Source: Sulfitobacter indolifex
Lineage (GTDB): Bacteria; Pseudomonadota; Alphaproteobacteria; Rhodobacterales; Rhodobacteraceae
Direction of reading: 5' to 3'
NCBI RefSeq assembly: GCF_022788655.1
Contig: NZ_CP084953.1
Span: 124,001 to 188,000 of the forward strand
DNA length: 64,000 bases
Shown here: positions 1-64,000 of the stretch, piece by piece
Position numbering within the stretch: the stretch's first letter is position 1
How the letters are laid out: the number at the start of each line of letters is the position of its first letter
Program-made: the position numbers and the translations under genes
The notes under the pieces: model-generated
Database searches by the model: none
What the model saw: the letters and a program-made list of their open reading frames with translations, nothing else
Told to the model about the DNA's origin: nothing

Positions 1-168
1 AGCTTTGATCGCGTTCCGTAAGACCTCAAGATCGCGCAGCTCGGCATTGCGGCTGCGTGTCCAATCGCGCAACGCCTCGCGTACAACTTCACTGGTTGAG
101 GCATACTCGCCACTAGCTACGGTCTGGCGCAGTGCCTCTGCCATATCTGTTGGCATTGTAATTGTCAT
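1..168 (-). CDS. ParD/RHH-type antitoxin, 3' end cut by window edge
   Basis: The reverse strand reads from an ATG at 168 to position 1 without a stop, giving 56 residues. The start MTITMPTDMAEAL is followed by ASTSEVVREALRDW, the beta-strand then helix pattern of ribbon-helix-helix antitoxins of the ParD family. In that family the antitoxin binds its own promoter and neutralises a RelE/ParE-fold toxin encoded just downstream. The toxin, if present, would lie outside the window to the left. The C-terminal toxin-binding tail is also missing here. It is not a copy of the decayed parD at 34.0-34.2 kb; the sequences differ clearly. Confidence 0.75.
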   Translation of the reverse strand, partial: MTITMPTDMAEALRQTVASGEYASTSEVVREALRDWTRSRNAELRDLEVLRNAIKA

Positions 169-480
169 TCGTTCAGCTGAAGGCACGGCATGTCCTTTCG
201 AGATACGTCATACATAAGCATACTTTTGATGCGCGCAATGTCGAGTCCGATCATGATCACTTGGTTCGTCACGGATTCTATTTTGGTCGCGAGGCCATCT
301 GCGCGCATGTTCCAAAAAGGAGCGGTTGCCATGGAATTCGTAAACGACATTGTAGACGATCTGCCACCGAAACATTGAAGCCTTTCCTAGTAACTGGGCC
401 TGCGTATACTAGGCGTGACCTTCAGTAAAAAAGCGTTTATAGCAAAACGACCATATTTGGCTGTGAAAGATATTTACCCA
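169..480. other. Intergenic region between antitoxin and secretion operon
   Basis: About 310 bases separate the divergent antitoxin and the secretion ABC gene, so both promoters are expected here. Short overlapping ORFs exist on both strands but none has a convincing ribosome-binding site or recognisable product. The secretion ABC frame extends upstream to a GTG at 415, but homologous proteins begin near the ATG at 481. Confidence 0.4.
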
Positions 481-2199
481 ATGAGTGCCAGTAACCCGCT
501 CCAGCAGGCCTACCAGAAGTTTCGTGCCATTTTCGGGGCGACGATCCTGTTCAGCTTCTTTGTGAATTTGCTGATGTTCGTAGGTCCTCTTTATATGCTC
601 CAGATCTATGATCGGGTGCTTTCCAGCCGAAACGAGATGACGCTCGCGGTGATCACGATAGTCGCAGTGGCCCTTCTCATCACCTATGGCACGCTAGAGT
701 TTGTCCGCTCGCGTATGCTGGTACGGGCAGGTTTGCAGTTTGACAGCATCCTCTCACGGCCCCTGTTTGACCGCGTGGCACGGATGCAGCTGGTCAATCC
801 TAACGGTGGCGCGCGCACCGCTCTGGGAGATGCAGATAAAGTCCGCAGCTTTATTACCGGACAAGGTGTGTTGGCCTTTTTTGATGTGCCCTGGACCCCG
901 ATCTTTCTTGCGCTCTGCTTTGCTTTCCATCCCTGGTTGGGATGGGTGGCCACGGGCGGTACGGTCGTCATCTTCACCTTGGCGCTTCTCAACGAATATT
1001 TGACCCGCAATGCGCTGCAGTCGGCCAACAACGAGGGCCAGCAAGCGTCCGAATTTGCCGGGGCCACGATGCAGAATGCGGAAGTCATTCGTGCAATGGG
1101 GATGCAAGACGCTTTGGCGCAACGTTGGCAGGTCAAGCGTAATGGCATGCTCGTCTCGCAAGCAACCGCCAGTGACTGGGCCGGTGCTGTCATGTCGAGC
1201 TCAAAATTCGTCAGAATGGCCCTTCAGGTCGCGATCCTCGGCACGGGTGCCTATCTCGCCATGAAAGGGGAGATCTCCGCAGGCGTCATGATCGCGGCCT
1301 CGATCGTGATGGGCCGTGCTCTGGCTCCAGTTGAGCAGGCCGTCGGACAGTGGAAAGAATTTGTTGCAGCACGCCAATCTAATGCACGCCTGAAAAAGCT
1401 CTTTGAAGCTGTTGCAGAAGAGCCTACGCGTCTTCAACAGCCCCAGCCTAAAGGGCATCTCAGCGCCGAAGGTGTCACGACTGTTGTCCCTGGCACCCGC
1501 GATACGATCCTCCGGGGCGTCAGTTTTGATCTGCCAGCCGGAAAGACATTGGCTCTTATTGGCCCCAGTGGGTCGGGAAAGTCTACGCTTGCGCGTCACC
1601 TAGTTGGTGTGGGCGACCCGATCAATGGCGCGATCCGCCTCGATCAGGTGGAGCTTTCCCATTGGGACCGTAATCAGCTTGGCAAAACCATCGGCTATCT
1701 GCCGCAGGACGTAAAACTGTTCGCGGGCACCGTCGCCGAGAACATTTCCCGCTTTATGGACGATGCCACCGACGACGACATTATCGCAGCCGCCAAGCTT
1801 GCCGGGGCCCACGAAATGATTTCCGGGCTGAACGACGGCTATGCCACCCAAATTGGAAGCGGCGGCGGCCGTTTGTCTGGCGGTCAACGGCAGCGGGTTG
1901 GATTGGCCCGGGCGCTTTTCGGCAACCCCTCTCTGGTGGTGCTTGATGAGCCCAATGCGAACCTGGACAGTGAAGGCGAAGAAGCCTTGGCACGTTGCCT
2001 CACCCAATTGAAGAGTGACGGTAAGACGATTGTCCTAGTGACCCATAAGGCGAATATTCTGAGTGCCACCGACTTCACCTTGATCCTGAGAGAAGGAACG
2101 GTTCAGCGGTTTGTGGCCACAAAGGAGCTGTTGCAACCTCAACAACAAAAGCCGCAGCAGCAGCCCCAGACGTTGTCGCTGTCCACGGCCAAGCTGTAA
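481..2199 (+). CDS. Type I secretion ABC transporter/permease (PrtD family)
   Basis: A 572-residue inner-membrane ATPase of a type I secretion system, which moves unfolded substrates with C-terminal signals to the outside together with an HlyD adaptor and TolC. An N-terminal membrane domain (about 1-300, including FVNLLMFVGPLYMLQIYDRV, the usual PrtD start) precedes the nucleotide-binding domain. Visible motifs are Walker A GPSGSGKST (361-369), signature LSGGQ (465-469) and Walker B LVVLDEP (485-491). The tail is Gln/Pro-rich. The ATG at 481 fits family length; an in-frame GTG at 415 would add 22 atypical residues. The HlyD partner follows on the same strand. Likely substrates are the DUF4214 proteins at 9.0-16.2 kb (inference from proximity). 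Confidence 0.93.
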   Translation: MSASNPLQQAYQKFRAIFGATILFSFFVNLLMFVGPLYMLQIYDRVLSSRNEMTLAVITIVAVALLITYGTLEFVRSRMLVRAGLQFDSILSRPLFDRVARMQLVNPNGGARTALGDADKVRSFITGQGVLAFFDVPWTPIFLALCFAFHPWLGWVATGGTVVIFTLALLNEYLTRNALQSANNEGQQASEFAGATMQNAEVIRAMGMQDALAQRWQVKRNGMLVSQATASDWAGAVMSSSKFVRMALQVAILGTGAYLAMKGEISAGVMIAASIVMGRALAPVEQAVGQWKEFVAARQSNARLKKLFEAVAEEPTRLQQPQPKGHLSAEGVTTVVPGTRDTILRGVSFDLPAGKTLALIGPSGSGKSTLARHLVGVGDPINGAIRLDQVELSHWDRNQLGKTIGYLPQDVKLFAGTVAENISRFMDDATDDDIIAAAKLAGAHEMISGLNDGYATQIGSGGGRLSGGQRQRVGLARALFGNPSLVVLDEPNANLDSEGEEALARCLTQLKSDGKTIVLVTHKANILSATDFTLILREGTVQRFVATKELLQPQQQKPQQQPQTLSLSTAKL

Positions 2200-2306
2200 A
2201 CTTTGGCAGGATCTGACCGAGGCCCACATGTGGCGCTGGTCCGATCCTTGTCAAAATGACAAAACAGCTCTCATTCATAAAACCACCAGAGATTTAGGAT
2301 TCAATC

Positions 2307-3635
2307 GTGGCAACAGCACAATCAGCCCTGATTGCGGGCCAACTGAAAAAGATGGCAAACCCGCGAAAGTACTCCTTCGCAGGGTATGTTATCTTGTTCA
2401 TTACCTTCGGCATCCTGGGCACCTGGGCTTATTTTGCGATCATCGCCAGCGCTGTTGTGGCGCCTGGGGTGGTGTCGCTGGAAAGCGACCGCAAAGTTGT
2501 TCAGCACCTTGAGGGCGGTATCGTTCAAGATATCTTGGTGCGCGAGGCTGCTTTCGTGGAGCAAGGCGACCCCCTGCTCGTGCTCGACAACATCCAGATC
2601 AACTCGGAAATAAGGGTGCTCGAGCAGCGCCGTGCCGCCTCGGAAGCCTTGATTGCCCGGTTGGTCGCAGAGCAGGCCTTTGATGAAGAGATTGAGTTTT
2701 CCCCTGACCTGCTCAACGCTGAAGACCCCTACGTGAAAAGTGCGGTGCAAGCCCAACGCAACATCTTTGAAGATCGCCGATCAATCTTTTTGTCGCAAAC
2801 TGAAATCCTCGAGTTCCGTGCAGAGCAGTTGAACAGTCAAGCGGAAGGCTACGAAGTCCAGCTCGCCGCCGTGGAAAGACGTCATACCCTGCGCAACGAA
2901 CTCTTTGAGCGGATGCGCACGGGCGAAGAGCGCGGCGTGATCGAAAGCAACCGCCTCTCTGAAATGCAAGATGAGGTGATCCAGATCGAGGCCAGCATTG
3001 GGACAGCCATGTCCGATATCGCCCAAGTAAAAGCTGCAGCTGGAGAGGCGCAGCTCAATATTCTTAAGCTCAAGCAAGAATATAGCGAACGCGCCAACAG
3101 CGAGCTTAAAACCGCGCGCTCTGAGCTTTCCGAGATCAATGAAAAGTTAACTGTAGCCGCCGATCAGATGCGGCGCACAACCATTCTGGCCCCCACGACT
3201 GGCAAGGTGCAAAGCCTCGCCGTCACCACCCGCGGCTCCGTGATCCGTTCTGGCGAAATCCTGATGGAGATCGTCCCCAGCGATGAGACGCTTCTTATTG
3301 ATGCGAAGATCGCGCCCGTGGATGTGGATAACGTACGCCCCGGGCTTGAAACCGAAGTGCGGTTTTCGGCCTTCAAAGCCCGCCTGTCAAAGGTGGTGTT
3401 GGGCGAGGTTCTATCGATCTCAACAGATGTGGTGACCACCCAGGACCCCAATGAGGCGCCCTATTACCTCGCACGCATCAAAGTACCGGACGAAAATCTC
3501 ACGGATGAGATCCGTGAGGGTTTGACCGCAGGCATGCCGGCAGATGTGGTGATCCTGACAGGTGAGAGGACCGTATTGCAGTACATGCTAGACCCTCTGT
3601 CCGAAGCAATTTTCAAAAGTTTGCGCGAAGAGTAG
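2307..3635 (+). CDS. HlyD-family type I secretion periplasmic adaptor
   Basis: A 442-residue membrane fusion protein linking the secretion ABC protein to an outer-membrane TolC channel. A short cytosolic N-terminus precedes one membrane helix (about residues 25-48). Then come the lipoyl-like half (HLEGGIVQDILVREA), a long coiled-coil region rich in Glu, Gln and Ala (about 90-280) and the second lipoyl/beta-barrel half (TILAPTTGKVQSL). Length and order are typical of PrtE/HlyD adaptors. Translation most likely starts at the GTG at 2307, which has AGGA seven bases upstream; an ATG at 2352 would remove 15 residues. It lies 107 bases after the ABC gene on the same strand. Confidence 0.93.
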   Translation: MATAQSALIAGQLKKMANPRKYSFAGYVILFITFGILGTWAYFAIIASAVVAPGVVSLESDRKVVQHLEGGIVQDILVREAAFVEQGDPLLVLDNIQINSEIRVLEQRRAASEALIARLVAEQAFDEEIEFSPDLLNAEDPYVKSAVQAQRNIFEDRRSIFLSQTEILEFRAEQLNSQAEGYEVQLAAVERRHTLRNELFERMRTGEERGVIESNRLSEMQDEVIQIEASIGTAMSDIAQVKAAAGEAQLNILKLKQEYSERANSELKTARSELSEINEKLTVAADQMRRTTILAPTTGKVQSLAVTTRGSVIRSGEILMEIVPSDETLLIDAKIAPVDVDNVRPGLETEVRFSAFKARLSKVVLGEVLSISTDVVTTQDPNEAPYYLARIKVPDENLTDEIREGLTAGMPADVVILTGERTVLQYMLDPLSEAIFKSLREE

Positions 3636-3679
3636 ACACCTATATAGACTGTAGGCATGGTGAAAAATCCGAAGATCCG

Positions 3680-4696
3680 ATGGGAGATAATGTGAGCAAG
3701 GTCAAGCGTTTTGGCGACTACATAGCTGCGTTTTTCAAGCTCGGGCGCACAGAGCGCTTGGCCAAAGAAGCGCACCGCAACATGCGAGCCACCGAGGAGC
3801 GCTTCAATGCTTTGGAAACCCGCGAGCGCCAGCTGAGAAATGGAATCAAACAAATGGTTCAGGGCGAGACCCAGGTTCTAATGGCCCGCAATGCAGAGCT
3901 CGCGCGCAATTTTGTCGGACTCTCCCGGCGCTTGGATCAGGTTTTGCTCGCATCCCAAGGGACGCAAACACAGCCCCCACCGCCGGACCCGGCCGCCAAG
4001 GACGCGGGGGGGCTCGGGGCCGTCATGGACAGTTTCTATCACCGGCTGGAAAACAAATACCGCGGCACCACATCCGACATCCGAAACAGGTTGCGCGTCT
4101 ATCTGCCCGATGTTGAGAGCGCGGTTATCCGCACCGGCGGCAAACCTGTTATGGACATCGGCTGCGGCCGCGGGGAATGGCTTGGCCTGCTAAATGATGT
4201 AGGCATCACCGCCATTGGCATTGATACCAACCCTGTGCAAATTGAAGACGTGCAGAGCGAAGGACTGGATGCGCGTTACGGGGACGCCCGCAGCGCGCTC
4301 ACCGAGGCCAAAGACGATTCTTTAGCCTGTATTACCGCGCACCATCTGATCGAGCATCTGCCTTTTGAAGAGGTTCTCTGGATTACCCGGGAAGCCATGC
4401 GCGTGCTGGCCCCAGGCGGGGTACTCTTGTTCGAAACCCCCAATACACGCAACGTTCTGGTAGGATCGACCTCCTTTCACAACGATCCCACGCACCTGCG
4501 TCCTATGACCGATCCGGTGCTGAATGTCCTGTTTGAAACGATCGGGTTTCAGCCCATCGAAACGCGCCATCTGCACCCTCATGAGAGGCTTGCTGAGTTT
4601 ATGGCAAAGCCAGGGTTTGACCCCGACCTAGCCAATCTGATGTTTGGCGCCCAGGATCTGGCCATCTTGGGGCACAAACCCCTTCGGGAGACTTAA
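3680..4696 (+). CDS. SAM-dependent methyltransferase with N-terminal coiled coil
   Basis: A 338-residue protein. Residues about 1-95 are charged and predicted helical/coiled coil, a proline-rich linker follows, then a class I methyltransferase domain. Motif I is MDIGCGRGEW, followed by GIDTNPVQIE (acidic SAM-ribose position) and a post-core MRVLAPGGVLLFETPN. Such domains next to glycosyltransferases often methylate sugars or cap glycan chains; the substrate here is unknown. The ATG at 3680 has a weak upstream signal, whereas an in-frame GTG at 3692 has GGGAG six bases before it, so the real start may be four codons later. Its stop is one base before the ATG of the next gene, so co-translation is likely. 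Confidence 0.88.
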   Translation: MGDNVSKVKRFGDYIAAFFKLGRTERLAKEAHRNMRATEERFNALETRERQLRNGIKQMVQGETQVLMARNAELARNFVGLSRRLDQVLLASQGTQTQPPPPDPAAKDAGGLGAVMDSFYHRLENKYRGTTSDIRNRLRVYLPDVESAVIRTGGKPVMDIGCGRGEWLGLLNDVGITAIGIDTNPVQIEDVQSEGLDARYGDARSALTEAKDDSLACITAHHLIEHLPFEEVLWITREAMRVLAPGGVLLFETPNTRNVLVGSTSFHNDPTHLRPMTDPVLNVLFETIGFQPIETRHLHPHERLAEFMAKPGFDPDLANLMFGAQDLAILGHKPLRET

Positions 4697-4697
4697 G

Positions 4698-7076
4698 ATG
4701 CGGGTTGGTGTTGTTCGGACCCAAGTCCCCTTCGTCACCGGCGGTGCAGAGCGCCATGCCGCTGGCTTGGTGAGCGCCCTGCGGCACTATGGTCATGAGG
4801 CTTGCGAAATCGCCCTGCCCTTCAAGTGGTACCCCGTTGAGACCTTGACCGATAGCATCCTATCAGCACGGCTGGTGGACCTGTCAGAATCTGAAGGGGT
4901 GCCCATCGACATGATGATCGGGCTTAAATTCCCTGCCTATCTCGCGCGGCATCCAAATCCGGTCTTTTGGTTGATCCACCAGCATCGGCAAGCCTACGAC
5001 ATGTGGAATGCTGGCACGTCGGACTTGCTGGACAGCCCCGATGGGATGATGGCACGCGATATGATCCGGGCGGAAGACCGCGCGGCGTTCGCACGCAGCA
5101 CGCGCCCCATTTATGCGAACTCGAAAAATGTCGCCGGACGGCTGGAGACTTACCTTGGTCTACCCTCTACGCCTTTGTATCACCCCCCACCGCTCGCAGA
5201 CCGGATGACTCAAGGCGCGTTTGGTGACTATCTCTTCGCGCCGGGACGTCTGAACCCCTCCAAGCGGGTCGATCTGATGCTGCGCGCATTGGCCATGACG
5301 CCTGGACCAATGCGCTTGGTCATCGCCGGCGTGCCAGAGAACCCTGCCTATCTGGACGACTTACGCAGCCTGGCTGCGGCTTTGGGGATTTCGGGGCGCG
5401 TCGATTGGCTGGGCGGCATCGATAATGACACGATGATCCGCCACTATGCCCAGGCCCGTGGCGTCGTCTTTACGCCGCAAGATGAAGATCTGGGCTATAT
5501 CACGTTGGAGGCCATGCTCTCGGGCAAGCCGGTGATCACCACCACCGACGCCGGTGGCCCGCTAGAGTTCATTTCTCACGAACAAGAAGGATTGATCACC
5601 TCGCCCGATGCGGAGGCGCTCTCAAAGGCTTTCATCACGCTTTATGAAGATGCAGCCTTGGCCGAAACCATGGGCCAGGCCGGGCTCGAGCGCTATCATA
5701 GTCTGAACATCTCCTGGGAGCATGTGGTGGAAACACTGACCGGGGAGACGGCCAAACCGGCCCCGGGACCCGCGCAAATCGCGGCCCTTGAAGCGAAAGC
5801 CGCGGCCACCCCGGCCGAAGAAGCAGTGGCCCGTGTACAGGCCGCCGTGGCTCCGCCGCCCGCGCCGGCCTTGCCTTTTGCCTCTATCACCGACGTGTTG
5901 GAGGCCTATGCCTTTGACACCATGCCCCAAGAAAATGGTGAGGGTCCCGCGCCGGTTGAGCCTGGATTGGCAAAATATCTGGGCTCGCATTGGACGCGTT
6001 ACCTGACCACTTTGCACCATATCGTAGACTGTGCCCCGCGCGATATTCTGGATGTTGGGGTCTTCCCACCTCTGGCCTTTGAGGCCATGGTCGTCAACGC
6101 GCTCGAGGACGTCAAAATGAGCGGGGTCTGGGAAGGACCAAATCCCTATGCGCAGTCAGTCAAAAGCCTGAACCCAGCCTACCCTGATTTTGATATCGAG
6201 TTGCGCCCCGCCAACATCGAGCGCGATGTCATGCCCTATGGGGACGCAGAGTTCGACATGGTGCTGGGCATGGAGATCTTTGAGCATCTCGCTCTGGACC
6301 CGCATTTCTTCCTGTCCCAAGCGGCCCGCGTGCTGCGACCCGGTGGGCATATCATTCTGACCACGCCCAATGTCGGTAGCCACCGCGGTGTGCGAAAAAT
6401 CCTTGATCGTGAGTCCCCCTACTCTTTTGGTCTTTTTGTCCCCACCGGGGGGGTCTACGGACGGCACAACCGCGAATACACCCCACATGAGGTAGAAGCT
6501 CTCGCCCATGGTGCCGGCTTTGAAACCCACTACCTAGGGACATCTGATGTCTACGATGACCACGTGGACCCGGCGACTGCGGCCCTCATGATTGCTCGTG
6601 AGGACGACTTGCATCTGCGCGGAGAAACGATCGTCTTTGTCGGGCGGAAAGCAAGGGCACCGAGCGCCCCGCCCGCTGGCCTTTATCATGGTGATCCTGC
6701 GCGGCTGTCGGGCAAACTGGTTTTGACCAAGGATGAGGCCGAGACCGGCCTCACGCAGGTCACCGCGCACAATACCTCTTCAGGATGGTGGCCCGCTGCG
6801 GGCAACCAAGCGACCGCCCTTTTGGCTGAATGGATCAATGGTGAGGATTATCTCGTTCATACCAATGTCATTCTGCCGCTGAGCGAAGCCGTGGCACCGG
6901 GAGCGGAGACCACATTCAGCTTCCGCCGGGATCCCGATATGGCGGGCCCTGGTACGCTGCGGTTGCATCTTTTTCAGACGGGTGTTGGTGCTTTTACTGG
7001 CACGGGACGGGCCAACACACTGGAGCTGCCTTGTTCTGAGGCCAGCTTTTTGGCCTTAGTCAAACGAGCCCTTTGA
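4698..7076 (+). CDS. Glycosyltransferase (GT4)-methyltransferase fusion protein
   Basis: A 792-residue two-enzyme protein. The N-terminal part (about 1-380) is a GT-B fold family 4 glycosyltransferase: TGGAERH near the start, FAPGRLNPSKRVDLMLRA, and the donor-binding stretch ending LEAMLSGKPVITTTDAGGP. An Ala/Pro-rich linker (about 360-400) leads to a class I methyltransferase domain with DILDVGVF (about 448), EIFEHL (about 523) and ARVLRPGGHIILTTPN. A further about 130 residues look beta-rich. The start at 4698 follows GGGAG and the preceding stop by one base; a longer frame to 4644 would overlap the upstream gene. It probably adds and then methylates a sugar of a surface glycan (inference). 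Confidence 0.9.
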   Translation: MRVGVVRTQVPFVTGGAERHAAGLVSALRHYGHEACEIALPFKWYPVETLTDSILSARLVDLSESEGVPIDMMIGLKFPAYLARHPNPVFWLIHQHRQAYDMWNAGTSDLLDSPDGMMARDMIRAEDRAAFARSTRPIYANSKNVAGRLETYLGLPSTPLYHPPPLADRMTQGAFGDYLFAPGRLNPSKRVDLMLRALAMTPGPMRLVIAGVPENPAYLDDLRSLAAALGISGRVDWLGGIDNDTMIRHYAQARGVVFTPQDEDLGYITLEAMLSGKPVITTTDAGGPLEFISHEQEGLITSPDAEALSKAFITLYEDAALAETMGQAGLERYHSLNISWEHVVETLTGETAKPAPGPAQIAALEAKAAATPAEEAVARVQAAVAPPPAPALPFASITDVLEAYAFDTMPQENGEGPAPVEPGLAKYLGSHWTRYLTTLHHIVDCAPRDILDVGVFPPLAFEAMVVNALEDVKMSGVWEGPNPYAQSVKSLNPAYPDFDIELRPANIERDVMPYGDAEFDMVLGMEIFEHLALDPHFFLSQAARVLRPGGHIILTTPNVGSHRGVRKILDRESPYSFGLFVPTGGVYGRHNREYTPHEVEALAHGAGFETHYLGTSDVYDDHVDPATAALMIAREDDLHLRGETIVFVGRKARAPSAPPAGLYHGDPARLSGKLVLTKDEAETGLTQVTAHNTSSGWWPAAGNQATALLAEWINGEDYLVHTNVILPLSEAVAPGAETTFSFRRDPDMAGPGTLRLHLFQTGVGAFTGTGRANTLELPCSEASFLALVKRAL

Positions 7077-8398
7077 TGACCAGCGCAGAGCCTCGCCCCA
7101 CAATTCACTGGATCAGCCCCCTTCCCCCGGCTGAAACCGATATTGCACATTACACCGCACGCGTCCTGCCAGCGCTCAGCGCTAAGGCGGAAGTTGTTCT
7201 GTGGACTGATGCGCAGGAATGGGATCTGTCCTTGGAGCGGTATTGTGTGGTCAAGCAGTTTGACCCGGATACGGTTTTGCCGAGAGACTTTGCCGCAGCC
7301 AGCTGCGGAACAGGACCAGAGGTTCTCTTTCTGCACATCGGGAACTCTTGGGTCTTCCATGCGGGTTTTTTGCGCCTCGCGCAACGCATCCCCACCCTTG
7401 TGGTCTTACATGATCTCGCGATTCAGGAATTGATGATCGAAGCCGTCGAGCAATACGAATGGGATGCGCCAAGCTACTTGGCTGGGATGGAAAAGTGGTA
7501 TGGAGCAGAAGGCTGGCGCAAAGGCCAAGCCTGCTTGCAACGAGAAGAAAAAGGGTCTGTCATATCTGCCCAATTGCCGGGCTTCGAGTTGGTGTTGGAC
7601 AAGGCGCTTGGCGTGCTAACACATACTCAGTTTGCGTCGAATGCGGTGCAAGAACGGTTGCCTCACTTGCCCTGCCAAGTGTTGCCCTTGCCCTTCGAAA
7701 TAGGCCCCCCGCCCTCGCAGCGCCGGGCTTCAAGCGGCCCGGTGCGGCTTTTGCAATTCGGCTGGATCGGCCCCAACCGGCGGCTTGAGCAAGTTTTGGA
7801 TGCTTTGGCCCAGATGCCGGAGGATTTTGACTACCGGCTGGACGTGATGGGCAAGATTTGGAACCCGGATGTCATATATGACAAGCTGACCCAGTTAAAC
7901 CTGGCCGGCCGGGTACATTTGCATGGGTTTGTCCCAGAGCCGGTCTTGGACGATGCGCTGCGCCAGGCCCATCTGGTGTTGAACCTGCGCCATCCCAGCA
8001 TGGGGGAAGCCTCTGGCAGCCAGCTGCGCATCTGGAATGCGGGGGCGCCATCGGCCGTCACCCGGGAAGGCTGGTATGCGGGATTGCCTGAAGACGTGGT
8101 CTCTTTTGTAGATGTGGACGATGAAGCCGCTCAACTGTACGTGCTCTTTTTGAGACTTGCCGCTGATCGCCGCGCGGGGGACGAGATTGGTGCCGCAGGC
8201 CGGGCCTATTTCGAGGCGCATCATGCCCCTGCTTCCTATGCGCAAGGCATCGTCTCTTTGGCTAAAGAGACCGCTCTGAATGCCGGCCGGGACCTGGCCT
8301 TGCGGTTGAGGTCTGAGCAGCAAACAGCACATGACTTGCATCCAAGTTTGCAAAAGCGTCTTGAGGCGCTTTCCGCGCCTGTCAGAACGGACCTTTAG
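7076..8398 (+). CDS. Glycosyltransferase, GT-B fold
   Basis: A 440-residue protein with a C-terminal glycosyltransferase group 1 domain. Visible segments are VRLLQFGWIGPNRRLEQVLDA, then VHLHGFVPEPVLDDALRQAHLVLNLR and MGEASGSQLRIWNAGAPS, which match the donor-binding half of family 4-like enzymes; the N-terminal acceptor half is more divergent. The ATG at 7076 overlaps the stop of the preceding fusion gene (TGATG), indicating translational coupling; a TTG three bases earlier is less likely. It ends the same-strand run that starts with the secretion ABC gene, and its last four bases overlap the convergent Xre gene. Acceptor and donor are unknown. Confidence 0.85.
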   Translation: MTSAEPRPTIHWISPLPPAETDIAHYTARVLPALSAKAEVVLWTDAQEWDLSLERYCVVKQFDPDTVLPRDFAAASCGTGPEVLFLHIGNSWVFHAGFLRLAQRIPTLVVLHDLAIQELMIEAVEQYEWDAPSYLAGMEKWYGAEGWRKGQACLQREEKGSVISAQLPGFELVLDKALGVLTHTQFASNAVQERLPHLPCQVLPLPFEIGPPPSQRRASSGPVRLLQFGWIGPNRRLEQVLDALAQMPEDFDYRLDVMGKIWNPDVIYDKLTQLNLAGRVHLHGFVPEPVLDDALRQAHLVLNLRHPSMGEASGSQLRIWNAGAPSAVTREGWYAGLPEDVVSFVDVDDEAAQLYVLFLRLAADRRAGDEIGAAGRAYFEAHHAPASYAQGIVSLAKETALNAGRDLALRLRSEQQTAHDLHPSLQKRLEALSAPVRTDL

Positions 8399-8703
8399 AC
8401 GTGTTCTGCATCGCCAAACAGCATCCCATAGGCTTCTGGCTCATAATACCTCAGCAGAATTCTCATAAAGGCTTTGGGTTCTTGCTCAAGGGCTTTTGCC
8501 CAATCGCGGTACCGCGCGCTTGGAATTTTGCCGCGGCCGGTCTCAAGTTGCGAGATAAAGGTGTAGTAATCTAAGTCAAGAACGTCTGCGAGTTGGCGCT
8601 GCGATAAGCCCTGCGTTTCGCGCAGTGCCCTCAGCCAGCTTCCCAACTCTGCACGGGCGTTTTTATCGCGCGAGACGGCGGGGGTGATTTTGTCGTGTGC
8701 CAT
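8395..8703 (-). CDS. Xre-family HTH transcriptional regulator, copy A
   Basis: A 102-residue protein with a central helix-turn-helix (LSQRQLADVLDLDYYTFISQ, about 34-53) and the ETGRGKIP segment typical of Cro/C1-type domains. The C-terminal third (EPEAYGMLFGD) is specific to this pair. Copy B at 13815-14123 is nearly identical. Each lies divergently upstream of a DUF4214 surface gene, so a role in regulating those genes is a reasonable inference, with the palindrome-like element overlapping their -10 regions as the candidate site. Its own upstream sequence (8730-8750) has a GCCCC/GGGGC inverted pair around TATATA, also found before copy B. Confidence 0.88.
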   Translation of the reverse strand: MAHDKITPAVSRDKNARAELGSWLRALRETQGLSQRQLADVLDLDYYTFISQLETGRGKIPSARYRDWAKALEQEPKAFMRILLRYYEPEAYGMLFGDAEHV

Positions 8704-8837
8704 ACGAAGCTTCCGGTTCGCGGCGAAGCCCCACTTATATAGGGGGCCCAGCCAGGTTTGCTGCAGCTGAAGTAAGAGCTGCCGGTGTTATTTTTGGGCG
8801 GTTCTATGCCTATCTGTATCCATAACATCATATGAAA

Positions 8838-9011
8838 GAAGTTGGTATACTTTTTACTGGACATATAGCTTGCTCGATGACCGGTAATTTGCTAGTTCGC
8901 TCTTAGCGATCATTCCGCGATCTGGCGACAATGCCTTATTTGGAAGATTTTTGCCGCGCGGTCGCTCGTGAAAAGAAAATCGTGAATCTTCACAACGCAG
9001 GAATTACAAAC
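8838..9011 (+). promoter_or_regulatory. Promoter and long leader of surface gene 1
   Basis: A TATACT hexamer (8846-8851) followed by TTTTACTGGACATA is conserved in front of all three surface genes (11141 and about 14267 onwards). A leader of roughly 150 bases follows and is almost identical in copies 1 and 2 (from CGATCATTCCGCGATC at 8907). In copies 1 and 2 an upstream in-frame ATG (8931; 11225) would extend the protein by 27 residues, but in copy 3 this ATG is ACG. The ATG at 9012 with AGGA 11 bases upstream is therefore taken as the common start, and the stretch before it as untranslated leader. Confidence 0.5.
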
Positions 9012-10850
9012 ATGGCAACTTCTACGCAAATCAATGCGATTACAGCCCTTTATGTAGGGTACTTTGACCGCGCTCCTGATCCAGCAGGTCTTCAGTTCTG
9101 GATTGACCAAATCGACAACGGTCGTGAGTTCAACACAATTGCAGCTGACTTCGCAGCTTCCGCTGAAGCCGTGGCGCTGTACCCCTACTTGACCACGCCA
9201 GCCGTTTCTTCGCCTGCCGCGTTCATTACAAACATCTACGCGAACCTGTTCGGCCGCACACCTGACGATGAAGGCCTGGAATTCTGGACTGGCGTTCTGG
9301 AAGACGGTAGCGTTTCCGTGGCCGACATGATCGAAGCGATCATCATGGGCGCTCGTGACGATGCAGCCGCCGGTACATTCGACAAATCCGTTCTGGACAA
9401 CAAAGTCGAAGTTGGTTTGGATTTTGCTCTGGAAACGGGCAACGTTGCTGGCTTTAAATTTGACGCCGCAGCCAAAGCCGCAGCTGTTGCTGCCGTCAAC
9501 GGCGTGACAGAAGACCAAGCAACTGTAGACGCCGCAAAAGCTGCAACAGATGCATTCGTAGCCGATGGCACCGTCCCAGGCACTGTGGGCCAAACCCTCA
9601 CGCTCACTGCAGCTGCCGATAACCTTGTCGGTACAGCTGACGTGGATACATTCCAAGCTGTCGTAGGTGCTGGTGCGGCCGACACGCTGACCGTTTTCGA
9701 TAAGCTCGACGGTGGCGCTGGCGAAGACACTCTGGACATGATCGTTACTGGCGACCTTATCACTCCAGGCGGCGTGTCGATCAAAAACATCGAAACTGTC
9801 AATCTTTTCCGTGACGCTACCCTCACTCCGGCTACAGCTGTTAATGCTGCTACCTTTGTTGGCGCTAAGCAAATTTGGCAGATCGACAATGCAAGTGCGA
9901 TCAATAATCTCGTAGACGGCCAGGCTGCTGGCTTCCGCGATACTGCGTTGAACGGTATGGTCACCTACAAAGCTGGCGCGACAGCTGCGACAGTTGCTCT
10001 CGACAACATTGCAACTAATGGTCAACTGGATGTTGTTGGTAAAGACTTGGAAACAGTCACCGTCTCCGGCACTGTGGACAATAGTGTTGCAGCGAAAATC
10101 ACTGTTAACATTGGCAACCCTGGTTCCGGCGCTGACGCCGTTACTGACGTTGTCTTGGCGCTTGAAAACGATACAGATGTTACCGTGATCGGCAACAACG
10201 CACTTTCCACGCTGGAAACTATCGACGCATCCGGCTCGACCGGCGGCATCACAGCCTCCATCTTCAATTCGGGGAATGACGGTTACGCCGCTCTTTCTTC
10301 CGTAGTTGGTGGCTCGGGTAATGATGACCTGACACTCGACAATCTGCTTTCCTTTGAAGCAGAGACTGTGGAAATTTCTGGTGGTGCCGGAAATGACCTT
10401 ATCACCATTACTGACACTACTGGGACTGGTGGTACAGCAACAGCGGTCGCCGTTAATATTACCGGTGGCGCTGGCAACGACACGCTGGCATTTACCAACA
10501 CTCTTGCTAACATCACCGACGCGTCGGAAGCTAGCTTCATGGACAGCCTGATCACGTTTGCTGACTTCAATGGCGATGAGGATGTTCTTGATCTTAATGG
10601 TAGTCTTGCCGTACTTTCAAACACTGATCGGGCGAATATCGCTGCTGAGGACAATCTGTTTGACGCGCTTACAATGGCCGCCGGTAAGACCACCAGCGGT
10701 ACCACAGTTGCGTTCGACTTCGGTGGCGATGCTTACATCTATTCCGATAACGGTACTGACACGACTCCTGATCTTGTCCAAGCTGGTGACGGCCTCGTTA
10801 AGCTGGCTGGCTTCTCTGTCGAGAACTTCGACTCCAGCAACCTGATCTAA
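9012..10850 (+). CDS. DUF4214 / RTX-like surface protein, copy 1
   Basis: A 612-residue acidic Ala/Gly/Thr/Asp-rich protein. Residues about 1-130 carry two DUF4214-type repeats (LYVGYFDRAPDPAGLQFW and IYANLFGRTPDDEGLEFW). A Ca-binding RTX-like and beta-rich region follows, with GGAGEDTL, GGSGNDDL, GGAGNDLI and GGAGNDTL. The C-terminus ends FSVENFDSSNLI. There is no N-terminal signal peptide, which fits type I secretion by the ABC/HlyD pair just upstream. The C-terminal FADFNGDEDVLDL segment resembles the terminal part of other type I substrates. Residues 1 to about 215 are almost identical to copy 2, while the middle differs. Probable role: secreted S-layer or adhesin-like surface protein (inference). 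Confidence 0.85.
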   Translation: MATSTQINAITALYVGYFDRAPDPAGLQFWIDQIDNGREFNTIAADFAASAEAVALYPYLTTPAVSSPAAFITNIYANLFGRTPDDEGLEFWTGVLEDGSVSVADMIEAIIMGARDDAAAGTFDKSVLDNKVEVGLDFALETGNVAGFKFDAAAKAAAVAAVNGVTEDQATVDAAKAATDAFVADGTVPGTVGQTLTLTAAADNLVGTADVDTFQAVVGAGAADTLTVFDKLDGGAGEDTLDMIVTGDLITPGGVSIKNIETVNLFRDATLTPATAVNAATFVGAKQIWQIDNASAINNLVDGQAAGFRDTALNGMVTYKAGATAATVALDNIATNGQLDVVGKDLETVTVSGTVDNSVAAKITVNIGNPGSGADAVTDVVLALENDTDVTVIGNNALSTLETIDASGSTGGITASIFNSGNDGYAALSSVVGGSGNDDLTLDNLLSFEAETVEISGGAGNDLITITDTTGTGGTATAVAVNITGGAGNDTLAFTNTLANITDASEASFMDSLITFADFNGDEDVLDLNGSLAVLSNTDRANIAAEDNLFDALTMAAGKTTSGTTVAFDFGGDAYIYSDNGTDTTPDLVQAGDGLVKLAGFSVENFDSSNLI

Positions 10851-10881
10851 TCATCTCCTAGGAGACTGATTAAAAAATAAG

Positions 10882-10913
10882 GGCCCCGCTATCTTATGAT
10901 GGCGGGGCCTTTT
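10882..10913 (+). terminator. Rho-independent terminator after surface gene 1
   Basis: GGCCCCGC (10882-10889) pairs perfectly with GCGGGGCC (10902-10909) around a 12-base loop, followed by TTTT. A second small hairpin (AATCATCTCC with GGAGACTGATT) lies directly after the stop codon. The same arrangement follows copies 2 and 3. Confidence 0.85.
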
Positions 10914-11070
10914 CCCGTCGGATGAAGCCAGGAGCCAACTTGGCAACATTCGTGCTGTAGATGTTGAACTGAAGCGACTTGATCAACAAAAAGCTATCGC
11001 TCAAACAGCCCGGAATGCCTATGCGCGGGCTTTGCAAGAAGAGCTGACTAAAGTTGAGCCACAACAATAA
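10914..11070 (+). pseudogene. 5'-truncated copy of the small downstream gene
   Basis: The frame DEARSQLGNIRAVDVELKRL to VEPQQ-stop (ending 11070) matches residues about 21-69 of the intact 69-residue gene at 13222. Its ribosome-binding site, start codon and first 19-20 codons are missing: the sequence jumps from the terminator tail directly into the GTCGGATGAAGCC of codon 20. The product is therefore probably not made. This deletion distinguishes cassette 1 from cassette 2. Confidence 0.8.
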
Positions 11071-11124
11071 ATTGGTGACGTAAACTTGGTTGCCCCGTTT
11101 GCCTGCCCGCTTTTATAATATCAT

Positions 11125-11154
11125 CCAGTGAAAAGTCGGTATACTTTTCACTGG
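11125..11154. promoter_or_regulatory. Perfect 12-bp palindrome (candidate operator) of surface gene 2
   Basis: CCAGTGAAAAGT (11125-11136) and ACTTTTCACTGG (11143-11154) are perfect inverted repeats with a 6-base spacer, and overlap the TATACT -10-like hexamer at 11141-11146. The right arm is conserved before copy 1 (ACTTTTTACTGG, 8849-8860), but the left arm there has decayed. Overlap with the -10 would suit a repressor; the two Xre proteins of this locus are obvious candidates (inference). Confidence 0.6.
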
Positions 11155-11305
11155 ACATAAAACTTGCCCGGTGATGGATAATTTGCTAGTTCCCTCTTAG
11201 CGATCATTCCGCGATCTGGCGACAATGCCTTATTTGGAAGATTTTTGCCGCGCGGTCGCTCGTGAAAAGAAAATCGTGAATCTTCACAACGCAGGAATTA
11301 CAAAC

Positions 11306-13138
11306 ATGGCAACTTCTACGCAAATCAATGCGATTACAGCCCTTTATGTAGGGTACTTTGACCGCGCTCCTGATCCAGCAGGTCTTCAGTTCTGGATTGA
11401 CCAAATCGACAACGGTCGTGAGTTCAACACAATCGCAGCTGACTTCGCAGCTTCCGCTGAAGCCGTGGCGCTGTACCCTTACTTGACCACGCCAGACGTC
11501 TCTTCGCCTGCCGCGTTCATTACAAACATCTACGCAAACCTGTTCGGCCGCGCACCTGACGATGAAGGTCTAGAATTCTGGACTGGCGTTCTCGAAGACG
11601 GTAGCGTTTCCGTGGCCGACATGATCGAAGCGATCATCATGGGCGCACGTGACGATGCAGCCGCCGGTACATTCGACAAATCCGTTCTGGACAACAAAGT
11701 CGAAGTTGGTTTGGATTTTGCTCTGGAAACAGGCAACGTTGCTGGCTTTAAATTTGACGCCGCAGCCAAAGCCGCAGCTGTTGCTGCCGTCAACGGCGTG
11801 ACAGAAGACCAAGCAACTGTAGACGCCGCAAAAGCTGCAACAGATGCATTCGTAGCCGATGGCACCGTGCCAGGCACTGTGGGCCAAACCCTCACGCTCA
11901 CTGCAGCTGCAGATAACCTTGTCGGTACAGCCGATGCGGATACATTCCAAGCTGTAGACGATGGTGCTATTGACGCTACACTGACCGTTTTTGATAAGCT
12001 CGACGGTGGTGCAGGCAAAGACACGCTGGACATGGTCGTTCAAGGCGACCTCGACGTTCCAGGCGGCGTGTCAATCAAAAACATCGAAACCATCAATCTT
12101 TTCCGTGACAATACCCTCACTTCGGCTACAGCTGTTGATGCATCCGTATTTGCTGGCGCTAAGCAAATTTGGCAGATCGACGACGCCGGTGCGATCGAGA
12201 ACCTTGAAGAAGGTCAGGCTGCTGGCTTCCGCGATACAGCCGTTCAGTTTGCTGACACCATCACCTACGAAGATGGCGCAACAACTGCCACAGTTGCTCT
12301 CGACAACGTTGTCACTAATAGCTTTTTGGACATTGCGGGTGACGACATCGAGACTGTGAACGTTGCGGGCTCGATCGACGCTGCTGCTGCCATTCTCAAT
12401 GTGGGTCTAAATAACGACGGCTTTGGCGCTGATTCCGTAACGGCTCTGAACCTTTCGCTGGAAGGCAACGCAACTCTTAATGTGTTTGGCTCCAATGGTC
12501 TGGAACTGGAAACAGTTGACGCGTCCGGTTCAACCGGTGGCATCACGTATTCCCTTCCTAATCCGGCGGGTGATAACAATTTTGCTCTCGAAACCATCAC
12601 TGGTGGTTCAGGCCAAGATGTGCTGACGATTGCTGACCTTGAGGATCTTAGTGCTGATACCTTTGCAGTATCTGGCGGCGCCGGTAATGACGTACTAACA
12701 CTCTCTGACACCAGCGCGGGCTCGACTGCCGTTGCAGTGACTGTCAACGGTGGCGCCGGCAACGACACGCTGAAAATTGGCAATCTGCAGAACATTGTTG
12801 ATGGTGCGGAAGGTGACTTCATGGACAGCCTGATCACCTTCGCCGACTTTAATGGCGATGAGGATGTTCTTGACCTCAGTGGTACTACCCTGGACGTGCT
12901 CTCGAACACTCAGCGGGCCAATATTGCAGCCGAAGATAACCTGTTTGATGCACTTGAGAATATCGCAGGTCTGAACTTGGGCGGCGGCACATATGGGTTC
13001 GACTTCGGAGGCGATGCCTATATCTATCAAGATAACGCTGCCGGCACTTCTGCTGTCGATACTTTCGATGCTCTTGACGGCCTTGTCAAACTGGCTGGCT
13101 TCTCTGTCGAGAACTTCGACTCCAGCAACTTGATCTAA
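11306..13138 (+). CDS. DUF4214 / RTX-like surface protein, copy 2
   Basis: A 610-residue paralogue of the gene at 9012 with the same two-repeat DUF4214 head (IYANLFGRAPDDEGLEFW in the second repeat) and the same C-terminal block (FMDSLITFADFNGDEDVLDL onwards, ending ENFDSSNLI). RTX-like motifs GGAGKDTL, GGSGQDVL, GGAGNDVL and GGAGNDTL are present. The leader and the first about 215 codons are nearly identical to copy 1 even at silent sites, while the central region diverges strongly. There is no signal peptide. It is the only copy followed by an intact small gene and preceded by an intact palindrome, so it may be the principal expressed copy. Type I secretion is inferred. Confidence 0.85.
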   Translation: MATSTQINAITALYVGYFDRAPDPAGLQFWIDQIDNGREFNTIAADFAASAEAVALYPYLTTPDVSSPAAFITNIYANLFGRAPDDEGLEFWTGVLEDGSVSVADMIEAIIMGARDDAAAGTFDKSVLDNKVEVGLDFALETGNVAGFKFDAAAKAAAVAAVNGVTEDQATVDAAKAATDAFVADGTVPGTVGQTLTLTAAADNLVGTADADTFQAVDDGAIDATLTVFDKLDGGAGKDTLDMVVQGDLDVPGGVSIKNIETINLFRDNTLTSATAVDASVFAGAKQIWQIDDAGAIENLEEGQAAGFRDTAVQFADTITYEDGATTATVALDNVVTNSFLDIAGDDIETVNVAGSIDAAAAILNVGLNNDGFGADSVTALNLSLEGNATLNVFGSNGLELETVDASGSTGGITYSLPNPAGDNNFALETITGGSGQDVLTIADLEDLSADTFAVSGGAGNDVLTLSDTSAGSTAVAVTVNGGAGNDTLKIGNLQNIVDGAEGDFMDSLITFADFNGDEDVLDLSGTTLDVLSNTQRANIAAEDNLFDALENIAGLNLGGGTYGFDFGGDAYIYQDNAAGTSAVDTFDALDGLVKLAGFSVENFDSSNLI

Positions 13139-13169
13139 TCAGCTCTTAGGAGACTGATTAAACAATTAG

Positions 13170-13201
13170 GGTCCCGCTATCTTATGATGGCGGGGCCTTT
13201 T
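13170..13201 (+). terminator. Terminator after surface gene 2
   Basis: GGTCCCGC (13170-13177) pairs with GCGGGGCC (13190-13197), one G-T wobble, 12-base loop, then TTTT. Located between surface gene 2 and the small gene at 13222, so it should reduce read-through into it. Confidence 0.8.
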
Positions 13202-13221
13202 CCCTATGTAAGGAGTGCAAA

Positions 13222-13431
13222 ATGGCAAACGGCCAAACAATCGACATCGACGGTAAATCTTATTTAATCGACAGCCTGTCGGATGAAGCCAAGAGCCAAC
13301 TTGGTAACATTCGTGCTGTAGATGTTGAACTGAAGCGACTTGAACAACAAAAAGCTATCGCTCAAACAGCCCGGAATGCTTATGCGCGGGCTTTGCAAGA
13401 AGAGCTGGCTAAAGTTGAGCCACAACAGTAA
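13222..13431 (+). CDS. Small conserved protein (DUF6447-like), intact copy
   Basis: A 69-residue protein beginning MANGQTIDIDGKSYLIDSLS, then a charged helix rich in Lys, Glu, Gln and Ala with hydrophobic spacing (VDVELKRLEQQKAIAQTARN), compatible with a coiled coil. A strong AAGGAG sits upstream. Similar small proteins occur beside DUF4214 or glycan genes in marine alphaproteobacteria; I associate it with DUF6447 but cannot verify this. Truncated (10914) and degenerate (16327) copies follow surface genes 1 and 3. The surface-gene terminator lies between, so expression would depend on read-through or a promoter inside 13139-13221. Function unknown. Confidence 0.75.
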   Translation: MANGQTIDIDGKSYLIDSLSDEAKSQLGNIRAVDVELKRLEQQKAIAQTARNAYARALQEELAKVEPQQ

Positions 13432-13471
13432 ATCACAACTGTAGACCTAGTTGCCTGGTTTACCTGCTAGA

Positions 13472-13503
13472 AGGCCTCTGCTGGAAACGGTGGAGGTCTT
13501 TTT
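13472..13503 (+). terminator. Terminator after the small gene
   Basis: AGGCCTC (13472-13478) pairs with GAGGTCT (13493-13499) with one wobble, followed by a T run (13499-13503). The same hairpin in a better form ends cassette 3 at 16575-16604. Confidence 0.7.
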
Positions 13504-13814
13504 GCTTTGGAGCAGCTATGGTTTGGCCTAACTTCGTAAGGGGCGATTCCAAGATGTTCTGGAATTATACAGAGCGCTGGTCGCGCTCAGGTAGCCCCCC
13601 CAAAAAAACACTGGAAGATGCGCTGTATGGTTTGACGCCTACACGGAATGGGTCATTCTGTGGACGACAGCGAGAGCAAGTGCCGCCAGGGGCATGAATA
13701 CCGTATATGGGTTTGCCCCGAGATCGCAATTAGAGGATCGCAAACCTAGCCCGCCCCGCGCCCTGCTTTGCGAAAGTATCTCAAAGCACGATTTACGGCT
13801 GGCAGATCGAACTC
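13504..13814. other. Gap between cassettes 2 and 3, no gene recognised
   Basis: About 310 bases with no convincing gene. Short open stretches occur in several frames (for example from 13519 and 13694) but lack ribosome-binding sites and recognisable products. A run of seven C then six A (about 13596-13608) stands out. It may hold remnants of an older insertion, but nothing identifiable remains. Confidence 0.3.
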
Positions 13815-14123
13815 TTAGGCTTTTTGCGCGTCGCCAAAAAGCATCTCATAGGCTTCCGGCTCATAATAGCGCAACAGAATGGTCATGAAAGCTTTGGGTT
13901 CTTGCTCAAGGGCTTTTGCCCAATCGCGGTACCGCGCACTTGGGATTTTGCCGCGGCCGGTCTCGAGTTGCGAGATAAAGGTGTAGTAATCTAGGTCAAG
14001 CATGTCCGCGAGCTGGCGTTGCGACAGGCCCTGCGCTTCGCGCAGTGATCTCAGCCAGCTTCCCAACTCAACACGTGCATCTTTGTCGTGCGAGACAGCA
14101 GGGGTGATCTTGTCATGTGTCAT
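13815..14123 (-). CDS. Xre-family HTH transcriptional regulator, copy B
   Basis: A 102-residue near-duplicate of the gene at 8395-8703, with the same helix-turn-helix (LSQRQLADMLDLDYYTFISQ) and ETGRGKIP segment. Differences are scattered, for example HDKDARVELGSWLRSLREAQ at the N-terminal side. It is divergent from surface gene 3 just as copy A is from surface gene 1, showing that the duplicated unit was regulator plus surface gene plus small gene. Cassette 2 lacks its own copy. It may repress or activate the surface genes through the conserved element near their -10 (inference). Confidence 0.88.
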   Translation of the reverse strand: MTHDKITPAVSHDKDARVELGSWLRSLREAQGLSQRQLADMLDLDYYTFISQLETGRGKIPSARYRDWAKALEQEPKAFMTILLRYYEPEAYEMLFGDAQKA

Positions 14124-14254
14124 ACTACGGAGCTTTCTGTTCGCGGCAAAGCCCCGCCTATATAGGGGCTAAACCAAGTTTGCTGCAGTTAAGATAGAAA
14201 CTGTCAAAGTGATATTTGGTTGGATCTGTACCTGGCCACATCCATAACATCATA

Positions 14255-14429
14255 TGCAAGAAGTTGGTATAGTTTTTACTGGACATAAAGCTTGCTCGGC
14301 AACGGCGAATCTGGCATTATGTTAAATGCGATCATTCCGCGATCTGGCCACAACGCCTTATTTGGAAGATTTTTGCCTCGCGGTTACTCGTGAAAATACA
14401 TGAACCCTCACAACGCAGGAATTAAAGTC
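14255..14429 (+). promoter_or_regulatory. Promoter and leader of surface gene 3
   Basis: This repeats the conserved element (GGTATAGTTTTTACTGGAC, with TATAGT instead of TATACT) and part of the leader (CGATCATTCCGCGATCTGG from 14329) of cassettes 1 and 2, with more divergence. The upstream ATG of the other two leaders is ACG here, which argues that translation begins at MATSTQ in all three. Confidence 0.45.
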
Positions 14430-16244
14430 ATGGCAACTTCTACCCAAATCAATGCAATTACGGCCCTCTATGTAGGGTACTTTGATCGCGCTCCCGATCC
14501 AGCAGGTCTTCAGTTCTGGATTGAGCAAATCGACAATGGTCGTGAATTCAACACCATTGCAGCTGACTTCGCCGCGTCCCCCGAAGCCGTGGCACTCTAC
14601 CCCTACCTGAGCACGCCGGGCGTTTCTTCACCTGCTGCGTTCATTACAAACATTTACGCAAACCTGTTCGGCCGCACACCTGACGATGAAGGTCTGGAAT
14701 TCTGGACTGGCGTTCTGGAAAACGGTAGCGTTTCCGTGGCCGATATGATCGAAGCGATCATCATGGGCGCACGTGATGATGCAACCGCAGGTACATTCGA
14801 CAAATCCGTTCTCGACAACAAAGTCGAAGTCGGTTTGGATTTTGCTCTGAAAACGGGGAACGTCGCCGGCTTTGAATTTGATGCCGACGCGAGGGCTGCT
14901 GCTGTTGCTGTCGTCAACGGCGTCACAGAAGACCAAGCAACTGTAGACGCCGCAAAAGCCGCCACCGACGCATATATTGCTACCGGCACATTGCCAGGGG
15001 GTGCTGTAGGCGAAACCTTCACGCTTACTGCAGGCACTGACAATTTCGTTGGTACAGCCAACGCGGATACATTCCAGGCTGTAGAAAACGACGGTACGGC
15101 GGCCACCACATTGACAGCTTTCGACAAACTCGACGGGGGCGCTGGCAATGATACGCTGGAAATGATCGTTGACGGGACCCTTACCGTTCCTGGTGGCGTG
15201 TCGATCAAGAACATCGAAACCATCAATCTTGCACGCGATAGTGGTAGCGGCACTATTAATGCTGCCGTTTTTGTTGGCGCTTCGCAGATTTGGCAGATCG
15301 ACAATGCTGGTGATATCAGCGGCCTCATAGACGGTCAGGCTGCTGGCTTTCGCGATACTGCGGTAAACGATACCATTACCTACGATGATGACGTGACAAC
15401 TGCCACAGTTGCTCTCGACAACGTTGTCAGCGGTGGCACATTGGATATTGACGGTGACGACATCGAGACTGTGAATGTTGCGGGTTCGATCGACGCTGCT
15501 GCTGCCACCCTCACTGTAGATCTGGGGGCTGATGGCGCCGGCGCAGATGCTGTAACTGCTCTGAACCTTTCGCTGGAAAGCAACACCACCCTAACCGTCA
15601 CTGGTTCCAACGGGCTGGAACTGGAAACTGTCAATGGTTCCGGCTCCACTGGCGACTTGTCTATGAACTTCGCTGTCCCTTCAAACGTCGTATCGAGTAT
15701 CTCCACTGGGTCTGGTGATGACAGTGTGCTTAATGTCGGCCGCTTTTATAGTGACGCCGATGTCGTAACTATCGATTTGGGTGCTGGTAACGACACAGTA
15801 ACTATTGATGACGATAACGGCGGTGCGTCGATCAATACGCGCCTGGAGATTACCCTTGGTGCTGGCTCTGATATGATTGAAAGCGAGTACGGAAACAACA
15901 TCGGCGATGCCAGTGAGGCTGAGTTCCTAAACGGTCTCACGACTGTCTCAGACTTCAACGCTGACGACGACGTCCTTGATATAACGGCCTTCTCTTCGGG
16001 TCGCGAGACGTTGAGTAATGTGGAAATTGCAGCCATCGCCAGTGAGGCCAGCCTGTTCGATGCAGTTGTACTCGCGGCAAGCTACATGGACGGTGTTAAC
16101 ACTTTTACAACGTTCAACTACGGTGGGAATGCTTACGTCCTCCACGATTTTGATACCGACAGCACCTTTAGCGACGACGACGGCCTGATCGAACTGGTCG
16201 GCTTCTCCGTGAACGACTTCGACGCGAGCAACTTGATCACCTAA
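14430..16244 (+). CDS. DUF4214 / RTX-like surface protein, copy 3
   Basis: A 604-residue third paralogue with the conserved DUF4214 head (two YFDRAPDPAGLQFW / LFGRTPDDEGLEFW repeats), GGAGNDTLEM, a beta-rich centre, and a C-terminus (FADFN replaced by VSDFNADDDVLDI) ending NDFDASNLIT. It is more diverged than copies 1 and 2 are from each other, in the head and especially in the last 200 residues, so it is the older duplicate. There is no signal peptide; type I secretion by the nearby system is inferred. A longer frame from 14400 would add ten residues, but the sequence is leader-like in the sister copies. Confidence 0.83.
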   Translation: MATSTQINAITALYVGYFDRAPDPAGLQFWIEQIDNGREFNTIAADFAASPEAVALYPYLSTPGVSSPAAFITNIYANLFGRTPDDEGLEFWTGVLENGSVSVADMIEAIIMGARDDATAGTFDKSVLDNKVEVGLDFALKTGNVAGFEFDADARAAAVAVVNGVTEDQATVDAAKAATDAYIATGTLPGGAVGETFTLTAGTDNFVGTANADTFQAVENDGTAATTLTAFDKLDGGAGNDTLEMIVDGTLTVPGGVSIKNIETINLARDSGSGTINAAVFVGASQIWQIDNAGDISGLIDGQAAGFRDTAVNDTITYDDDVTTATVALDNVVSGGTLDIDGDDIETVNVAGSIDAAAATLTVDLGADGAGADAVTALNLSLESNTTLTVTGSNGLELETVNGSGSTGDLSMNFAVPSNVVSSISTGSGDDSVLNVGRFYSDADVVTIDLGAGNDTVTIDDDNGGASINTRLEITLGAGSDMIESEYGNNIGDASEAEFLNGLTTVSDFNADDDVLDITAFSSGRETLSNVEIAAIASEASLFDAVVLAASYMDGVNTFTTFNYGGNAYVLHDFDTDSTFSDDDGLIELVGFSVNDFDASNLIT

Positions 16245-16274
16245 TCACCTCGCAAGAGACTGATCAAAAATTAG

Positions 16275-16305
16275 GGTCCCGCTATCTTATGATTGCGGGG
16301 CCTTT
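16275..16305 (+). terminator. Terminator after surface gene 3
   Basis: GGTCCCGC (16275-16282) pairs with GCGGGGCC (16295-16302), followed by TTT; it corresponds to those at 10882 and 13170. Confidence 0.75.
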
Positions 16306-16326
16306 ACCTATGTAAGAAAAGCAGAG

Positions 16327-16534
16327 GTGGATGCCGGCCAAGAGATTGATATTGATGGTCAATCCTAAGACAGGACAGCTTAACGGATAAAGCCAAGAGA
16401 GCCAACTGGGCGACATTCGAGCTGTGGATGTGGGGCTTCAGCGCCTTGTTCAAAAAGCCACCGCTCAAACAACAAGCAATGCCTATGCACGGGCTGTGCA
16501 AGAAAAGCTGGCCAAGATCGAACCACGGCAGTAA
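16327..16534 (+). pseudogene. Degenerate copy of the small downstream gene
   Basis: Aligned to the intact gene at 13222, the frame reads VDAGQEIDIDGQS and then a stop (TAA). A frameshifted middle follows, and then QLGDIRAVDVGLQRL to AKIEPRQ-stop. The start codon is GTG in place of ATG, and the reading frame is broken at least twice. The gene is therefore dead in this cassette. Confidence 0.75.
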
Positions 16535-16574
16535 GCTGGTGGCGTAAATCTCATTAGTGCCTCAACTGATGATG

Positions 16575-16604
16575 GGCCTCTGCTGGAAACGGTGGAGGCC
16601 TTTT
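16575..16604 (+). terminator. Terminator closing cassette 3
   Basis: GGCCTC (16575-16580) and GAGGCC (16595-16600) form a perfect stem followed by TTTT; it has the same loop sequence (TGCTGGAAACGGTG) as the hairpin at 13472. Confidence 0.75.
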
Positions 16605-16760
16605 GCGTTGGAGGGGTATATGCATGGCCTGGGAACCGCCACAGCATTGAGAGCTCTTTGTGTAAGTCAAATCTCGCTGACGAATAACGGGCTGATAGGC
16701 GTGTCGCCGGACCAAGGTTATAATCAAAATAGCACTCTGAATTATGCATAGGATCCCCCC

Positions 16761-17078
16761 ATGAGACACATCTTGCTCGCTACTTTCATGGCTGTTGGAT
16801 GGGCCGGCACAGCCTCTGCCGCCTGCACCTATGAACAGGTCGAACCAGTTGCGAAGCAGGGCCAAATGCAACACCGCTTCTTCAGTCAATGTGGGTTCTA
16901 TGAAGTCGGTTATATGCTGGAAGGGAACACCCTGCACTTCCCGCGGGGAGGCACTCATACGGTCAGCGATGTTTCTGTAGCTGAAGCTCAATCTCTTCTG
17001 ACGGAGGCGTACGGTCTTGTCGATGTAGGAGACGATACATTTATCCGTACCAAGGGGTTATTCGGCGCGTCTCGTTGA
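16761..17078 (+). CDS. Small exported protein of unknown function
   Basis: A 105-residue protein with a clear Sec signal peptide (MRHILLATFMAVGWAGTASAA, cleavage expected after ASA at about residue 20). The mature part has two cysteines (CTYEQV and SQCGFYEVG), which could form a periplasmic disulphide. AGGA precedes the ATG by ten bases. I do not recognise the family. It stands alone downstream of the surface cassettes. Confidence 0.65.
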   Translation: MRHILLATFMAVGWAGTASAACTYEQVEPVAKQGQMQHRFFSQCGFYEVGYMLEGNTLHFPRGGTHTVSDVSVAEAQSLLTEAYGLVDVGDDTFIRTKGLFGASR

Positions 17079-17226
17079 AGGCGGCCGGCATGGCCCATGC
17101 GGTGTTCGGTTAATGCTGGATAACATCTGTCCACGACGCGGCCTGAACCGCGTATCGCGGAGCCCCAAAGCCCGGAGCCGACTTCCAACGCGGAATTGGA
17201 CTAAGGCGCAAAACAGGAGACCTGTC

Positions 17227-17592
17227 ATGACCTACGTAGCTGGCTTCCTCACCCCCGTTCCCGATGGAAATCGTGAGGCCTATATCGAAAGCGCCCGCAA
17301 AGCCTGGCCGCTTTTCCGCGACTACGGCGCGCTGTCGACCATCGAATGCTGGGGCGACCAAATCCCCGACGGCACGCGAACAGATTTCAAGCGCGCTGTG
17401 GCCTTGGAAGAGGGCGAGAGCGTTTGCTTTTCGTGGATCGTCTGGCCAGACCAGGAGAGCCATGACCGCTGTGGGGCCTCTATGGAAGCGGACCCCCGCT
17501 GGCAGGAGCTTTCCATGCCTTTCGATGGCAAGCGGATGGTTTGGGGCGGCTTCAACCCCGTCTTCGAAGCCAGCACAAACTCCGCCAAATGA
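17227..17592 (+). CDS. DUF1428 family protein
   Basis: A 121-residue protein beginning MTYVAGFLTPVP and continuing with FRDYGALSTIECWGDQIPDG and DPRWQELSMPFDGKRMVWGGF. This matches the DUF1428 / YbaA-like family of small ferredoxin-like-fold proteins of unknown function. GGAG lies ten bases before the ATG. It is followed after 28 bases by a VOC-family gene, a pairing that suggests a small operon of cytosolic proteins without a defined pathway. Confidence 0.85.
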   Translation: MTYVAGFLTPVPDGNREAYIESARKAWPLFRDYGALSTIECWGDQIPDGTRTDFKRAVALEEGESVCFSWIVWPDQESHDRCGASMEADPRWQELSMPFDGKRMVWGGFNPVFEASTNSAK

Positions 17593-17620
17593 TCCGCCAC
17601 CCGCCGCAAGGAGAATGCCG

Positions 17621-18109
17621 ATGGCCAAACGCAGGGCCGCTATTTTCCTCTGGTTCGATACCGAGGCCGAACAGGCTGCGGAGTTCTATGCCGCTACCTT
17701 TCCCGACACTGAAATAGAAAATATCACCCGTGTGCCCGAGGGCGTTCCTGGCATCCCCGCGGGCACGGTTCAAGTGGTTGAGATGACCCTCCTTGGCCTG
17801 CCCTATGCGCTTCTCAACGCGGGGCCGCAGGTGCAGCCGAATGACGCCTACTCGTTGCAGGTCTACACTGAGGACCAAGCGGAGACAGACCGGCTTTGGG
17901 CCGCAATCGTCGGCAATGGGGGCGCGGAAATCATGTGCGGCTGGTGCAAGGACCGTTGGGGTTATCGGTGGCAGATTACGCCACGCGTGCTTATGGAAGC
18001 GCTTTCGGACCCAGACTGCGCGGCCTCGGCACGTGCCCAAGCGGCCATGATGAAGATGAAAAAGATCGACATCGCTGCGATTGAAGCCGCCCTTCGCGCT
18101 GCGCCCTGA
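17621..18109 (+). CDS. VOC family (PhnB-like) protein
   Basis: A 162-residue vicinal-oxygen-chelate fold protein of the PhnB/3-demethylubiquinone methyltransferase-like group. Visible are AIFLWFDTEAEQAAEFY, GTVQVVEMTLLGLPYALLN, and CGWCKDRWGYRWQITPRVL with the usual GWxxDxxGxxWQI pattern. The start at 17621 is preceded by AAGGAG at a normal distance; the ATG six bases earlier is too close to it. Probably co-transcribed with the DUF1428 gene. The specific reaction, if any, is unknown. Confidence 0.85.
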   Translation: MAKRRAAIFLWFDTEAEQAAEFYAATFPDTEIENITRVPEGVPGIPAGTVQVVEMTLLGLPYALLNAGPQVQPNDAYSLQVYTEDQAETDRLWAAIVGNGGAEIMCGWCKDRWGYRWQITPRVLMEALSDPDCAASARAQAAMMKMKKIDIAAIEAALRAAP

Positions 18110-18363
18110 GTTCGACCAAGCTGCCCGGCCAAAGGGGGTATCGTGCACAAAACCTTACTGAGAATGCCGACTTCGCTGAGCTGAGTGGACACAGGCATCA
18201 ACGCACTCGCAACACTCTGCGCGGGCGTTCTTGTCTCCAAGCGGGACGCACCGCGTCGTTAGCTCGCCTATGCAACACATCTGGTTGGGCATAGTTTTTT
18301 CTAGCACCGCGGGACTGTCCCTTGGCCCAAGACGTGTGGGTCTTCTGCAAACACTGTGACGCT

Positions 18364-18972
18364 TTAAGAAAAGCTGAGTACGGTAAAGGCGCCTGCCGCA
18401 AAGATAGCAAAGACCAATGCAATCGAAACGAACCCGATGAGCCCGCCGCCGAGAAGCCAAAGGCCATCGCGTTCGCCCAGGCTAAAAGCCAGCATAATGA
18501 CCGAGAGAGCCGGCAAGGCATTGGCGAATGGAATGGGCAGTAATACGAAAACCGACATGATAAGGCAGCCGACCCCGACCGTTCGCTCGGCCGCTTTCTG
18601 AGACAAGACCCAATAGCGCGGGCGGGCCAATCGCTCCACCCATTCGACCCAAGGCAAAACACGGGCCATAAGCCGCTCAAACACCTGAGGGTCGATGGAC
18701 CGTTTGCCCAAGGTCATCGGCAGCCAAACCGAGGGGCGTCCGAGCACAAGTTGGGCGGCAACAAACATGAGCGGCGGGCCGATGATCACGGAAGCCCCAG
18801 GCACAAAGAAAAACAGGTTCGGCAGCGCAAAGACGATAAGCAAAGGCGCAAAGCTTCGAACACCTAAAGAGGCGATCAGCTCATTCAGCGATATGGGCCC
18901 GCGCCAGCCCTTCCTGAGGTCTTGGAGAACAGATGAAAGCCTGTCCTGAGGGTCGGCATGTGACAGGGTCAT
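18364..18972 (-). CDS. ExoD family membrane protein
   Basis: A 202-residue membrane protein of the exopolysaccharide synthesis ExoD family. It has the family-typical DLRKGWRGPISLNELIASLGVRSF opening, four to five hydrophobic segments (APLLIVFALPNLFFF; VGVGCLIMSVFVLLPIPFAN; LSVIMLAFSLG; VSIALVFAIFAAGAF) and LGRPSVWLP. ExoD was first linked to exopolysaccharide and alkaline adaptation in rhizobia; the biochemical role is unclear. The ATG at 18972 fits the family start; a TTG at 18999 would add nine residues. Isolated gene. Confidence 0.85.
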   Translation of the reverse strand: MTLSHADPQDRLSSVLQDLRKGWRGPISLNELIASLGVRSFAPLLIVFALPNLFFFVPGASVIIGPPLMFVAAQLVLGRPSVWLPMTLGKRSIDPQVFERLMARVLPWVEWVERLARPRYWVLSQKAAERTVGVGCLIMSVFVLLPIPFANALPALSVIMLAFSLGERDGLWLLGGGLIGFVSIALVFAIFAAGAFTVLSFS

Positions 18973-19146
18973 TTGAGAGGGTGAGCCCTTCTTTTGCAAG
19001 CGGCGCTGTCTGACGTGTGCTCGGGAGAGCTGGATTTGGCGCTAAGGTGAAGGCCGGCCCTGCCGAGAGGTCTCCTTTAAAAACTTAGGCTTCCAGCGCG
19101 CAGCCGTCACGGATGCCGCCGAAGGCGTCCCTGAGATTAAGATGGA

Positions 19147-19314
19147 TCAAGGAGAAAAGCAGTAACCGATACCATAGATCGCAGTGAGCACTGCAAGCAT
19201 CACCGCCCAGCTGTATAAAACGGCTCTGAATTCGGCGGGGTTCTTCCCAGCCAAGCTTTTTGAACCAACATCATTCGGGCCAGGGTCCAGATCAGGTAAA
19301 TGCTCGGTTTGCAT
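19147..19314 (-). CDS. Small single-pass membrane protein, hypothetical
   Basis: A 55-residue reverse-strand ORF: a polar half (MQTEHLPDLDPGPNDV, SKSLAGKNPAEF) followed by one hydrophobic segment (VLYSWAVMLAVLTAIYGIGY) and a short tail. AGGA lies about ten bases before the ATG. The layout is that of a real small membrane protein; it has no close neighbours on its strand. The family is not recognised. Confidence 0.45.
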   Translation of the reverse strand: MQTEHLPDLDPGPNDVGSKSLAGKNPAEFRAVLYSWAVMLAVLTAIYGIGYCFSP

Positions 19315-20023
19315 TTAGAGGTGTTCCTGCTCGGAGGTCGCCGAGCGCGAGGGGCCACGTAATGCCATCCGTCTTCTGAGAGCATGCGGCAAAGGTTGAT
19401 ATCGATACGGGCCCGCTCACGCGCAAGAGGGTACACGCAGCTCATATGAAATATAATTGCGGATCCCGCGCGAGGTCTGACAACAGCTGTCACTGGCAGG
19501 CATCTGCGAGATGCCGAAAGCATGGCCCCTACCCGCTTATGCCTTCAAAGAAAGCTGCAACATCACGACCTGACGCCTTCGCCGCCTTGCGGAGCCCAAC
19601 CCGCGACAGGGCTTGCACATTGAAACCGCCGCACATGAGCCGTGGCTGAGCCTCTTGCTTGCTGTAATTGCCGCACTCGATATTGATTTTAGACTTTTTC
19701 CCGCGCCGAGACGCATTGTCCCAAGTCTCTCGAGCCAATCAAGCGGATATTATTTATTATTTTTAAGTATTTATCACTGATACTTAATGTTTATACGGAG
19801 GGAGGCCGGTGACTATTGTGATGCCCCAATCGCTGCCAGTAATTTTTTTGATCCGCTAAGCGCACAATAGGAGACCGCCCACTTCGAAAAGGATAGCGCC
19901 TGGTTGCGCCCCATTGGGTCGACCCTCTCCCTCATTCTGAGGAACCTGATCTCTTCTTTGGCGTTGTGTCAGATAAGCCCTGTTTGATGAGGATCGAAAT
20001 CAGAGCACCCGGGAGGAGCCAGA
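19315..20023. other. Gene-poor region with AT-rich core
   Basis: About 700 bases with no confident gene. A reverse-strand frame at 19529-19738 (69 codons, TTG start) is open but without clear support. 19735-19795 is markedly AT-rich (TATTATTTATTATTTTTAAG) and may hold promoters. TTGAT-GAGG-ATCGA at 19984-19997 resembles an FNR-type site with one mismatch, upstream of the small ORF at 20024. Confidence 0.35.
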
Positions 20024-20218
20024 ATGGCCGGAGGAACTAGAATGGATTGTGCTGCCGTCAGGACCATTGCCAAGTTTGAGAGTGAGAAACTGAGGCAGCG
20101 CGCTGCACGTTATCTCAGAAAACACCCTCACAGCCTTAAGCATCTAACGTTTAACGAGCTGCAAGATCAGATTATAATGCATCCAGATGCCGGGCCCTGT
20201 GACTTAAGGCTGATGTAG
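20024..20218 (+). CDS. Small hypothetical protein
   Basis: A 64-residue basic protein (FESEKLRQRAARYLRKHPHSLKHL). Two in-frame ATGs (20024 and 20042) each have GGAGG at the same seven-base spacing, because a GGAGGA-C-AGAATGG unit is tandemly repeated. This double initiation signal argues the ORF is translated. No family recognised; there is no close downstream partner. Confidence 0.4.
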   Translation: MAGGTRMDCAAVRTIAKFESEKLRQRAARYLRKHPHSLKHLTFNELQDQIIMHPDAGPCDLRLM

Positions 20219-20601
20219 AACATTCAGACACTTCCTCTTCGGAACTGCAGCAACCTACACGATGAGGTCAAGCATTCGTCGGCAGCGACCTGGGCGGTAT
20301 TCACTGCGCGGCTTCACACGAGTGGTCCAGGACCACACCCAATCAGTGGCAGTTAAATCTAGTTCAAGCCGATTGATGGATTGCAGCCAATTACAAGAAT
20401 GCCGCTGCCCGAAGAACGGCCGCGCTCTTCTGTGACGCAACCATGCCCATCGTTGCGACCTGATGTTATAAATGCATTTGCTATGACGCGTTATCCAGCG
20501 CGCGAAACGGGAATGGCCCCTTTTTCCCGGCGCAACGGGTCTTTTGCTATATACTATGGGGGAAACCATTGGCGCAGGCGCGCCACTGAAGGGGGGCAGA
20601 G
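20219..20601. other. Intergenic region before the stress-protein gene
   Basis: About 380 bases. Only unsupported overlapping short frames on both strands are present. It must carry the promoter of the universal stress gene at 20602; no clear regulatory motif was seen. Confidence 0.3.
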
Positions 20602-21447
20602 ATGAAGAACCGTACGGTTTTGTTGATCATGAACTCGAGCACTTCGATGGCGTGGCTGACCCAATTCGCGGAAAATTCTCTCCGCGACAACATCCATCTG
20701 CTGTGCCTTGTGATAGACCCCGCCCCTAGCCTTCCCATGCAAATATATGGGCTTACTGCATACGGTGCCATGACGGTTCCAACCGACTGGCCCGAAACAG
20801 TCAGCAGAGCGCGGGCGACCCTTAAGGCATCTGTCCAAGAGCGCGAGCAAATCCTAGCGAACGCCAAAGCTTCTGGTGAGGTGCTTGGGGCTCTGGTCTC
20901 TTCCGCGGAGGTAAAAGGGCACGTTGCACGCTGTGCCAAGGTTTCTGATGAGGCATTCTTGGCTGACAACATGCGACACCATGAGAGCCATCTCTATGAG
21001 GCGGCCTCGGCGATCCTTTACGACTCCCCCATCGGTTTCCACATAAATACCAAAGGGAAATGCATATACTCCCGCATATTTGTGGCTTGGGATAGCAGCA
21101 AAGCAGCCGCCTCTGCCGTGCACAGCGCGCTTTGCTATCTCCAAGAGGCTGAAGAGGTCGTGATCGGCTGCATCGACCCCTGTGTCGCTGACACACGTGA
21201 CGGACAAGAACCAGGTGCAGATATTGCCAAGTGGCTAAGCCATCACGGCTGTACGGTTACCCTATCGCAAACCCCGAGCGGGGGGCGCCCGATCCCTCAG
21301 TGCATCGAAGACCGCGCCAGGGAGGTGGGAGCCGACCTGATCGTCATGGGGGCATATGGTCATGCACGGATCGTCCAGACCGTCTTGGGGGGCACAACGC
21401 GGCATATGATTGAGCAAAGGGACCTGCCGGTGTTTTTCGCGCACTAG
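20602..21447 (+). CDS. Universal stress protein (UspA family)
   Basis: A 281-residue cytosolic protein with two Usp-like halves. The C-terminal half is canonical: IFVAWDSSKAAASAVHSAL, ADLIVMGAYGHARIVQTVLG and GTTRHMIEQRDLPVFFAH, including the G-x2-G-x9-G-T ATP-binding pattern. The N-terminal half (MKNRTVLLIMNSSTSMAWL) is more degenerate. Usp proteins accumulate under starvation or redox stress. GGGG-rich sequence precedes the ATG. It sits at the start of a region of receivers, kinases and cytochrome, consistent with a stress-response island. Confidence 0.88.
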   Translation: MKNRTVLLIMNSSTSMAWLTQFAENSLRDNIHLLCLVIDPAPSLPMQIYGLTAYGAMTVPTDWPETVSRARATLKASVQEREQILANAKASGEVLGALVSSAEVKGHVARCAKVSDEAFLADNMRHHESHLYEAASAILYDSPIGFHINTKGKCIYSRIFVAWDSSKAAASAVHSALCYLQEAEEVVIGCIDPCVADTRDGQEPGADIAKWLSHHGCTVTLSQTPSGGRPIPQCIEDRAREVGADLIVMGAYGHARIVQTVLGGTTRHMIEQRDLPVFFAH

Positions 21448-21583
21448 CGGCCTGAATTATGCGAGCTGCGCAGTTGGCCAGGAACCCGGTTATCTCAAGA
21501 TACTCGGCGCCAGAGGCCCATGGCGGTGGGGCTGCGCCACCTAAGGAGTGGGCGGGGGATGGGCGCCAACATCCGCGTTTTCG

Positions 21584-21964
21584 TCAGCTCTCAACCGACT
21601 TGGCCACTGCCGCTTCAATTCTCTGTGCCAGGGTCAGCGGGTCGAAGGGTTTCTTGATAACATCCAAAGCCCCAAGGCTCCAAAGTTCTTTATGCTCTTC
21701 GGCATGTGCCCGTGCCGTCATAAAGGCCACAGGCACTTCCGCTATGGCCGGCACCTTGCGAAGCGCTTGCAAGGTTTCTGGCCCCGTCAGATAGGGCATC
21801 ATATAGTCCAAAAGGATAATATCAGGGGTAAAGTGCTCCACAATACGCAAGGCCTCTTCACCGGAAATGCAAGGTGTCACTTCAATACTGCCGTGCATTT
21901 CGAGAGATATTTTCGCAATCTCAAGTATGTCACTTTCATCATCGACATGCAGCAATTTGATCAT
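21584..21964 (-). CDS. Single-domain response regulator (CheY-like receiver)
   Basis: A 126-residue receiver domain only: acidic pocket VDDE (8-11), phospho-acceptor Asp53 in LLDYMMP, Thr in FMTARAH and Lys in VIKKPFDP. No output domain follows, so it would act by protein contact or as a phosphate sink. It is encoded opposite to the kinase cluster that follows. The frame extends upstream to 22114, but the receiver fold starts at MIKLLHVDDE, with GGAA upstream. Confidence 0.9.
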   Translation of the reverse strand: MIKLLHVDDESDILEIAKISLEMHGSIEVTPCISGEEALRIVEHFTPDIILLDYMMPYLTGPETLQALRKVPAIAEVPVAFMTARAHAEEHKELWSLGALDVIKKPFDPLTLAQRIEAAVAKSVES

Positions 21965-22211
21965 GAAGCATTCCAGTGTTGAGATTTTACTTACCAGATG
22001 TACCAAGCGCGTTAAAAAACCACCACCAGATATAAAGGCGCCCGCGGCGTCAGATCGCAGGAGCCCAATTGCTCGGGGCAGCTCAGAATGACATCCCGCT
22101 TGATAAAGACCCATGATACCGCCCCGCCTTCCGACGCTTCATCAGAGGGTACGTAGATGGGAAAATCGGTCCTTAAAAATGTATTGATGAGGGCATCAGA
22201 GGAGGCTGACG

Positions 22212-22760
22212 ATGGGTATGACCCGCGACACAATGACTGACGGCCGTTCCATTGCAGACGCAGACGTGGATCTTGAGCGAGATGTCTTTCTACGCTCTTT
22301 GCTACGAGAACTCTCTGGAACCCTCGAAAATGTGGTCGGGCTTTCAGAAGCCTCTGGCTACATCAGCGTGGTCGGCGGAGCGATCGGTGAACAGATCGAT
22401 AGCTCCTACCGCAAGGCTCTTGCCGTCGATCGGCTGTCGAAAGATCAAGTTCGAGACGTGCTGGTGGACCTCAAGCGCAGAATAAACGGGGACTTCTATG
22501 TCATTGAGGAGCGCGAGGATCGGATTGTCCTTGGCAACCGCGCCTGCCCCTTTGGTAAGTTTGTGGAAGGACGCCCTTCTTTGTGCATGATGACGTCCAA
22601 TGTGTTTGGGTCGATTGCCGCCCAGAACCTGGGCTATGCCCGCGTGGAGATTGAAGAAGCGATCGCTCAAGGTCACCCTGGCTGTCGGGTGGTCGTCTAT
22701 CTGCGGCCAAGCGACCATGTCGAAGCAAACGCACGCGAATATTTCCGGATCGAGCAATGA
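22212..22760 (+). CDS. Methanogen-output-domain-1-type sensory protein
   Basis: A 182-residue protein. The stretch [20 protein letters not shown], the central [17 protein letters not shown] and the cysteine-containing [25 protein letters not shown] match the family I know as methanogen output domain 1, found with sensory kinases. Two cysteines (CPFG and LCMM) are conserved in the family and may bind a ligand or sense redox; this is inference. GAGGAGG precedes the ATG. Its stop overlaps the next start (ATGA), so it is translationally coupled to a HisKA_2 kinase and is probably its sensor or partner. Confidence 0.8.
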
Positions 22761-23776
22761 TCTCCAAAAACGGCTCGAAACTCGGCTGCTTCCCTCTGGA
22801 GTTTCTGCCGGAGCCTGCCATACTGGCGGGCCTCGACGGTCATGTGCATGAGGCAAACGCGGCGGCCCACAGGCTTTTCTCGGCACTGGGCAACGCGCCA
22901 AACCTGTTTGACATATGTCATGATCCCAAGCCTGACGTGGCGGCTTTCTTGCGACATGCAAGCAGGAGCACATCTTCTTATATTGGCGCTTTGGAGCTCC
23001 AGCAGGGGGACGAGGTCGAACGGTTTCGCGCCTTGGCAGCACGAGTCCCACGCCCAGAGCAGGAAGGCACGCTTTTGATCGTCCGGTTGATGCCTGCCGA
23101 GCTGGATCGTTTCAGCATTCTCAACCGCAGAATTCAAGAAATCGACCGCCAGTTGCACAATCGGCTTAAAGAGAATGCATTATTGGCAGAGACGTTGGAA
23201 GACAAACGCGTGCTGGTGCAAGAGCTGCAGCATCGCGTGAAAAACAATATTCAGCAGATGCTCTCTTTGATGAACTTTGCCGCTGCGGGCCGCAACACGC
23301 CCGAGGTTGCTGAGTTCATGTCAGTGGCCGCAAACCGGCTGCGTGCGATGGGCGCAAGCCAAGAAGCAATCTATCAAAGCAGCAGCGCGCGTGCGATCTC
23401 ATCGCGCAGTTTCCTCGACGAGGTGGCGCGCGGGGCCGCTGAAAGCTTTGGGGCGTCAGAGCGGTTAAGTCTGTCCATTGAGGAGGTGCAGCTCCCGACA
23501 GACGCGGCCCATAATCTTGCACTGATCGCCAATGAGCTTATTACAAACGCGTTCAAATATGGCAGTGGACAAGTGAGTGTGCGCTTCCACGGCTCCGGGG
23601 AAGACCTGGTCTTGGACGTGCTTGATGAAGGCATGGGGTTCGATGAAACCGCCCTTACACGCACCTCTGGGCTCAAACTGGTACGCAGTTTGTGTCGACA
23701 AATTGGTGGGATGCTCCAGATTGCAAAAGTAGGGACAGGCAAGTGCTCGGTGCAATTCGAGATAAACCCAGAGTGA
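22757..23776 (+). CDS. Sensor histidine kinase, PAS-like plus HisKA_2/HATPase
   Basis: A 339-residue soluble kinase. The N-terminal about 110 residues resemble a PAS domain ([24 protein letters not shown]), a helical linker follows, then the HisKA_2 phospho-acceptor [13 protein letters not shown] with His159, and an HWE/HisKA_2-type ATPase ([16 protein letters not shown] box; [22 protein letters not shown]). It overlaps the preceding output-domain gene by four bases and is followed 15 bases on by a receiver protein, forming a three-gene signalling unit. No membrane segments, so it senses an intracellular cue. Confidence 0.9.
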
Positions 23777-23791
23777 AGAAAGCATAAGAGC

Positions 23792-24331
23792 ATGAGAGCA
23801 CAGGAACATGAGCGCGAAAGCCGGGGGGTAACAAGTGAATGGCACAGTGTGGCCACCTCCCCCGAAAATGGGGCGGCGCACCCTGCGCTTGCGGGAGGGC
23901 CCGAGACCGCGGCAGCGGGAGAAACCCAGAATGCTCTGCAGAACGACGTCATTGCACTGCCTCAGCCGCTGCGTGTGCTTATCGTCGAGGACGAGGCAAT
24001 CATTGCGATGGAAATCGAGATGATACTCGAAGACTTCGGCGCGGAGGTGGTGGGGACTGTCATGTCGGCTCAGGAGGCCGTCGACTATGCTAAATTACAC
24101 CGGCCAGATTGTATCACCATGGACATCAACCTGAAAGGGGATCGGGATGGGGTCAGTGCGGCATTGGAAATCCATGAGGCGATCGGCATCCGCGCGATCT
24201 TCATATCAGCCTATGGCAGCGACGATCTGAAGCTGCGCGCTCAATCCGCACAGCCCTTCGGATGGATCCAAAAACCGATCCGAACAGGTGAGCTTAAAGA
24301 GGCGCTCGTCCGGGTGCGTGAAACCTTGTGA
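23792..24331 (+). CDS. Response regulator, receiver domain with N-terminal extension
   Basis: A 179-residue protein. The first about 60 residues are low-complexity and probably disordered; the receiver follows: RVLIVEDEAIIAMEI (acidic residues 66-68), Asp111 in ITMDINLKGDRDG, and the Lys of WIQKPIRTGELKEAL. This receiver subclass (ALIVEDE, MDINL, GDRDG) is the usual partner of HisKA_2/HWE kinases in alphaproteobacteria. It lies immediately downstream of the kinase at 22757 and is its probable target. No DNA-binding domain. The only in-frame ATG before the receiver is at 23792, so the extension is likely real. Confidence 0.88.
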   Translation: MRAQEHERESRGVTSEWHSVATSPENGAAHPALAGGPETAAAGETQNALQNDVIALPQPLRVLIVEDEAIIAMEIEMILEDFGAEVVGTVMSAQEAVDYAKLHRPDCITMDINLKGDRDGVSAALEIHEAIGIRAIFISAYGSDDLKLRAQSAQPFGWIQKPIRTGELKEALVRVRETL

Positions 24332-24364
24332 AGAAAAGCGACGTCAACCATTCCCTAGATGGCG

Positions 24365-25888
24365 TTAACGGCCAAACTCTGCGTCTGATGCCTCCAGCCG
24401 ATCTTTGGAAAAATGGGCGCTAAAGTGGAAACCGGTCTCATCCAGCCGGCGCTCAAAACGCCCTCCAAGACGCCCTTCAACCATTGTTTGAATAAGCCGG
24501 CTCCCAAATCCTCGCCGCTCCGGCTGCTCGGGAGGCGCTGCGAGCGGTTCCCGGCGATGCTCCCGCCAGTCTAGGCGGAGAGCATCAGGCGCATCTGCGT
24601 TGGACACTTGGATGTGCAAGCGATCGCCCTCTCCCAAGCCGCCATATTTTAAGGCGTTGGTGCCAAGCTCATGCAGGATCAAAGATAAAGGCATCACCGC
24701 CTCTCTGCAGATCACGATGGGGGTTGCGTCGATGGCGATATTGTTGTGATCCGGCAGCATGGTGAGAGAGTCCTTGATCAGGTCAGGGAGCAAAACACCA
24801 CGTTCAGCCTCTACGATCGACGTCTTATTCGCACGCCCTATGGCAATGATGCGACCCAAAAACATGTCATCCAGCTCCTGGATCGACTGCGCCTGACGAG
24901 AACATTGGCGGTAGATCGAGGATAAAACGGACAAGCTGTTGCTGACCCTATGCACCATTTCGGTGCGCAAAGTCTCACGGCTCTCAGCCCCTTGCTTGCG
25001 GCGTATGGCGGCACCCACTTGGCTGCCAACAGTTTTCACCAAACGCAGGATCTCCGGGTCCATTCTGGAGCTATCTGTGCCGAAAAACTCAAGCACCGCA
25101 TGAACATTGCCCCCATGTGGCACCGCAAGTGCCACACCGCGCGTTAACCCCACCTCAGTAAAAATCTCGCGGCGCAAGAATTTGCAGTCATCAATCAGGT
25201 TTTCGAGCGCCTCCAACCCGCCTGATTGCCAGGCCCGGCCCGGAAGCCCTTGCCCCGGTTTGAACTGGAGGCGGGAGGTGACCTCTACAACCGGCCGATA
25301 CCGTTCATCGCGCAGGCACCAAATCCCCGAAGGCTCCAAGATCTGAGCGCGGCCTTCGCCCCGTACAACATAGAGATGCCCCGCATCCATGCTGGCAATA
25401 TCGCATACCTCGTCGAGACAGAACTGGATGAAGTCATCAAGGGGCACATCTTCGATCAGCTTTTGGCCCATATTCATGACAGCCGTCGCTTCTCGCGCGC
25501 GCAGCTCTTGTTCGCGATGCGCCGCTTCCTCAATAGATCGATCGCGCACAAAGGCGTAAAAACTATGTTGCTGGTCGGAGTGGTTGATCGCGAAGATCGA
25601 CAACTCGACCGGAAACTCGACGCCTGTCCGGTGCAGGGCCGTAATTTTGATACGTCTCTCAAGAACGGGGCCTTCGCCTGTGCGGTTGTAATGCTCAAGA
25701 CCGCGCGCGTGGTGTTCACGATGTTGAGCCGGCACAATCAATTCACCTAAGACCGCGCACAAGGCCTCCTCCTTGGACCAACCAAAGAGTTCTTCGGCCG
25801 CGCCATTCCAAGCCGTTACGCGCCCCTCTGAGCTCATGCCTATGACTGCATCCAGCGCCCGGCTCAGCAGAAGCTCTAAATTCTCCAT
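24365..25888 (-). CDS. PAS-GAF-HWE sensor histidine kinase
   Basis: A 507-residue soluble kinase convergent with the previous signalling unit. Residues about 5-120 form a PAS domain (VIGMSSEGRVTAWNGAAEEL, YAFVRDRS), 140-300 a GAF domain (DAGHLYVV, GQGLPGRAW, GVALAVPHGG), then the HWE phospho-acceptor EMVHRVSNSLSV with His313 and the ATPase domain (LHELGTNALKYGGLG; RRGFGSRLIQTMVEG). The aspartate-glycine G1 box of usual HATPases is degenerate (LDWREHRRE), as is common in HWE kinases. It could share the neighbouring receivers as targets. The signal sensed is unknown. Confidence 0.9.
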   Translation of the reverse strand: MENLELLLSRALDAVIGMSSEGRVTAWNGAAEELFGWSKEEALCAVLGELIVPAQHREHHARGLEHYNRTGEGPVLERRIKITALHRTGVEFPVELSIFAINHSDQQHSFYAFVRDRSIEEAAHREQELRAREATAVMNMGQKLIEDVPLDDFIQFCLDEVCDIASMDAGHLYVVRGEGRAQILEPSGIWCLRDERYRPVVEVTSRLQFKPGQGLPGRAWQSGGLEALENLIDDCKFLRREIFTEVGLTRGVALAVPHGGNVHAVLEFFGTDSSRMDPEILRLVKTVGSQVGAAIRRKQGAESRETLRTEMVHRVSNSLSVLSSIYRQCSRQAQSIQELDDMFLGRIIAIGRANKTSIVEAERGVLLPDLIKDSLTMLPDHNNIAIDATPIVICREAVMPLSLILHELGTNALKYGGLGEGDRLHIQVSNADAPDALRLDWREHRREPLAAPPEQPERRGFGSRLIQTMVEGRLGGRFERRLDETGFHFSAHFSKDRLEASDAEFGR

Positions 25889-26049
25889 GCCCGCATCTTT
25901 CTCCCCCTATCAGTATCTTAGGCAAGAACTGTAGATCAGTCGAGAGAGCTGCCAAATGGCGCATGGCATGACCTTGAACATGGTTCGAAGCGCCTTCAAT
26001 GCTGTAACAATTCGTGTCACCGCTCAGCATGTCGTGGAGTTCTAAGAAA

Positions 26050-27408
26050 ATGGACTGCGGATTAAGGTTCAATTGGCTGCGTGACGAAGAAGGTGCAATT
26101 ACGCTTCTTTCTCTCTTCATGTTTTTGACTGCACTTGTTCTTGGCGGACTTGCTGTGGATTCAAATAAGGTCATTTCCGAGCGGACACGGTTGCAAGCAG
26201 CAGCCGATAGCGCAGCTCATGCCGCCCTATACACTCGTGAAAAGGACGGGTCGGAGGCTGCTGCAACCAAAGCCGTGGAAACCGTCAGTGGCATGCTTTC
26301 TATGAACAAATTCGGAAGCTCCGCGCTTCTGACGACAGATGTCAGCTTTGGGGAATGGGATAAGAGTGAGCTAACTTTTCGAGAGGATTCAGACTCAGAT
26401 TCTGCAGTTCGCGTATATGCAATGATGAAAGAAGAACGGAATAATGCTTCCCGCAATCTTCTATTAGGTTTAATAGGCCGGGATACCTTTGATATTGCGG
26501 TAGAGTCTGTTTATTCGACCTATTTTCCGGGCTGTTTTACCGAAGGTATGGTCGCTGAAGGAACAGTAGACGTTCGGTCTAACAACAGCTTTACAAGCGG
26601 GTTTTGCATTCACTCGAACGAATATGTGAGTATGAACCAAGGCAATTACTTCGAAGCTGGAACAGTGGTTTCGATGCCCAACATCGAAGACATCAATATA
26701 CCAGCGTCCGGCTTTGAAAAGAACGATGGACTTCAAACTGCCCTCCGCGACGGAAAATATCGCCTCAGGCTCCTTAATCAGCTACCGGAAATTATTGACA
26801 GCTTCTGGAACGCCGAGGCTGAACATCTTCCTCAATATGTAAGTTCCAACTACTATCACGAGGTAGATCTAAAAGAGTACCCAGGATTACCACCTGGTGA
26901 ACAAGAGCCTAAGGGAAATGCGCAATCTCTGAGCCCGTATCACTTTATGCGAAACGCCGTGAACCGAATGTCGTGTCCAGGGTCAGGAAAGATGACGATG
27001 GATGCAGGATTGTATCAACAAATCGTATTTGTTACCAACTGCGAACTCAAGTTTGCAAATGGGGTCGTCTTTGAGGACGCCGTCATAGCGACAACTAATA
27101 AAGCGACGACATCATTTAATTCTCCTCAAGGTTTACAGATTGGACGTAACGACCATTGCGCGGATGGTGGTGGGGCGACCCTGATGACCCTAGGAGGTTT
27201 CAAGGCTGCATCTTCACTAAGTCTCCACAACGGGCAGATATTAGCATTGGGAGATATCCAGTTTTCTGCAAATGCCGGAGGGGTAAATGGGGCGTCCCTT
27301 GTCTCTAATGGTCGGATAATCGGTACGAGCAATATGGACATGGGGTACTGTAGCAATTCTGGTATGGAGAACGCCTATCGCGCGCCATACTTTCGGGTGG
27401 TGAAATAA
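26050..27408 (+). CDS. TadG-like membrane-anchored exported protein, low GC
   Basis: A 452-residue protein: basic start, one membrane helix (ITLLSLFMFLTALVLGGLAV, about 15-34), then QAAADSAAHAALYTREKDG, the hallmark of the Tad/Flp pilus-assembly TadG-like family, and a large extracytoplasmic domain with several cysteines. Such proteins normally lie in tad pilus loci, but no cpa/tad gene is visible here. The gene is clearly richer in A+T than its neighbours, suggesting horizontal acquisition. The ATG at 26050 has GGAG about 12 bases upstream; ATG 26029 and GTG 26014 are in frame but lack signals. Function unknown. Confidence 0.75.
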   Translation: MDCGLRFNWLRDEEGAITLLSLFMFLTALVLGGLAVDSNKVISERTRLQAAADSAAHAALYTREKDGSEAAATKAVETVSGMLSMNKFGSSALLTTDVSFGEWDKSELTFREDSDSDSAVRVYAMMKEERNNASRNLLLGLIGRDTFDIAVESVYSTYFPGCFTEGMVAEGTVDVRSNNSFTSGFCIHSNEYVSMNQGNYFEAGTVVSMPNIEDINIPASGFEKNDGLQTALRDGKYRLRLLNQLPEIIDSFWNAEAEHLPQYVSSNYYHEVDLKEYPGLPPGEQEPKGNAQSLSPYHFMRNAVNRMSCPGSGKMTMDAGLYQQIVFVTNCELKFANGVVFEDAVIATTNKATTSFNSPQGLQIGRNDHCADGGGATLMTLGGFKAASSLSLHNGQILALGDIQFSANAGGVNGASLVSNGRIIGTSNMDMGYCSNSGMENAYRAPYFRVVK

Positions 27409-27480
27409 AGCGTCGTTTTCGCCGATGGGGATTCAACCAGGCCCTTTATTGTTGATTGTCCCAAAGCCGAAGCGGCGGCA

Positions 27481-28569
27481 TTACAGCTCATATGTGGGAG
27501 AGCCCAAGTTTTTGTCCGCACCTCCCTCGCGCGCTTCTTGGATCATCTCTGCGGCTTCTTCTCGATCTTCATGGTCAGCTTTTGGGGCGTCTTGTTTCGC
27601 CTCCGCAGATGGCTCGTATTGAAGCTCCGCAAAGACCGGGAAGTGATCGGAGCCAATATTAGGAAGACGGCGCAGTTCTACCAGCGTGAAGGAGGTATCA
27701 TGAAAAATATGGTCCAGCGGCCATCGCAACAGCTGATGACCGGCGTGAAAGGAATTGAACATGCCCCGGCCGCGGCGCGGGTCCAGAGCGCCACTCATAC
27801 GCTGGAAGAGCCGCGTGGTATGTGACCAGGCCACGTCGTTCAAATCCCCTGCTACAATCGCGGCGCGCTTTGAGCGCCGCATTTCTTTAGCAACCAACAA
27901 AAGCTCGCCATCGCGCCCTTCGCTGTCGTGATCGGGATCGGGCGGGCGCGGATGGACCCCAAAAAATTCGATCCAGACGCCCGAAGGTAAAAGCACGCCG
28001 GTGCGGATCGAAGGGATTTTGTCCGACAGAAGAAATCGCACGTCATCTGCTTCAAGCTCGAACTTTGAGAACAATTCCATGCCGTAGTAATTGTCCTGAG
28101 GGCGCTTGATCCGATAGGGGAACAGCTCATCAAGCGGGACGAGCTTTTGGTGCCACCAGTCGTCTGTCTCAACCACAAGCAGCAGGTCTGGATCGACCTC
28201 ACGCACCACCTGGAGAAGATCTGTCGCCCGGCGGTTTTCCATCAGCACGTTCGAAATCATGACCTTGATGCTATCTGCGCGCCGGTATGAGGAGGTCTTC
28301 CTGACTTGGTTCGGGGCAATCATTGTGTAGGGAAAGATCCGAACGAGTTGGAGACCCAGAGCGGGCACCATAAAAATTAGGTAAAGGACGTCCCACAGGT
28401 CATTGATGTCAATAAATAAAATGTAGCTCGCAAGCAGAGACGCCAGCGCCGTGGCGATCTGTAGACGGGGAAAATCAGCCGCCCGCACCCACCATCGGGC
28501 GCTGCGAATAAGGGGAAAGATCGTCAACACGACGAAGATGCCGGAAATGACCCAGTAAAGAGGTCTCAC
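27481..28569 (-). CDS. Membrane-anchored endonuclease/exonuclease/phosphatase family protein
   Basis: A 362-residue protein. Three hydrophobic segments occupy the first about 100 residues (WVISGIFVVLTIFPLI; IATALASLLASYILFI; VLYLIFMVPALGL). An EEP catalytic domain follows, with VMISNVLMENR, VVETDDWW, the GDLND motif of AIVAGDLNDVAWS, and a terminal GSDHFPVFAEL carrying the catalytic Asp-His. The active site most likely faces the periplasm, as in other membrane EEP proteins. The GTG at 28569 has AAGGA eight bases upstream; a frame from a TTG at 28626 is longer but has no signal. The acidic C-tail is variable. Confidence 0.85.
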   Translation of the reverse strand: MRPLYWVISGIFVVLTIFPLIRSARWWVRAADFPRLQIATALASLLASYILFIDINDLWDVLYLIFMVPALGLQLVRIFPYTMIAPNQVRKTSSYRRADSIKVMISNVLMENRRATDLLQVVREVDPDLLLVVETDDWWHQKLVPLDELFPYRIKRPQDNYYGMELFSKFELEADDVRFLLSDKIPSIRTGVLLPSGVWIEFFGVHPRPPDPDHDSEGRDGELLLVAKEMRRSKRAAIVAGDLNDVAWSHTTRLFQRMSGALDPRRGRGMFNSFHAGHQLLRWPLDHIFHDTSFTLVELRRLPNIGSDHFPVFAELQYEPSAEAKQDAPKADHEDREEAAEMIQEAREGGADKNLGSPTYEL

Positions 28570-28736
28570 ATCAAAATTCCTTCCCCATTGTGCTTGAACA
28601 GATACATCGAAACCATCACGCGGCAAGGGACGGCCCTCCGCAGCCGCAGCCTGTGCTGAAATTAGACTTCAGCAGTTTATGCTTGCGTCTGAACGCATTG
28701 CGGCATGAGCATGCAGCGAGCAAAGGGAAGAAACCT

Positions 28737-30008
28737 ATGATCCGCAGCCGGTTGAAGTTCACCATCCGAAATCTCAGCGAAAAGCTTTGGATCAGGCCCC
28801 TGCGCAATGCGGTGCTCGCAGTTCTGATCGTCTATGTCGCACATCTTGCCGACCAGCTGCCGCTGCAGGATCTGGTGCCCGACATCAGCATTGAGACGGT
28901 AGAGAAGCTGCTGACGGTGATCTCAGCCAGCATGCTTGGCGTGGCTACTTTTGCTGTGGCCTCCATGGTCTCTGCCTATGCCTCCGCCGGGGGCAGTGCG
29001 ACACCGCGTGCTTTTGCGCTGATCGTTGCAGATGGCGTGTCTCAAGAGGCTTTGTCGAGCTTCATCGGTGCCTTCATCTTCAGCATCGTCGGCATCATCG
29101 CCGTCAAAGTCGGCTTTTTCGGCGTGGCGGGGCGCTTTGCGCTCTTTTTGTTTACCATCGCGATATTTGCCTGGGTGATCCTCACCTTCGTACGTTGGGT
29201 CGACAACATTGCCCGGCTCGGCCGCATTGGAAACACGATCGAAAAAGTCGACGCCGCGACACGAGAGGCTTTTGATCATTTCCACGCCTCAGCACCTCTC
29301 GGCGGCAGACCGGTCATCAATTTCCCCGAGAATGGCGTGGATATCTACTCTGATGAGCTTGGGTTCATCCAGCACATCGACACAGGCCGGCTTGACGACT
29401 GGGCAGGAGAAAATAACGCGATGATCTACGTCAGAAGCCTGCCCGGTGCCTTTGTCGACCCTAAGCGCCCACTTGCGACAGTCGTGACACGCACAGAGAA
29501 GACTGTGCTAGATCTGGACATACCGCTGAGTGCCTTCGTCTTGGCTGAGCGCCGCACCTATACCAACGACCCCCGCTTTGGCCTAATTGTCATGTCAGAG
29601 ATCGGGTCTCGCGCCCTGTCGCCCGGCATTAATGATCCAGGAACGGCAATTGAAATTGTCGTGCGCCTGTCGCGTATCCTCCGCGATTGGACTGTAAAGC
29701 AAGAGGGTGAAGACGCACAGCGCCCCCAACTCGAGCGGGTGTTTGTGCCTCCGCTTGAGCCCGGTGATCTTCTCGAAGACGCTTATGGCGCAATCAGCAA
29801 AGATGGCGTGGGGTCGGTAGAAGTTGGTATCTGGATACAAAGATCGCTCGCCTTGTTGGCGCAGCTACCAGAGGCGGGCATCCGACAAGCCGCTCAAGTG
29901 CAGGCCAAGCTCGCCTTGGAACGAGCGGAGCGGGAGTTGTCGTTTCCCCATGATCTAGCGCGGGTGCGCCGCGCGCATGACGCCGTGTCCAAGCTCAAGC
30001 TCCATTAA
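28737..30008 (+). CDS. DUF2254 membrane protein
   Basis: A 423-residue membrane protein of the DUF2254 family. Four hydrophobic segments lie in the first about 150 residues (VLAVLIVYVAHLADQLPLQ; LLTVISASMLGVATFAVASM; FIFSIVGIIAVKVGFFG; FALFLFTIAIFAWVILTF), followed by a large cytosolic domain with FIQHIDTGRLDDWA and the characteristic DPRFGLIVMSEIGSRALSPGINDPGTA. AAGGGAAG precedes the ATG at 28737; upstream in-frame starts lack signals. The family is widespread in proteobacteria but its function is unknown. Divergent from the EEP-family gene. Confidence 0.9.
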   Translation: MIRSRLKFTIRNLSEKLWIRPLRNAVLAVLIVYVAHLADQLPLQDLVPDISIETVEKLLTVISASMLGVATFAVASMVSAYASAGGSATPRAFALIVADGVSQEALSSFIGAFIFSIVGIIAVKVGFFGVAGRFALFLFTIAIFAWVILTFVRWVDNIARLGRIGNTIEKVDAATREAFDHFHASAPLGGRPVINFPENGVDIYSDELGFIQHIDTGRLDDWAGENNAMIYVRSLPGAFVDPKRPLATVVTRTEKTVLDLDIPLSAFVLAERRTYTNDPRFGLIVMSEIGSRALSPGINDPGTAIEIVVRLSRILRDWTVKQEGEDAQRPQLERVFVPPLEPGDLLEDAYGAISKDGVGSVEVGIWIQRSLALLAQLPEAGIRQAAQVQAKLALERAERELSFPHDLARVRRAHDAVSKLKLH

Positions 30009-30009
30009 G

Positions 30010-30076
30010 TCCAGACCCGCAGCGCCATCACAGACGGCCTCTCTCGATTGAGCATGGCGTATAAAGCGGGTCTGGA
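30010..30076. repeat. Inverted repeat downstream of the DUF2254 gene
   Basis: TCCAGACCCGC (30010-30020) is exactly inverted at 30066-30076 (GCGGGTCTGGA), 45 bases apart. No T run follows, so a simple terminator is not certain; it could be a bidirectional structure or protein site. Confidence 0.45.
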
Positions 30077-30197
30077 GCCCTAGCTCAACCGGCGCAGAGT
30101 CTAACATTGGCGCCCCCGAGAAATAGGCCCCGCGCGAAAGTTCTTTGGCGACTCGCCCAAATCTGCGATCCTTATGGGATCAGAGGGGGAACCAAAC

Positions 30198-31040
30198 ATG
30201 TATTTGGGGAAATTCTCATGGCTTGCACTTGTCTGCGGGACAGCGGCACTTGCCGAGCCGAGCTTGGAACGAGGCAAATACCTTGTTGAGGGGCCAGCAG
30301 CTTGCGGAAATTGTCATACGCCCATCGGGCCTGAGGGTCCTGTCGCGGAGATGCAACTCGCAGGGCGTCTTGTGGAGAAGACGCCAGACTTTACCGCCAT
30401 CGCCCCCAACATCACGCCAGGCGGACGCGTCGCAGAATGGACCGATGAAGACCTTGCCCGCGCCATCCGCGAGGGGGTAACTCCCGGCGGTTCTCGGGTC
30501 ATCGGCCCTCCCATGCCCATCGCACTCTACAGCCGACTATCGGACGACGACGTCTATTCTATTGTCCAATATCTCCGGACCGTGCCGGCTGTCGAGAATG
30601 ACCCAGGCGACAGCGTCTACAGCTTTCCCCTGCCCCCCGCATATGGGCCACCCGTGGGCACGGTTCCCCACCCCGAGGAAGGCGTCACGGTAGCATATGG
30701 TGAGTATCTTGCCGGCCCGGTTGCCCATTGCATTGAATGCCACAGCCCGATGGGCCCAATGGGCCCCGATTGGGTCAATCAGCTCGGCGCAGGGGGATTT
30801 GAGTTCCATGGTCCCTGGGGAAGCTCTGTCTCAGCAAACCTGACGTCCCATGCGGAGGATGGCCTTGCCGCTTGGACCGACGCAGAGCTCAAACAGATGA
30901 TTACGCGCGGTGTGCGCCCTGATGGGGTAAAGATGATGCCGCCGATGGGGTATGGCTATTACAGCCAGATCAGCCCCGAGGATCTTGATGCTATCCTCCT
31001 TTATCTGCGGCAGCTGCCCGCCCTGCCTGACCCAACATAG
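30198..31040 (+). CDS. Di-heme cytochrome c
   Basis: A 280-residue periplasmic cytochrome. A short signal peptide (MYLGKFSWLALVCGTAALA) precedes two similar cytochrome c domains, with heme-binding CGNCH (residues 36-40) and CIECH (178-182). Family-typical NITP (domain 1) and NLTSHAEDGLAAWTDAEL (domain 2) segments follow each; likely distal Met residues are in PPMPIALYSRLSDDD and PPMGYGYYSQISPEDL. The pattern is that of cytochromes acting with alcohol or aldehyde dehydrogenases, but no such gene is adjacent. The ATG at 30198 has AGGGGG upstream; the longer frame from 30174 is not supported. Confidence 0.9.
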   Translation: MYLGKFSWLALVCGTAALAEPSLERGKYLVEGPAACGNCHTPIGPEGPVAEMQLAGRLVEKTPDFTAIAPNITPGGRVAEWTDEDLARAIREGVTPGGSRVIGPPMPIALYSRLSDDDVYSIVQYLRTVPAVENDPGDSVYSFPLPPAYGPPVGTVPHPEEGVTVAYGEYLAGPVAHCIECHSPMGPMGPDWVNQLGAGGFEFHGPWGSSVSANLTSHAEDGLAAWTDAELKQMITRGVRPDGVKMMPPMGYGYYSQISPEDLDAILLYLRQLPALPDPT

Positions 31041-31101
31041 GTCATGAGATCACGCAGAGGGAAACGATTAGACGATTTGGGAAATCAACTGGAGCGTCAC
31101 A

Positions 31102-31377
31102 TCATTTTTTTGTCGGATGTTCTTTGCGCTCATCCGGGTAGTAATCTTGATGGCTAAAATAAGTGGCGAGCAGCGCATATAAGGCGCGGGCGTCAAATGA
31201 CATTGGCTTTGTACGCCCCTCCAGAGGGGTGCCGCCTGAAGGCCAGATCAGCAAACGTCCCGCATCTATGCCTTCGATGAGCGCCCCCTCCCCTTCAGTT
31301 TCACTCCATTGTTCAGGAGAGATGATTGAATCTGATGCGTTATTATAGCCAGGACATTTTTGAGGGGACCAATTCAT
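31102..31377 (-). CDS. Hypothetical protein, 91 residues
   Basis: A 91-residue cytosolic protein (GIDAGRLLIWPSGGTPLEGR, FDARALYALLATYFSHQDYY). AGAGGA lies seven bases before its ATG, supporting translation. No family recognised. It lies between the cytochrome gene, convergent, and the MASE1 kinase on the same strand, from whose start it is separated by that whole gene. Confidence 0.55.
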   Translation of the reverse strand: MNWSPQKCPGYNNASDSIISPEQWSETEGEGALIEGIDAGRLLIWPSGGTPLEGRTKPMSFDARALYALLATYFSHQDYYPDERKEHPTKK

Positions 31378-31538
31378 TGAACGTTCCTCTAATAGAATAA
31401 GGACTTTAAATCAGCTGCTGATAGAAATGAAGCACAGATAGGCTGTCTAGACCGTAGCGGCTTTCGTAGCTTTGGGAAGCGATAGCAGTGTCAGCTCTAG
31501 AGAGGGTCTTATAGAAGCGGGCGCAGTTCACGTTGACC

Positions 31539-33530
31539 TTAGTCATCGCGAAGCGTCGCCAGTTGGCAACTCACTTTCCAAACCAACCCGGTCGGGGCGT
31601 AGGTGAGCTCGACATCTGCTGAGAGTGATGAGGCCGTCAGCTTGTCGATCACAGTCGTTCCAAACCCACGAGACGTTGGCGCTGATACAGCGGGACCATC
31701 CTGCTCGCACCAAGACATAGAAAAATTGCCGTCCTCAACCGACCAGTCGATGACGACGCGGCCCACATCGTTGCTCAGACTTCCATATTTGGCAGCATTT
31801 GTGGCCAATTCATGCATTGCCATGCCGATCGCCTGCGCTGCGTGCGCGCTAACTTTTACCGGGGGACCCACTACCGTCACCCGCTCCCTGATTGCTTCAA
31901 AATGCTCAAGCTGGCCCCGCACCAATGCGTCCAACTCAATCTGCTGCCACCCGTTGTTCACCAGGATATCTTGGTTGGCCGCAAGAGCCTGTAGCCGCTC
32001 GCCAAATGCCTCGATGAAGTTCTCTGGGGATCGCAGGGCTGTTTGTCGCGCGATCACCTTGACGACAGACAGCAAGTTTTTGCCGCGATGGTTCACCTCA
32101 CGCATCAGCATTTGGCGGTTTTCGTCCAATTCTTTCCGATCGGTAATGTCTTGGATGATTTTGATGAGGTAGGAGATCCGCCCCTTAGCGTCGCGCACGC
32201 AGCTCACCGTGGTGTGGCCCCATACCAAACTTCCATCTTTGCAAAGATAGCGCTTTTCCAAATCGTACTCATCGGCTGCGCCGGATTTAAGCGCCTCAAG
32301 TGCGGTCCTTCCTCGAGGGATATCCTCAGGATGCGTGAAGTCATCAAGCAGGCGGCCCTCCACCTCCTCTGCGCTGTAGCCAAGCATTTCTGCCAAGCGG
32401 TCATTGACGCGCATCAATGCGCCTTCCCCACTCACAATGCTGATGCCGACACCCGCGTTCTTGAACGTGGCCTCAAAGCGCTTCTGAGACATCTCAATGT
32501 CTTTTGTTCGCTCTTTGACCCGCGATTCCAGTTCCGCGTTGATTTGAGCCAAGTCCAACAACGCCTGCTTTTGCTGGCGCACAATTGCAGCGACAATCAA
32601 TCCAATGGAAGCCGCGGTCAGGATCAGGAACTGCATCCTGTTGTGCATAAGTGCGATGCTCAAAGCAGGGCTATCGGAGGCACCGAGAATATGCCCATGC
32701 GCACCGATCACGAATGTTAATCCCACCACCGCGAGAGCCGCCCCGCGAAACTCAAATCGCAATGCGGCCCAGAGAACCGGCAGCGGCAACAAGTATGTAT
32801 AATAAGACCCTGTTGCCAAATCCCACGCGGTGACGCCCACCAGCAAACCTGCAATAACAAAGCCTTCAAGCAGCGCGCGCCCTTGGAGCCTCATGCCATC
32901 ACGCCAGGCATTTACAACTGTGATTGTCATTGGGGTGGCAATCAAAGTGCCTGTGGCATCCCCCAACCACCAAAGCGGCCAGGTGTCTGCAAAGGAGCTT
33001 TTGCCTTCTGATGCAACAAAGGCACTGCCAATGGTTGCGCTGATCATAGGGCTTAACAGCACGCCGATGACCAGCAGCCCCAGAACCTGGGACAGCGTGG
33101 TCAACCGCCGGATGGGGGCGTCAAAAAGCGGGGCGAGAATGTAGCCCGCCGCAAATATCGCAGCCGCGTTAGCGACCATATACCCAAGGGCGGCGGTGAC
33201 GGTGCTGTTGTACCACAGGAAGTTTCCAGTGATCTCTCCGAAGATCCCAAGCGCAATCCACCACGGCCAAGTTTCTCTGCGGTGGATCAGCAACGCCGCG
33301 AGGATCACGCCATTGGGCGGCCAAACAGTAACGGGGGCGCCCGGCACAATCGCCATCCACCGACCAAAAGCAGCTGCCAACAAGTAAATCGCATAAAAGC
33401 CCAGCACAGATGGAATACTGGGAAAGTGCGCGCCCCTTCTGGCAGCCTTATCGGGGCTCTGCGCAAAGCCAGCATCCAAGTTCGCCAAGGCCCCTGACGA
33501 CAGCGTTCGGGCAAAGAAAGTCCCCTTCAC
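31539..33530 (-). CDS. MASE1-PAS-HWE sensor histidine kinase
   Basis: A 663-residue membrane kinase. About residues 40-320 form a polytopic MASE1 sensor domain (VTVWPPNGVILAALL, WLGDATGTLIATP, PLPVLWAALRFEFRGAA). A short coiled segment (330-350) and a PAS domain with PAC (350-465; AGVGISIVSGEGALMRVNDRLA, LVWGHTTVSCVRD) follow. Then come the HWE acceptor REVNHRGKNLLSVV with His481 and the ATPase (GMAMHELATNAAKYGSLS; RGFGTTVID). It starts with GTG at 33530 preceded by GAGGGGAAG. The stimulus is unknown; receivers at 21.6 and 23.8 kb are the closest candidate partners. Confidence 0.92.
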   Translation of the reverse strand: MKGTFFARTLSSGALANLDAGFAQSPDKAARRGAHFPSIPSVLGFYAIYLLAAAFGRWMAIVPGAPVTVWPPNGVILAALLIHRRETWPWWIALGIFGEITGNFLWYNSTVTAALGYMVANAAAIFAAGYILAPLFDAPIRRLTTLSQVLGLLVIGVLLSPMISATIGSAFVASEGKSSFADTWPLWWLGDATGTLIATPMTITVVNAWRDGMRLQGRALLEGFVIAGLLVGVTAWDLATGSYYTYLLPLPVLWAALRFEFRGAALAVVGLTFVIGAHGHILGASDSPALSIALMHNRMQFLILTAASIGLIVAAIVRQQKQALLDLAQINAELESRVKERTKDIEMSQKRFEATFKNAGVGISIVSGEGALMRVNDRLAEMLGYSAEEVEGRLLDDFTHPEDIPRGRTALEALKSGAADEYDLEKRYLCKDGSLVWGHTTVSCVRDAKGRISYLIKIIQDITDRKELDENRQMLMREVNHRGKNLLSVVKVIARQTALRSPENFIEAFGERLQALAANQDILVNNGWQQIELDALVRGQLEHFEAIRERVTVVGPPVKVSAHAAQAIGMAMHELATNAAKYGSLSNDVGRVVIDWSVEDGNFSMSWCEQDGPAVSAPTSRGFGTTVIDKLTASSLSADVELTYAPTGLVWKVSCQLATLRDD

Positions 33531-33703
33531 ATACTTCCCCTCTCATCAGGCTTTTGAAAGATACTTTCATATTCTTGCATGTTTGCAAAAATGTTTTTGG
33601 GACCCGTAATCTGTCTTGGTCGTGCTCGTAAAGCCAAGCTGTAAATCCTCTCTGGCTTCGGCTGCCTTGGGGCAAGCACCAGAGCCTGGGTGCCATACCA
33701 ACT

Positions 33704-34005
33704 TCAAGGCTCGTGCAGAAACGCCATCAGATTTTGTGCTGCATGCAGGATACGAATAATCTCAACGTGGTTACCGTCTAACCAATAAATCCACCAGATG
33801 CGCACCCTTTAGATGAACCCCTGCAGGCGGCGTAAATTCTGCACGTACTCGGGCAACTTCCGGAAAGTCGGCAAGCAGCTCAAAGACCGCAAACAGACAA
33901 TATGCATAGCGATCCGTTTGGTCAGGAGCCTAGCTGGCAGCGCCATGTTGCCAGATTTCAGTAATACCGTTCTGCGCAACCGGACGAAGCGTCCAGTGCC
34001 CGCTA
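33704..34005 (-). pseudogene. Decayed ParE-type toxin
   Basis: Read on the reverse strand, the piece from DQTDRYAYCLFAVFELLADFP through ARVRAEFTPPAGVHLKGA is typical ParE sequence, and after a frame change IYWLDGNHVEIIRILHA completes the family C-terminus. An in-frame TAG lies just before the first piece, and a one-base frame change lies within the GAHL-VIYW strand, so no functional toxin can be made. It follows the broken parD directly. Confidence 0.75.
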
Positions 34006-34244
34006 CTTGGCATAGTGCGCGCGCATATCGGCTTTAAATCCCTCACGGTCTAGCGAGACACTTGGTCCGCTGGCAAATCCCACATCCATGGCAGCCTGAA
34101 TCTCTGCAATTGCGTCGTAGCGCGCATGGTCCCGTCGGATCAGGTCACGAACATAATCACTTGAGTTGGCATAGCGCCCAGATTTGGACTGATGCTCTAC
34201 CCAAGATTTCATCGATCAGATAATGAAATATTCATGGTAGCCAT
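34003..34244 (-). pseudogene. Frameshifted ParD-type antitoxin
   Basis: An ATG at 34244, with AGGGGG upstream, starts MATMNISLSD, the expected ParD first strand. One base is then missing, giving an early stop. The correct continuation (MKSWVEHQSKSGRYANSSDY, VRDLIRRDHARYDAIAEIQ) resumes in another frame at 34212 and runs to the normal end. The internal ATG at 34212 could yield 69 residues lacking the DNA-binding beta strand, so autoregulation should be lost. Confidence 0.75.
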
Positions 34245-34259
34245 AGCGCCCCCTTTTCC

Positions 34260-34294
34260 AATCAATATATGGCAAGGATTGCCATATATTGATT
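34260..34294. promoter_or_regulatory. Perfect palindromic operator of the parDE remnant
   Basis: AATCAATATATGGCAA (34260-34275) and its exact inverse TTGCCATATATTGATT (34279-34294) surround GGA. The site lies 15 bases upstream of the parD remnant start, where ParD autoregulatory operators are found. The 16-bp arms are intact although both genes are broken. Confidence 0.8.
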
Positions 34295-34576
34295 CTAATT
34301 AGCGCAAGATTCAAATTGTACCGACTTAGGGGGCGATATCGACGGAATCCAGGCTCTCAGGCGCCCACCACTGCTTCATAATGCTGACGTCAGAACGGAT
34401 GTTCTGCTGTCACTAACTTACGGCTGACGAGCCTCCATTATCTTTTTCGGTAAAAAGTCACGCAAACTACTCTCTATGAGGAGCTATGACTGAAATCTGG
34501 TGTTTGTGCAGTTTGAAGGTTGGCGGCGTATTTGGTTGATCTGTTGTTGCGAGACAGCAAGGCACCCGAAGGAGAT

Positions 34577-35329
34577 TTACCATTTCAGATGCTCGCCACC
34601 ATCGGTGCAGATCAGTTGCCCGGTGACCGCAGGGGCATCAATAAAATAGCCCAATGCTGCGGTGATATCCTCAAGGTTTACCCCTCGCTCCAACACTGTG
34701 TCTCGACGCTCTTGGGCAAAGACTTCTTCAGACTGATGTTGACCTTGCAAGGTTGGTCCAGGGCCTATGCCGTTCACCCGGATTGCCGGCGCCAGCGCTT
34801 GGGCCGTCGTACGTGTCATGGCCCAAAGACCCATCTTGGCAATGGTATAGCTCATGAACTCCGGCGTCAGGCTGTGCACGCGTTGGTCAATCATGTTCAC
34901 AATCAGCCCAGTGGCACGCGGCTCGCCGCGTTCATCTGGCGTGGCGTGCAGCCCCTGCCCCGCCATGGCCTGCGTCAGCACAAAAGGCGCGCGCAGGTTG
35001 CTGCCAATATGGCGCTCCCAGCTTTCAGGGGTGGCCGTGTAGATGTCATCCGCTTCAAATATCGACGCATTGTTGACCAAACAGGTGATCGGACCTCCAA
35101 GCGCCGCCGCCGCGCGGGGCAGCAGGGTCTGCGTCTCAGCCTCGTCGAGCAGGTTGGCTTGCAATAGAGAGGCACGCCGCCCCTGCGCCACGATGTCAGC
35201 GGCTGTTTCTTCCGCCTCCATCCGCGAGGTGGCGTAATGCACGGCCACATCGAACCCTCGTCCCGCAAGGTAGAGCGCCATAGCGCGCCCGAGGCGCTTT
35301 CCAGCGCCGGTCACCAGTGCTCGACGCAT
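34577..35329 (-). CDS. folM: SDR reductase of the FolM/pteridine-reductase type
   Basis: A 250-residue NADPH-type short-chain dehydrogenase. It has the cofactor motif TGAGKRLG (7-14), NNAS (86-89) and the catalytic YTIAK (Tyr161, Lys165). The usual catalytic Ser is replaced by Asp148 in NMIDQRV, a substitution shared by Leishmania PTR1 and bacterial FolM, which reduce dihydrobiopterin/dihydromonapterin and dihydrofolate. RVNGIGPGPTLQG follows. It lies just downstream of folE2 on the same strand, which supports a pterin or tetrahydrofolate role. GAGGAGAGG precedes the ATG. Confidence 0.83.
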   Translation of the reverse strand: MRRALVTGAGKRLGRAMALYLAGRGFDVAVHYATSRMEAEETAADIVAQGRRASLLQANLLDEAETQTLLPRAAAALGGPITCLVNNASIFEADDIYTATPESWERHIGSNLRAPFVLTQAMAGQGLHATPDERGEPRATGLIVNMIDQRVHSLTPEFMSYTIAKMGLWAMTRTTAQALAPAIRVNGIGPGPTLQGQHQSEEVFAQERRDTVLERGVNLEDITAALGYFIDAPAVTGQLICTDGGEHLKW

Positions 35330-35340
35330 GACGCCTCTCC

Positions 35341-35424
35341 TCAGATCCTAATCAGACTTGGGTAAAACACATAAAGCGCGCGCAGCACCAGACCCCCCAA
35401 AAAAGACAGAGCGGCCGAGATCAC
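35341..35424 (-). CDS. 27-residue hydrophobic ORF between folE2 and folM
   Basis: A GTG directly after the folE2 stop (TAAGTG) opens 27 hydrophobic codons (AALSFLGGLVLRALYVFYPS) ending in a TGA that overlaps the GAGGAG of folM. It would code a single transmembrane peptide. The exact fit between the two genes suggests translational coupling. There is no independent ribosome-binding site and no family, so this is tentative. Confidence 0.3.
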   Translation of the reverse strand: MISAALSFLGGLVLRALYVFYPSLIRI

Positions 35425-36516
35425 TTAGCCAACATGGAAGAGCGTGTTGAACAGCTTCGGGTCGAAGCTTTGCGCGGCAAAGGTATCGCCTTGGGTCAGC
35501 ACGCTAATGGCATCATGGCTGTGCAGGCTTTCTTGATGGCTTGCCACAATGCGGAAATCCCCTACCCGCGCATCCGCAAGGAGCTGTTCACAAAAGAGCC
35601 GCGCCGCATCCTCGACGAAGATCGGGTTGGCGGCGTTCAGCTCGGCAAAGGCCTGTTCGTCTTCGCGTTTGACCATCACTTGGGTTTCTGTCGGCACCGC
35701 GCGGCGGCAAAAGTCAATCAGGTCTTCAAACCAGAGGCAGCCCTCTGCGTCGAGGACCTCCACCGAGATCCGCGCGACCGAGCGCTGTGAATGCGGCGTG
35801 GCCAACTGCCCGCGGGTTGCGCGGGCATGTTCGCTCAGCTCCAGCGAACAAGGACAGGTGCTGGAATAAACATAGTCGAGATGGACGATCTTTTTGCGCT
35901 TCCCCTCCTGTTCTACAAGTTCCAGCGCGATGTCGTAATATTGGTAGCCGGCGAGCCCCGAGCGCAGACTTTCGATCTTCATTGGGAAGGAAAACCGCAT
36001 CTGGATCCGCGCATCGAGGCTTTCCAGATCAGCTTTATAGTCATCCAGCGCGGCTTCGATCACCTCGAAGCTGAAGGTCGCTTCAGCATGGCGGTAGAAG
36101 CTGCGCATGATACGAGACATATTAATGCCCTTCTTCTGCGCATCGAGCGAGACCGACCCGGTGACCGAGGTTTCAAGCTGCAAATCACCGGCGCCGCGGC
36201 TGTGGTAGCGGATCGGCAGGCGGAAGTTGGAAATGCCCACATGCTGGATCAACTGCTGCGCGCCGCGGATCAGGCTGGAAGGGCCGTTTTGCAGGTCAGG
36301 CAGCGTGGCTTTGTAATTGGCACCCCCGGTGAAATCCGCCGGATAGATGCGGTTGAACGCGGGGTATCCGGCACCGTTTACCATCCGCGCGACCGCGGGG
36401 TCGAGCGCGGCGACCTCGGCCGAAGTGGCCTCCTGAGCCCACGCGCGCAGGGTGGCGAGCGCAGCCTTGGCCGCCTTCCGATCCGGTGTCTCTGACACCT
36501 TTGTCTCAATAGTCAT
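35425..36516 (-). CDS. folE2: GTP cyclohydrolase FolE2 (type IB)
   Basis: A 363-residue enzyme converting GTP to 7,8-dihydroneopterin triphosphate, the first step of folate and pterin synthesis. The prokaryote-specific FolE2 family is recognised by QHVGISNFRLP (91-101), KGINMSR (129-135) and YSSTCPCSLELSEHA (218-231), where Cys221/Cys223 include the metal-binding active-site cysteine, and by TPHSQRS. Unlike zinc-dependent FolE1, FolE2 can use other metals and is often induced under zinc limitation; no clear Zur site was seen upstream. AAAGGGG precedes the ATG. It forms an operon with the FolM-like gene. Confidence 0.96.
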   Translation of the reverse strand: MTIETKVSETPDRKAAKAALATLRAWAQEATSAEVAALDPAVARMVNGAGYPAFNRIYPADFTGGANYKATLPDLQNGPSSLIRGAQQLIQHVGISNFRLPIRYHSRGAGDLQLETSVTGSVSLDAQKKGINMSRIMRSFYRHAEATFSFEVIEAALDDYKADLESLDARIQMRFSFPMKIESLRSGLAGYQYYDIALELVEQEGKRKKIVHLDYVYSSTCPCSLELSEHARATRGQLATPHSQRSVARISVEVLDAEGCLWFEDLIDFCRRAVPTETQVMVKREDEQAFAELNAANPIFVEDAARLFCEQLLADARVGDFRIVASHQESLHSHDAISVLTQGDTFAAQSFDPKLFNTLFHVG

Positions 36517-36719
36517 AAGCGCCCCTTTGATCTGTCGGCCGCACGCTAAGATGGTTTAACCGGTAACACCATGGCACAGCGCAGCAAGACGACACCTTGG
36601 CCAGCCCCTCGTATCGGGTGACACAGACCAAAGGCTCTCGAACGTGACAACGTTTGCAGAGCAGGCCTGGGGCTGCCACTACGGTCCCCAGCCCGAATTG
36701 ACTTGCCAAGCATTTCCCA

Positions 36720-36738
36720 CATAGATGCACAATCTATG
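36720..36738. promoter_or_regulatory. Palindrome upstream of the sulfotransferase-like gene
   Basis: CATAGAT (36720-36726) is exactly inverted as ATCTATG (36732-36738) around GCACA, 20 bases before the GTG at 36758 and about 200 bases upstream of folE2. A possible operator for either gene; no regulator is known. Confidence 0.35.
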
Positions 36739-36757
36739 GTAATATCCGAGGCGACAG

Positions 36758-37447
36758 GTGCCCCTTTCAAAAATCAACGGTAAACTTCTGCATTTTGTCC
36801 ATATCCCTAAAACGGGTGGATCGTGCATCACAAGCTACCTCAGGGCCAAGGGACCGCTGGCTCTTTACAGCCGCGAGCCGGTAGAATGGTCCAAAACCAC
36901 GCCTCAACATATGGAAGCAGCAACGCAGCGCATGATCTTGCCCGATGGTTTTTGCGATCATCGGTTCTGTATTCTGCGCGACCCGTTTGAGCGTTTGCTG
37001 AGCGAGTATCGCTACCGTGCGACCCGAAAAAATCCTGCCGAGGCACTGCCCGAGCACATCGGGCCCGGCGACGCACTGACCGTGGAGCTCGATTGGACGA
37101 CAGAGTTTTGCGGCACCTTTGATGCATGGGTTGAAAAGATTTTTGCAGATCAGATTGCTGACCCCTATCTGTCGGACAATCACATCCGACCTCAGGTGGA
37201 ATTTACCGGGCCCGACGTAAAGATGTTTCTCTTTGAGGAGGGCCTCGAGCAGGTGTTCCACTGGATTGACCATGTCACTCAAACTGACCGCGCCATCGTG
37301 CCTCTCGACCGCAACAGCAGCGTGAAATTCTCCATCCAAATGCTTGAACAAACGCGTAAATCAATCGAAAACTTCTACCAAGAAGACCTGCAGTTGATCC
37401 AAGAAATCAAAGCAGGAAGGAGATCCGCGCTGCAAGTATCACGCTAA
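36758..37447 (+). CDS. Sulfotransferase-like protein
   Basis: A 229-residue PAPS-dependent sulfotransferase-fold protein. HIPKTGGS (15-22) is the 5'-phosphosulfate loop and CILRDPFERLLSEYR (about 70-84) the 3'-phosphate-binding stretch, as in the carbohydrate sulfotransferase family 2 group. It may sulfate or otherwise modify a cell-surface glycan; related proteins in marine bacteria often lie in polysaccharide loci, but none is adjacent here. It starts with GTG, GAGGCG upstream. The neighbouring folE2 is divergent. Confidence 0.83.
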   Translation: MPLSKINGKLLHFVHIPKTGGSCITSYLRAKGPLALYSREPVEWSKTTPQHMEAATQRMILPDGFCDHRFCILRDPFERLLSEYRYRATRKNPAEALPEHIGPGDALTVELDWTTEFCGTFDAWVEKIFADQIADPYLSDNHIRPQVEFTGPDVKMFLFEEGLEQVFHWIDHVTQTDRAIVPLDRNSSVKFSIQMLEQTRKSIENFYQEDLQLIQEIKAGRRSALQVSR

Positions 37448-37466
37448 AGTTCAAGGCCACCACCGG

Positions 37467-37493
37467 CCCCCTGTGAGGAGCCCTCATAGGGGG
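37467..37493 (+). terminator. Strong hairpin after the sulfotransferase-like gene
   Basis: CCCCCTGTGAGG (37467-37478) pairs with CCTCATAGGGGG (37482-37493) over 12 bp with one G-T wobble and a three-base loop. There is no T run, so it is a hairpin of terminator-like strength rather than a proven intrinsic terminator. Confidence 0.45.
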
Positions 37494-37706
37494 GCACATG
37501 CTCTCCCGCGCGGTCCAATACTACGTCACAGGACAGAACTCTGCTTGGTCAAAGCATAACAGACAGGGTAAGGAACTTCTGGCGGTGAGAACCAGTCCCC
37601 GTCCTGCAAAGTGGCATCTATTTTGAAAAGGCCTCAAAATTGCCACCAATATCTGGTTGTCTTTGAACCGACATACGAGAGCGACGGGGACCATCAAGGA
37701 TCGATT

Positions 37707-38180
37707 ATGAGACTTAAGAATATTCTGAACCCCATTTTTGTGGCTGCCTTGCTCGCCCTCCCCACTATAGGGGCCGCGCAAACAATCTTGACTGTTGCAA
37801 CCTCCGAGCAATCCGCGACCTATACGCTGGAAGATCTGCTCGCGCTGCCTCAGACCACCGTTGTGACTAAAAACGACTATGTGGATACCGCAGCCACGTT
37901 CCAAGGACCGCGCCTGCGCGCGGTGCTGGAGCCCCTGAATGTCGCGCCCGATGCGACCCTAAAAATGGTGGCACTGAATGATTTCAGCTCAGATGTGCCA
38001 GCCGTAGATGCCTTTGATTACGATGTCATTCTGGCGGTGCTGCGTGACGGAGAGCCGATGTCAGTGCGGGACAAAGGACCTATTTGGGTCATTTATCCGA
38101 TGGACGACCATGCGGAGCTTCAAGACAATTCCATTAACGGCAGACTGGTATGGCAGCTCAAAAACATATCCGTCGAGTGA
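37707..38180 (+). CDS. Periplasmic oxidoreductase-like (molybdopterin-fold) protein
   Basis: A 157-residue exported protein. A signal peptide (MRLKNILNPIFVAALLALP, cleavage after GAA-Q) precedes a domain with YTLEDLLALPQTTVVTKNDY, FQGPRLRAVLEPLNV, VVAL-like ALNDFSSDVPA and PIWVIYPMDD. This resembles the small molybdopterin-dependent oxidoreductase-like domain that lacks cofactor residues. In other roseobacters such a protein precedes a sensor kinase; here the kinase start overlaps its last 31 bases. It may be the periplasmic sensor for that kinase. AAGGA lies eight bases before the ATG. Confidence 0.75.
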   Translation: MRLKNILNPIFVAALLALPTIGAAQTILTVATSEQSATYTLEDLLALPQTTVVTKNDYVDTAATFQGPRLRAVLEPLNVAPDATLKMVALNDFSSDVPAVDAFDYDVILAVLRDGEPMSVRDKGPIWVIYPMDDHAELQDNSINGRLVWQLKNISVE

Positions 38181-39601
38181 CCGATAAAAGCAGATCCGTT
38201 CGCGCGGCGCTTCTCGTATTTTTTGTAGGCGCCGTGCTTTTTGGCAGTGGGATCGTCTATAAGCTGAGCGATAGGGTCGACAATATCCAGACCGCGGAGC
38301 AAAGCGACCCGCTCTGGATCGGTTCACAGCTTCAGTTCGAAATGCTCAGGCTTGAGAAAGAGCTCAGCGAAGTCGCGCTCGGCCTTAGACCCGCAAGCGA
38401 TGTGGCCTTGCGCTTTGACATCGCCTGGAGCCGGATCACGATCCTTCAGGAAGGTAAGCTTTCGCGGCTTCTCAAGAGTTTTGCCATAGATCAAACCGTG
38501 CTTTCTGCCCTTGAGGAAACCTTCCAGACCGTTGAGCCCCATATTGCTGAGTTCGCAGCACAAGAGATGACAGACGCCGTGCGGCGGCAAAAGGCCGCGC
38601 ATATTCTGGATGCTCTCGAAGGCTACGATATGGCTTTACGGGACTTGTTGGTGGCCCTTGCACAGGCCAAAAACAGCTCTCTCACTGAGTTCAGAACCGG
38701 TCTGCTGTCTTTATCGCATGCCATTGCCTATCTCGGCATGACACTTTTGACCCTCTTTGGCATCTTCGCCTCCCTGCTTCTGATCGAACTGCGAGCTGTC
38801 AAAAAGAGGGAAAGAGAAATGCGCATTTTGGCCGAAGAAGCGACCTCAGCATCACGCATGAAAATGAACTTCATGAGTGTGGTCAGCCACGAGTTGCGCA
38901 CACCACTCACCTCGCTTCTCGGCGGGCTGTCTTTGCTGAAAGCCAAAGTGGGCGCCACGTTGAAAGACCCAACGGCTTTGAAACTGCTAGACGTCGCCAG
39001 CCGCAACGGGGATCGGCTGCTCACATTGGTCAACGATATTTTGGATGCCCAAGCCTTAAGCGATGGAAAAGTCTCGGTAAAGCGCGAGTCAGCGGACCTC
39101 AATGAAGTCGTCATAGCCGCGGTTGAAAATTGCCAAAGCTACGCGGAAAAGCTTGGGGTCCGCTACGCTGTTCACACCCCCAAAGAGACCTTGATCTCTT
39201 TCACCGACAGCGCGCGGGTGGCGCAGGTCCTGAACAACCTGATCTCCAACGCCGCCAAATTTACCTCCCCCGGGGATGTGGTTGAGGTCAGCCTGACGCG
39301 GCTCAACGACAAAGCGCGGATCGAAGTCACCGACCATGGGATCGGCATCCCCGAGGCTTTGCAGCCCGACATTTTCACTCCCTTTCATCAGATCAACCCC
39401 GGCACCACCGGCGCAAACAAAAGCAGCGGTTTGGGGCTGAGCATCACCAAACAATTGATAGACCTGCTCGGCGGAAAGGTGGGGTTCACCTCCGTCGAAG
39501 GAGAAGGATCGGTGTTCTGGATCGAACTGGAACTGCGCTCGCACTCTCGTGAGACCTCAAATGCGCGATTTACCCCGGTGCTTCTTACACCCCTAGCTTA
39601 A
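38150..39601 (+). CDS. Membrane sensor histidine kinase (HisKA)
   Basis: A 483-residue kinase. Two membrane helices (about 18-38 and 188-212) enclose a mostly helical periplasmic domain. After a short linker comes HisKA with SHELRTPLTS (His247), then an HATPase_c domain with NNLISNAAKFT (N box), DHGIGIP (G1), FTPFHQ (F box) and SSGLGLSI (G2). The start at 38150 overlaps the preceding periplasmic gene by 31 bases, suggesting coupled translation and a functional pair. No response regulator is encoded nearby, so its target is elsewhere. The C-tail lacks a receiver domain. Confidence 0.9.
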   Translation: MAAQKHIRRVTDKSRSVRAALLVFFVGAVLFGSGIVYKLSDRVDNIQTAEQSDPLWIGSQLQFEMLRLEKELSEVALGLRPASDVALRFDIAWSRITILQEGKLSRLLKSFAIDQTVLSALEETFQTVEPHIAEFAAQEMTDAVRRQKAAHILDALEGYDMALRDLLVALAQAKNSSLTEFRTGLLSLSHAIAYLGMTLLTLFGIFASLLLIELRAVKKREREMRILAEEATSASRMKMNFMSVVSHELRTPLTSLLGGLSLLKAKVGATLKDPTALKLLDVASRNGDRLLTLVNDILDAQALSDGKVSVKRESADLNEVVIAAVENCQSYAEKLGVRYAVHTPKETLISFTDSARVAQVLNNLISNAAKFTSPGDVVEVSLTRLNDKARIEVTDHGIGIPEALQPDIFTPFHQINPGTTGANKSSGLGLSITKQLIDLLGGKVGFTSVEGEGSVFWIELELRSHSRETSNARFTPVLLTPLA

Positions 39602-39693
39602 AAGCAATGCCGCTGCTGCCAAGCTTTGCGCGATGCGCGTGGTTTACCCCCTCTTAAGAGAGCAGATGTGCGCATCTCCAAGGGCCAGCAAAC

Positions 39694-39903
39694 TCAGTTT
39701 AATGTCTCTCGCATGGCGCTAAGCTCAAAGGGACATAGCGCTACTTTCGCATAAGCATCCTGAATAAGCTGGGAAATCATCGGGTCGATGTCGCCATATT
39801 CTTTCATTAGCTTGCTGACCTCGGCATAGGTTAAGTCGCTAAACTTGCGTGCGTTCAGCTGGTTATACCCTTCTACGAAGTTATCCACACTGTATCCGGT
39901 CAT
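39694..39903 (-). CDS. Small hypothetical protein, 69 residues
   Basis: A 69-residue, probably helical protein (MTGYSVDNFVEGYNQLNARK, YAEVSKLMKEYGDIDPMISQ). It has a strong ribosome-binding site (GGGGAGGA, nine bases before the ATG). No family is recognised. It lies convergent to the kinase at 38150 and opposite to the methyltransferase fragment that follows. Confidence 0.55.
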   Translation of the reverse strand: MTGYSVDNFVEGYNQLNARKFSDLTYAEVSKLMKEYGDIDPMISQLIQDAYAKVALCPFELSAMRETLN

Positions 39904-40082
39904 TCTTTAATCCTCCCCAGGACTTTAGCAGCGCTAAGTGTCTTTACAGAAAATCGCGCGGTATTCAAGCATTTCGATTTGGACGTCTAAATCAGATAAA
40001 GCCAGTTGGTCGTCACAGCATATCCATTGCCAGAGCGCGCTCCGCCGCCTACACATTTGAGACGATATACGGGGAAGTGCAT

Positions 40083-40253
40083 ATGTGGAATTCGAGGTAC
40101 GTATCCGAGATTGATTATACGTTCGGTCATTTTCCCCTTTTGTCCTCGGACAGCCTAAAGCCCGCAGCCCTGCTGGCGAGCGACAAGCATTCCGTTCCAG
40201 AAAGCCCCACAGATCTGGAGTTGGACGCATGCAAGATTTTGGGTAGCAATTAG
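40083..40253 (+). pseudogene. Fragment of a methyltransferase N-terminus
   Basis: The frame MWNSRYVSEIDYTFGHFPLL followed later by PTDLELDACKIL ending in a stop resembles the start of class I methyltransferases with a methyltransferase-regulatory domain, whose consensus begins with W-N-x-G-Y-V-x-x-I-x-Y-T-x-G-Y and reaches a D/Y-L-E-L-G-C-G-x-G motif. Here the glycine-rich loop is lost and the protein stops after 56 residues, so only a remnant is present. It lies directly before the membrane glycosyltransferase-like gene. Confidence 0.4.
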
Positions 40254-40261
40254 GGCTCTTG

Positions 40262-42178
40262 ATGCGACCAGATTATCTGCATGGTCTTTTTGACCGTCCT
40301 CATATGCGCAAAACAGTCCTTTATGTTCTGATATTTCTACTGACGCTGTGGCATGGCCATTTTTTTCTGACCGGTTACCGGCTGTCGGCTGACGATGTCT
40401 ATTTCACCTATATTGCGCTGCAGGGACCCAAAACTGTTCTGGAAACGGCCCGCTGGATTGCCGAAGGGCAAGGACGGGTCGGATTTCTCTATCTTCAGCC
40501 CATCAATATGTTCGCGGCGCTGATGTCTGAGATGTTGATCTGGCGCCTCGTGTTCGTCACGCTCTACTTCTCCACGGTCTGGTTAATCTTTGTCTATGCG
40601 GGAAAGGTGCTCAAACTTTCCATCGCACCGTTTTCTTTTCTCATTTTCCTCGCTCTGCATCCCTTGGGTTTTGAACATCTTCCCCCCACCACCTACCCCT
40701 TACAGAACACCCTGCCTTTTTTGGTATTGGTCAGCTGTCGCCTTGTTGCCCTGTCTTACGGAGAACGGGGGGGCTGGAGGGTACTGAACCGCTTGCTTCA
40801 GTTCGGCGCCATGCTGGCCACCGAATTTGCTTTGCTTTTGGGCATCGTCATGGTGGCGGCAGAGGTATTTGCCAACCACCCCTTGTCCCTGCGCCGCCCT
40901 CTGCCTTGGCTGCGCGCTCTTGTGAAAGACACACGCGTCTGGATTGAGATCGTCACTCTGGGTTTGGTCGTGGGCGTCTATATTGCGTATCGGCTGGCGC
41001 ATCCCTCAGGGTATGAGGGAAACTCTCTCGCAGGGATCGGCAATCTCGGTGCTCTGATCAGCACCACCTGGCACCATATCAATGATGGGTTGGTGCTGCC
41101 GCGCTTTAGCAGCCGTTTTCTAAAGGTGCCGCTCTCGGTCTGGACCGGGACTGCCCTGTCAGGCCTGGCCATGTATGCCGCAATCATTTTGACCCTTCGT
41201 ATCCCCTTTGGCAAAAAAGTCTCTTTCGCAGCAGTCGCGGCGTTTCTGCTGATCAGCATGATCTTTGTGACGCTGCCTGTCAGCGCGTCGCTTAAGCAGC
41301 AGGGCTGGTGTCAAGGAACAGGCCATTGCGCCTATCTCGACAGCCGCACCAGCATTCTAGGGGTGGTCTTGCTCTTGGCCGTCGCCGGGGCGGCCGCCTT
41401 ACGGCACAGCCCACACAGAAGGTTCGGGGAGCTCCGGCGCCCTCTGGTGGCCTGCGTAACTGCAGTGATCTTTGCTCTGGGCGGTCTGCACCACTGGCAT
41501 GTCGCCCAAGATATGCTGCGCTACGATAGAGTTTGGAAAAGCGCTCAGCTCTTGGCCTGTATGCCAAACCTAGTTCCCGAAACGCCCGCCCAGCTTTATG
41601 ATCTCATCGACCCCGGTCATGTGGTTCCCTTTCACGAGGACGAGGCCCCCCTGCGGTTCTGGCCCCTCTACCTCGAGACCGTCCGCCGTCAAAGTGACTG
41701 TTCAGGCACGCAGGTGCTACAGCGCAGCCTCGCGGGGAGCTACCTTCCCAATTTATGGCCAGAAGAGCTGCAGAATATTGGCGGGGATGAAGGGTCGAGG
41801 TATTTAGGATCTGGCTGGTCTGAAATCGAGGATTGGGGCGTTTGGAGCCACGCAGAAAAAGCGGAGCTGATCATCATCCCCAAAGGGTTAGAGCCCGGGG
41901 ATCAGGCAAGATTGCAGCTCGATGCGCAGATGTTTCTGGGCCCAGACCGGAGCGCGCAACGCCTTATCATCACACAAAATGGCCAAACACTTTGGGAAGG
42001 CACGCGCGGCTCAGAAGGCCAATCCCCTGATCCGATCTTCCGCCTCCTGCCTCACGATCCTGCACAGGAGACCATCACCCTGACGCTCATATTGCCAGAT
42101 GCCCATGCGCCCCCAACTGGCGGGGATACCCGCACGCTTGGTATTGGTTTAAAAGGACTTCTCCTACATAGGCCCTGA
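40262..42178 (+). CDS. Polytopic membrane protein, GtrC-like glycosyltransferase candidate
   Basis: A 638-residue protein with about ten hydrophobic segments in residues 15-400 and a soluble C-terminal about 220 residues. An early charged loop (GYRLSADDVYFTY) is reminiscent of the Asp-containing first loop of GT-C enzymes. The C-terminal part contains YLGSGWSEIEDWGVWSHAEKA, resembling DUF7024-type domains found on Gtr-associated membrane proteins. It converges on gtrA and gtrB, and in those systems a third, specific membrane enzyme transfers the lipid-linked sugar to the glycan. That role is the best inference. The ATG at 40262 has AGGG upstream. Confidence 0.7.
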   Translation: MRPDYLHGLFDRPHMRKTVLYVLIFLLTLWHGHFFLTGYRLSADDVYFTYIALQGPKTVLETARWIAEGQGRVGFLYLQPINMFAALMSEMLIWRLVFVTLYFSTVWLIFVYAGKVLKLSIAPFSFLIFLALHPLGFEHLPPTTYPLQNTLPFLVLVSCRLVALSYGERGGWRVLNRLLQFGAMLATEFALLLGIVMVAAEVFANHPLSLRRPLPWLRALVKDTRVWIEIVTLGLVVGVYIAYRLAHPSGYEGNSLAGIGNLGALISTTWHHINDGLVLPRFSSRFLKVPLSVWTGTALSGLAMYAAIILTLRIPFGKKVSFAAVAAFLLISMIFVTLPVSASLKQQGWCQGTGHCAYLDSRTSILGVVLLLAVAGAAALRHSPHRRFGELRRPLVACVTAVIFALGGLHHWHVAQDMLRYDRVWKSAQLLACMPNLVPETPAQLYDLIDPGHVVPFHEDEAPLRFWPLYLETVRRQSDCSGTQVLQRSLAGSYLPNLWPEELQNIGGDEGSRYLGSGWSEIEDWGVWSHAEKAELIIIPKGLEPGDQARLQLDAQMFLGPDRSAQRLIITQNGQTLWEGTRGSEGQSPDPIFRLLPHDPAQETITLTLILPDAHAPPTGGDTRTLGIGLKGLLLHRP

Positions 42179-42182
42179 TAGA

Positions 42183-42572
42183 TTATCGGGGCGCGTAGAC
42201 CCAAAATTTAAGCAAAAGAAACGTGATGGCAGGGGTTCCACAGGCGATAAAAATCCCGGCCCAGCCTGATGCCCAACCCAACCCTTCTGTGACCAAGGCC
42301 ACCCAGAATGCATTGAGCACGTAGCCCACGGCCACCACCACGGCAAAACGTAGCGCCAGCGTGCGGCCCGTCCCCGCCTGCTTGGAAGATCCCGCGAAAC
42401 TGAACCACGTATGCCCCACATACGACAGGCCGACGCCGACCAAAAACCCCATAGCGTTGGCGACTTGAGGTGATACGAGTGAAAGCATGCCAAGATAGGT
42501 GCCTACATGCACCCCGGTGGCCAATGCCCCTACGCCTCCAAAGCGCAAGATTTCCCCAAGAAGATGGCGCAT
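42183..42572 (-). CDS. gtrA: GtrA family membrane protein (flippase-like)
   Basis: A 129-residue protein with four membrane helices: RFGGVGALATGVHVGTYLGM, VANAMGFLVGVGLSYVGHTW, ALRFAVVVAVGYVLNAFWVA and CGTPAITFLLLKFWVYAPR. The last ends with the K-F-W-V-Y/F motif of the family. GtrA proteins are thought to flip the undecaprenyl-phosphate-linked glucose made by GtrB. Its ATG shares one base with the gtrB stop (TAATG), so the two are co-translated. The likely third component is the convergent membrane protein at 40262. Confidence 0.92.
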   Translation of the reverse strand: MRHLLGEILRFGGVGALATGVHVGTYLGMLSLVSPQVANAMGFLVGVGLSYVGHTWFSFAGSSKQAGTGRTLALRFAVVVAVGYVLNAFWVALVTEGLGWASGWAGIFIACGTPAITFLLLKFWVYAPR

Positions 42573-43555
42573 TAGGGTTTATGATCCTCGGCGTTTGCCG
42601 TCTCAAACTGAATCTGCTCGCGCACCAAATAAATAGGCCGTGCCTTCACCTCGGTGAATATGCGCGCCAAATATTCGCCAATAATGCCTAAGTTGATCAT
42701 GATCAGCCCATTGAAAAACAACAGCACCGTGGCGAGCGTGGCAAAGCCGGGCGTATCACGACCGAACAACAATGTGTCGATCAAGATATAGAGCATGAAC
42801 AAAAGGGCCGCTGCCGCGACCATAAATCCCACATAGCTCCACATTCGGAGCGGCACGGTGCTGAAGGAGATGATCCCTTCCATTGCCAGTTGGAACAGCT
42901 TCCGGAACCCGAACTTACCACTACCCTCTTGGCGCGCGGGGCGCACAAAATCGATCGTGGTTTGGCGAAAACCAAGCCAGGCAAATATTCCCTTCATAAA
43001 GCGGGTGCGTTCTGGAAGGCGGTGCAAGGCATTCACCACCTCACGGTCCATCAACCGGAAATCTCCGACATTCTCTGGGATTTCCACATCAGACATCATT
43101 CGAAGCAAGCGATAGAACATACGGGCCGAGCCGCGCTTAAACATCGTATCCGAACTGCGTTCAGCCCGGCGCGCCAACACGACATCAAACCCATCCTGCC
43201 AATGCGCCACCATTTCTGGCAACAGCTCAGGCGGCTCCTGCAGATCGGCATCTATTGGGATGACAGCGGCGCCGCGCGCCAGATCCAGCCCGGCGGTCAA
43301 CGCGGCCTCTTTACCGAAGTTCCGCGTCAAGTCGACGACCCGCACGCGCGGATCTTTCCGCGCAATACCTGTCAGCGCAAGAAGCGTGGCATCGCGCGAC
43401 CCGTCATTGACACAAACGATCTCGTAGGGGAGCCCGATATCATCCAGTATCGGACGGACCGTGTCGAAAAAACGCTGAATTACGTTTTCCTCGTTGTACA
43501 TAGGCACAACGAGGGACAATTCCGGGGCGCCCATGCTGTCTGGAGTATTGGTCAT
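42572..43555 (-). CDS. gtrB: GtrB-type undecaprenyl-phosphate glycosyltransferase
   Basis: A 327-residue GT2 enzyme of the dolichol-phosphate-mannose synthase/GtrB class. It contains LSLVVPMYNEENVI, VCVNDGSRD, PIDADLQEPPELL (DxD motif), GDFRLMDREVVNAL and RQEGSGKFGFRKL. Two C-terminal membrane helices (MWSYVGFMVAAAALLFMLYI and LLFFNGLIMINLGIIGEYLA) tether it. It should load a sugar onto undecaprenyl phosphate at the cytosolic side for transfer to a surface glycan. Operon with gtrA. Confidence 0.94.
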   Translation of the reverse strand: MTNTPDSMGAPELSLVVPMYNEENVIQRFFDTVRPILDDIGLPYEIVCVNDGSRDATLLALTGIARKDPRVRVVDLTRNFGKEAALTAGLDLARGAAVIPIDADLQEPPELLPEMVAHWQDGFDVVLARRAERSSDTMFKRGSARMFYRLLRMMSDVEIPENVGDFRLMDREVVNALHRLPERTRFMKGIFAWLGFRQTTIDFVRPARQEGSGKFGFRKLFQLAMEGIISFSTVPLRMWSYVGFMVAAAALLFMLYILIDTLLFGRDTPGFATLATVLLFFNGLIMINLGIIGEYLARIFTEVKARPIYLVREQIQFETANAEDHKP

Positions 43556-43755
43556 TGAAAACCTAATGTCTGAATATGGTCACCCAAGGCAACACGCTGA
43601 ATGCTAAACTTCCCCGGCAGGCTTAACAAAACCACACCCCCAATATCTATAAATAAACGACCCTAACCCACACATCCCCTCAGGAAGAAAAGAAGCTCTC
43701 TGTTTGGAAGCCACGTGGGGGCCGCGTCTTGCGTCCCGATGAGGACGTTTGGGTA

Positions 43756-44229
43756 TCAGCTGACTGGCAGCTGGGCCGTCAACCTGGAAATAACCTTATC
43801 TGCCAGAATGATGAGCAACCTCTCACTGGCGTCATCCTGTGCGGCAACAGACAAAGTTCCTTCGGAAGAGTAGGATGTGAAGGAGTCTACTTTTCCAGAG
43901 GTAATCACATCCCCATTCGTCTCATCGATCAACTGATAGCTCACATTTCCTATTTTATGAGAAATGTTCATGTCGCTCACATCCAAGCCTTGATCATATA
44001 TCGAGATATTATACCGCAAGGTTGTGCTGGCACCCACGTTGCGACCCAGACGTTGCTCAAAACTGCGGGTAAAAATGTACTCTTCCCGGTTTGTAGGCGC
44101 CACCAACTTAATATTCTCAAGATCTCGACCCAGCTGAGAGCCAGAGGCATAGGTCGGCTCAAACCCACAGGCGCCGAGACCCAAAATCATGAAAATGGCT
44201 ATAAAATAATAGCTTACCCAACTTCGCAT
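43756..44229 (-). CDS. LptE-like outer-membrane lipoprotein
   Basis: A 157-residue lipoprotein. The signal sequence ends with LGAC (Cys21), followed by GFEPTYASGSQLGRDLENIKL, close to the C-G-F-x-P-x-Y start of LPS-assembly lipoprotein LptE. SFEQRLGRN, ASTTLRYNISI and a C-terminal helix (QDDASERLLIILADKVISRL) fit that fold. LptE plugs LptD to place LPS in the outer membrane. In alphaproteobacteria lptE usually sits between leuS and holA; here it stands alone near gtr genes, so it may be a paralogue. ATG 44229 has AGGAG seven bases upstream. Confidence 0.72.
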   Translation of the reverse strand: MRSWVSYYFIAIFMILGLGACGFEPTYASGSQLGRDLENIKLVAPTNREEYIFTRSFEQRLGRNVGASTTLRYNISIYDQGLDVSDMNISHKIGNVSYQLIDETNGDVITSGKVDSFTSYSSEGTLSVAAQDDASERLLIILADKVISRLTAQLPVS

Positions 44230-44357
44230 TTTATCACTCCTGTGCAAAATAGCCCTTTCGTATAAGCGTCGAGGCTAAAGGAAACTCTTGCCTTTCCAAA
44301 CGCCTAGACCTTTTTGGGGTATGCATTCACCTTCTGTCTAAGCAAACTCACAATGTG

Positions 44358-44639
44358 ATGACAGCGCAAAACACCCCCCTAGCTATAGGCATGGGGGGCC
44401 CTGCAGTCTCGGTCTGCACTGATGTTCAACACTTATCTCTCACCAGTCTAAGCGAGCACCTTTGGCGGCTCGTTAACGCGCAAGACCGAAGGCCCCCGAA
44501 GAATGACGCGGTCCTTCAGAGGGCGGAGGCAAATCTAGCGGGGCTCCAAAGTCAGTTCGAAACCTTCCAAAAGCACCGGCACTCTCCCGCATCGCTTTGG
44601 GATGCTCTCCAAGAAAAGGAACATAAACCTTACGTATGA
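44358..44639 (+). CDS. Hypothetical protein, weak support
   Basis: A 93-codon frame starting ATG at 44358 (GTG 44355 also in frame), with a helical C-terminal part (QRAEANLAGLQSQFETFQKH). There is no clear ribosome-binding site and no recognised family. It is convergent to the VanZ-like gene and divergent from the LptE-like gene, so the orientation is plausible, but it may be a chance frame. Confidence 0.28.
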   Translation: MTAQNTPLAIGMGGPAVSVCTDVQHLSLTSLSEHLWRLVNAQDRRPPKNDAVLQRAEANLAGLQSQFETFQKHRHSPASLWDALQEKEHKPYV

Positions 44640-44665
44640 AGACCCGCTGGAGGTCTAGAGTCTGC

Positions 44666-45136
44666 TCAGGGTTCCAGAGGGTCTTTGGCGGCGGCTTCGC
44701 GCGGGCGAGGATCATAGAGCTGAATAACATTCGCCGCACGGCTTGGAGCGACGCGGCGCCGAAAACCGGCATAGCGTTGGGCAGCATAATGTATCCCGAG
44801 GCCCAGAATGGATCCCAACCCAATGCCCGCCAAATCCGCGATAAAATCGAGAAAGTCACCTGAGCGTCCGACAAAGGGCTGTATGATTTCAATAAGTGCG
44901 CCATAGGCTGTGGCCCCCAGAATTACCCGGGTAAGCCCCTGAGGATAGAGAGCGGCGCAAGGCATCACCAAAGCTGCGAAGGCCAATATATGGTGATCCT
45001 TATCGCTGCCAGCCACATCTGGAAGGCCCAGGGGAAAGAGCGTCAGGACACCGATGCAAATCATCAGACTCGTCGTCAACCACAAGACAATTGTGCGGCG
45101 GGACGGGGTCAGAGCAATCGCTCGCAAACTGGACAT
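44666..45136 (-). CDS. VanZ-like membrane protein
   Basis: A 156-residue membrane protein with segments TIVLWLTTSLMICIGVLTLF, DKDHHILAFAALVMPCAALY, VILGATAYGALIEIIQPFVG and DFIADLAGIGLGSILGLGIH. The DKDHHILAFAAL, ALIEIIQPFVGRSGDFLDF and ADLAGIGLG pattern is typical of the VanZ-like family. VanZ was named from glycopeptide-resistance loci, but most bacterial members have no known role. It lies between the gtr/LptE genes and the catabolic locus. Confidence 0.82.
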   Translation of the reverse strand: MSSLRAIALTPSRRTIVLWLTTSLMICIGVLTLFPLGLPDVAGSDKDHHILAFAALVMPCAALYPQGLTRVILGATAYGALIEIIQPFVGRSGDFLDFIADLAGIGLGSILGLGIHYAAQRYAGFRRRVAPSRAANVIQLYDPRPREAAAKDPLEP

Positions 45137-45360
45137 GAAGGCTCAACCTATCGTTAAAAGCGCTGTGCTACGGCAACAGTGCGTCTTCAAGCGGGGATGA
45201 CGGCGCATATAGAGCGCCTTTAAGCCTCCGTGTTTATCACGCAGGTGTTGAACTTTACAGCCATGGGAGAGACGCTCGGCAATCGCGCGCTATACCTGGC
45301 GCGGTTAAACTCAGCCCATTTACCGCCCGCCTTCAAAGAGGAGAAAGCCTCCGTCTATAA

Positions 45361-46137
45361 CTATCCTTGCTGGGCAATACCCTTGATAACAGCTGCAACT
45401 TCTAATGGCGTCTCGATACAGGGCAAATGCCCGGCGCCTGAGATTTCAACGACGCTGGCTTTTGGTATGGATTGTGCAAATTGCGCAACGATGTGCGAAG
45501 GCGTGGCCAAATCCTCTGTGCCAGATATGCAGATCACCGGTGCGTCGATTTGTGACGTTTGATCGCGCAGATCCGTATCGCGGATCGCGCGGCATGCCGT
45601 CGCGTAGCCCTCAGCAGGGGTGCGCGCGAGCATTGATCGATATCCTTGCAGATCGCTTGGCCGGTCGAACCTGAACGCAGCCGAGAACCAGCGCTCAAGT
45701 ATACCATCTGCCAAGGCCTCAAGACCGACCTCATCGAGTTGGTCAAGACGCGCTTGCCAACTCGCTGCATCCCCGATCCGCGCAGCAGTGTTGGACAACA
45801 CCATTGAAGAGACAAGATCAGAGCGGGCGTGGAAAAGCTGTTGTGCGATCATTCCCCCAATTGAGACACCGCATATGAGGGCCGGACCAAGACAGTAGTG
45901 GTCCATCAATGCGGCTACATCTGCGGCATAGGTCTTCATGTCTGCGTCACCCGTCTCGGAGAGACCGTGCCCACGCTTATCAATCTGCAACACCGTCCAG
46001 TCGTCCGGCAACAAACTTGCAACGTCATCCCATATGCGCAAATCCGTCCCAAGTGAGTTCAAGAAAACGACGCTTGTCTTGCCGCTCAAGCGGACCTTAT
46101 GGTGAAGGACAGTGCCGTTCATTTCTAAAAACGTCAT
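45361..46137 (-). CDS. Alpha/beta hydrolase, 3-oxoadipate enol-lactonase-like
   Basis: A 258-residue alpha/beta-hydrolase close in style to PcaD: VVFLNSLGTDLRIWDDVASLL, DKRGHGLSE, nucleophile elbow CGVSIGG (Ser92), ISGTEDLATP (Asp209) and GAGHLPCIE (His237). PcaD hydrolyses 3-oxoadipate enol-lactone to 3-oxoadipate. GGGAGAA precedes the ATG at 46137, one base after the stop of the BKACE gene; the frame running to 46251 would overlap that gene. It is the third gene of a reverse-strand operon after the cyclase-family and BKACE genes. Actual lactone substrate not proven. Confidence 0.85.
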   Translation of the reverse strand: MTFLEMNGTVLHHKVRLSGKTSVVFLNSLGTDLRIWDDVASLLPDDWTVLQIDKRGHGLSETGDADMKTYAADVAALMDHYCLGPALICGVSIGGMIAQQLFHARSDLVSSMVLSNTAARIGDAASWQARLDQLDEVGLEALADGILERWFSAAFRFDRPSDLQGYRSMLARTPAEGYATACRAIRDTDLRDQTSQIDAPVICISGTEDLATPSHIVAQFAQSIPKASVVEISGAGHLPCIETPLEVAAVIKGIAQQG

Positions 46138-46138
46138 G

Positions 46139-46972
46139 CTATTCTCCCAATCCAAGGATACGGCGCGCTTCGGTAGGGGAGGCAATCCTGCGCCCGTTTT
46201 CTTGGCAAATCTCGACGGCGCGTTCAACGAGAGCTGCATTGGATGGTGCAAGGGTGTGGCGATCCATGCGAATATTGTCTTCGAGGCCCGTGCGCAAATG
46301 CCCCCCTGCCTGCGCTGCCCAACGGTTCAATTCCGCCTGATGCTTTCCAATACCGGCCGCACACCATGGCACGTCGCCAAAAAGACGCTTCACTGTCGTG
46401 ATATAGTAATTGAACACGTCGCGGTCCGCCGGCATCGCATTTGTGACCCCCATTACAAACTGAATATAAGGCGGTCCGGTGATCTCCCCTTTATCCACCA
46501 TAGATTTGGCCTGCAGGATATGGCTGAGATCGAAGGCTTCAACTTCAGGCTTGATCGCCCGCGACTTCATCTCCTGGGCAAGCCAAGAAACAAGATCGGG
46601 TGGATTCTCATAGACGCGGTTCGGAAAGTTGTTCGATCCGACCGATAGAGAAGCCATGTCAGGACAAAGCGAAAGCATACCCCCTCGAGCGCGCCCAGCC
46701 CCCGATCTGCCACCGGTTGAGAACTGAATGAGCATGCCGGGACAATGTTTCTCAATCCCTTCCTTCAGGCGGGCAAATCGCTCGGGGTCCGCCGACGGCG
46801 TCTCATCGTCGTTGCGCACATGCGCGTGGCATACGGATGCACCGGCTTCGAACGCGGCCTGTGTGCTCTCGATCTGTTCGGGCACAGTTATAGGAACGGC
46901 AGGATTGTCGCTCTTTTTCGGCAAAGAGCCGGTAATTGCGACGCAGATCATCGCTGGCGGCATGGTAGACAT
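46139..46972 (-). CDS. BKACE family beta-keto acid cleavage enzyme (DUF849)
   Basis: A 277-residue TIM-barrel enzyme of the family that condenses a beta-keto acid with acetyl-CoA to give acetoacetate and an acyl-CoA. It shows ICVAITGSLPKK, the zinc-binding CHAHVRN (His49, His51), IQFSTGGRSGAG, GSNNFPNRVYENPPDLV, KPEVEAFDL, IQFVMGV and GLEDNIRM. The founding member uses 3-keto-5-aminohexanoate from lysine fermentation, but the family has many substrates. Beside an enol-lactonase-like and a muconolactone-isomerase-like gene, 3-oxoadipate is the natural candidate here (inference). Nine bases separate it from the upstream cyclase gene. Confidence 0.9.
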   Translation of the reverse strand: MSTMPPAMICVAITGSLPKKSDNPAVPITVPEQIESTQAAFEAGASVCHAHVRNDDETPSADPERFARLKEGIEKHCPGMLIQFSTGGRSGAGRARGGMLSLCPDMASLSVGSNNFPNRVYENPPDLVSWLAQEMKSRAIKPEVEAFDLSHILQAKSMVDKGEITGPPYIQFVMGVTNAMPADRDVFNYYITTVKRLFGDVPWCAAGIGKHQAELNRWAAQAGGHLRTGLEDNIRMDRHTLAPSNAALVERAVEICQENGRRIASPTEARRILGLGE

Positions 46973-46981
46973 GGCGGTACC

Positions 46982-47989
46982 TCAAATTGTAGCGATGGGA
47001 GTGACCGGAGACCCTAGAGCACCAGGCAATCTGAGCGGCGGCGCGGTCAGGAGAAAATCACATCGGCCAAGCGCATCAAGAGCCTTCGCCAGATCAGCCA
47101 GATACCAAAGCTCAGCAAGAGGAAGACCGAGCTTGAAGAGGCAATGATGATGCAACGGCAGTTTAAGCGTTGCGCCCAATGGCGGGTCGGGGTTCTCGAC
47201 CGCATAATTATCAGCGCATATGGCTGCGATGCCGCTGTCGGTAATCCATTGGAGAAGTGCTAAATCATGACCATCCAGAACGGCACCGGTGCGATCTAGC
47301 GCTTCGACATCCGGCGCACCATTCATTTCGACGATCCGCTCTGCAAACCCCGTTCTGAGCATCATGAAATCGCCAGGCCTTATGTCTGCACCCGTTGCGT
47401 CAAGCGCATGCATCAGATCATCGCGATCAATAACGCGCCTGTTTGTGCCAAAGACCTTAGCAAGATCCACGAGAACCGCACGACCCTGCATACCATGGGT
47501 GGCCATGGTTTCGACGCCGAGACGTTCTGCACGCGACGATCCACCCGTTTTGGCCGGGGCCAGGACGTCCCGATCAGCCCTATGCCCATTGTAATAGACC
47601 TTTTCGGGCACACCGTTGTCATCCACATCAAACATCGCGCCCACATGCGCAAGCGAGTCCCACTGTGTCGAATATTGGGTGTAGAGAATAACCCGATCAT
47701 CGCTAATCACATCGCGCAATGCCGGGTCGAGATTGGCCAGTGGAAAGTTCACATACTGCGCGCCGTCCAGTTCCGTTGGGCTAAGCCGAGGGGGATGACG
47801 GCGCGGGTTCAATAGGTTGCCACCCGGCAAATCAAGGGGCAGCGATAAGCAAAGGGTCCGCCCTTCGGTGACAGTTGCCAAGCCAGCACGCACTTGCTCG
47901 GGTCCAATAAGATTCAGCCGGCCCAGTTCGTCATCAGCACCGAAATCCCCCCAGTTTGACCCCTCGGGCCGTTTCGTCCAGTTCATCAT
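46982..47989 (-). CDS. Cyclase-family metal-dependent hydrolase
   Basis: A 335-residue enzyme of the cyclase / kynurenine-formamidase-like family. TQYSTQWDSLAHVGAMFD contains the family metal-binding Asp and His; KTGGSSRAERLGVETMATHGMQGRAVLVDL, TGADIRPGDFMMLRTGF and AAICADNYAVE follow. Members hydrolyse amides, esters or lactones. It is first in the reverse-strand operon, so it may open or close a lactone or ester before the later enzymes; its substrate is unknown. GGAGAGAT precedes the tandem ATGs at 47989 and 47986. Confidence 0.85.
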   Translation of the reverse strand: MMNWTKRPEGSNWGDFGADDELGRLNLIGPEQVRAGLATVTEGRTLCLSLPLDLPGGNLLNPRRHPPRLSPTELDGAQYVNFPLANLDPALRDVISDDRVILYTQYSTQWDSLAHVGAMFDVDDNGVPEKVYYNGHRADRDVLAPAKTGGSSRAERLGVETMATHGMQGRAVLVDLAKVFGTNRRVIDRDDLMHALDATGADIRPGDFMMLRTGFAERIVEMNGAPDVEALDRTGAVLDGHDLALLQWITDSGIAAICADNYAVENPDPPLGATLKLPLHHHCLFKLGLPLAELWYLADLAKALDALGRCDFLLTAPPLRLPGALGSPVTPIATI

Positions 47990-48045
47990 ATCTCTCCATC
48001 ATTCCCTGTATTGCGCCCGCACCGACCAAGCACAAAAGGGGTGTC

Positions 48046-48068
48046 CTATCCAATTGCGCTACGCCCCT
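48046..48068 (-). other. tRNA-like 5' fragment
   Basis: Read on the reverse strand, the sequence AGGGGCGTAGCGCAATTGG and the next GATAG match the acceptor strand, A-site and D-arm of a tRNA. The anticodon, variable and T arms do not follow. It is a partial tRNA copy in the divergent promoter region, perhaps left by recombination at a tRNA gene. Confidence 0.5.
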
Positions 48069-48261
48069 CCCGAACCGACAATAACCTGCCTCAAATGCGT
48101 CTGCGCTGCTGGTCTACATTCTCAAACGCTTTGAACGCCGATCAAGGCGCAGGATGTTAGTCACTCATGCGCTAATGAACCGACGTGCAGCGGCAGACCC
48201 ACGACGCCACGTCCCACGAAGAAGCCAAATATGCACCACCCCACTATCAATTACCGTTTGA

Positions 48262-48284
48262 TTATCACACAGGCCGAGTGATAA
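48262..48284. promoter_or_regulatory. Candidate LysR-type operator, divergent promoter
   Basis: TTATCAC (48262-48268) is exactly inverted as GTGATAA (48278-48284) around nine bases, 36 bases before the transporter ATG and 273 bases upstream of the cyclase gene. The 12-mer ATTATCACACAG recurs upstream of the lysR gene (51375-51386), so both sites are likely bound by that regulator. Confidence 0.6.
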
Positions 48285-48319
48285 GCAAACATTACATATT
48301 GTATCAAGGGAGGATTGAT

Positions 48320-49648
48320 ATGAACGCATTGGCCAATTTTTTCACGCGGCTGATAGGGCGCTACCTGCCCGACCCGCTGGTCATCGCCTTTGGGCTGACA
48401 TTCTTAACTATTGGCCTCGCGATGGTGGTAGAGGGGGCCGGCTTCATTCAGACGGCAACCTATTGGGGCGAAAGCTTCTGGAACCTTCTCGCCTTTTCGA
48501 TGCAAATGACCGTTATCCTGCTTGCTGGATACCTTCTGGCCAAATCACCGCCTGTGAACGCGGCTTTGGTATTTTTTGTCTCTAAAGTGGAAAAGCCCGC
48601 GACCGCGGTAATCGTTGCGACATTGGTCGGCGCGATTGGAAGCTGGCTCAACTGGGGTTTTGGCCTCGTAATTGGCACCTTGGTCGCGCGCGAACTTGGC
48701 CAACGCGTCAAAGGCCTCCACTATCCGTTGGTTATTGCCGCCGCCTATTCGGGGTTTGCACTCTATGGCATTGGCCTGTCCGGTTCCGTGCCACTGCTCA
48801 TTGCAACCGAAGGGCATTTTTTGCAGGCAGACATCGGAATTGTCCCGATCAGCGAGACCATTCTTTCGCCGGTCCTTCTTATAACCAGCCTCGTCATCGT
48901 CCTGACTCTGCCCCTCTTCAACGCTTGGCTGCACCCCAAGGATCCGTCCAAGGTCATTGAAGCCAAACCCGAGGCACCCTCACCAGCTGCCGCAGCCGCA
49001 GGCGACGCCGTGCGCTCTATCGCAGACCGCATGAACAATAGTCCACTTCCCGGTATTGCGATTGGCCTTCTCGGCCTCGTCTACGCCGCAAATCATTTTG
49101 TCACGGGCGGCTCGCTTAACCTCAACATCATTAACACTATTTTTCTCTTTCTCGGGATTTTGCTCTTTGCCTCCCCAGCCAGATACCTTGCGGCACTGGG
49201 TGACGGTGTAACAATCGTGGCGGGGATTATCATTCAATACCCTTTCTATGCGGGCATCTTAGGCATCCTCACAGGCTCTGGCCTGCTGGTGACGTTCGCT
49301 CAGATGTTCGTTAACATCTCCACACCTGAAACCTTGCCAATCTGGTCGTTCCTATCAGGCGGCCTAATCAATCTATTGGCGCCATCGGGAGGCGGGCAAT
49401 GGGCTGTTCAGGGTCCGGTCATGATGGGTGCGGCTAAAGAAATCGGTGCCTCCATTCCGGCCACTGCGCTTGCAGTACAAATCGGAGATCAGTGGACCAA
49501 TATGATCCAACCTTTCTGGATTCTGCCTGTCTTGGCAATCTCCGGCCTCCAGTTGCGCGATGTAATGGGATATATGGTTTTGATCCTCATTTATCTTGGC
49601 CTCATCTTCGGCGCGGCCGTCATGCTGTGGGGCTTTTTGGGACTATAA
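48320..49648 (+). CDS. AtoE-type short-chain fatty acid transporter
   Basis: A 442-residue polytopic membrane protein of the TIGR00366/AtoE family: RYLPDPLVIAFGLTFLTIG, GSWLNWGFGLVIGTLVAREL, YSGFALYGIGLSGSVPL, LINLLAPSGGGQWAVQGPVM and IQIGDQWTNMIQPFWILP-like segments. Family members take up short-chain fatty acids such as acetoacetate or butyrate. GGGAGGA lies seven bases before the ATG at 48320. It heads the forward operon with YciI-like and muconolactone-isomerase-like genes and is probably the uptake route for the substrate of this locus (inference). Confidence 0.9.
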   Translation: MNALANFFTRLIGRYLPDPLVIAFGLTFLTIGLAMVVEGAGFIQTATYWGESFWNLLAFSMQMTVILLAGYLLAKSPPVNAALVFFVSKVEKPATAVIVATLVGAIGSWLNWGFGLVIGTLVARELGQRVKGLHYPLVIAAAYSGFALYGIGLSGSVPLLIATEGHFLQADIGIVPISETILSPVLLITSLVIVLTLPLFNAWLHPKDPSKVIEAKPEAPSPAAAAAGDAVRSIADRMNNSPLPGIAIGLLGLVYAANHFVTGGSLNLNIINTIFLFLGILLFASPARYLAALGDGVTIVAGIIIQYPFYAGILGILTGSGLLVTFAQMFVNISTPETLPIWSFLSGGLINLLAPSGGGQWAVQGPVMMGAAKEIGASIPATALAVQIGDQWTNMIQPFWILPVLAISGLQLRDVMGYMVLILIYLGLIFGAAVMLWGFLGL

Positions 49649-49664
49649 ACAAAAGGAGTTGGTC

Positions 49665-49961
49665 ATGCCTTTCATGATCGAAACATGGGATAAGGATGGC
49701 AACCACGCGCTTCGCCTTAAGCTGCGGGACCGCCACCTCGACTACCTAGATCAGCATCAAACGCTTCTTTTGGCATGTGGGGCGAAGCTCTCGGACGATG
49801 GTGCTTTCGCGTCCGGGGGGATCTATCTGGTCGATGTCGAGGATAGGGCCTCGGCCGAAGACTTCATCCAAAATGACCCTTTCCACGAAGCGGGTCTGTT
49901 CCAGCGGGTCGAGGTGATCCGCTGGCGCAAGGCATATCTGGCCGGAAAACGGGAGTTATAA
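49665..49961 (+). CDS. YciI-like protein
   Basis: A 98-residue ferredoxin-like-fold protein: RDRHLDYLDQHQTLLLACGAKL carries the conserved His24, and GGIYLVDVEDRASAEDFIQN with DPFHEAGLF the conserved Asp. The family is related to muconolactone isomerases, and one member (TftG) removes chloride from a chlorinated hydroxyquinol. AAGGAG is nine bases before the ATG. It lies between the transporter and the isomerase-like gene, so it probably acts on an intermediate of the same pathway. Confidence 0.88.
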   Translation: MPFMIETWDKDGNHALRLKLRDRHLDYLDQHQTLLLACGAKLSDDGAFASGGIYLVDVEDRASAEDFIQNDPFHEAGLFQRVEVIRWRKAYLAGKREL

Positions 49962-49966
49962 GAACT

Positions 49967-50257
49967 ATGCTTTTTCAGGTGAATATGACCGTAAAGCTGC
50001 CGGCAGATATGCCGACGAGCGAAGTTGAAGAGATTAAGATGCGGGAAAAAGCCTACTCCCAAAAGCTGCAGGAAAGCGGCGAATGGCGCCATATCTGGCG
50101 TGTAACCGGCACCTATGCAAACCTGTCGATATTCGACGTCAGCAATGCTGATAGATTACATGAGATTATCTCGGGTCTTCCGCTTTTTCCCTATATGGAC
50201 ATCGACGTGAAATCCCTGGTCCGCCATCCCTCCTCGGTACGCGCCGACGACAGCTGA
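49967..50257 (+). CDS. Muconolactone delta-isomerase-like protein
   Basis: A 96-residue protein (MLFQVNMTVKLPADMPTSEV, WRHIWRVTGTYANLSIFDVS, LPLFPYMDIDVKSLVRHPS) matching the muconolactone isomerase family, small decameric proteins that shift the double bond of muconolactone to give 3-oxoadipate enol-lactone. It begins five bases after the YciI-like gene. With the enol-lactonase-like and BKACE genes of the divergent operon it would form consecutive steps. Confidence 0.87.
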   Translation: MLFQVNMTVKLPADMPTSEVEEIKMREKAYSQKLQESGEWRHIWRVTGTYANLSIFDVSNADRLHEIISGLPLFPYMDIDVKSLVRHPSSVRADDS

Positions 50258-50436
50258 ACGCCGCAGAACCCTCACCGCCGGTTCACACATCACTGGCCTT
50301 GGCATCAACAATATCTGGGCGTCGAAGACCAGTTGCACATCAAGCCAAAAGGGCAAAAAGTCCGCGCACCGCACCGCGCGAAAACCTGGAACTTGATGCC
50401 CCAAGTGGCAGCATGCACAGTCTTCTTATCGGCCTC

Positions 50437-51348
50437 TCACAGCCGGTCAATCGGCTCTAGGATCGCAAGCAAACGGCGCAGGGTAGGATTGGTTGGGGCA
50501 TCAAGATGGGCAAGGCCGATCCGGCTCGTTACGGTGGCATCAGAGATCCGCACAAAGCTGACCCCTACCTCCGCCATACGAGCAACAGAAGCGGGCACAA
50601 ATGCCACGCCCAGACCGGCAGAGACAAAACTGACGATCGCAGTGAACTGTCGGGCACGATGGGCAATGTGGGGGGTAAAACCAGCGTCGCTGCACAGCGC
50701 ATAAGCGCAGGCGGCAAATCCGAGATCAGGGCCGAGATGGGTAAAAATAAAGCTTTCTTTGCACAGATCGGCCATGCGCACGGATTCCGCCCCCTCCAGT
50801 CTATGTCCTCTGGGAAGAGCCAACATGATATCTTCTTCTAAAATGTCCCTCGTCACCAGCACATCTGGCACCCCCGAGAGCGGCAAGCGCACAAATCCGG
50901 CATCGATCCTGCCTGCGACGATCTCGCGGATTTGAAGATCCATGTCCAATTCATGCAAAACCAGATCGACATCCGTGCCCGCCCGAAATGTCTTCAAAAC
51001 ACGTCCAAGAACGCCAGCATAAGACGCGGATCCAATGTAAGCCAACTCGATACGACCGCGCCGCCCACCGCGCGCGGCGTCAGCAATATTTTCGACGCGG
51101 TGAGCCTGCCTCAGCAGGGCGCGCACCTCTGGCAAAACAGTTTCGCCAAATTCGGTCAACAGTACACGACGGCGGTTTCGGTCAAACAATAGCTCGCCCC
51201 CGAACTCGGCTTCGAGCTGTTTGATCTGTTGCGTCAGCGCTGGTTGAGCGACACCTAGAAGTTGAGCCGCTCGCCCAAAATGCAAAGTTTCGGCGACGAC
51301 GTCGAAAGCTTCATACTGGCGCAAGGTCGCCGTCAAACTTCTATTCAT
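50437..51348 (-). CDS. LysR-family transcriptional regulator
   Basis: A 303-residue regulator. The N-terminal winged HTH (LRQYEAFDVVAETLHFGRAA, LLGVAQPALTQQIKQLEAEFG) and the effector-binding domain (RIELAYIGSASYAGVLGRVL, GRIDAGFVRLP, SAGLGVAFVPASV) follow the CatR/CbnR-like layout of regulators of aromatic catabolism, which typically bind muconate-type inducers. It is convergent with the forward operon. A palindrome-like site upstream of its own start shares a 12-mer with the divergent promoter of the locus, indicating auto- and cross-regulation. Confidence 0.93.
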   Translation of the reverse strand: MNRSLTATLRQYEAFDVVAETLHFGRAAQLLGVAQPALTQQIKQLEAEFGGELLFDRNRRRVLLTEFGETVLPEVRALLRQAHRVENIADAARGGRRGRIELAYIGSASYAGVLGRVLKTFRAGTDVDLVLHELDMDLQIREIVAGRIDAGFVRLPLSGVPDVLVTRDILEEDIMLALPRGHRLEGAESVRMADLCKESFIFTHLGPDLGFAACAYALCSDAGFTPHIAHRARQFTAIVSFVSAGLGVAFVPASVARMAEVGVSFVRISDATVTSRIGLAHLDAPTNPTLRRLLAILEPIDRL

Positions 51349-51375
51349 CCGGGCCCTCCATGGCGACTGTTTCTA

Positions 51376-51399
51376 TTATCACACAGAGGGATGTGAGAA
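51376..51399. promoter_or_regulatory. Candidate operator upstream of lysR
   Basis: TTATCACA (51376-51383) and TGTGAGAA (51392-51399) form an inverted repeat matching at 7 of 8 positions, 28 bases upstream of the lysR start. It shares ATTATCACACAG with the site at 48261-48272. Confidence 0.55.
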
Positions 51400-51624
51400 G
51401 CACTGAGATACCGCAAAGGACGAAGACCGCATCTTCTTGCGCCAGAATGCGCAGGGGTTGCGCGGTTCGCACATTGGGAAGGTCTGTTCCGCCAAGCTGA
51501 CCTCCGCTACAAAGCACCCCCCCCCAAAAAATTTCTCGGAGGCGTTTTGATTGCGTGGCTTTCGAAGCCGTAACCTAAGCCGCTACTCGCCCCCCTGCCT
51601 ACCTTAAGGGTCTGTCCTTAGACT

Positions 51625-53049
51625 TCAGTTCTTTTGAATTGCCCGCAGAACTCGGTCGAGCGCTTTGCCCTGCTTGGAATATTTGGCGGGGCCGTCCTTG
51701 ACCAGATTGTAATAGGCCGCAGCATCATAAAGCTGCACGGGCAGGCGCAGATCTCGCGCCGTGAGCTGCCCGGTGGCAGCCAAGACGGCATAGGCCGCGA
51801 TATAGAGATTGGCGCGTGCGGTGACCCGCGTCGATTCCGCATCCAGCAACACCTGCTCAGCATCCAGAACATCCAATGTGGTCCGGGCGCCCAGCTTTGC
51901 TTCTTCACGCACCCCCTCAAAAGCGGTGCGCGCCGCGCGGATCTGCCGGTCTGAGGCTTCAAGTTGCGCCCGTGCGGACGTCAAAGACGCATAGGCATTG
52001 CCGACCTCCTGAGAAACCTCGCGGCTCACAACATGAAGATTGGCGCGCTGCGCATCCTGCTGGGCCATGGCCCGCCGTACGGCTGAGGATAAAGCGCCAC
52101 CTTGATAGATCGTCTGACCGGCCTCCACCCCAACACTGCCACTGCGATTGTAGCGCTGACTGTCAAATGTCTCTGAAAGACCGTAGTTCCCTTGCAGCGT
52201 CACCCGAGGCTTCATTGCCGCCTCGTTTGAACTGACCGCCAACCCTGCGGCCGCAACTTGATGTTGCGCGGCCGCAACGGCGGGATGGCGCCGGACCGCC
52301 AGCGCCTTGGCAGCCTCGATATTGCCACCCACATTGGGCAGCTGCGGTGGGGGGCTGAGATTGCCGGGTCTGCGCCCGACCACATTGATGTATTCCTCAA
52401 CAGCGCGCAGCAAGGCGCCCTCGGCCCCTGCCAGCCCGCTGCGGGCCTGTGCCAATTGCGCTTCCGCGAGAGCGACATCCGTGTTGGTCACCTCCCCCAC
52501 TTCAAAACGGTCGCGCGCAGCACGCAACTCTTGAGTCAAGAGACGCAGGTTGTTGTTGCGCAGCGCCACAACATCCGAGGCCTCAATGACCCCCATATAG
52601 GCAGCCACGGCGCGCAGCAGCACCCGCTGTTCGAGGTCAAGCAACGTCTGGCGGGTGGCCAGCACCGTCTCTTTTGTCGCCTCAATCCGGTATTGGCTTG
52701 CGCCAAAATCATACAGCAGCAACTCTCCGATCAGGTTGATCGACGCGGTCAGAGCTTCCGTGGACTGCGAGGGCGCGAGACTGGAGGCCCGCGTGTTGCC
52801 AAAGCTCTGCGTCAACGCCCCAGCCCACCGCAGCACCGGTTTGAGCGCGGCTTTGGCGCTGGCCACATCTTCATCAGCGGCGCGCAACAAAGCGCGGTTT
52901 TGATCCAAGAGCCCCGAATACTCATAGGCACCAACCAGAGCGTCCGCCAAGGTTTCGGCCCATAGGGGACGCGGCATCAACAGCGCCAGCGTGAGGGGCA
53001 AAGCGACACCTGCGCGTCGCAGGGACCGTTTGAGATGAGGTATGTCCAT
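51625..53049 (-). CDS. TolC-family outer-membrane efflux/secretion protein
   Basis: A 474-residue outer-membrane channel. A signal peptide (LPLTLALLMPRPLWAETLAD, cleavage after WA) precedes two TolC repeats of coiled-coil helices (ALLRAADEDVASAKAALKP; RFEVGEVTNTDVALAEAQLA; AMAQQDAQRANLHVVSREVS; EGVREEAKLGARTTLDVLDA), with VGVEAGQTIYQGGALSSAV between them. The GARTTLDVLDAEQ motif is family-typical. It is the only visible candidate for the outer-membrane part of the type I system 49 kb away. A GTG at 53082 would add 11 residues before the signal peptide and is less likely. Confidence 0.9.
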   Translation of the reverse strand: MDIPHLKRSLRRAGVALPLTLALLMPRPLWAETLADALVGAYEYSGLLDQNRALLRAADEDVASAKAALKPVLRWAGALTQSFGNTRASSLAPSQSTEALTASINLIGELLLYDFGASQYRIEATKETVLATRQTLLDLEQRVLLRAVAAYMGVIEASDVVALRNNNLRLLTQELRAARDRFEVGEVTNTDVALAEAQLAQARSGLAGAEGALLRAVEEYINVVGRRPGNLSPPPQLPNVGGNIEAAKALAVRRHPAVAAAQHQVAAAGLAVSSNEAAMKPRVTLQGNYGLSETFDSQRYNRSGSVGVEAGQTIYQGGALSSAVRRAMAQQDAQRANLHVVSREVSQEVGNAYASLTSARAQLEASDRQIRAARTAFEGVREEAKLGARTTLDVLDAEQVLLDAESTRVTARANLYIAAYAVLAATGQLTARDLRLPVQLYDAAAYYNLVKDGPAKYSKQGKALDRVLRAIQKN

Positions 53050-53280
53050 TGCTCGTTCTGCCTTTTGTTTGCGCGCAATCACGTTGGCCTTAGCGGGCGG
53101 ATGCGCTTTTCTTGCCCTGATCGTTCACAAAATTAAGGTCCTCAAAGGTCCGGCTGCCGCTGTCCGTGTGCTGCGCGGTGCCTTCACGTCCAAGTCATGA
53201 GTAATGTGACGCCAGTGATCTTGGGAAGGACTATGCCATATTTGCGGAAAGTTTGCATTTGATATCTGTTGCGTCGCGCC

Positions 53281-54711
53281 TCAGCCATTCTTGTGGTTCA
53301 ACACGGTCTCCACGTCATGTGCCACATCATCCCAAGTGCGCAGCGCGCTTGTGCTGATCTTCTGCTCCAGAACGCGCCGGTGCTCAGGGTCTGCGATGAG
53401 CCTGTGGCAGGCTTCATAGATGCTGCTGATGGACTGGGCATCGCAATATTCCACCAAATCCCCACCGACCTCAGGCATGGAAGAATTATCCGCCACCACC
53501 GCGGTCTTGCCAAAGGACAGGCTTTCACCAATCGGCAGGCCCCAGCCTTCGTAAAAGCTGACGGTCGCTGTAAAAAGGCAGTTCTCATAAAGAAACCCAA
53601 GCTCAGTATCGCTGGGACGTTTGGCAAATTGCACCCAGCCACCCAGGTTGCCGGTGGCCGTCATCAACTCTTCAAAGTCGTCGTTATACCAGCCCGGCTT
53701 GCCCGCAAAAACAAGCTTGGGCACATCAAGCCCCGGGGTTTGAATAAGACGCTGCCAAGCTTGCGCGAGACGCCAAAGATTTTTGCGCGATTCCATCGTG
53801 CCCACGACCAAGACAAAGGGGGTCTTGGTTAGGTTCAGCACAGATTGCTGCAACCCCTGCAAACTGCTGAGACGCGATTTGAACGGCTTTGCCGGGTCCC
53901 TTACCCGGTTGGAATGTACCACGTTGAACTTTTGTGCCAAGGGCACCACGTCAATGGGGCGCTGCTGCCCGACTTCATCCATAAAGCGCTGCAGGTCGCG
54001 GGCCGTGTTTTGCGAATTCGCAATGAAGCGGTCGCAATACCCCAAAGATGCCAGCAACCAATGGTAAAACTCGCCCGAGAAATCCGCCGCAATATGCTCA
54101 GTCGCAATGATCGGGATCAGATCATGTACCAGTTGGTAGATCTCAAGGCTCTTGTCGTCCTTCAAGCGCTGCAGGGCGGGCTCCAGCCCATCGATGTTCC
54201 AAATTGCGCCTAGAATGATCAGTTGATCGCCTGGCTTCGCGGTCTGGCTCACGTCCTCTCGAGAGAGCTCTTCCGCCCCCTGTGTTTGGAGCGGCGCGCG
54301 GCGCGTTTTGAAGGTCTCCCATTCTTCAATGCTCGAGCCCATCTTGGCAAAATAGCGTTCATGTCCGCGCGCCGCGTGATACGCACGTACCTTATGGTAA
54401 AACCAGTACTTTAGGGGCCTGTTGCGATAGCGCACTAAGGTGGGCGCAGCATTATGCTGAGAGCGCGCCTTCTTGCCGAAGAAAACCCGCCCCAAATCAT
54501 CGGGAGAAAACTCTTCCATCTCCCTAATAAAGCTGGAATCGATGGCGACATAGGCGCGCCGCGCCCGGTCCCAATAGCTCAGCCGCACATTGTCGGCCCC
54601 CAAGCGGGCGACCATGCGGCGGATGACCTCAAAAGAAACCCTTTGAATGCCCGACACCGTGGTCTCTTTCTCCACGTAGATCAGAATGTCGGTCATATCG
54701 AAATAGTACAT
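53281..54711 (-). CDS. Glycosyltransferase family 4
   Basis: A 476-residue GT-B enzyme. The N-terminal half has YVEKETTVSGIQRVSFEVIR and YQLVHDLIPIIATEH, with SLGYCDRFIANSQNTARDL. The donor half has PFVLVVGTMESRKNLWRLAQ, KLVFAGKPGWYNDDF and SFYEGWGLPIGESLSFGKT with the E-x7-E pattern. This resembles mannosyl- or rhamnosyltransferases of O-antigen type. GGAAGAG lies upstream of the ATG at 54711. It is divergent from a second family 4 enzyme at 54834 with similar design; both may act on the same glycan. Confidence 0.9.
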   Translation of the reverse strand: MYYFDMTDILIYVEKETTVSGIQRVSFEVIRRMVARLGADNVRLSYWDRARRAYVAIDSSFIREMEEFSPDDLGRVFFGKKARSQHNAAPTLVRYRNRPLKYWFYHKVRAYHAARGHERYFAKMGSSIEEWETFKTRRAPLQTQGAEELSREDVSQTAKPGDQLIILGAIWNIDGLEPALQRLKDDKSLEIYQLVHDLIPIIATEHIAADFSGEFYHWLLASLGYCDRFIANSQNTARDLQRFMDEVGQQRPIDVVPLAQKFNVVHSNRVRDPAKPFKSRLSSLQGLQQSVLNLTKTPFVLVVGTMESRKNLWRLAQAWQRLIQTPGLDVPKLVFAGKPGWYNDDFEELMTATGNLGGWVQFAKRPSDTELGFLYENCLFTATVSFYEGWGLPIGESLSFGKTAVVADNSSMPEVGGDLVEYCDAQSISSIYEACHRLIADPEHRRVLEQKISTSALRTWDDVAHDVETVLNHKNG

Positions 54712-54833
54712 GTCGGGTTCTCTTCCTTGACTCTGGTGCTTAACGCCCAAGAAAGGTAGAGCACCGCCTTAGTGACGCTCAGTGAAGAACAAGTTAAAGT
54801 TCCTCAACCCCAAGGACGATGTTAAGAGGACTT

Positions 54834-56114
54834 ATGAGCCCAATATACTATGACCTTTCAGAACAATTTCTCTCTTCTGGCGTCAAGTTTAAATATTACG
54901 GCATTGCGAGAACCGTGATGGAGGTGGGGTATGAGCTCGCCCGCTCCTCGGCTGACGTACGTTTTGTGGTCTTCTCGCCGGCACATGATCGCTTCTTTGA
55001 GGTCGATCCAAATATCGGTGCGGCCTCTGAGACAGGCGTCTGCGATCCTAATATCCCGGCCGCCGCAAAGCCCATGCGCATTCGCTATAGTTTTCCCGAG
55101 CCTCATCCGCTGCGCGATGCAATCTACCCGCTTGTACGCACAGTCATGAAACGTATCTGCCTCAGCAAATGGCGCCGCGCGGTCCCCGAAGGCAGTCTGC
55201 GCGAAGTGGATCTCTCAGGCCAAATCCTCGTGTCCCTCGGGCGGCCTAAAATGATGGCAGATTACCTCGTCGCGTTGGACAAGCAGAACATCCGCCCGCG
55301 GTTCTATCCACTGATCCACGATATGATCCCGCTGCATGAGTTTGCGCACCCGCGTCAAAGCATGTTTGCGCGTAATTTCGCCCATGACAATCGGATCGTC
55401 ATCAGTCACGCCGAGAAGGTGATGACAAATTCCCGTTTCACGAAGGCAGAAATCGAAGAATTTTCTGCCTCTGGCCATCTGCCCGACCTCCCTCCCGTTG
55501 TGCCCGTCCCCCTGCCCCATGAGCTGCGCGAAACAAACGAGACGGTCGATATCGACATCCCCGACACCCCCTATTTTCTGGGGGTCGGGGTGATGACGGG
55601 ACGCAAGAATCTTGAGTGCATTCTACAAGCGATGCTTCATCTGCACAAAACAGGCCGCCCTGTGCCGCTGTTTGTCTTGGCCGGCGCCCATAGAAAGAGA
55701 ACTGTCGCATATCTCGACAGGCCAGAGGTGGCACCGATCAAAGATAAAGTGCGCCTCCTTTTGAACCCGAACCAAGCGAGCTTGCGCCTTCTCTATCAAA
55801 AAGCCCGCGCGTTGATTATCCCAAGCCATATGGAAGGCTTCGGTTTGCCCTTGGGTGAAGCCCTATGGCTGGGAACCCCCGGCCTTTCCGCCACGACTCC
55901 GGCGTTGTGTGAAGTGGGGGGAGATTTGGCAGAATACTTCGATCCAAACGATCCCACGGCGCTCGCAGCCCTTATCGACAAAATGCATACTGATCCCGCG
56001 GCATATGCCGCTGCAAAAGACAAAATTCTGCGCAACCATTCCTCACTCCGGACCTGGAACAACGTTGCGACAGATATCATCGCCACGGTATCCGCCGACT
56101 CCGCAAAAGTCTGA
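54834..56114 (+). CDS. Glycosyltransferase family 4
   Basis: A 426-residue GT-B enzyme: YYDLSEQFLSSGVKFKYYGI and FYPLIHDMIPLHEFAHPRQS in the acceptor half, and YFLGVGVMTGRKNLECILQA, SHMEGFGLPLGEALWLGTPG and CEVGGDLAEYFDPNDP in the donor half. It is similar in plan to the divergent gene at 53281. GAGGA lies five bases before the ATG. It ends eight bases before the ABC transporter start, so the transporter may export its glycan or lipid-linked product, though this is inference. Confidence 0.9.
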   Translation: MSPIYYDLSEQFLSSGVKFKYYGIARTVMEVGYELARSSADVRFVVFSPAHDRFFEVDPNIGAASETGVCDPNIPAAAKPMRIRYSFPEPHPLRDAIYPLVRTVMKRICLSKWRRAVPEGSLREVDLSGQILVSLGRPKMMADYLVALDKQNIRPRFYPLIHDMIPLHEFAHPRQSMFARNFAHDNRIVISHAEKVMTNSRFTKAEIEEFSASGHLPDLPPVVPVPLPHELRETNETVDIDIPDTPYFLGVGVMTGRKNLECILQAMLHLHKTGRPVPLFVLAGAHRKRTVAYLDRPEVAPIKDKVRLLLNPNQASLRLLYQKARALIIPSHMEGFGLPLGEALWLGTPGLSATTPALCEVGGDLAEYFDPNDPTALAALIDKMHTDPAAYAAAKDKILRNHSSLRTWNNVATDIIATVSADSAKV

Positions 56115-56122
56115 GGCATACC

Positions 56123-57946
56123 ATGACCAACCAAGATCATACCGCAGCAGCGCAGACAGACACGGCGAAAGCGGCGCCCAAAGACAAAAGACGTGCGCCG
56201 CTCTTCAACGACCAAGATAAGGACAATATCTCCTGGTTCTGGTCCACCTATCTTAAACAACGCGCGCCTTGGTTGGGCCTGGTCATGGCGATGATCCTGG
56301 TTCAGGGCTTTGCCTACCAGCAGTTTATCGCCCTCACTGAAAGCGGGTTAAGGGTGATCTTCGATGAAGGCACTGTCGCAGGGCTGGTAAAGGTCTGCGG
56401 CATGGTGTTGGCGATTTTCTCCTTGCGCGCGGTGATGTCTTACTGGGTCCCCCGACTCTCAGCCTGGCTGGCCAGCGACGCGGTGTTCAAGATGCGGCGC
56501 GATCTGATTGATCATATGATGACATTGGATCTGGCGTTTTTTGAGCGGACAAAATCGGGCGATATCATCTTGCGGCTGGTCAATCAGGCGCAAGATCTGT
56601 CGGGCTTCATTGGCCAGACCACAGTTAACGCGGTACGCGATACTGTGACCATCATCGCCGTCTCAGGGTATCTGATCTGGAAAAACCCGGCTCTCTTCAT
56701 GCTGGTGATCATCGTCATGCCCACGATCACGATCGTGGTCCGACGGATCTCTCAAGGCATCAAAGGCACACAAGCAAACGCCGAGAATGCCATGGGCAAC
56801 TACATGTCCGGGATCGAAGAGATGACGAACGGCATGCGCACCGTCAAAATCTCTAACCAAGAGCCCGTGGAAAAAGCCCGCCTCAACAAAGCGACCGGTG
56901 AAATCAAGGACCTCTCCATTCGTCTGCAGAGACTGCAGGCGATGATGAGCCCCACCGTCGATGTGTTGGCCGCGATCATCTATGTTTTGATCATTGGGGT
57001 GGGCGGCTACATGGCCCTCAGCCCAGGATTTGAGATGGATGGCGCCGGCATCATCGGTTTTATGATTGGCATGGCATTGATTTTTGACCCTGCGCGGCGC
57101 CTCACCGCCTTCTTTGTCAGCATGCAAGCCAGCTTGATCATTCTCGACAGCTTGCGCTCTCTTTACCGTGAAGTGCCCAGCATCACCAATGCGCCGGATG
57201 CCAAAGAAACATTTAACGCTGCCGGCGATATCATTCTGGATGATGTCACCTTCCAATACTCTGAAAAACATCCCCTGTTCTGCAACGTGAACATGGTCTT
57301 TGAGGGCGGCAAGGTCACCGCCATCGTCGGGGCAACTGGATCCGGCAAAACCTCGGTTCTAAGTCTTATCGCCCGGCTTTACGATGTCAACGAAGGGGTC
57401 GTGACCATCGGCGGCACGCCCGTCAAAGAGTTGCGCGTCGACAAGCTGCGCCAATCGTTTTCTGTGGTGGCCCAAGACATCGTCATCTTCAACAGCTCGA
57501 TCTGGGAAAACATCCGCTACGTCCGTCCTGAGGCCACCGATGCAGAAATCTGGCGCGCAGCTGAACTCGTGGGTATCGACCAGTTAATGCGCGATCGCGG
57601 CGACGCGCCCTTAGGCCCAAAAGGCTCCCAACTCTCAGGGGGTCAGAAACAACGTATCGCCATCGCCCGGGCGTTTCTGCGCTCGGCCCCAATCTTGTTG
57701 CTCGATGAGGCCACATCCGCGCTTGATCAACGCACTGAAGAAAAGGTGCGCGACGCCATTCGCGAGCTCAGCAAGGACAAAACCACCATCCTCGTTGCCC
57801 ACCGCCTCTCAACCGTGACCCATGCCGATAATATCTATGTGCTCGATGAGGGACGGGTGGTCGAAGAAGGCACCCATGCGGAACTGATGGCCCAAGAAGG
57901 CCTCTATGCCGCTATGTTCAATGCACAGCGCAGTAGTTATGGTTGA
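56123..57946 (+). CDS. ABC exporter, fused membrane and ATPase domains
   Basis: A 607-residue half-transporter of the MsbA/HlyB-like type. A charged N-tail precedes six membrane helices (about 45-340) and the nucleotide-binding domain. Visible are Walker A GATGSGKT (about 403), AQDIVIFNSSIWENIR (Q-loop), LSGGQKQR (about 503), ILLLDEATSALD and the H-loop VAHRLS. It should work as a homodimer, exporting lipid, glycan precursor or peptide. It is transcribed with the glycosyltransferase gene directly upstream, favouring a surface-glycan substrate. Not the T1SS ATPase, which is at 481. Confidence 0.92.
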   Translation: MTNQDHTAAAQTDTAKAAPKDKRRAPLFNDQDKDNISWFWSTYLKQRAPWLGLVMAMILVQGFAYQQFIALTESGLRVIFDEGTVAGLVKVCGMVLAIFSLRAVMSYWVPRLSAWLASDAVFKMRRDLIDHMMTLDLAFFERTKSGDIILRLVNQAQDLSGFIGQTTVNAVRDTVTIIAVSGYLIWKNPALFMLVIIVMPTITIVVRRISQGIKGTQANAENAMGNYMSGIEEMTNGMRTVKISNQEPVEKARLNKATGEIKDLSIRLQRLQAMMSPTVDVLAAIIYVLIIGVGGYMALSPGFEMDGAGIIGFMIGMALIFDPARRLTAFFVSMQASLIILDSLRSLYREVPSITNAPDAKETFNAAGDIILDDVTFQYSEKHPLFCNVNMVFEGGKVTAIVGATGSGKTSVLSLIARLYDVNEGVVTIGGTPVKELRVDKLRQSFSVVAQDIVIFNSSIWENIRYVRPEATDAEIWRAAELVGIDQLMRDRGDAPLGPKGSQLSGGQKQRIAIARAFLRSAPILLLDEATSALDQRTEEKVRDAIRELSKDKTTILVAHRLSTVTHADNIYVLDEGRVVEEGTHAELMAQEGLYAAMFNAQRSSYG

Positions 57947-57983
57947 GCAAGCTTCGTTTGCTTCGCCACGTAAAGGAATAAAT

Positions 57984-58397
57984 ATGCCATCGTTCAAACT
58001 GCCTCTATTCCTCTTGGCGAGTGCTGGTACCGCACTTGCAGCCTGCGCAATACCTTCCATGCCAGAAGCACCCGATGGCGCTAAATTCTACGCGGAAAAT
58101 TGCGTTTCGTGCCACGGAGCCTCAGGAAAAGGAAACGGGGCTTTAGCGGCAGAACTTGATTCAGCTCCTGCAGACTTGACCCTTCTGGCCCGCAAGAACG
58201 ACGGCACTTTTCCCCGCGCGCAGGCACTCAGCTACATCTATGGGCACCCAGAGCAGCGCCATATGGAGCGCGCCATGCCACAGTTCGGGGGAGCGATGGC
58301 ACATGATACGGTGCCGGTCGAAATAAACGGCATTCTTACACCAACACCGCGTGAGCTGGCAGGGTTGCTTGTCTATCTGGAAAGCATCCAGCGCTAA
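57984..58397 (+). CDS. Lipoprotein cytochrome c, single heme
   Basis: A 137-residue protein: a signal ending LAAC at Cys21 (lipobox, so probably anchored in the membrane), then one class I cytochrome domain with CVSCHG (40-45) and a likely distal Met in RAMPQFGG. ELAGLLVYLESIQ is the closing helix typical of the fold. The AAGGA at six bases marks the ATG at 57984. It follows the ABC exporter by 37 bases, but no functional link is evident. It probably passes electrons between membrane complexes. Confidence 0.85.
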   Translation: MPSFKLPLFLLASAGTALAACAIPSMPEAPDGAKFYAENCVSCHGASGKGNGALAAELDSAPADLTLLARKNDGTFPRAQALSYIYGHPEQRHMERAMPQFGGAMAHDTVPVEINGILTPTPRELAGLLVYLESIQR

Positions 58398-58433
58398 GGG
58401 AGCAATCGCGCTGATACGCGCTGTGAAGCGCCC

Positions 58434-58533
58434 ATGGGTCAGAAATCTCTCCAGCTGTCGTCAGAATCCGGGTAAAACAGTCATCAATCCGCTGCGGAAT
58501 TGCCGTTGGTGTGTAGACGCCGCCAGTGATGTC
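58434..58533 (-). pseudogene. Fic-family gene remnant
   Basis: Reverse-strand reading gives DITGGVYTPTAIPQRIDDCF and TRILTTAGEISDP, which resembles the stretch of long Fic proteins just before the conserved Fic motif. The following sequence (WALHSAYQRD) loses the similarity, and no Fic motif H-P-F-x-D/E-G-N is present. A remnant of an AMPylation-type toxin gene beside hipBA is likely but not certain. Confidence 0.4.
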
Positions 58534-58687
58534 GCTGGCCGACGTCTCAGCCGACCCACGGCATCCTCGTCTTTTATCACCCTGTCAGTCAGAAGAGCAT
58601 CCGGTCTAGGCCAACGTGTTCAGGAGCTTCGGCGATCATTCGATGGCCGATTTGGGTTGAGGACAATAAGATAGTTTATAGTCTATA

Positions 58688-58737
58688 GGCGATATTTACA
58701 TTTTTTAGCTTATAAGCTATAAGTTGGTAATATCGCC
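58688..58737. promoter_or_regulatory. Nested palindromic operator of hipBA
   Basis: GGCGATATT (58688-58696) is exactly inverted at 58729-58737 (AATATCGCC). Between them lies the perfect 14-bp palindrome TAGCTTATAAGCTA (58706-58719). The region is AT-rich and 20 bases upstream of hipB, as expected for a HipB-bound autoregulatory operator. Confidence 0.7.
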
Positions 58738-58756
58738 TCGGAGCTATCAAAATACC

Positions 58757-59005
58757 ATGAGCAATACGTCCGCATACCCCGTCCGAAGTTTGCGGCAGGC
58801 AGGCACAGCTTTACGCGCCCGGCGGACTGCGCAGGGCATGAGTCAAAAGCAATTGGGCAAAATTACAGGTACTGCCCAATCTACCATTTCGGACATCGAA
58901 AACGGCGTTGTGGCAGCGAGTCTCGATGTTTATTTGCGCCTGCTTGAAGCCATGGGCGCTGAGCTTTCCGTGTCAGACCGTCTGTCCGGTCGAGACATAA
59001 ACTGA
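58757..59005 (+). CDS. hipB: HipB-type antitoxin, Xre HTH
   Basis: An 82-residue protein with a helix-turn-helix (MSQKQLGKITGTAQSTISDI, about 27-46) and ENGVVAASLDVYLRLLEAMG, as in HipB antitoxins, which bind the operator and hold HipA inactive. Its stop is two bases before the hipA start, so the two are made together. The ATG at 58757 has only a weak upstream signal; a TTG at 58724 lies inside the palindrome region and is unlikely. Confidence 0.9.
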   Translation: MSNTSAYPVRSLRQAGTALRARRTAQGMSQKQLGKITGTAQSTISDIENGVVAASLDVYLRLLEAMGAELSVSDRLSGRDIN

Positions 59006-59006
59006 A

Positions 59007-60332
59007 ATGGCGCGCATTCCCCGCACCGGTCGCAGCAGACGCCAAAGTAAAACTGCTGTATGGTACGAGAGATCCAAAGTCGGAACCCTGACACGGGGAG
59101 CGGATGGCGCAATCGGCTTCACCTATGATGTCGACTGGCTGGAATCCGACACGGCCTTTCCTGTTGCCAGCGTACTGCCGCTGTCTAAGACGAAATGGCA
59201 TGGCAATCCGGTGGTTGCCGCCTTCGACAACCTTTTGCCCGATGCAGAAGGAGACCTGCGGGAGAAGATCGCCGCACGCGTCGGCGCTGCCGGACAGGAT
59301 GTATACTCACTACTGTCGGTATTAGGGCGCGATTGTGTAGGGGCGCTTCAGTTTCTACCGATGGGGGAGGACCCATCAGAACAAGACATGTTGTATCGCA
59401 TCATCTCGGAAGAGGAGATTGTAGCTGACCTAAAGAACCTCGCAGCAGCGCCACTCGCACAGGGCGACGACGATGATTTTCGGATTTCCATCGCCGGTGC
59501 GCAAGAAAAGACAGCCTACCTTCAAGTGGATAGTCAGTGGGCCAAGCCGCGCGGCATCACACCAACAAGCCATATTTTCAAAACGCCTATGGGGGTTCTC
59601 CCCGGTCCGGACCAAATCGACCTAAGCGACAGTGTCGAGAATGAATTGTTTTGTATGACCCTCGCACGTGAAATCGGGTTGCCTGCCGCGCATGTCGAGA
59701 AGATCACCCTTCCCGACCAGATGGTTCTGTCGGTTGAGCGCTTTGATCGGGATTGGCGAGGGGACAAACTGATGCGCCTGCCTCAGGAGGATATCTGCCA
59801 GTCATTGGGGTATCCCTCCGCGAGGAAATACCAGAAAGCCGGTGGCCCTGGTATCGGGCAAATAATGGAGCTGCTGCGGGAATCCGATACGCCCATCGAG
59901 GATCGAGAGACATTCTTTCGAGCGCAAATTTTCTTTTACTTGATTGGTGCCTCGGATGGGCATGCCAAAAACTTCAGCCTTCATCTGGGACGTCAGGGAC
60001 GTTTTAGGCTGGCGCCTCTCTATGATATCTTAAGCATCGCCCCGATCGTGCGCGCAGGGCGATTGCAACGGAAACGCTATCGGCTCGCCATGTCGATCGA
60101 CGGCCACTACGGTATCGACGAGATAGTACCTCGCCACTATGAAGCCGAAGCGCGCGCTGCCGGACTGCCCAAAGGCCGCGCCCTAGAGCTATTGTATGAT
60201 ATGGCAGAGCGGCTTGACGCCGCGTTGGATCGGACCCGGCTCAAGCTTGGAAAACTGGCCCCAGACACCGTCAGTGATCCGATCGAAAGTGAGGCCATGG
60301 AGCGAGCCACGCAAGTCAGGCAGCTGCTTTAA
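59007..60332 (+). CDS. hipA: HipA-family serine/threonine kinase toxin
   Basis: A 441-residue toxin of the HipA family, whose founding member phosphorylates glutamyl-tRNA synthetase and causes persistence. Present are DNLLPDAEGDLREKIAAR, ISIAGAQEKTAY (phosphate loop, about 160-171), ERFDR (244-248), GASDGHAKNFSL with the catalytic Asp317 and Asn322, and APLYDILS. No inactivating change is visible. It is directly downstream of hipB. The organism may use it for growth control or as a plasmid-like stability locus. Confidence 0.94.
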   Translation: MARIPRTGRSRRQSKTAVWYERSKVGTLTRGADGAIGFTYDVDWLESDTAFPVASVLPLSKTKWHGNPVVAAFDNLLPDAEGDLREKIAARVGAAGQDVYSLLSVLGRDCVGALQFLPMGEDPSEQDMLYRIISEEEIVADLKNLAAAPLAQGDDDDFRISIAGAQEKTAYLQVDSQWAKPRGITPTSHIFKTPMGVLPGPDQIDLSDSVENELFCMTLAREIGLPAAHVEKITLPDQMVLSVERFDRDWRGDKLMRLPQEDICQSLGYPSARKYQKAGGPGIGQIMELLRESDTPIEDRETFFRAQIFFYLIGASDGHAKNFSLHLGRQGRFRLAPLYDILSIAPIVRAGRLQRKRYRLAMSIDGHYGIDEIVPRHYEAEARAAGLPKGRALELLYDMAERLDAALDRTRLKLGKLAPDTVSDPIESEAMERATQVRQLL

Positions 60333-60902
60333 GGAACGAGGCTACATCGAATTTGGAGACCGTTGTTTCCCCTGAGGCGGCCAAGGAACTCTGCACCCGG
60401 TTTCTCAACTCGACGAACAAGGCAGCTTATCTCTGGCACGTGAAAATATGCATTTCCAATGCGGTTTCGCCCGAAGGTGTCTGGGCCTGTCGCAAAGGAA
60501 ACATCGCGGTGCCTAAGATCCTCATGCATTTTTGAACCTGAATACGGTGATATGGACCCACTTTATGCTGAAGGCATCCGCCCCATCTGTACGCGCTCTT
60601 CAGCGTTGTCGGGTTGCTCTCGCCTAGGGTTAGAAAATCATTTCGCCATTGTTCAAGTTCAAGAGGCGTGGGTGACCAAACCTCTCCATGGTGCTTTTGA
60701 ACCCGAAGACAGACATCAAAAGGAGGATAGCCTGCGCACCAAAGGGTGCATTTCTTCAGCAAAATCCCCCTTTGTGATAAGATTGCCAGCTTTGCTCTAA
60801 GCCCTCTGCACAATTGCGCCTCAGCCATCCTCCGGCGGATAATAAGTAAAAACCTAAGGCGCCTACATACAGGGCGCCATCACCCCGCTAGGAGACAGCA
60901 GA
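60333..60902. other. Gene-poor gap before the repeat protein
   Basis: About 570 bases. Frames such as 60427-60828 (reverse) and 60459-60800 (forward) are open but mutually overlapping, without ribosome-binding sites or recognisable motifs. Translations on both strands gave no family. The promoter of the large gene at 60903 is expected near its end. Confidence 0.3.
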
Positions 60903-63900
60903 ATGTCAGTTCAGATCGGCTCAAAAACCATCAACGGGGACATGAGTGATTGGGCAGGCAGCAGACCACTGTTTACTGAAACAAGGTCAGGTGGGTATTC
61001 TCTTTACGGCGAGACTTGGCCTGATGGTGTGATCTTCGCAATCAGTGGCACCGCCCCCATTGGGGCAAATACCACAATCTGGCTTGATACCGATCTTGAC
61101 CGATCAACCGGCCACCAAATTTGGGGGTTCACGGGGGGCGCCGAATACAACATTCAAATCGCGTCAGACGGAACGGCGGCGCTCTACTCGGGCGGCGTAG
61201 GCGAGACCTTTGTTGCCCCGCTCGAAGTGCAATACAACTCCGACAAGACCGTGATGGAAGTTGCGCTCCCTTCTTCCGTGCTGGCACTGCAGGAGTATCT
61301 GCGCGTCTTTGCAGATGTGAATGATCAGTATTTCCTTCCCAATGACTATTCAAACATCGACCTGATCGTCGGACCAGGCGAGCAGTCCGGGCCTGCGCCT
61401 GTTGCTGCGGGGCAGTTCACGCTAGACGGCGATTTGGCCGATTGGACCGAGAATGCACCGCTTTATACTGCAGACGATGGCACGGCACTGCACGGAGCGA
61501 TCTCGGAAGGCTACGCTGTCTTTGCAATCAATGCCCCCGTTCAGATTGGCCAGAGCACGACGATATGGCTCGACACAGATCTTGATCCTTCCACCGGGTA
61601 TCAGATCTGGGGCTTTGCAGGCGGTGCAGAATATAACATTGAGATTGCTGCAGATGGCTCTGCAGCTCTTTACAGCGGTGGCGCGGGGGAGGTTTTTGTG
61701 CGCGATCTCGACCTGCGCTACAATGCCGACCGCACCATCGCAGAAGTGGCTGTGTCCTTGGCCGATGCAGGTATCACCAATGCGGTTCGTGTCTTAGCGG
61801 ACGTGAACAATTCGGTTTTTCTACCGGGGGATTATTCAAACACAGACCTTATTGTGGGTGACACTGTTTCACCGGCTCCTATCGTCTTTGGGCCCTATGT
61901 AATTGACGGTGTTTTGTCCGAACATCCGGCCTCGACTTTGCTCTATACGACGGCCGACAATGGCGCACAGATTTTTGCCGATGTCGTGGAGGAAGGGGCC
62001 GTTATTGGCCTCACGTCAGACACAGGGATCGGGGCTGGCACAACCATTTGGCTGGATACCGACCTAAACCGGTCTACAGGTCATCAGATCTGGGGCTTTG
62101 CGGGCGGAGCGGAATACAACATTGAGATCGCTCAAGACGGGACTGCAGCTCTCTATACAGGAGGGGCCGGCGAGGTGTTCGTCGCAACCCTCGATATCCG
62201 CTATGCCGAAGGTGGACGCTCAGCTGAAATTGCCTTGCCGCGCAGTTTTGCCAGCTTTGAGACCCAAATCCGCATATTTTCCGACATCAATAACTCTGTG
62301 TACCTTCCAGGGGACTATGCAAACGGAAATCTAATTGCCGGCACGCCCGCCAGTTTCCCAGGTACGCCTGATGTTCGCGTGGGCATTGTCTATTCAGAAA
62401 CAACGGCTGCGAACTACTTCAACATTACGAATTATGGTCAATTGATCATGTCCGCCCAAAACCAGGCCATGCAATCAGGCATCCCCTTCGATCTTTTGGA
62501 CGAAACCGCCCTGACCGATGCAGCACTCCTAGCGCAATATGATGCTTTGGTCTTCCCCAGCTTTGCCAATGTCCGCGCAGATCAGCTTGATGAGATCACC
62601 CAGGCGTTAAGCCTTGCTGCACAAAGCGGCACTGGCCTGATCGCTGCAGGCAATTTCATGACCAATGACGAGACCGGTGCTGCGCTGGCCGGAAACTCCT
62701 ACGCACGGATGCAATCTCTTCTAGGGGTCACCCTCGAGGGGTTTGGCTCGACACAAGGGGTTGAAGTGGTCGCAGGAGATGCAAGCCATTCAATACTGGA
62801 GGGCTATACCGCAGGCGCCTCGATCGACCACTATGAGACATTGACCTCATATCTGCACTTTAAAGACGTCACGGGAACTGCCGAAGTCTTGTTTGATCAA
62901 GTTCTCACACAAAACGGTGTCCAAATCTCAGAAGAAGCCGTTATTGCCACAGATCTCAACAACAACCGCAATGTTCATTTCGCCACAGACGCGGTCATTG
63001 GCAACTCCAATATCTTGCACGAAGCCATAGACTGGGTTGCCAAAGATGATCCGGGCACGGCAGGTATCGGACTGCAAATGTCACGCGGCTCATCCCTCTT
63101 CTATTCGCGCAACGACATGGACCAAAGCCAAGAATACTATGACGTGGCTGTGTTGGATGAAGGCATCTACGATCGTCTCGTACCGATTTTGGCGGACTGG
63201 AAAGAGCGATATGATTTCGTGGGGTCTTATTACATAAATGTTGGGGCAAACCCGCCAGATCAACAGACCGATTGGTCCGTCTCTCTGCCCTACTACAATG
63301 CGATCCTATCCATGGGGAATGAGATCGGCACACACAGCTACACGCACCCAGAAGACACGAACCTTTTGAGGGGCGACACCCCTGAGCTGCTGGACTTGCT
63401 CGCGCGCATCGATCCGCGCGATCCTGATAGCCTCAATCCTTGGGAGTTATCCGTGTCAGAACAGGAAGTACTGAACAACTCCTTCCGCTTCCAGTTCGAG
63501 ACCTCTACGCTCGAAATCGCCCAAAGGCTTGGTATCGACATCACGGGGGCGGCTGTGCCAGGTGCTCCCGAAACGCTTGATACGTCGCTCGAGATTATCC
63601 GATTTTTTGACTACCTGTCGGGGGGGTATTCTGGCGAGGGTGCCGGCTACCCAGGCGCCTTTGGGTACCTCACTCCTGACCAAAAAACAGTGTATCTTGC
63701 GCCAAACATGAGTTTCGATTTTTCTCTGCTCGACTTTCAAAACCTCTCCTTGGAAGAGGCCGCGGCCGTTTGGGCCGCCGAACTTTTAGACATCACCAAC
63801 AATGCCGACACTCCTATCATTGCTTTCCCATGGCATGATTACGGGCCGACCGAATGGTCATTTGATAATGAATCCTCATCCTACACTTTTGAGCTGTTTG

Positions 63901-64000
63901 ATGAGTTCCTTGCCTTGGCACATGCATCCGGAACCGAGTTCGTAACGGGCCAAGATCTCGCTGAACGCATTAAGACATTTGAAGCCAGCGAGCTCACACT
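60903..64000 (+). CDS. Large repeat protein with deacetylase-like domain, runs off right edge
   Basis: An open frame of at least 1,032 codons with no stop before the edge. GGAGA lies nine bases before the ATG; there is no signal peptide. Three long repeats (about 60924-61383, 61414-61860, 61897-62340) share TIWLDTDL, HQIWGF-GGAEYNI, AALY-GG-GE and V-LPGDY. A domain of about 360 residues then resembles the region before PelA/NodB-type deacetylases, and GNEIGTHSYTHPEDTNLL (about 63318) has the His-x3-His metal pair. Later PIIAFPWHDYG and GTEFVTGQDLAERI complete such a fold. It is perhaps a secreted glycan-modifying surface protein; export by the type I system is inferred. Confidence 0.8.
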   Translation, partial: MSVQIGSKTINGDMSDWAGSRPLFTETRSGGYSLYGETWPDGVIFAISGTAPIGANTTIWLDTDLDRSTGHQIWGFTGGAEYNIQIASDGTAALYSGGVGETFVAPLEVQYNSDKTVMEVALPSSVLALQEYLRVFADVNDQYFLPNDYSNIDLIVGPGEQSGPAPVAAGQFTLDGDLADWTENAPLYTADDGTALHGAISEGYAVFAINAPVQIGQSTTIWLDTDLDPSTGYQIWGFAGGAEYNIEIAADGSAALYSGGAGEVFVRDLDLRYNADRTIAEVAVSLADAGITNAVRVLADVNNSVFLPGDYSNTDLIVGDTVSPAPIVFGPYVIDGVLSEHPASTLLYTTADNGAQIFADVVEEGAVIGLTSDTGIGAGTTIWLDTDLNRSTGHQIWGFAGGAEYNIEIAQDGTAALYTGGAGEVFVATLDIRYAEGGRSAEIALPRSFASFETQIRIFSDINNSVYLPGDYANGNLIAGTPASFPGTPDVRVGIVYSETTAANYFNITNYGQLIMSAQNQAMQSGIPFDLLDETALTDAALLAQYDALVFPSFANVRADQLDEITQALSLAAQSGTGLIAAGNFMTNDETGAALAGNSYARMQSLLGVTLEGFGSTQGVEVVAGDASHSILEGYTAGASIDHYETLTSYLHFKDVTGTAEVLFDQVLTQNGVQISEEAVIATDLNNNRNVHFATDAVIGNSNILHEAIDWVAKDDPGTAGIGLQMSRGSSLFYSRNDMDQSQEYYDVAVLDEGIYDRLVPILADWKERYDFVGSYYINVGANPPDQQTDWSVSLPYYNAILSMGNEIGTHSYTHPEDTNLLRGDTPELLDLLARIDPRDPDSLNPWELSVSEQEVLNNSFRFQFETSTLEIAQRLGIDITGAAVPGAPETLDTSLEIIRFFDYLSGGYSGEGAGYPGAFGYLTPDQKTVYLAPNMSFDFSLLDFQNLSLEEAAAVWAAELLDITNNADTPIIAFPWHDYGPTEWSFDNESSSYTFELFDEFLALAHASGTEFVTGQDLAERIKTFEASELT

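Follow-up and report, generated by a model that had tools for sequence, protein, structure and literature searches.

The locus at positions 45361 to 51348 of the window (the whole stretch of 64,000 nucleotides that we analysed) raises the question of which compound is served by a muconolactone isomerase and an enol-lactonase that are encoded together with a BKACE, and how the resulting pathway begins and ends. All seven genes of the locus are present with intact reading frames, and the names given to them in the initial annotation agree with Pfam and NCBIfam profiles:

45361..46137, minus strand: PcaD-type 3-oxoadipate enol-lactonase, an alpha/beta hydrolase (258 aa; TIGR02427)
46139..46972, minus strand: BKACE, 3-oxoadipate type (277 aa; PF05853, NF053568)
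46982..47989, minus strand: cyclase-family (PF04199) hydrolase (335 aa; PF04199)
48256..48290, no strand: candidate operator GTTTGATTATCAC-N9-GTGATAAGCAAAC, between the divergent operons
48320..49648, plus strand: AtoE/TIGR00366-type short-chain fatty acid transporter (442 aa; PF02667)
49665..49961, plus strand: YciI-family protein (98 aa; PF03795)
49967..50257, plus strand: muconolactone delta-isomerase, CatC/MIase (96 aa; PF02426, TIGR03221)
50437..51348, minus strand: LysR-type regulator (303 aa; PF03466/PF00126)

The minus-strand trio is tightly packed, with gaps of 9 bp and 1 bp (the PcaD gene starts 1 bp past the BKACE stop), and the ATG of the transporter gene at 48320 is preceded by GGGAGG. 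The LysR gene lies beyond the stretch covered by the initial annotation, which nevertheless names it. A tRNA scan of the window found none, and an Rfam search over 44-52 kb gave two weak matches, both below the gathering score. The window DNA is also present, 100% identical, on a second contig (C3), a duplication that calls for caution over claims of absence.

The proposed chain from isomerase through PcaD to BKACE is plausible, and all three proteins exceed the cut-offs of their NCBIfam models. The isomerase scored 131.2 bits with PF02426 and 144.9 with TIGR03221 (cut-off 130.6), and PcaD, run as the 255-aa frame from 46128, scored 283.7 bits with TIGR02427 (cut-off 255.85) and has Ser92, Asp209 and His237 in the expected motifs. 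BKACE scored 308 bits with PF05853 and 472.7 with NF053568, the model for 3-oxoadipate:acetyl-CoA acetyltransferase (cut-off 350), which places the window protein in the 3-oxoadipate type; on this assignment it would act on 3-oxoadipate. Its residues H49, H51, R227, E231 and D232 each have an identical counterpart in the alignment with 2y7d, the metal and catalytic residues of the Kce fold being two His, Glu, Asp and Arg; at the position of the Glu that binds the amino group in Kce, the window protein has Leu17. The remaining proteins are less closely assigned. The transporter, run as a longer frame from 48185, scored 400.6 bits with PF02667 and 396.7 with TIGR00366, below the cut-off of 575.75, and the YciI protein scored 72.6 bits with PF03795 and fell narrowly below the cut-off of NF009503 (144.3 against 145). 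The cyclase-family hydrolase matched PF04199 with 52 bits and PDB 5ibz with an E-value of 5.2e-42, and carries the variant motif QYSTQWDSLAH, that is, Q-x-S-T-Q where the usual motif of the family is H-x-G-T-H. An AlphaFold model of the hydrolase built from 30 close relatives had a mean pLDDT of 63.4 and was judged too weak for use.

The isomerase and the enol-lactonase both pass the family models of the lower catechol branch (catC-catD). The upper part of that branch was sought in the rest of the genome, which is given as 100% complete. Intradiol dioxygenase (PF00775) had no match in this genome, while the same search found matches in 4 of 14 control genomes, and none of the genome's five MR_MLE proteins comes close to the cut-off for the muconate cycloisomerase CatB (best TIGR02534 score 151.6 against 334.95). 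We therefore rejected the possibility that the cat genes are located elsewhere in the genome. With neither catA nor catB found, the locus is not one for the beta-ketoadipate pathway as it usually starts from aromatic compounds, and it differs from catC-catD also in its partner genes and in a LysR gene with an associated palindrome (see below). The initial annotation had noted that PcaIJ and PcaF are absent, which holds for the locus and fails for the genome: the search that it had proposed turned up, on contig C1, a single PF01144 pair that falls in the pcaI/scoA - pcaJ/scoB subfamily, together with two thiolases above the PcaF cut-off, one in a phenylacetate (paa) cluster and the other with a FadB-like gene and an IS21 element next to it. 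The classical ending could thus be supplied from elsewhere in the genome, and BKACE may be dispensable.

A BKACE ending is not new, and the earlier supposition that it is uncommon found no support. It has been proposed for the catechol branch in Ralstonia eutropha H16 (PMC6449761) and for the protocatechuate branch in Methylobacterium (PMC8963497), and among the loci that we examined, several from Rhodobacterales and one from a halomonad have BKACE within a pca/cat cluster. These published pathways, in which BKACE (COG3246/DUF849; NF053568) replaces PcaIJ-PcaF, share with the window PcaD, a 3-oxoadipate-type BKACE and, as proposed, the end products; however, their clusters start at catechol or protocatechuate with intradiol dioxygenases, whereas the window adds a permease, a cyclase-family hydrolase and a YciI protein in front. 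The unusual part is the entrance, in a genome in which neither intradiol dioxygenase nor muconate cycloisomerase was found.

The locus might simply be what remains of a catechol beta-ketoadipate pathway, or its lower arm, with catA and catB lost recently or missing only from the assembly, in which case isomerase, PcaD and BKACE would serve catechol-derived muconolactone and the other genes would be bystanders. The classical scores of isomerase and PcaD fit this explanation, as does a ben-cat-pcaD-BKACE cluster on a plasmid of Paracoccus contaminans. The isomerase itself, the only one found in the genome apart from its duplicate on C3, shares 64-66% identity with the CatC proteins of three cat operons, which also fits, and 56-65% with the three other module isomerases aligned (see below); since it is no closer to the latter than to CatC, it gives no clue to a new lactone. 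The intact frames and the stated completeness of the genome argue against this explanation, and so does a wider census. Among 80 cyclase loci, a set rich in Achromobacter and Bordetella whose counts are not independent events, isomerase, YciI and cyclase genes occur together in 63, and these 63 also contain genes for AtoE (61), PcaD (52), a 3HCDH-like dehydrogenase (HADH; 51) and an SDR (50), but catA in none, catB in none and an intradiol dioxygenase in one. The window locus is one version of a recurrent module of isomerase, YciI and cyclase-family hydrolase, usually with AtoE-type transporter, PcaD, SDR and 3HCDH-like dehydrogenase, that we found in Halomonadaceae, Bordetella/Achromobacter, Cupriavidus and Rhodobacterales. 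PF00775 was present in 36 of the 48 genomes searched, so that module and ring cleavage mostly coexist, a point in favour of the catechol explanation; yet it was not found in the other 12, all of which carry the module. The recurrence without catA and catB, together with these 12 further genomes, indicates that we are not looking at decay in one lineage, and we regard the catechol remnant as unlikely.

The census also showed genes for 3-oxoadipate metabolism next to the module. A CoA-transferase pair adjoins the module in 36 of the 63 loci, and at one of the loci examined (L031) both subunits exceed the pcaI/scoA and pcaJ/scoB cut-offs and a PcaR/PcaU-family regulator exceeds its own. In eight of the 63 a PcaF-type thiolase gene stands alongside, together with two PF01144 genes and one for a PcaD-CMD fusion; at locus L022 this thiolase scores above the PcaF cut-off, the two PF01144 genes fall below those of pcaI/pcaJ and a pcaB-like gene falls below that of pcaB. 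Five of the 12 genomes without PF00775 are Halomonadaceae with this thiolase set beside the module. BKACE lay within the examined stretch of none of the 63 loci, so that the BKACE form is known from the present genome alone. A family search with the cyclase in a sample of 295 genomes gave 11 at E<=1e-70, the present one included; four of the ten others carry the module, none with an adjoining BKACE (stretches were examined for nine of the ten, and G094 was equated with L104, a plasmid locus, by the position of its match).

Genes of the kinds usually found with the module and missing from the window lie on contig C4, which carries an SDR, a 3HCDH-like dehydrogenase, a second 3-oxoadipate-type BKACE (NF053568 478.9, cut-off 350) and a LysR gene whose product is 72% identical to the window LysR. 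The C4 dehydrogenase is 43-48% identical to three module dehydrogenases, and may not be their equivalent. In a 21-row tree the window BKACE is sister to the BKACEs of the C4 and Sulfitobacter SDR-HADH loci (support 95/95), the window and C4-type proteins forming one clade separate from the sampled pca/cat BKACEs; an origin of the window BKACE as a relocated pca-cluster BKACE was rejected on this grouping. The two halves also share the candidate operator, which in the window ends 29 bp upstream of the transporter start and on C4 lies between the HADH and SDR genes, with no further copy in the genome beyond the duplicate on C3. The same palindrome was found in one of 394 family genomes, and in all four Sulfitobacter SDR-HADH-BKACE loci against none of eight other loci scanned. 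A search for the core TTATCAC-N9-GTGATAA (<=2 mismatches) that covered 19 module loci from elsewhere and a single cat locus gave just one match, a 2-mismatch site in L104, so the palindrome is lineage-specific. The LysR proteins presumably bind it. The Sulfitobacter stretches contain SDR-HADH-BKACE without the lactone genes, and this half may have a substrate of its own.

The explanation that we consider best, and probable on balance, is a split regulon that takes up a muconolactone-type C6 lactone acid and makes 3-oxoadipate, the product being cleaved by BKACE; we infer both the substrate and every reaction. This agrees with the reservation in the initial annotation that the substrate may be a different, related lactone. 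The lactone acid would come from outside the cell and not from an aromatic ring processed within it, with the AtoE-type permease carrying the mono-anionic lactone. The isomerase, possibly with YciI, would move the double bond, and PcaD would open the resulting 3-oxoadipate enol-lactone to 3-oxoadipate. The cyclase-family hydrolase may open a second, more saturated form such as 3-hydroxyadipate lactone, and the free 3-hydroxy acid would be oxidised to 3-oxoadipate by the C4 3HCDH-like enzyme, the C4 SDR or both, possibly one per enantiomer. BKACE, with one copy in each half, would convert 3-oxoadipate and acetyl-CoA to succinyl-CoA and acetoacetate, and this succinyl-CoA could then serve to activate the acetoacetate through the 3-oxoacid CoA-transferase pair encoded elsewhere in the genome. 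The window and C4 halves would form one regulon on two contigs, through sister LysRs and one palindromic operator.

More broadly, and more tentatively, the module may be a widespread one with which bacteria draw carbon from C6 lactone acids that they find ready-made (both enantiomers of muconolactone and of 3-hydroxyadipate lactone), entering the beta-ketoadipate pathway below ring cleavage, with endings that vary by lineage: a PcaIJ/ScoAB-type CoA-transferase, a CoA-transferase with PcaF, or, here, BKACE, where the module would be split over two contigs and joined into one regulon by a LysR duplication and a shared palindromic operator. We recognised no paper describing it in our searches of the open-licence literature, and it is unnamed in that sense. 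If this is true, genes for muconolactone isomerase and enol-lactonase alone are no marker of aromatic degradation, and ring-cleavage products or other C6 lactones in the environment could sustain bacteria that lack the usual enzymes for ring opening. It would also assign a role to genes of the YciI, cyclase-family and AtoE types whose present annotation stops at the family, explain a gene set that recurs across the taxa named above, and provide a clear case of one pathway as a regulon over two contigs, probably two replicons.

The enzyme kinds also invite comparison with phloroglucinol degradation. The Clostridium scatologenes cluster, as described in PMC10470551, comprises a reductase, a 'cyclase'-family cyclohydrolase, a 3-hydroxyacyl-CoA-dehydrogenase-like enzyme acting on a free 3-hydroxy acid, and BKACE; all four kinds occur in the present genome, split over two loci (cyclase and BKACE in the window; SDR, 3HCDH-like enzyme and BKACE on C4), and a CoA-transferase is common to both systems. 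By analogy, the SDR would reduce a cyclic or phenolic compound, the cyclase would open it by C-C hydrolysis, the 3HCDH-like enzyme would oxidise the free 3-hydroxy acid and BKACE would cleave the beta-keto acid, while isomerase, YciI and PcaD would take a lactone side product. The C4 dehydrogenase is about 22 residues shorter than 6aa8 in its early part, a gap that would fit a non-CoA substrate. However, the window BKACE belongs to another specificity class, passing the 3-oxoadipate model and scoring far below the cut-off of the dioxohexanoate-class model NF053538 (166.7 against 430), and the pcaI/scoA, pcaF and PcaR-type neighbours in other taxa point to 3-oxoadipate. The importer differs, being of the short-chain-acid type, isomerase, PcaD and YciI are additional, and the hydrolase departs from the usual cyclase motif; a phloroglucinol-like route seems improbable.

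Even less probable, in our judgement, is a role in using or detoxifying a muconolactone with a methyl or chloro substituent, in which YciI would remove HCl or aid a methyl-lactone shift, the cyclase would act like trans-dienelactone hydrolase, a PF04199 relative, and the end product would be a substituted 3-oxoadipate. The isomerase does match structures of 5-chloromuconolactone dehalogenases (E 1.2e-29 to 1.7e-28), but muconolactone isomerase 1mli is the better match (E 2.4e-33); the BKACE score again indicates 3-oxoadipate, and occurrence of the module in Halomonadaceae, Rhodobacterales, Bordetella/Achromobacter and Cupriavidus would suggest a natural substrate. Precedents exist in a YciI-superfamily dehydrochlorinase (cited in PMC10304115) and in LysR-controlled 4-methylmuconolactone (mml) operons (PMC6449761). 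The mml operon is, like the route that we favour, a lower pathway entered by a lactone under a LysR regulator; unlike that route, it uses MmlI/MmlJ and a CoA-transferase plus thiolase.

We recovered the complete gene set that the initial annotation had placed in one locus: all seven genes are present with intact frames, Pfam assigned a name to each, and NCBIfam agreed.

Minus strand: 3-oxoadipate enol-lactonase (PcaD), BKACE and a cyclase-family hydrolase (PF04199), with gaps of 9 bp and 1 bp
Plus strand: AtoE-type transporter, YciI-like protein and muconolactone delta-isomerase
End of the locus: LysR-type regulator

Three products exceeded NCBIfam equivalog cut-offs: PcaD (255-residue frame from 46128; 283.7 against a curated 255.85), BKACE as 3-oxoadipate:acetyl-CoA acetyltransferase (472.7 against 350) and the isomerase (144.9 against 130.6). 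The transporter, scanned as the longer frame from 48185, scored 396.7, under the TIGR00366 cut-off of 575.75; YciI fell marginally under that of its best NCBIfam model (144.3 against 145), and no NCBIfam model matched the cyclase. PcaD carries Ser92, Asp209 and His237 within the expected motifs, and BKACE keeps the Kce-fold residues (two histidines, Arg, Glu and Asp). The usual motif of the cyclase family is histidine-rich; that of the window protein reads Q-Y-S-T-Q-W-D-S-L-A-H, of which Q, S, Q, W, D and H are invariant among 30 aligned close relatives, the window included. Its sole PDB match is an uncharacterised protein.

A BKACE ending of the beta-ketoadipate pathway is already known and not new, since an NCBIfam model exists and two papers propose such an ending: in Ralstonia eutropha H16 a COG3246 protein, co-regulated with catBCD, would cleave beta-ketoadipate (PMC6449761), and in Methylobacterium a BKACE-type ending would serve pca clusters that lack pcaIJF (PMC8963497, with reference to Bastard et al. 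2014). On annotated plasmids, BKACE lies within pca clusters in Palleronia, Phaeobacter and Paracoccus versutus and within ben-cat-pcaD in Paracoccus contaminans, and in genomes G094, G135, G239 (at ~2.5 kb) and G303 (Vreelandella sedimenti, the genome of locus L030) it has intradiol, pca or cat genes nearby; no such neighbour was found within the 14 kb read in G307. The initial annotation stands in its gene identities, and its interpretation is partly supported: the model, the two proposals and these clusters do not support the view that a BKACE ending is uncommon. In Phaeobacter and Sulfitobacter CB2047, a pair of 3-oxoacid CoA-transferase genes comes after BKACE, an order consistent with acetoacetate being recycled with succinyl-CoA. 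In the plasmid loci L156 (Sulfitobacter CB2047) and L158 (Phaeobacter P88) this pair directly follows BKACE in ring-cleavage clusters, with no thiolase within the roughly 11 kb shown, so that they lend themselves to testing whether BKACE works together with acetoacetate recycling. Elsewhere, in Alloyangia and Salipiger (L157/L160), a BKACE 74% identical to that of the window adjoins genes for an aldehyde dehydrogenase and a BCCT transporter; this differing neighbourhood may indicate that its substrate is not the same.

The genome search for pcaIJ and pcaF proposed initially was run and returned two thiolases over the PcaF cut-off (703.1 and 671.1 against 597), one in a paa cluster and the other adjoining an IS21 element and a FadB-like gene, together with one 3-oxoacid CoA-transferase pair; the classical ending could thus run in trans.

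The unusual feature is the entrance of the pathway, not its ending. In the source genome (4.5 Mb in 8 contigs, with a stated completeness of 100% and contamination of 4.75) we found no intradiol dioxygenase (PF00775) by a search that was positive in 4 of 14 control genomes, and no muconate cycloisomerase among five MR_MLE proteins (best score 151.6 against a cut-off of 334.95). Muconolactone isomerase was found in the window and in a copy on contig C3, and nowhere else in the genome. The third and fourth reactions of the catechol branch are thus encoded, with no gene found for the known first and second. The C3 copy belongs to a repeat: the window (C2:126209-190208) recurs at C3:124001-188000 with 100% identity over the whole 64 kb, on contigs of similar size (313,826 and 307,297 bp) whose other parts differ. 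The repeat may be a large segment copied very recently from one replicon to another, or a fault of the assembly; it leaves the gene content argument intact, except for completeness.

Contigs were scanned with the window cyclase and the best 80 of 365 loci kept and scored by tblastn, dropping SDR hits below 40%, HADH (3HCDH-like dehydrogenase) below 38% and LysR below 40% identity before counting. Isomerase, YciI and cyclase occur together in 63 of these 80 loci, some of which end close to the cyclase, and these 63 also carry AtoE (61), PcaD (52), HADH (51), SDR (50) and a CoA-transferase pair (36); since Achromobacter and Bordetella are heavily represented, the counts are not independent events. 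A pcaI/pcaJ/pcaF/PcaDC set resembling that of L022 accompanies this module in 8 of the 63, a pcaB-like gene in 4 and an intradiol gene in 1, while BKACE, catA and catB were found in none. Three annotated plasmid records, from Haematobacter (no HADH seen), Roseomonas (no PcaD seen) and Qingshengfaniella, hold much the same set. The module of L022 (Halomonadaceae) adjoins two CoA-transferase genes of family PF01144, a PcaD-CMD fusion and a thiolase that passes the PcaF cut-off; the PF01144 genes and a pcaB-like gene score under the pcaI, pcaJ and pcaB cut-offs, so these three names rest on family and position. The module of L031 (Bordetella genomosp. 2) includes two CoA-transferase subunits that exceed the cut-offs for pcaI/scoA and pcaJ/scoB, as well as a regulator of the PcaR/PcaU family that exceeds its own. 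Neighbours of this kind suggest that the module yields 3-oxoadipate.

We searched for PF00775 under 48 genome handles, of which 44 came from the 80 loci and four from the family genomes (G046 and G308, with identical match coordinates, are one genome, leaving 47 distinct), and found it in 36 and not in 12, completeness not being given for genomes reached through loci. All 12 contain the module. It lies in the given locus in 11, five of them Halomonadaceae with a PcaF set adjoining it (L023, L025, L026, L029, L034) and six others (L031, L035, L063, L065, which is a MAG, L081, L086); in the twelfth, that of L060, it lies on another contig (L087, titled as the same strain). The module therefore mostly coexists with ring cleavage and is not dependent on it. 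BKACE over the 3-oxoadipate cut-off was found in 7 of 32 genomes searched, the source genome included (31 were reached through cyclase loci; the G304 match contains one stop), so the remainder must end the pathway otherwise. Among the loci whose gene context was read, BKACE combined with the module was seen in this genome only; six cyclases closer to that of the window (72-81%) are of metagenomic origin.

The SDR and 3HCDH-like genes, usual in module loci elsewhere, are missing from the window locus. Contig C4 carries:

SDR, sharing 91% identity with the Sulfitobacter sp. D7 protein
3HCDH-like dehydrogenase
second BKACE copy, 478.9 against a cut-off of 350
LysR-type regulator, 72% identical to the window LysR

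At the DNA level this stretch shares 82-87% identity with plasmids of Sulfitobacter, four of which show the LysR-SDR-HADH-BKACE arrangement, and in a 21-row tree the window BKACE clusters with the BKACEs of C4 and of Sulfitobacter SDR-HADH loci (95/95), apart from pca/cat types. With the Sulfitobacter copy as query, the SDR type is 60-62% identical to SDRs of the module loci compared. The C4 dehydrogenase is 43-48% identical to their dehydrogenases and so may or may not be a true equivalent. Its best structural match is the non-CoA enzyme 4om8, and about 22 residues are missing in its early part relative to 6aa8; both traits fit a free 3-hydroxy acid as its substrate, the kind of acid on which a relative acts according to PMC10470551.

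The window and C4 share a palindrome:

window, between the divergent operons: GTTTGATTATCAC-N9-GTGATAAGCAAAC, candidate operator
C4, between HADH and SDR: GTTTACTTATCAC-N9-GTGATAAGTAAAC, candidate operator

Allowing at most one mismatch, its 14-base core has three sites in the genome (window, C4 and the C3 copy), and a reversed-motif control had none. With 22 fixed bases and at most two mismatches, it was found in one of 394 sampled family genomes, namely the source genome. Each of the four Sulfitobacter SDR-HADH-BKACE loci has it with 0-1 mismatch. A scan of eight further loci, seven of them BKACE contexts and one a cyclase locus, gave no site, and nor did 19 module loci of other genomes, except for one two-mismatch core in L104. 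The pattern suggests that the two halves form one regulon, with the palindrome as a putative LysR binding site.

The nearest functional parallel is a cluster described in PMC10470551, likewise combining an SDR, a cyclase-family hydrolase, a 3HCDH-like enzyme and BKACE. From this parallel, the residue motifs and the dehydrogenase traits we propose a scheme of two lactone branches. An unsaturated lactone would pass through the isomerase and PcaD, and a saturated lactone through the cyclase and SDR/HADH; both would meet at 3-oxoadipate, which BKACE would then cleave. The AtoE-type carrier would suit a lactone with one free carboxylate, resembling a short-chain fatty acid. Judged from its genes, the locus would be a variant that differs from known BKACE endings by its entrance, with a putative substrate.

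Other contents of the window include an ABC transporter and an HlyD-type gene (415-3635) adjoining three neighbouring related ORFs of 614-639 residues that carry DUF4214 domains, of which one also matches RTX weakly (8400-16250; DNA pieces 79-96% identical); together these genes probably form a locus for type I secretion in which the secreted protein is repeated. Glycosyltransferase genes at 4644-7076 (over the Pfam cut-off) and 7073-8398 (weakly matched), and a pair at 53281-56114 judged from translation alone, suggest that loci for surface polysaccharide surround the catabolic genes. Two HWE histidine kinases with PAS domains (24365-25888 and 31539-33530), one with GAF and the other with MASE1, and a HipA-like protein with HipA_C and Couple_hipA domains (59007-60332) are also encoded.
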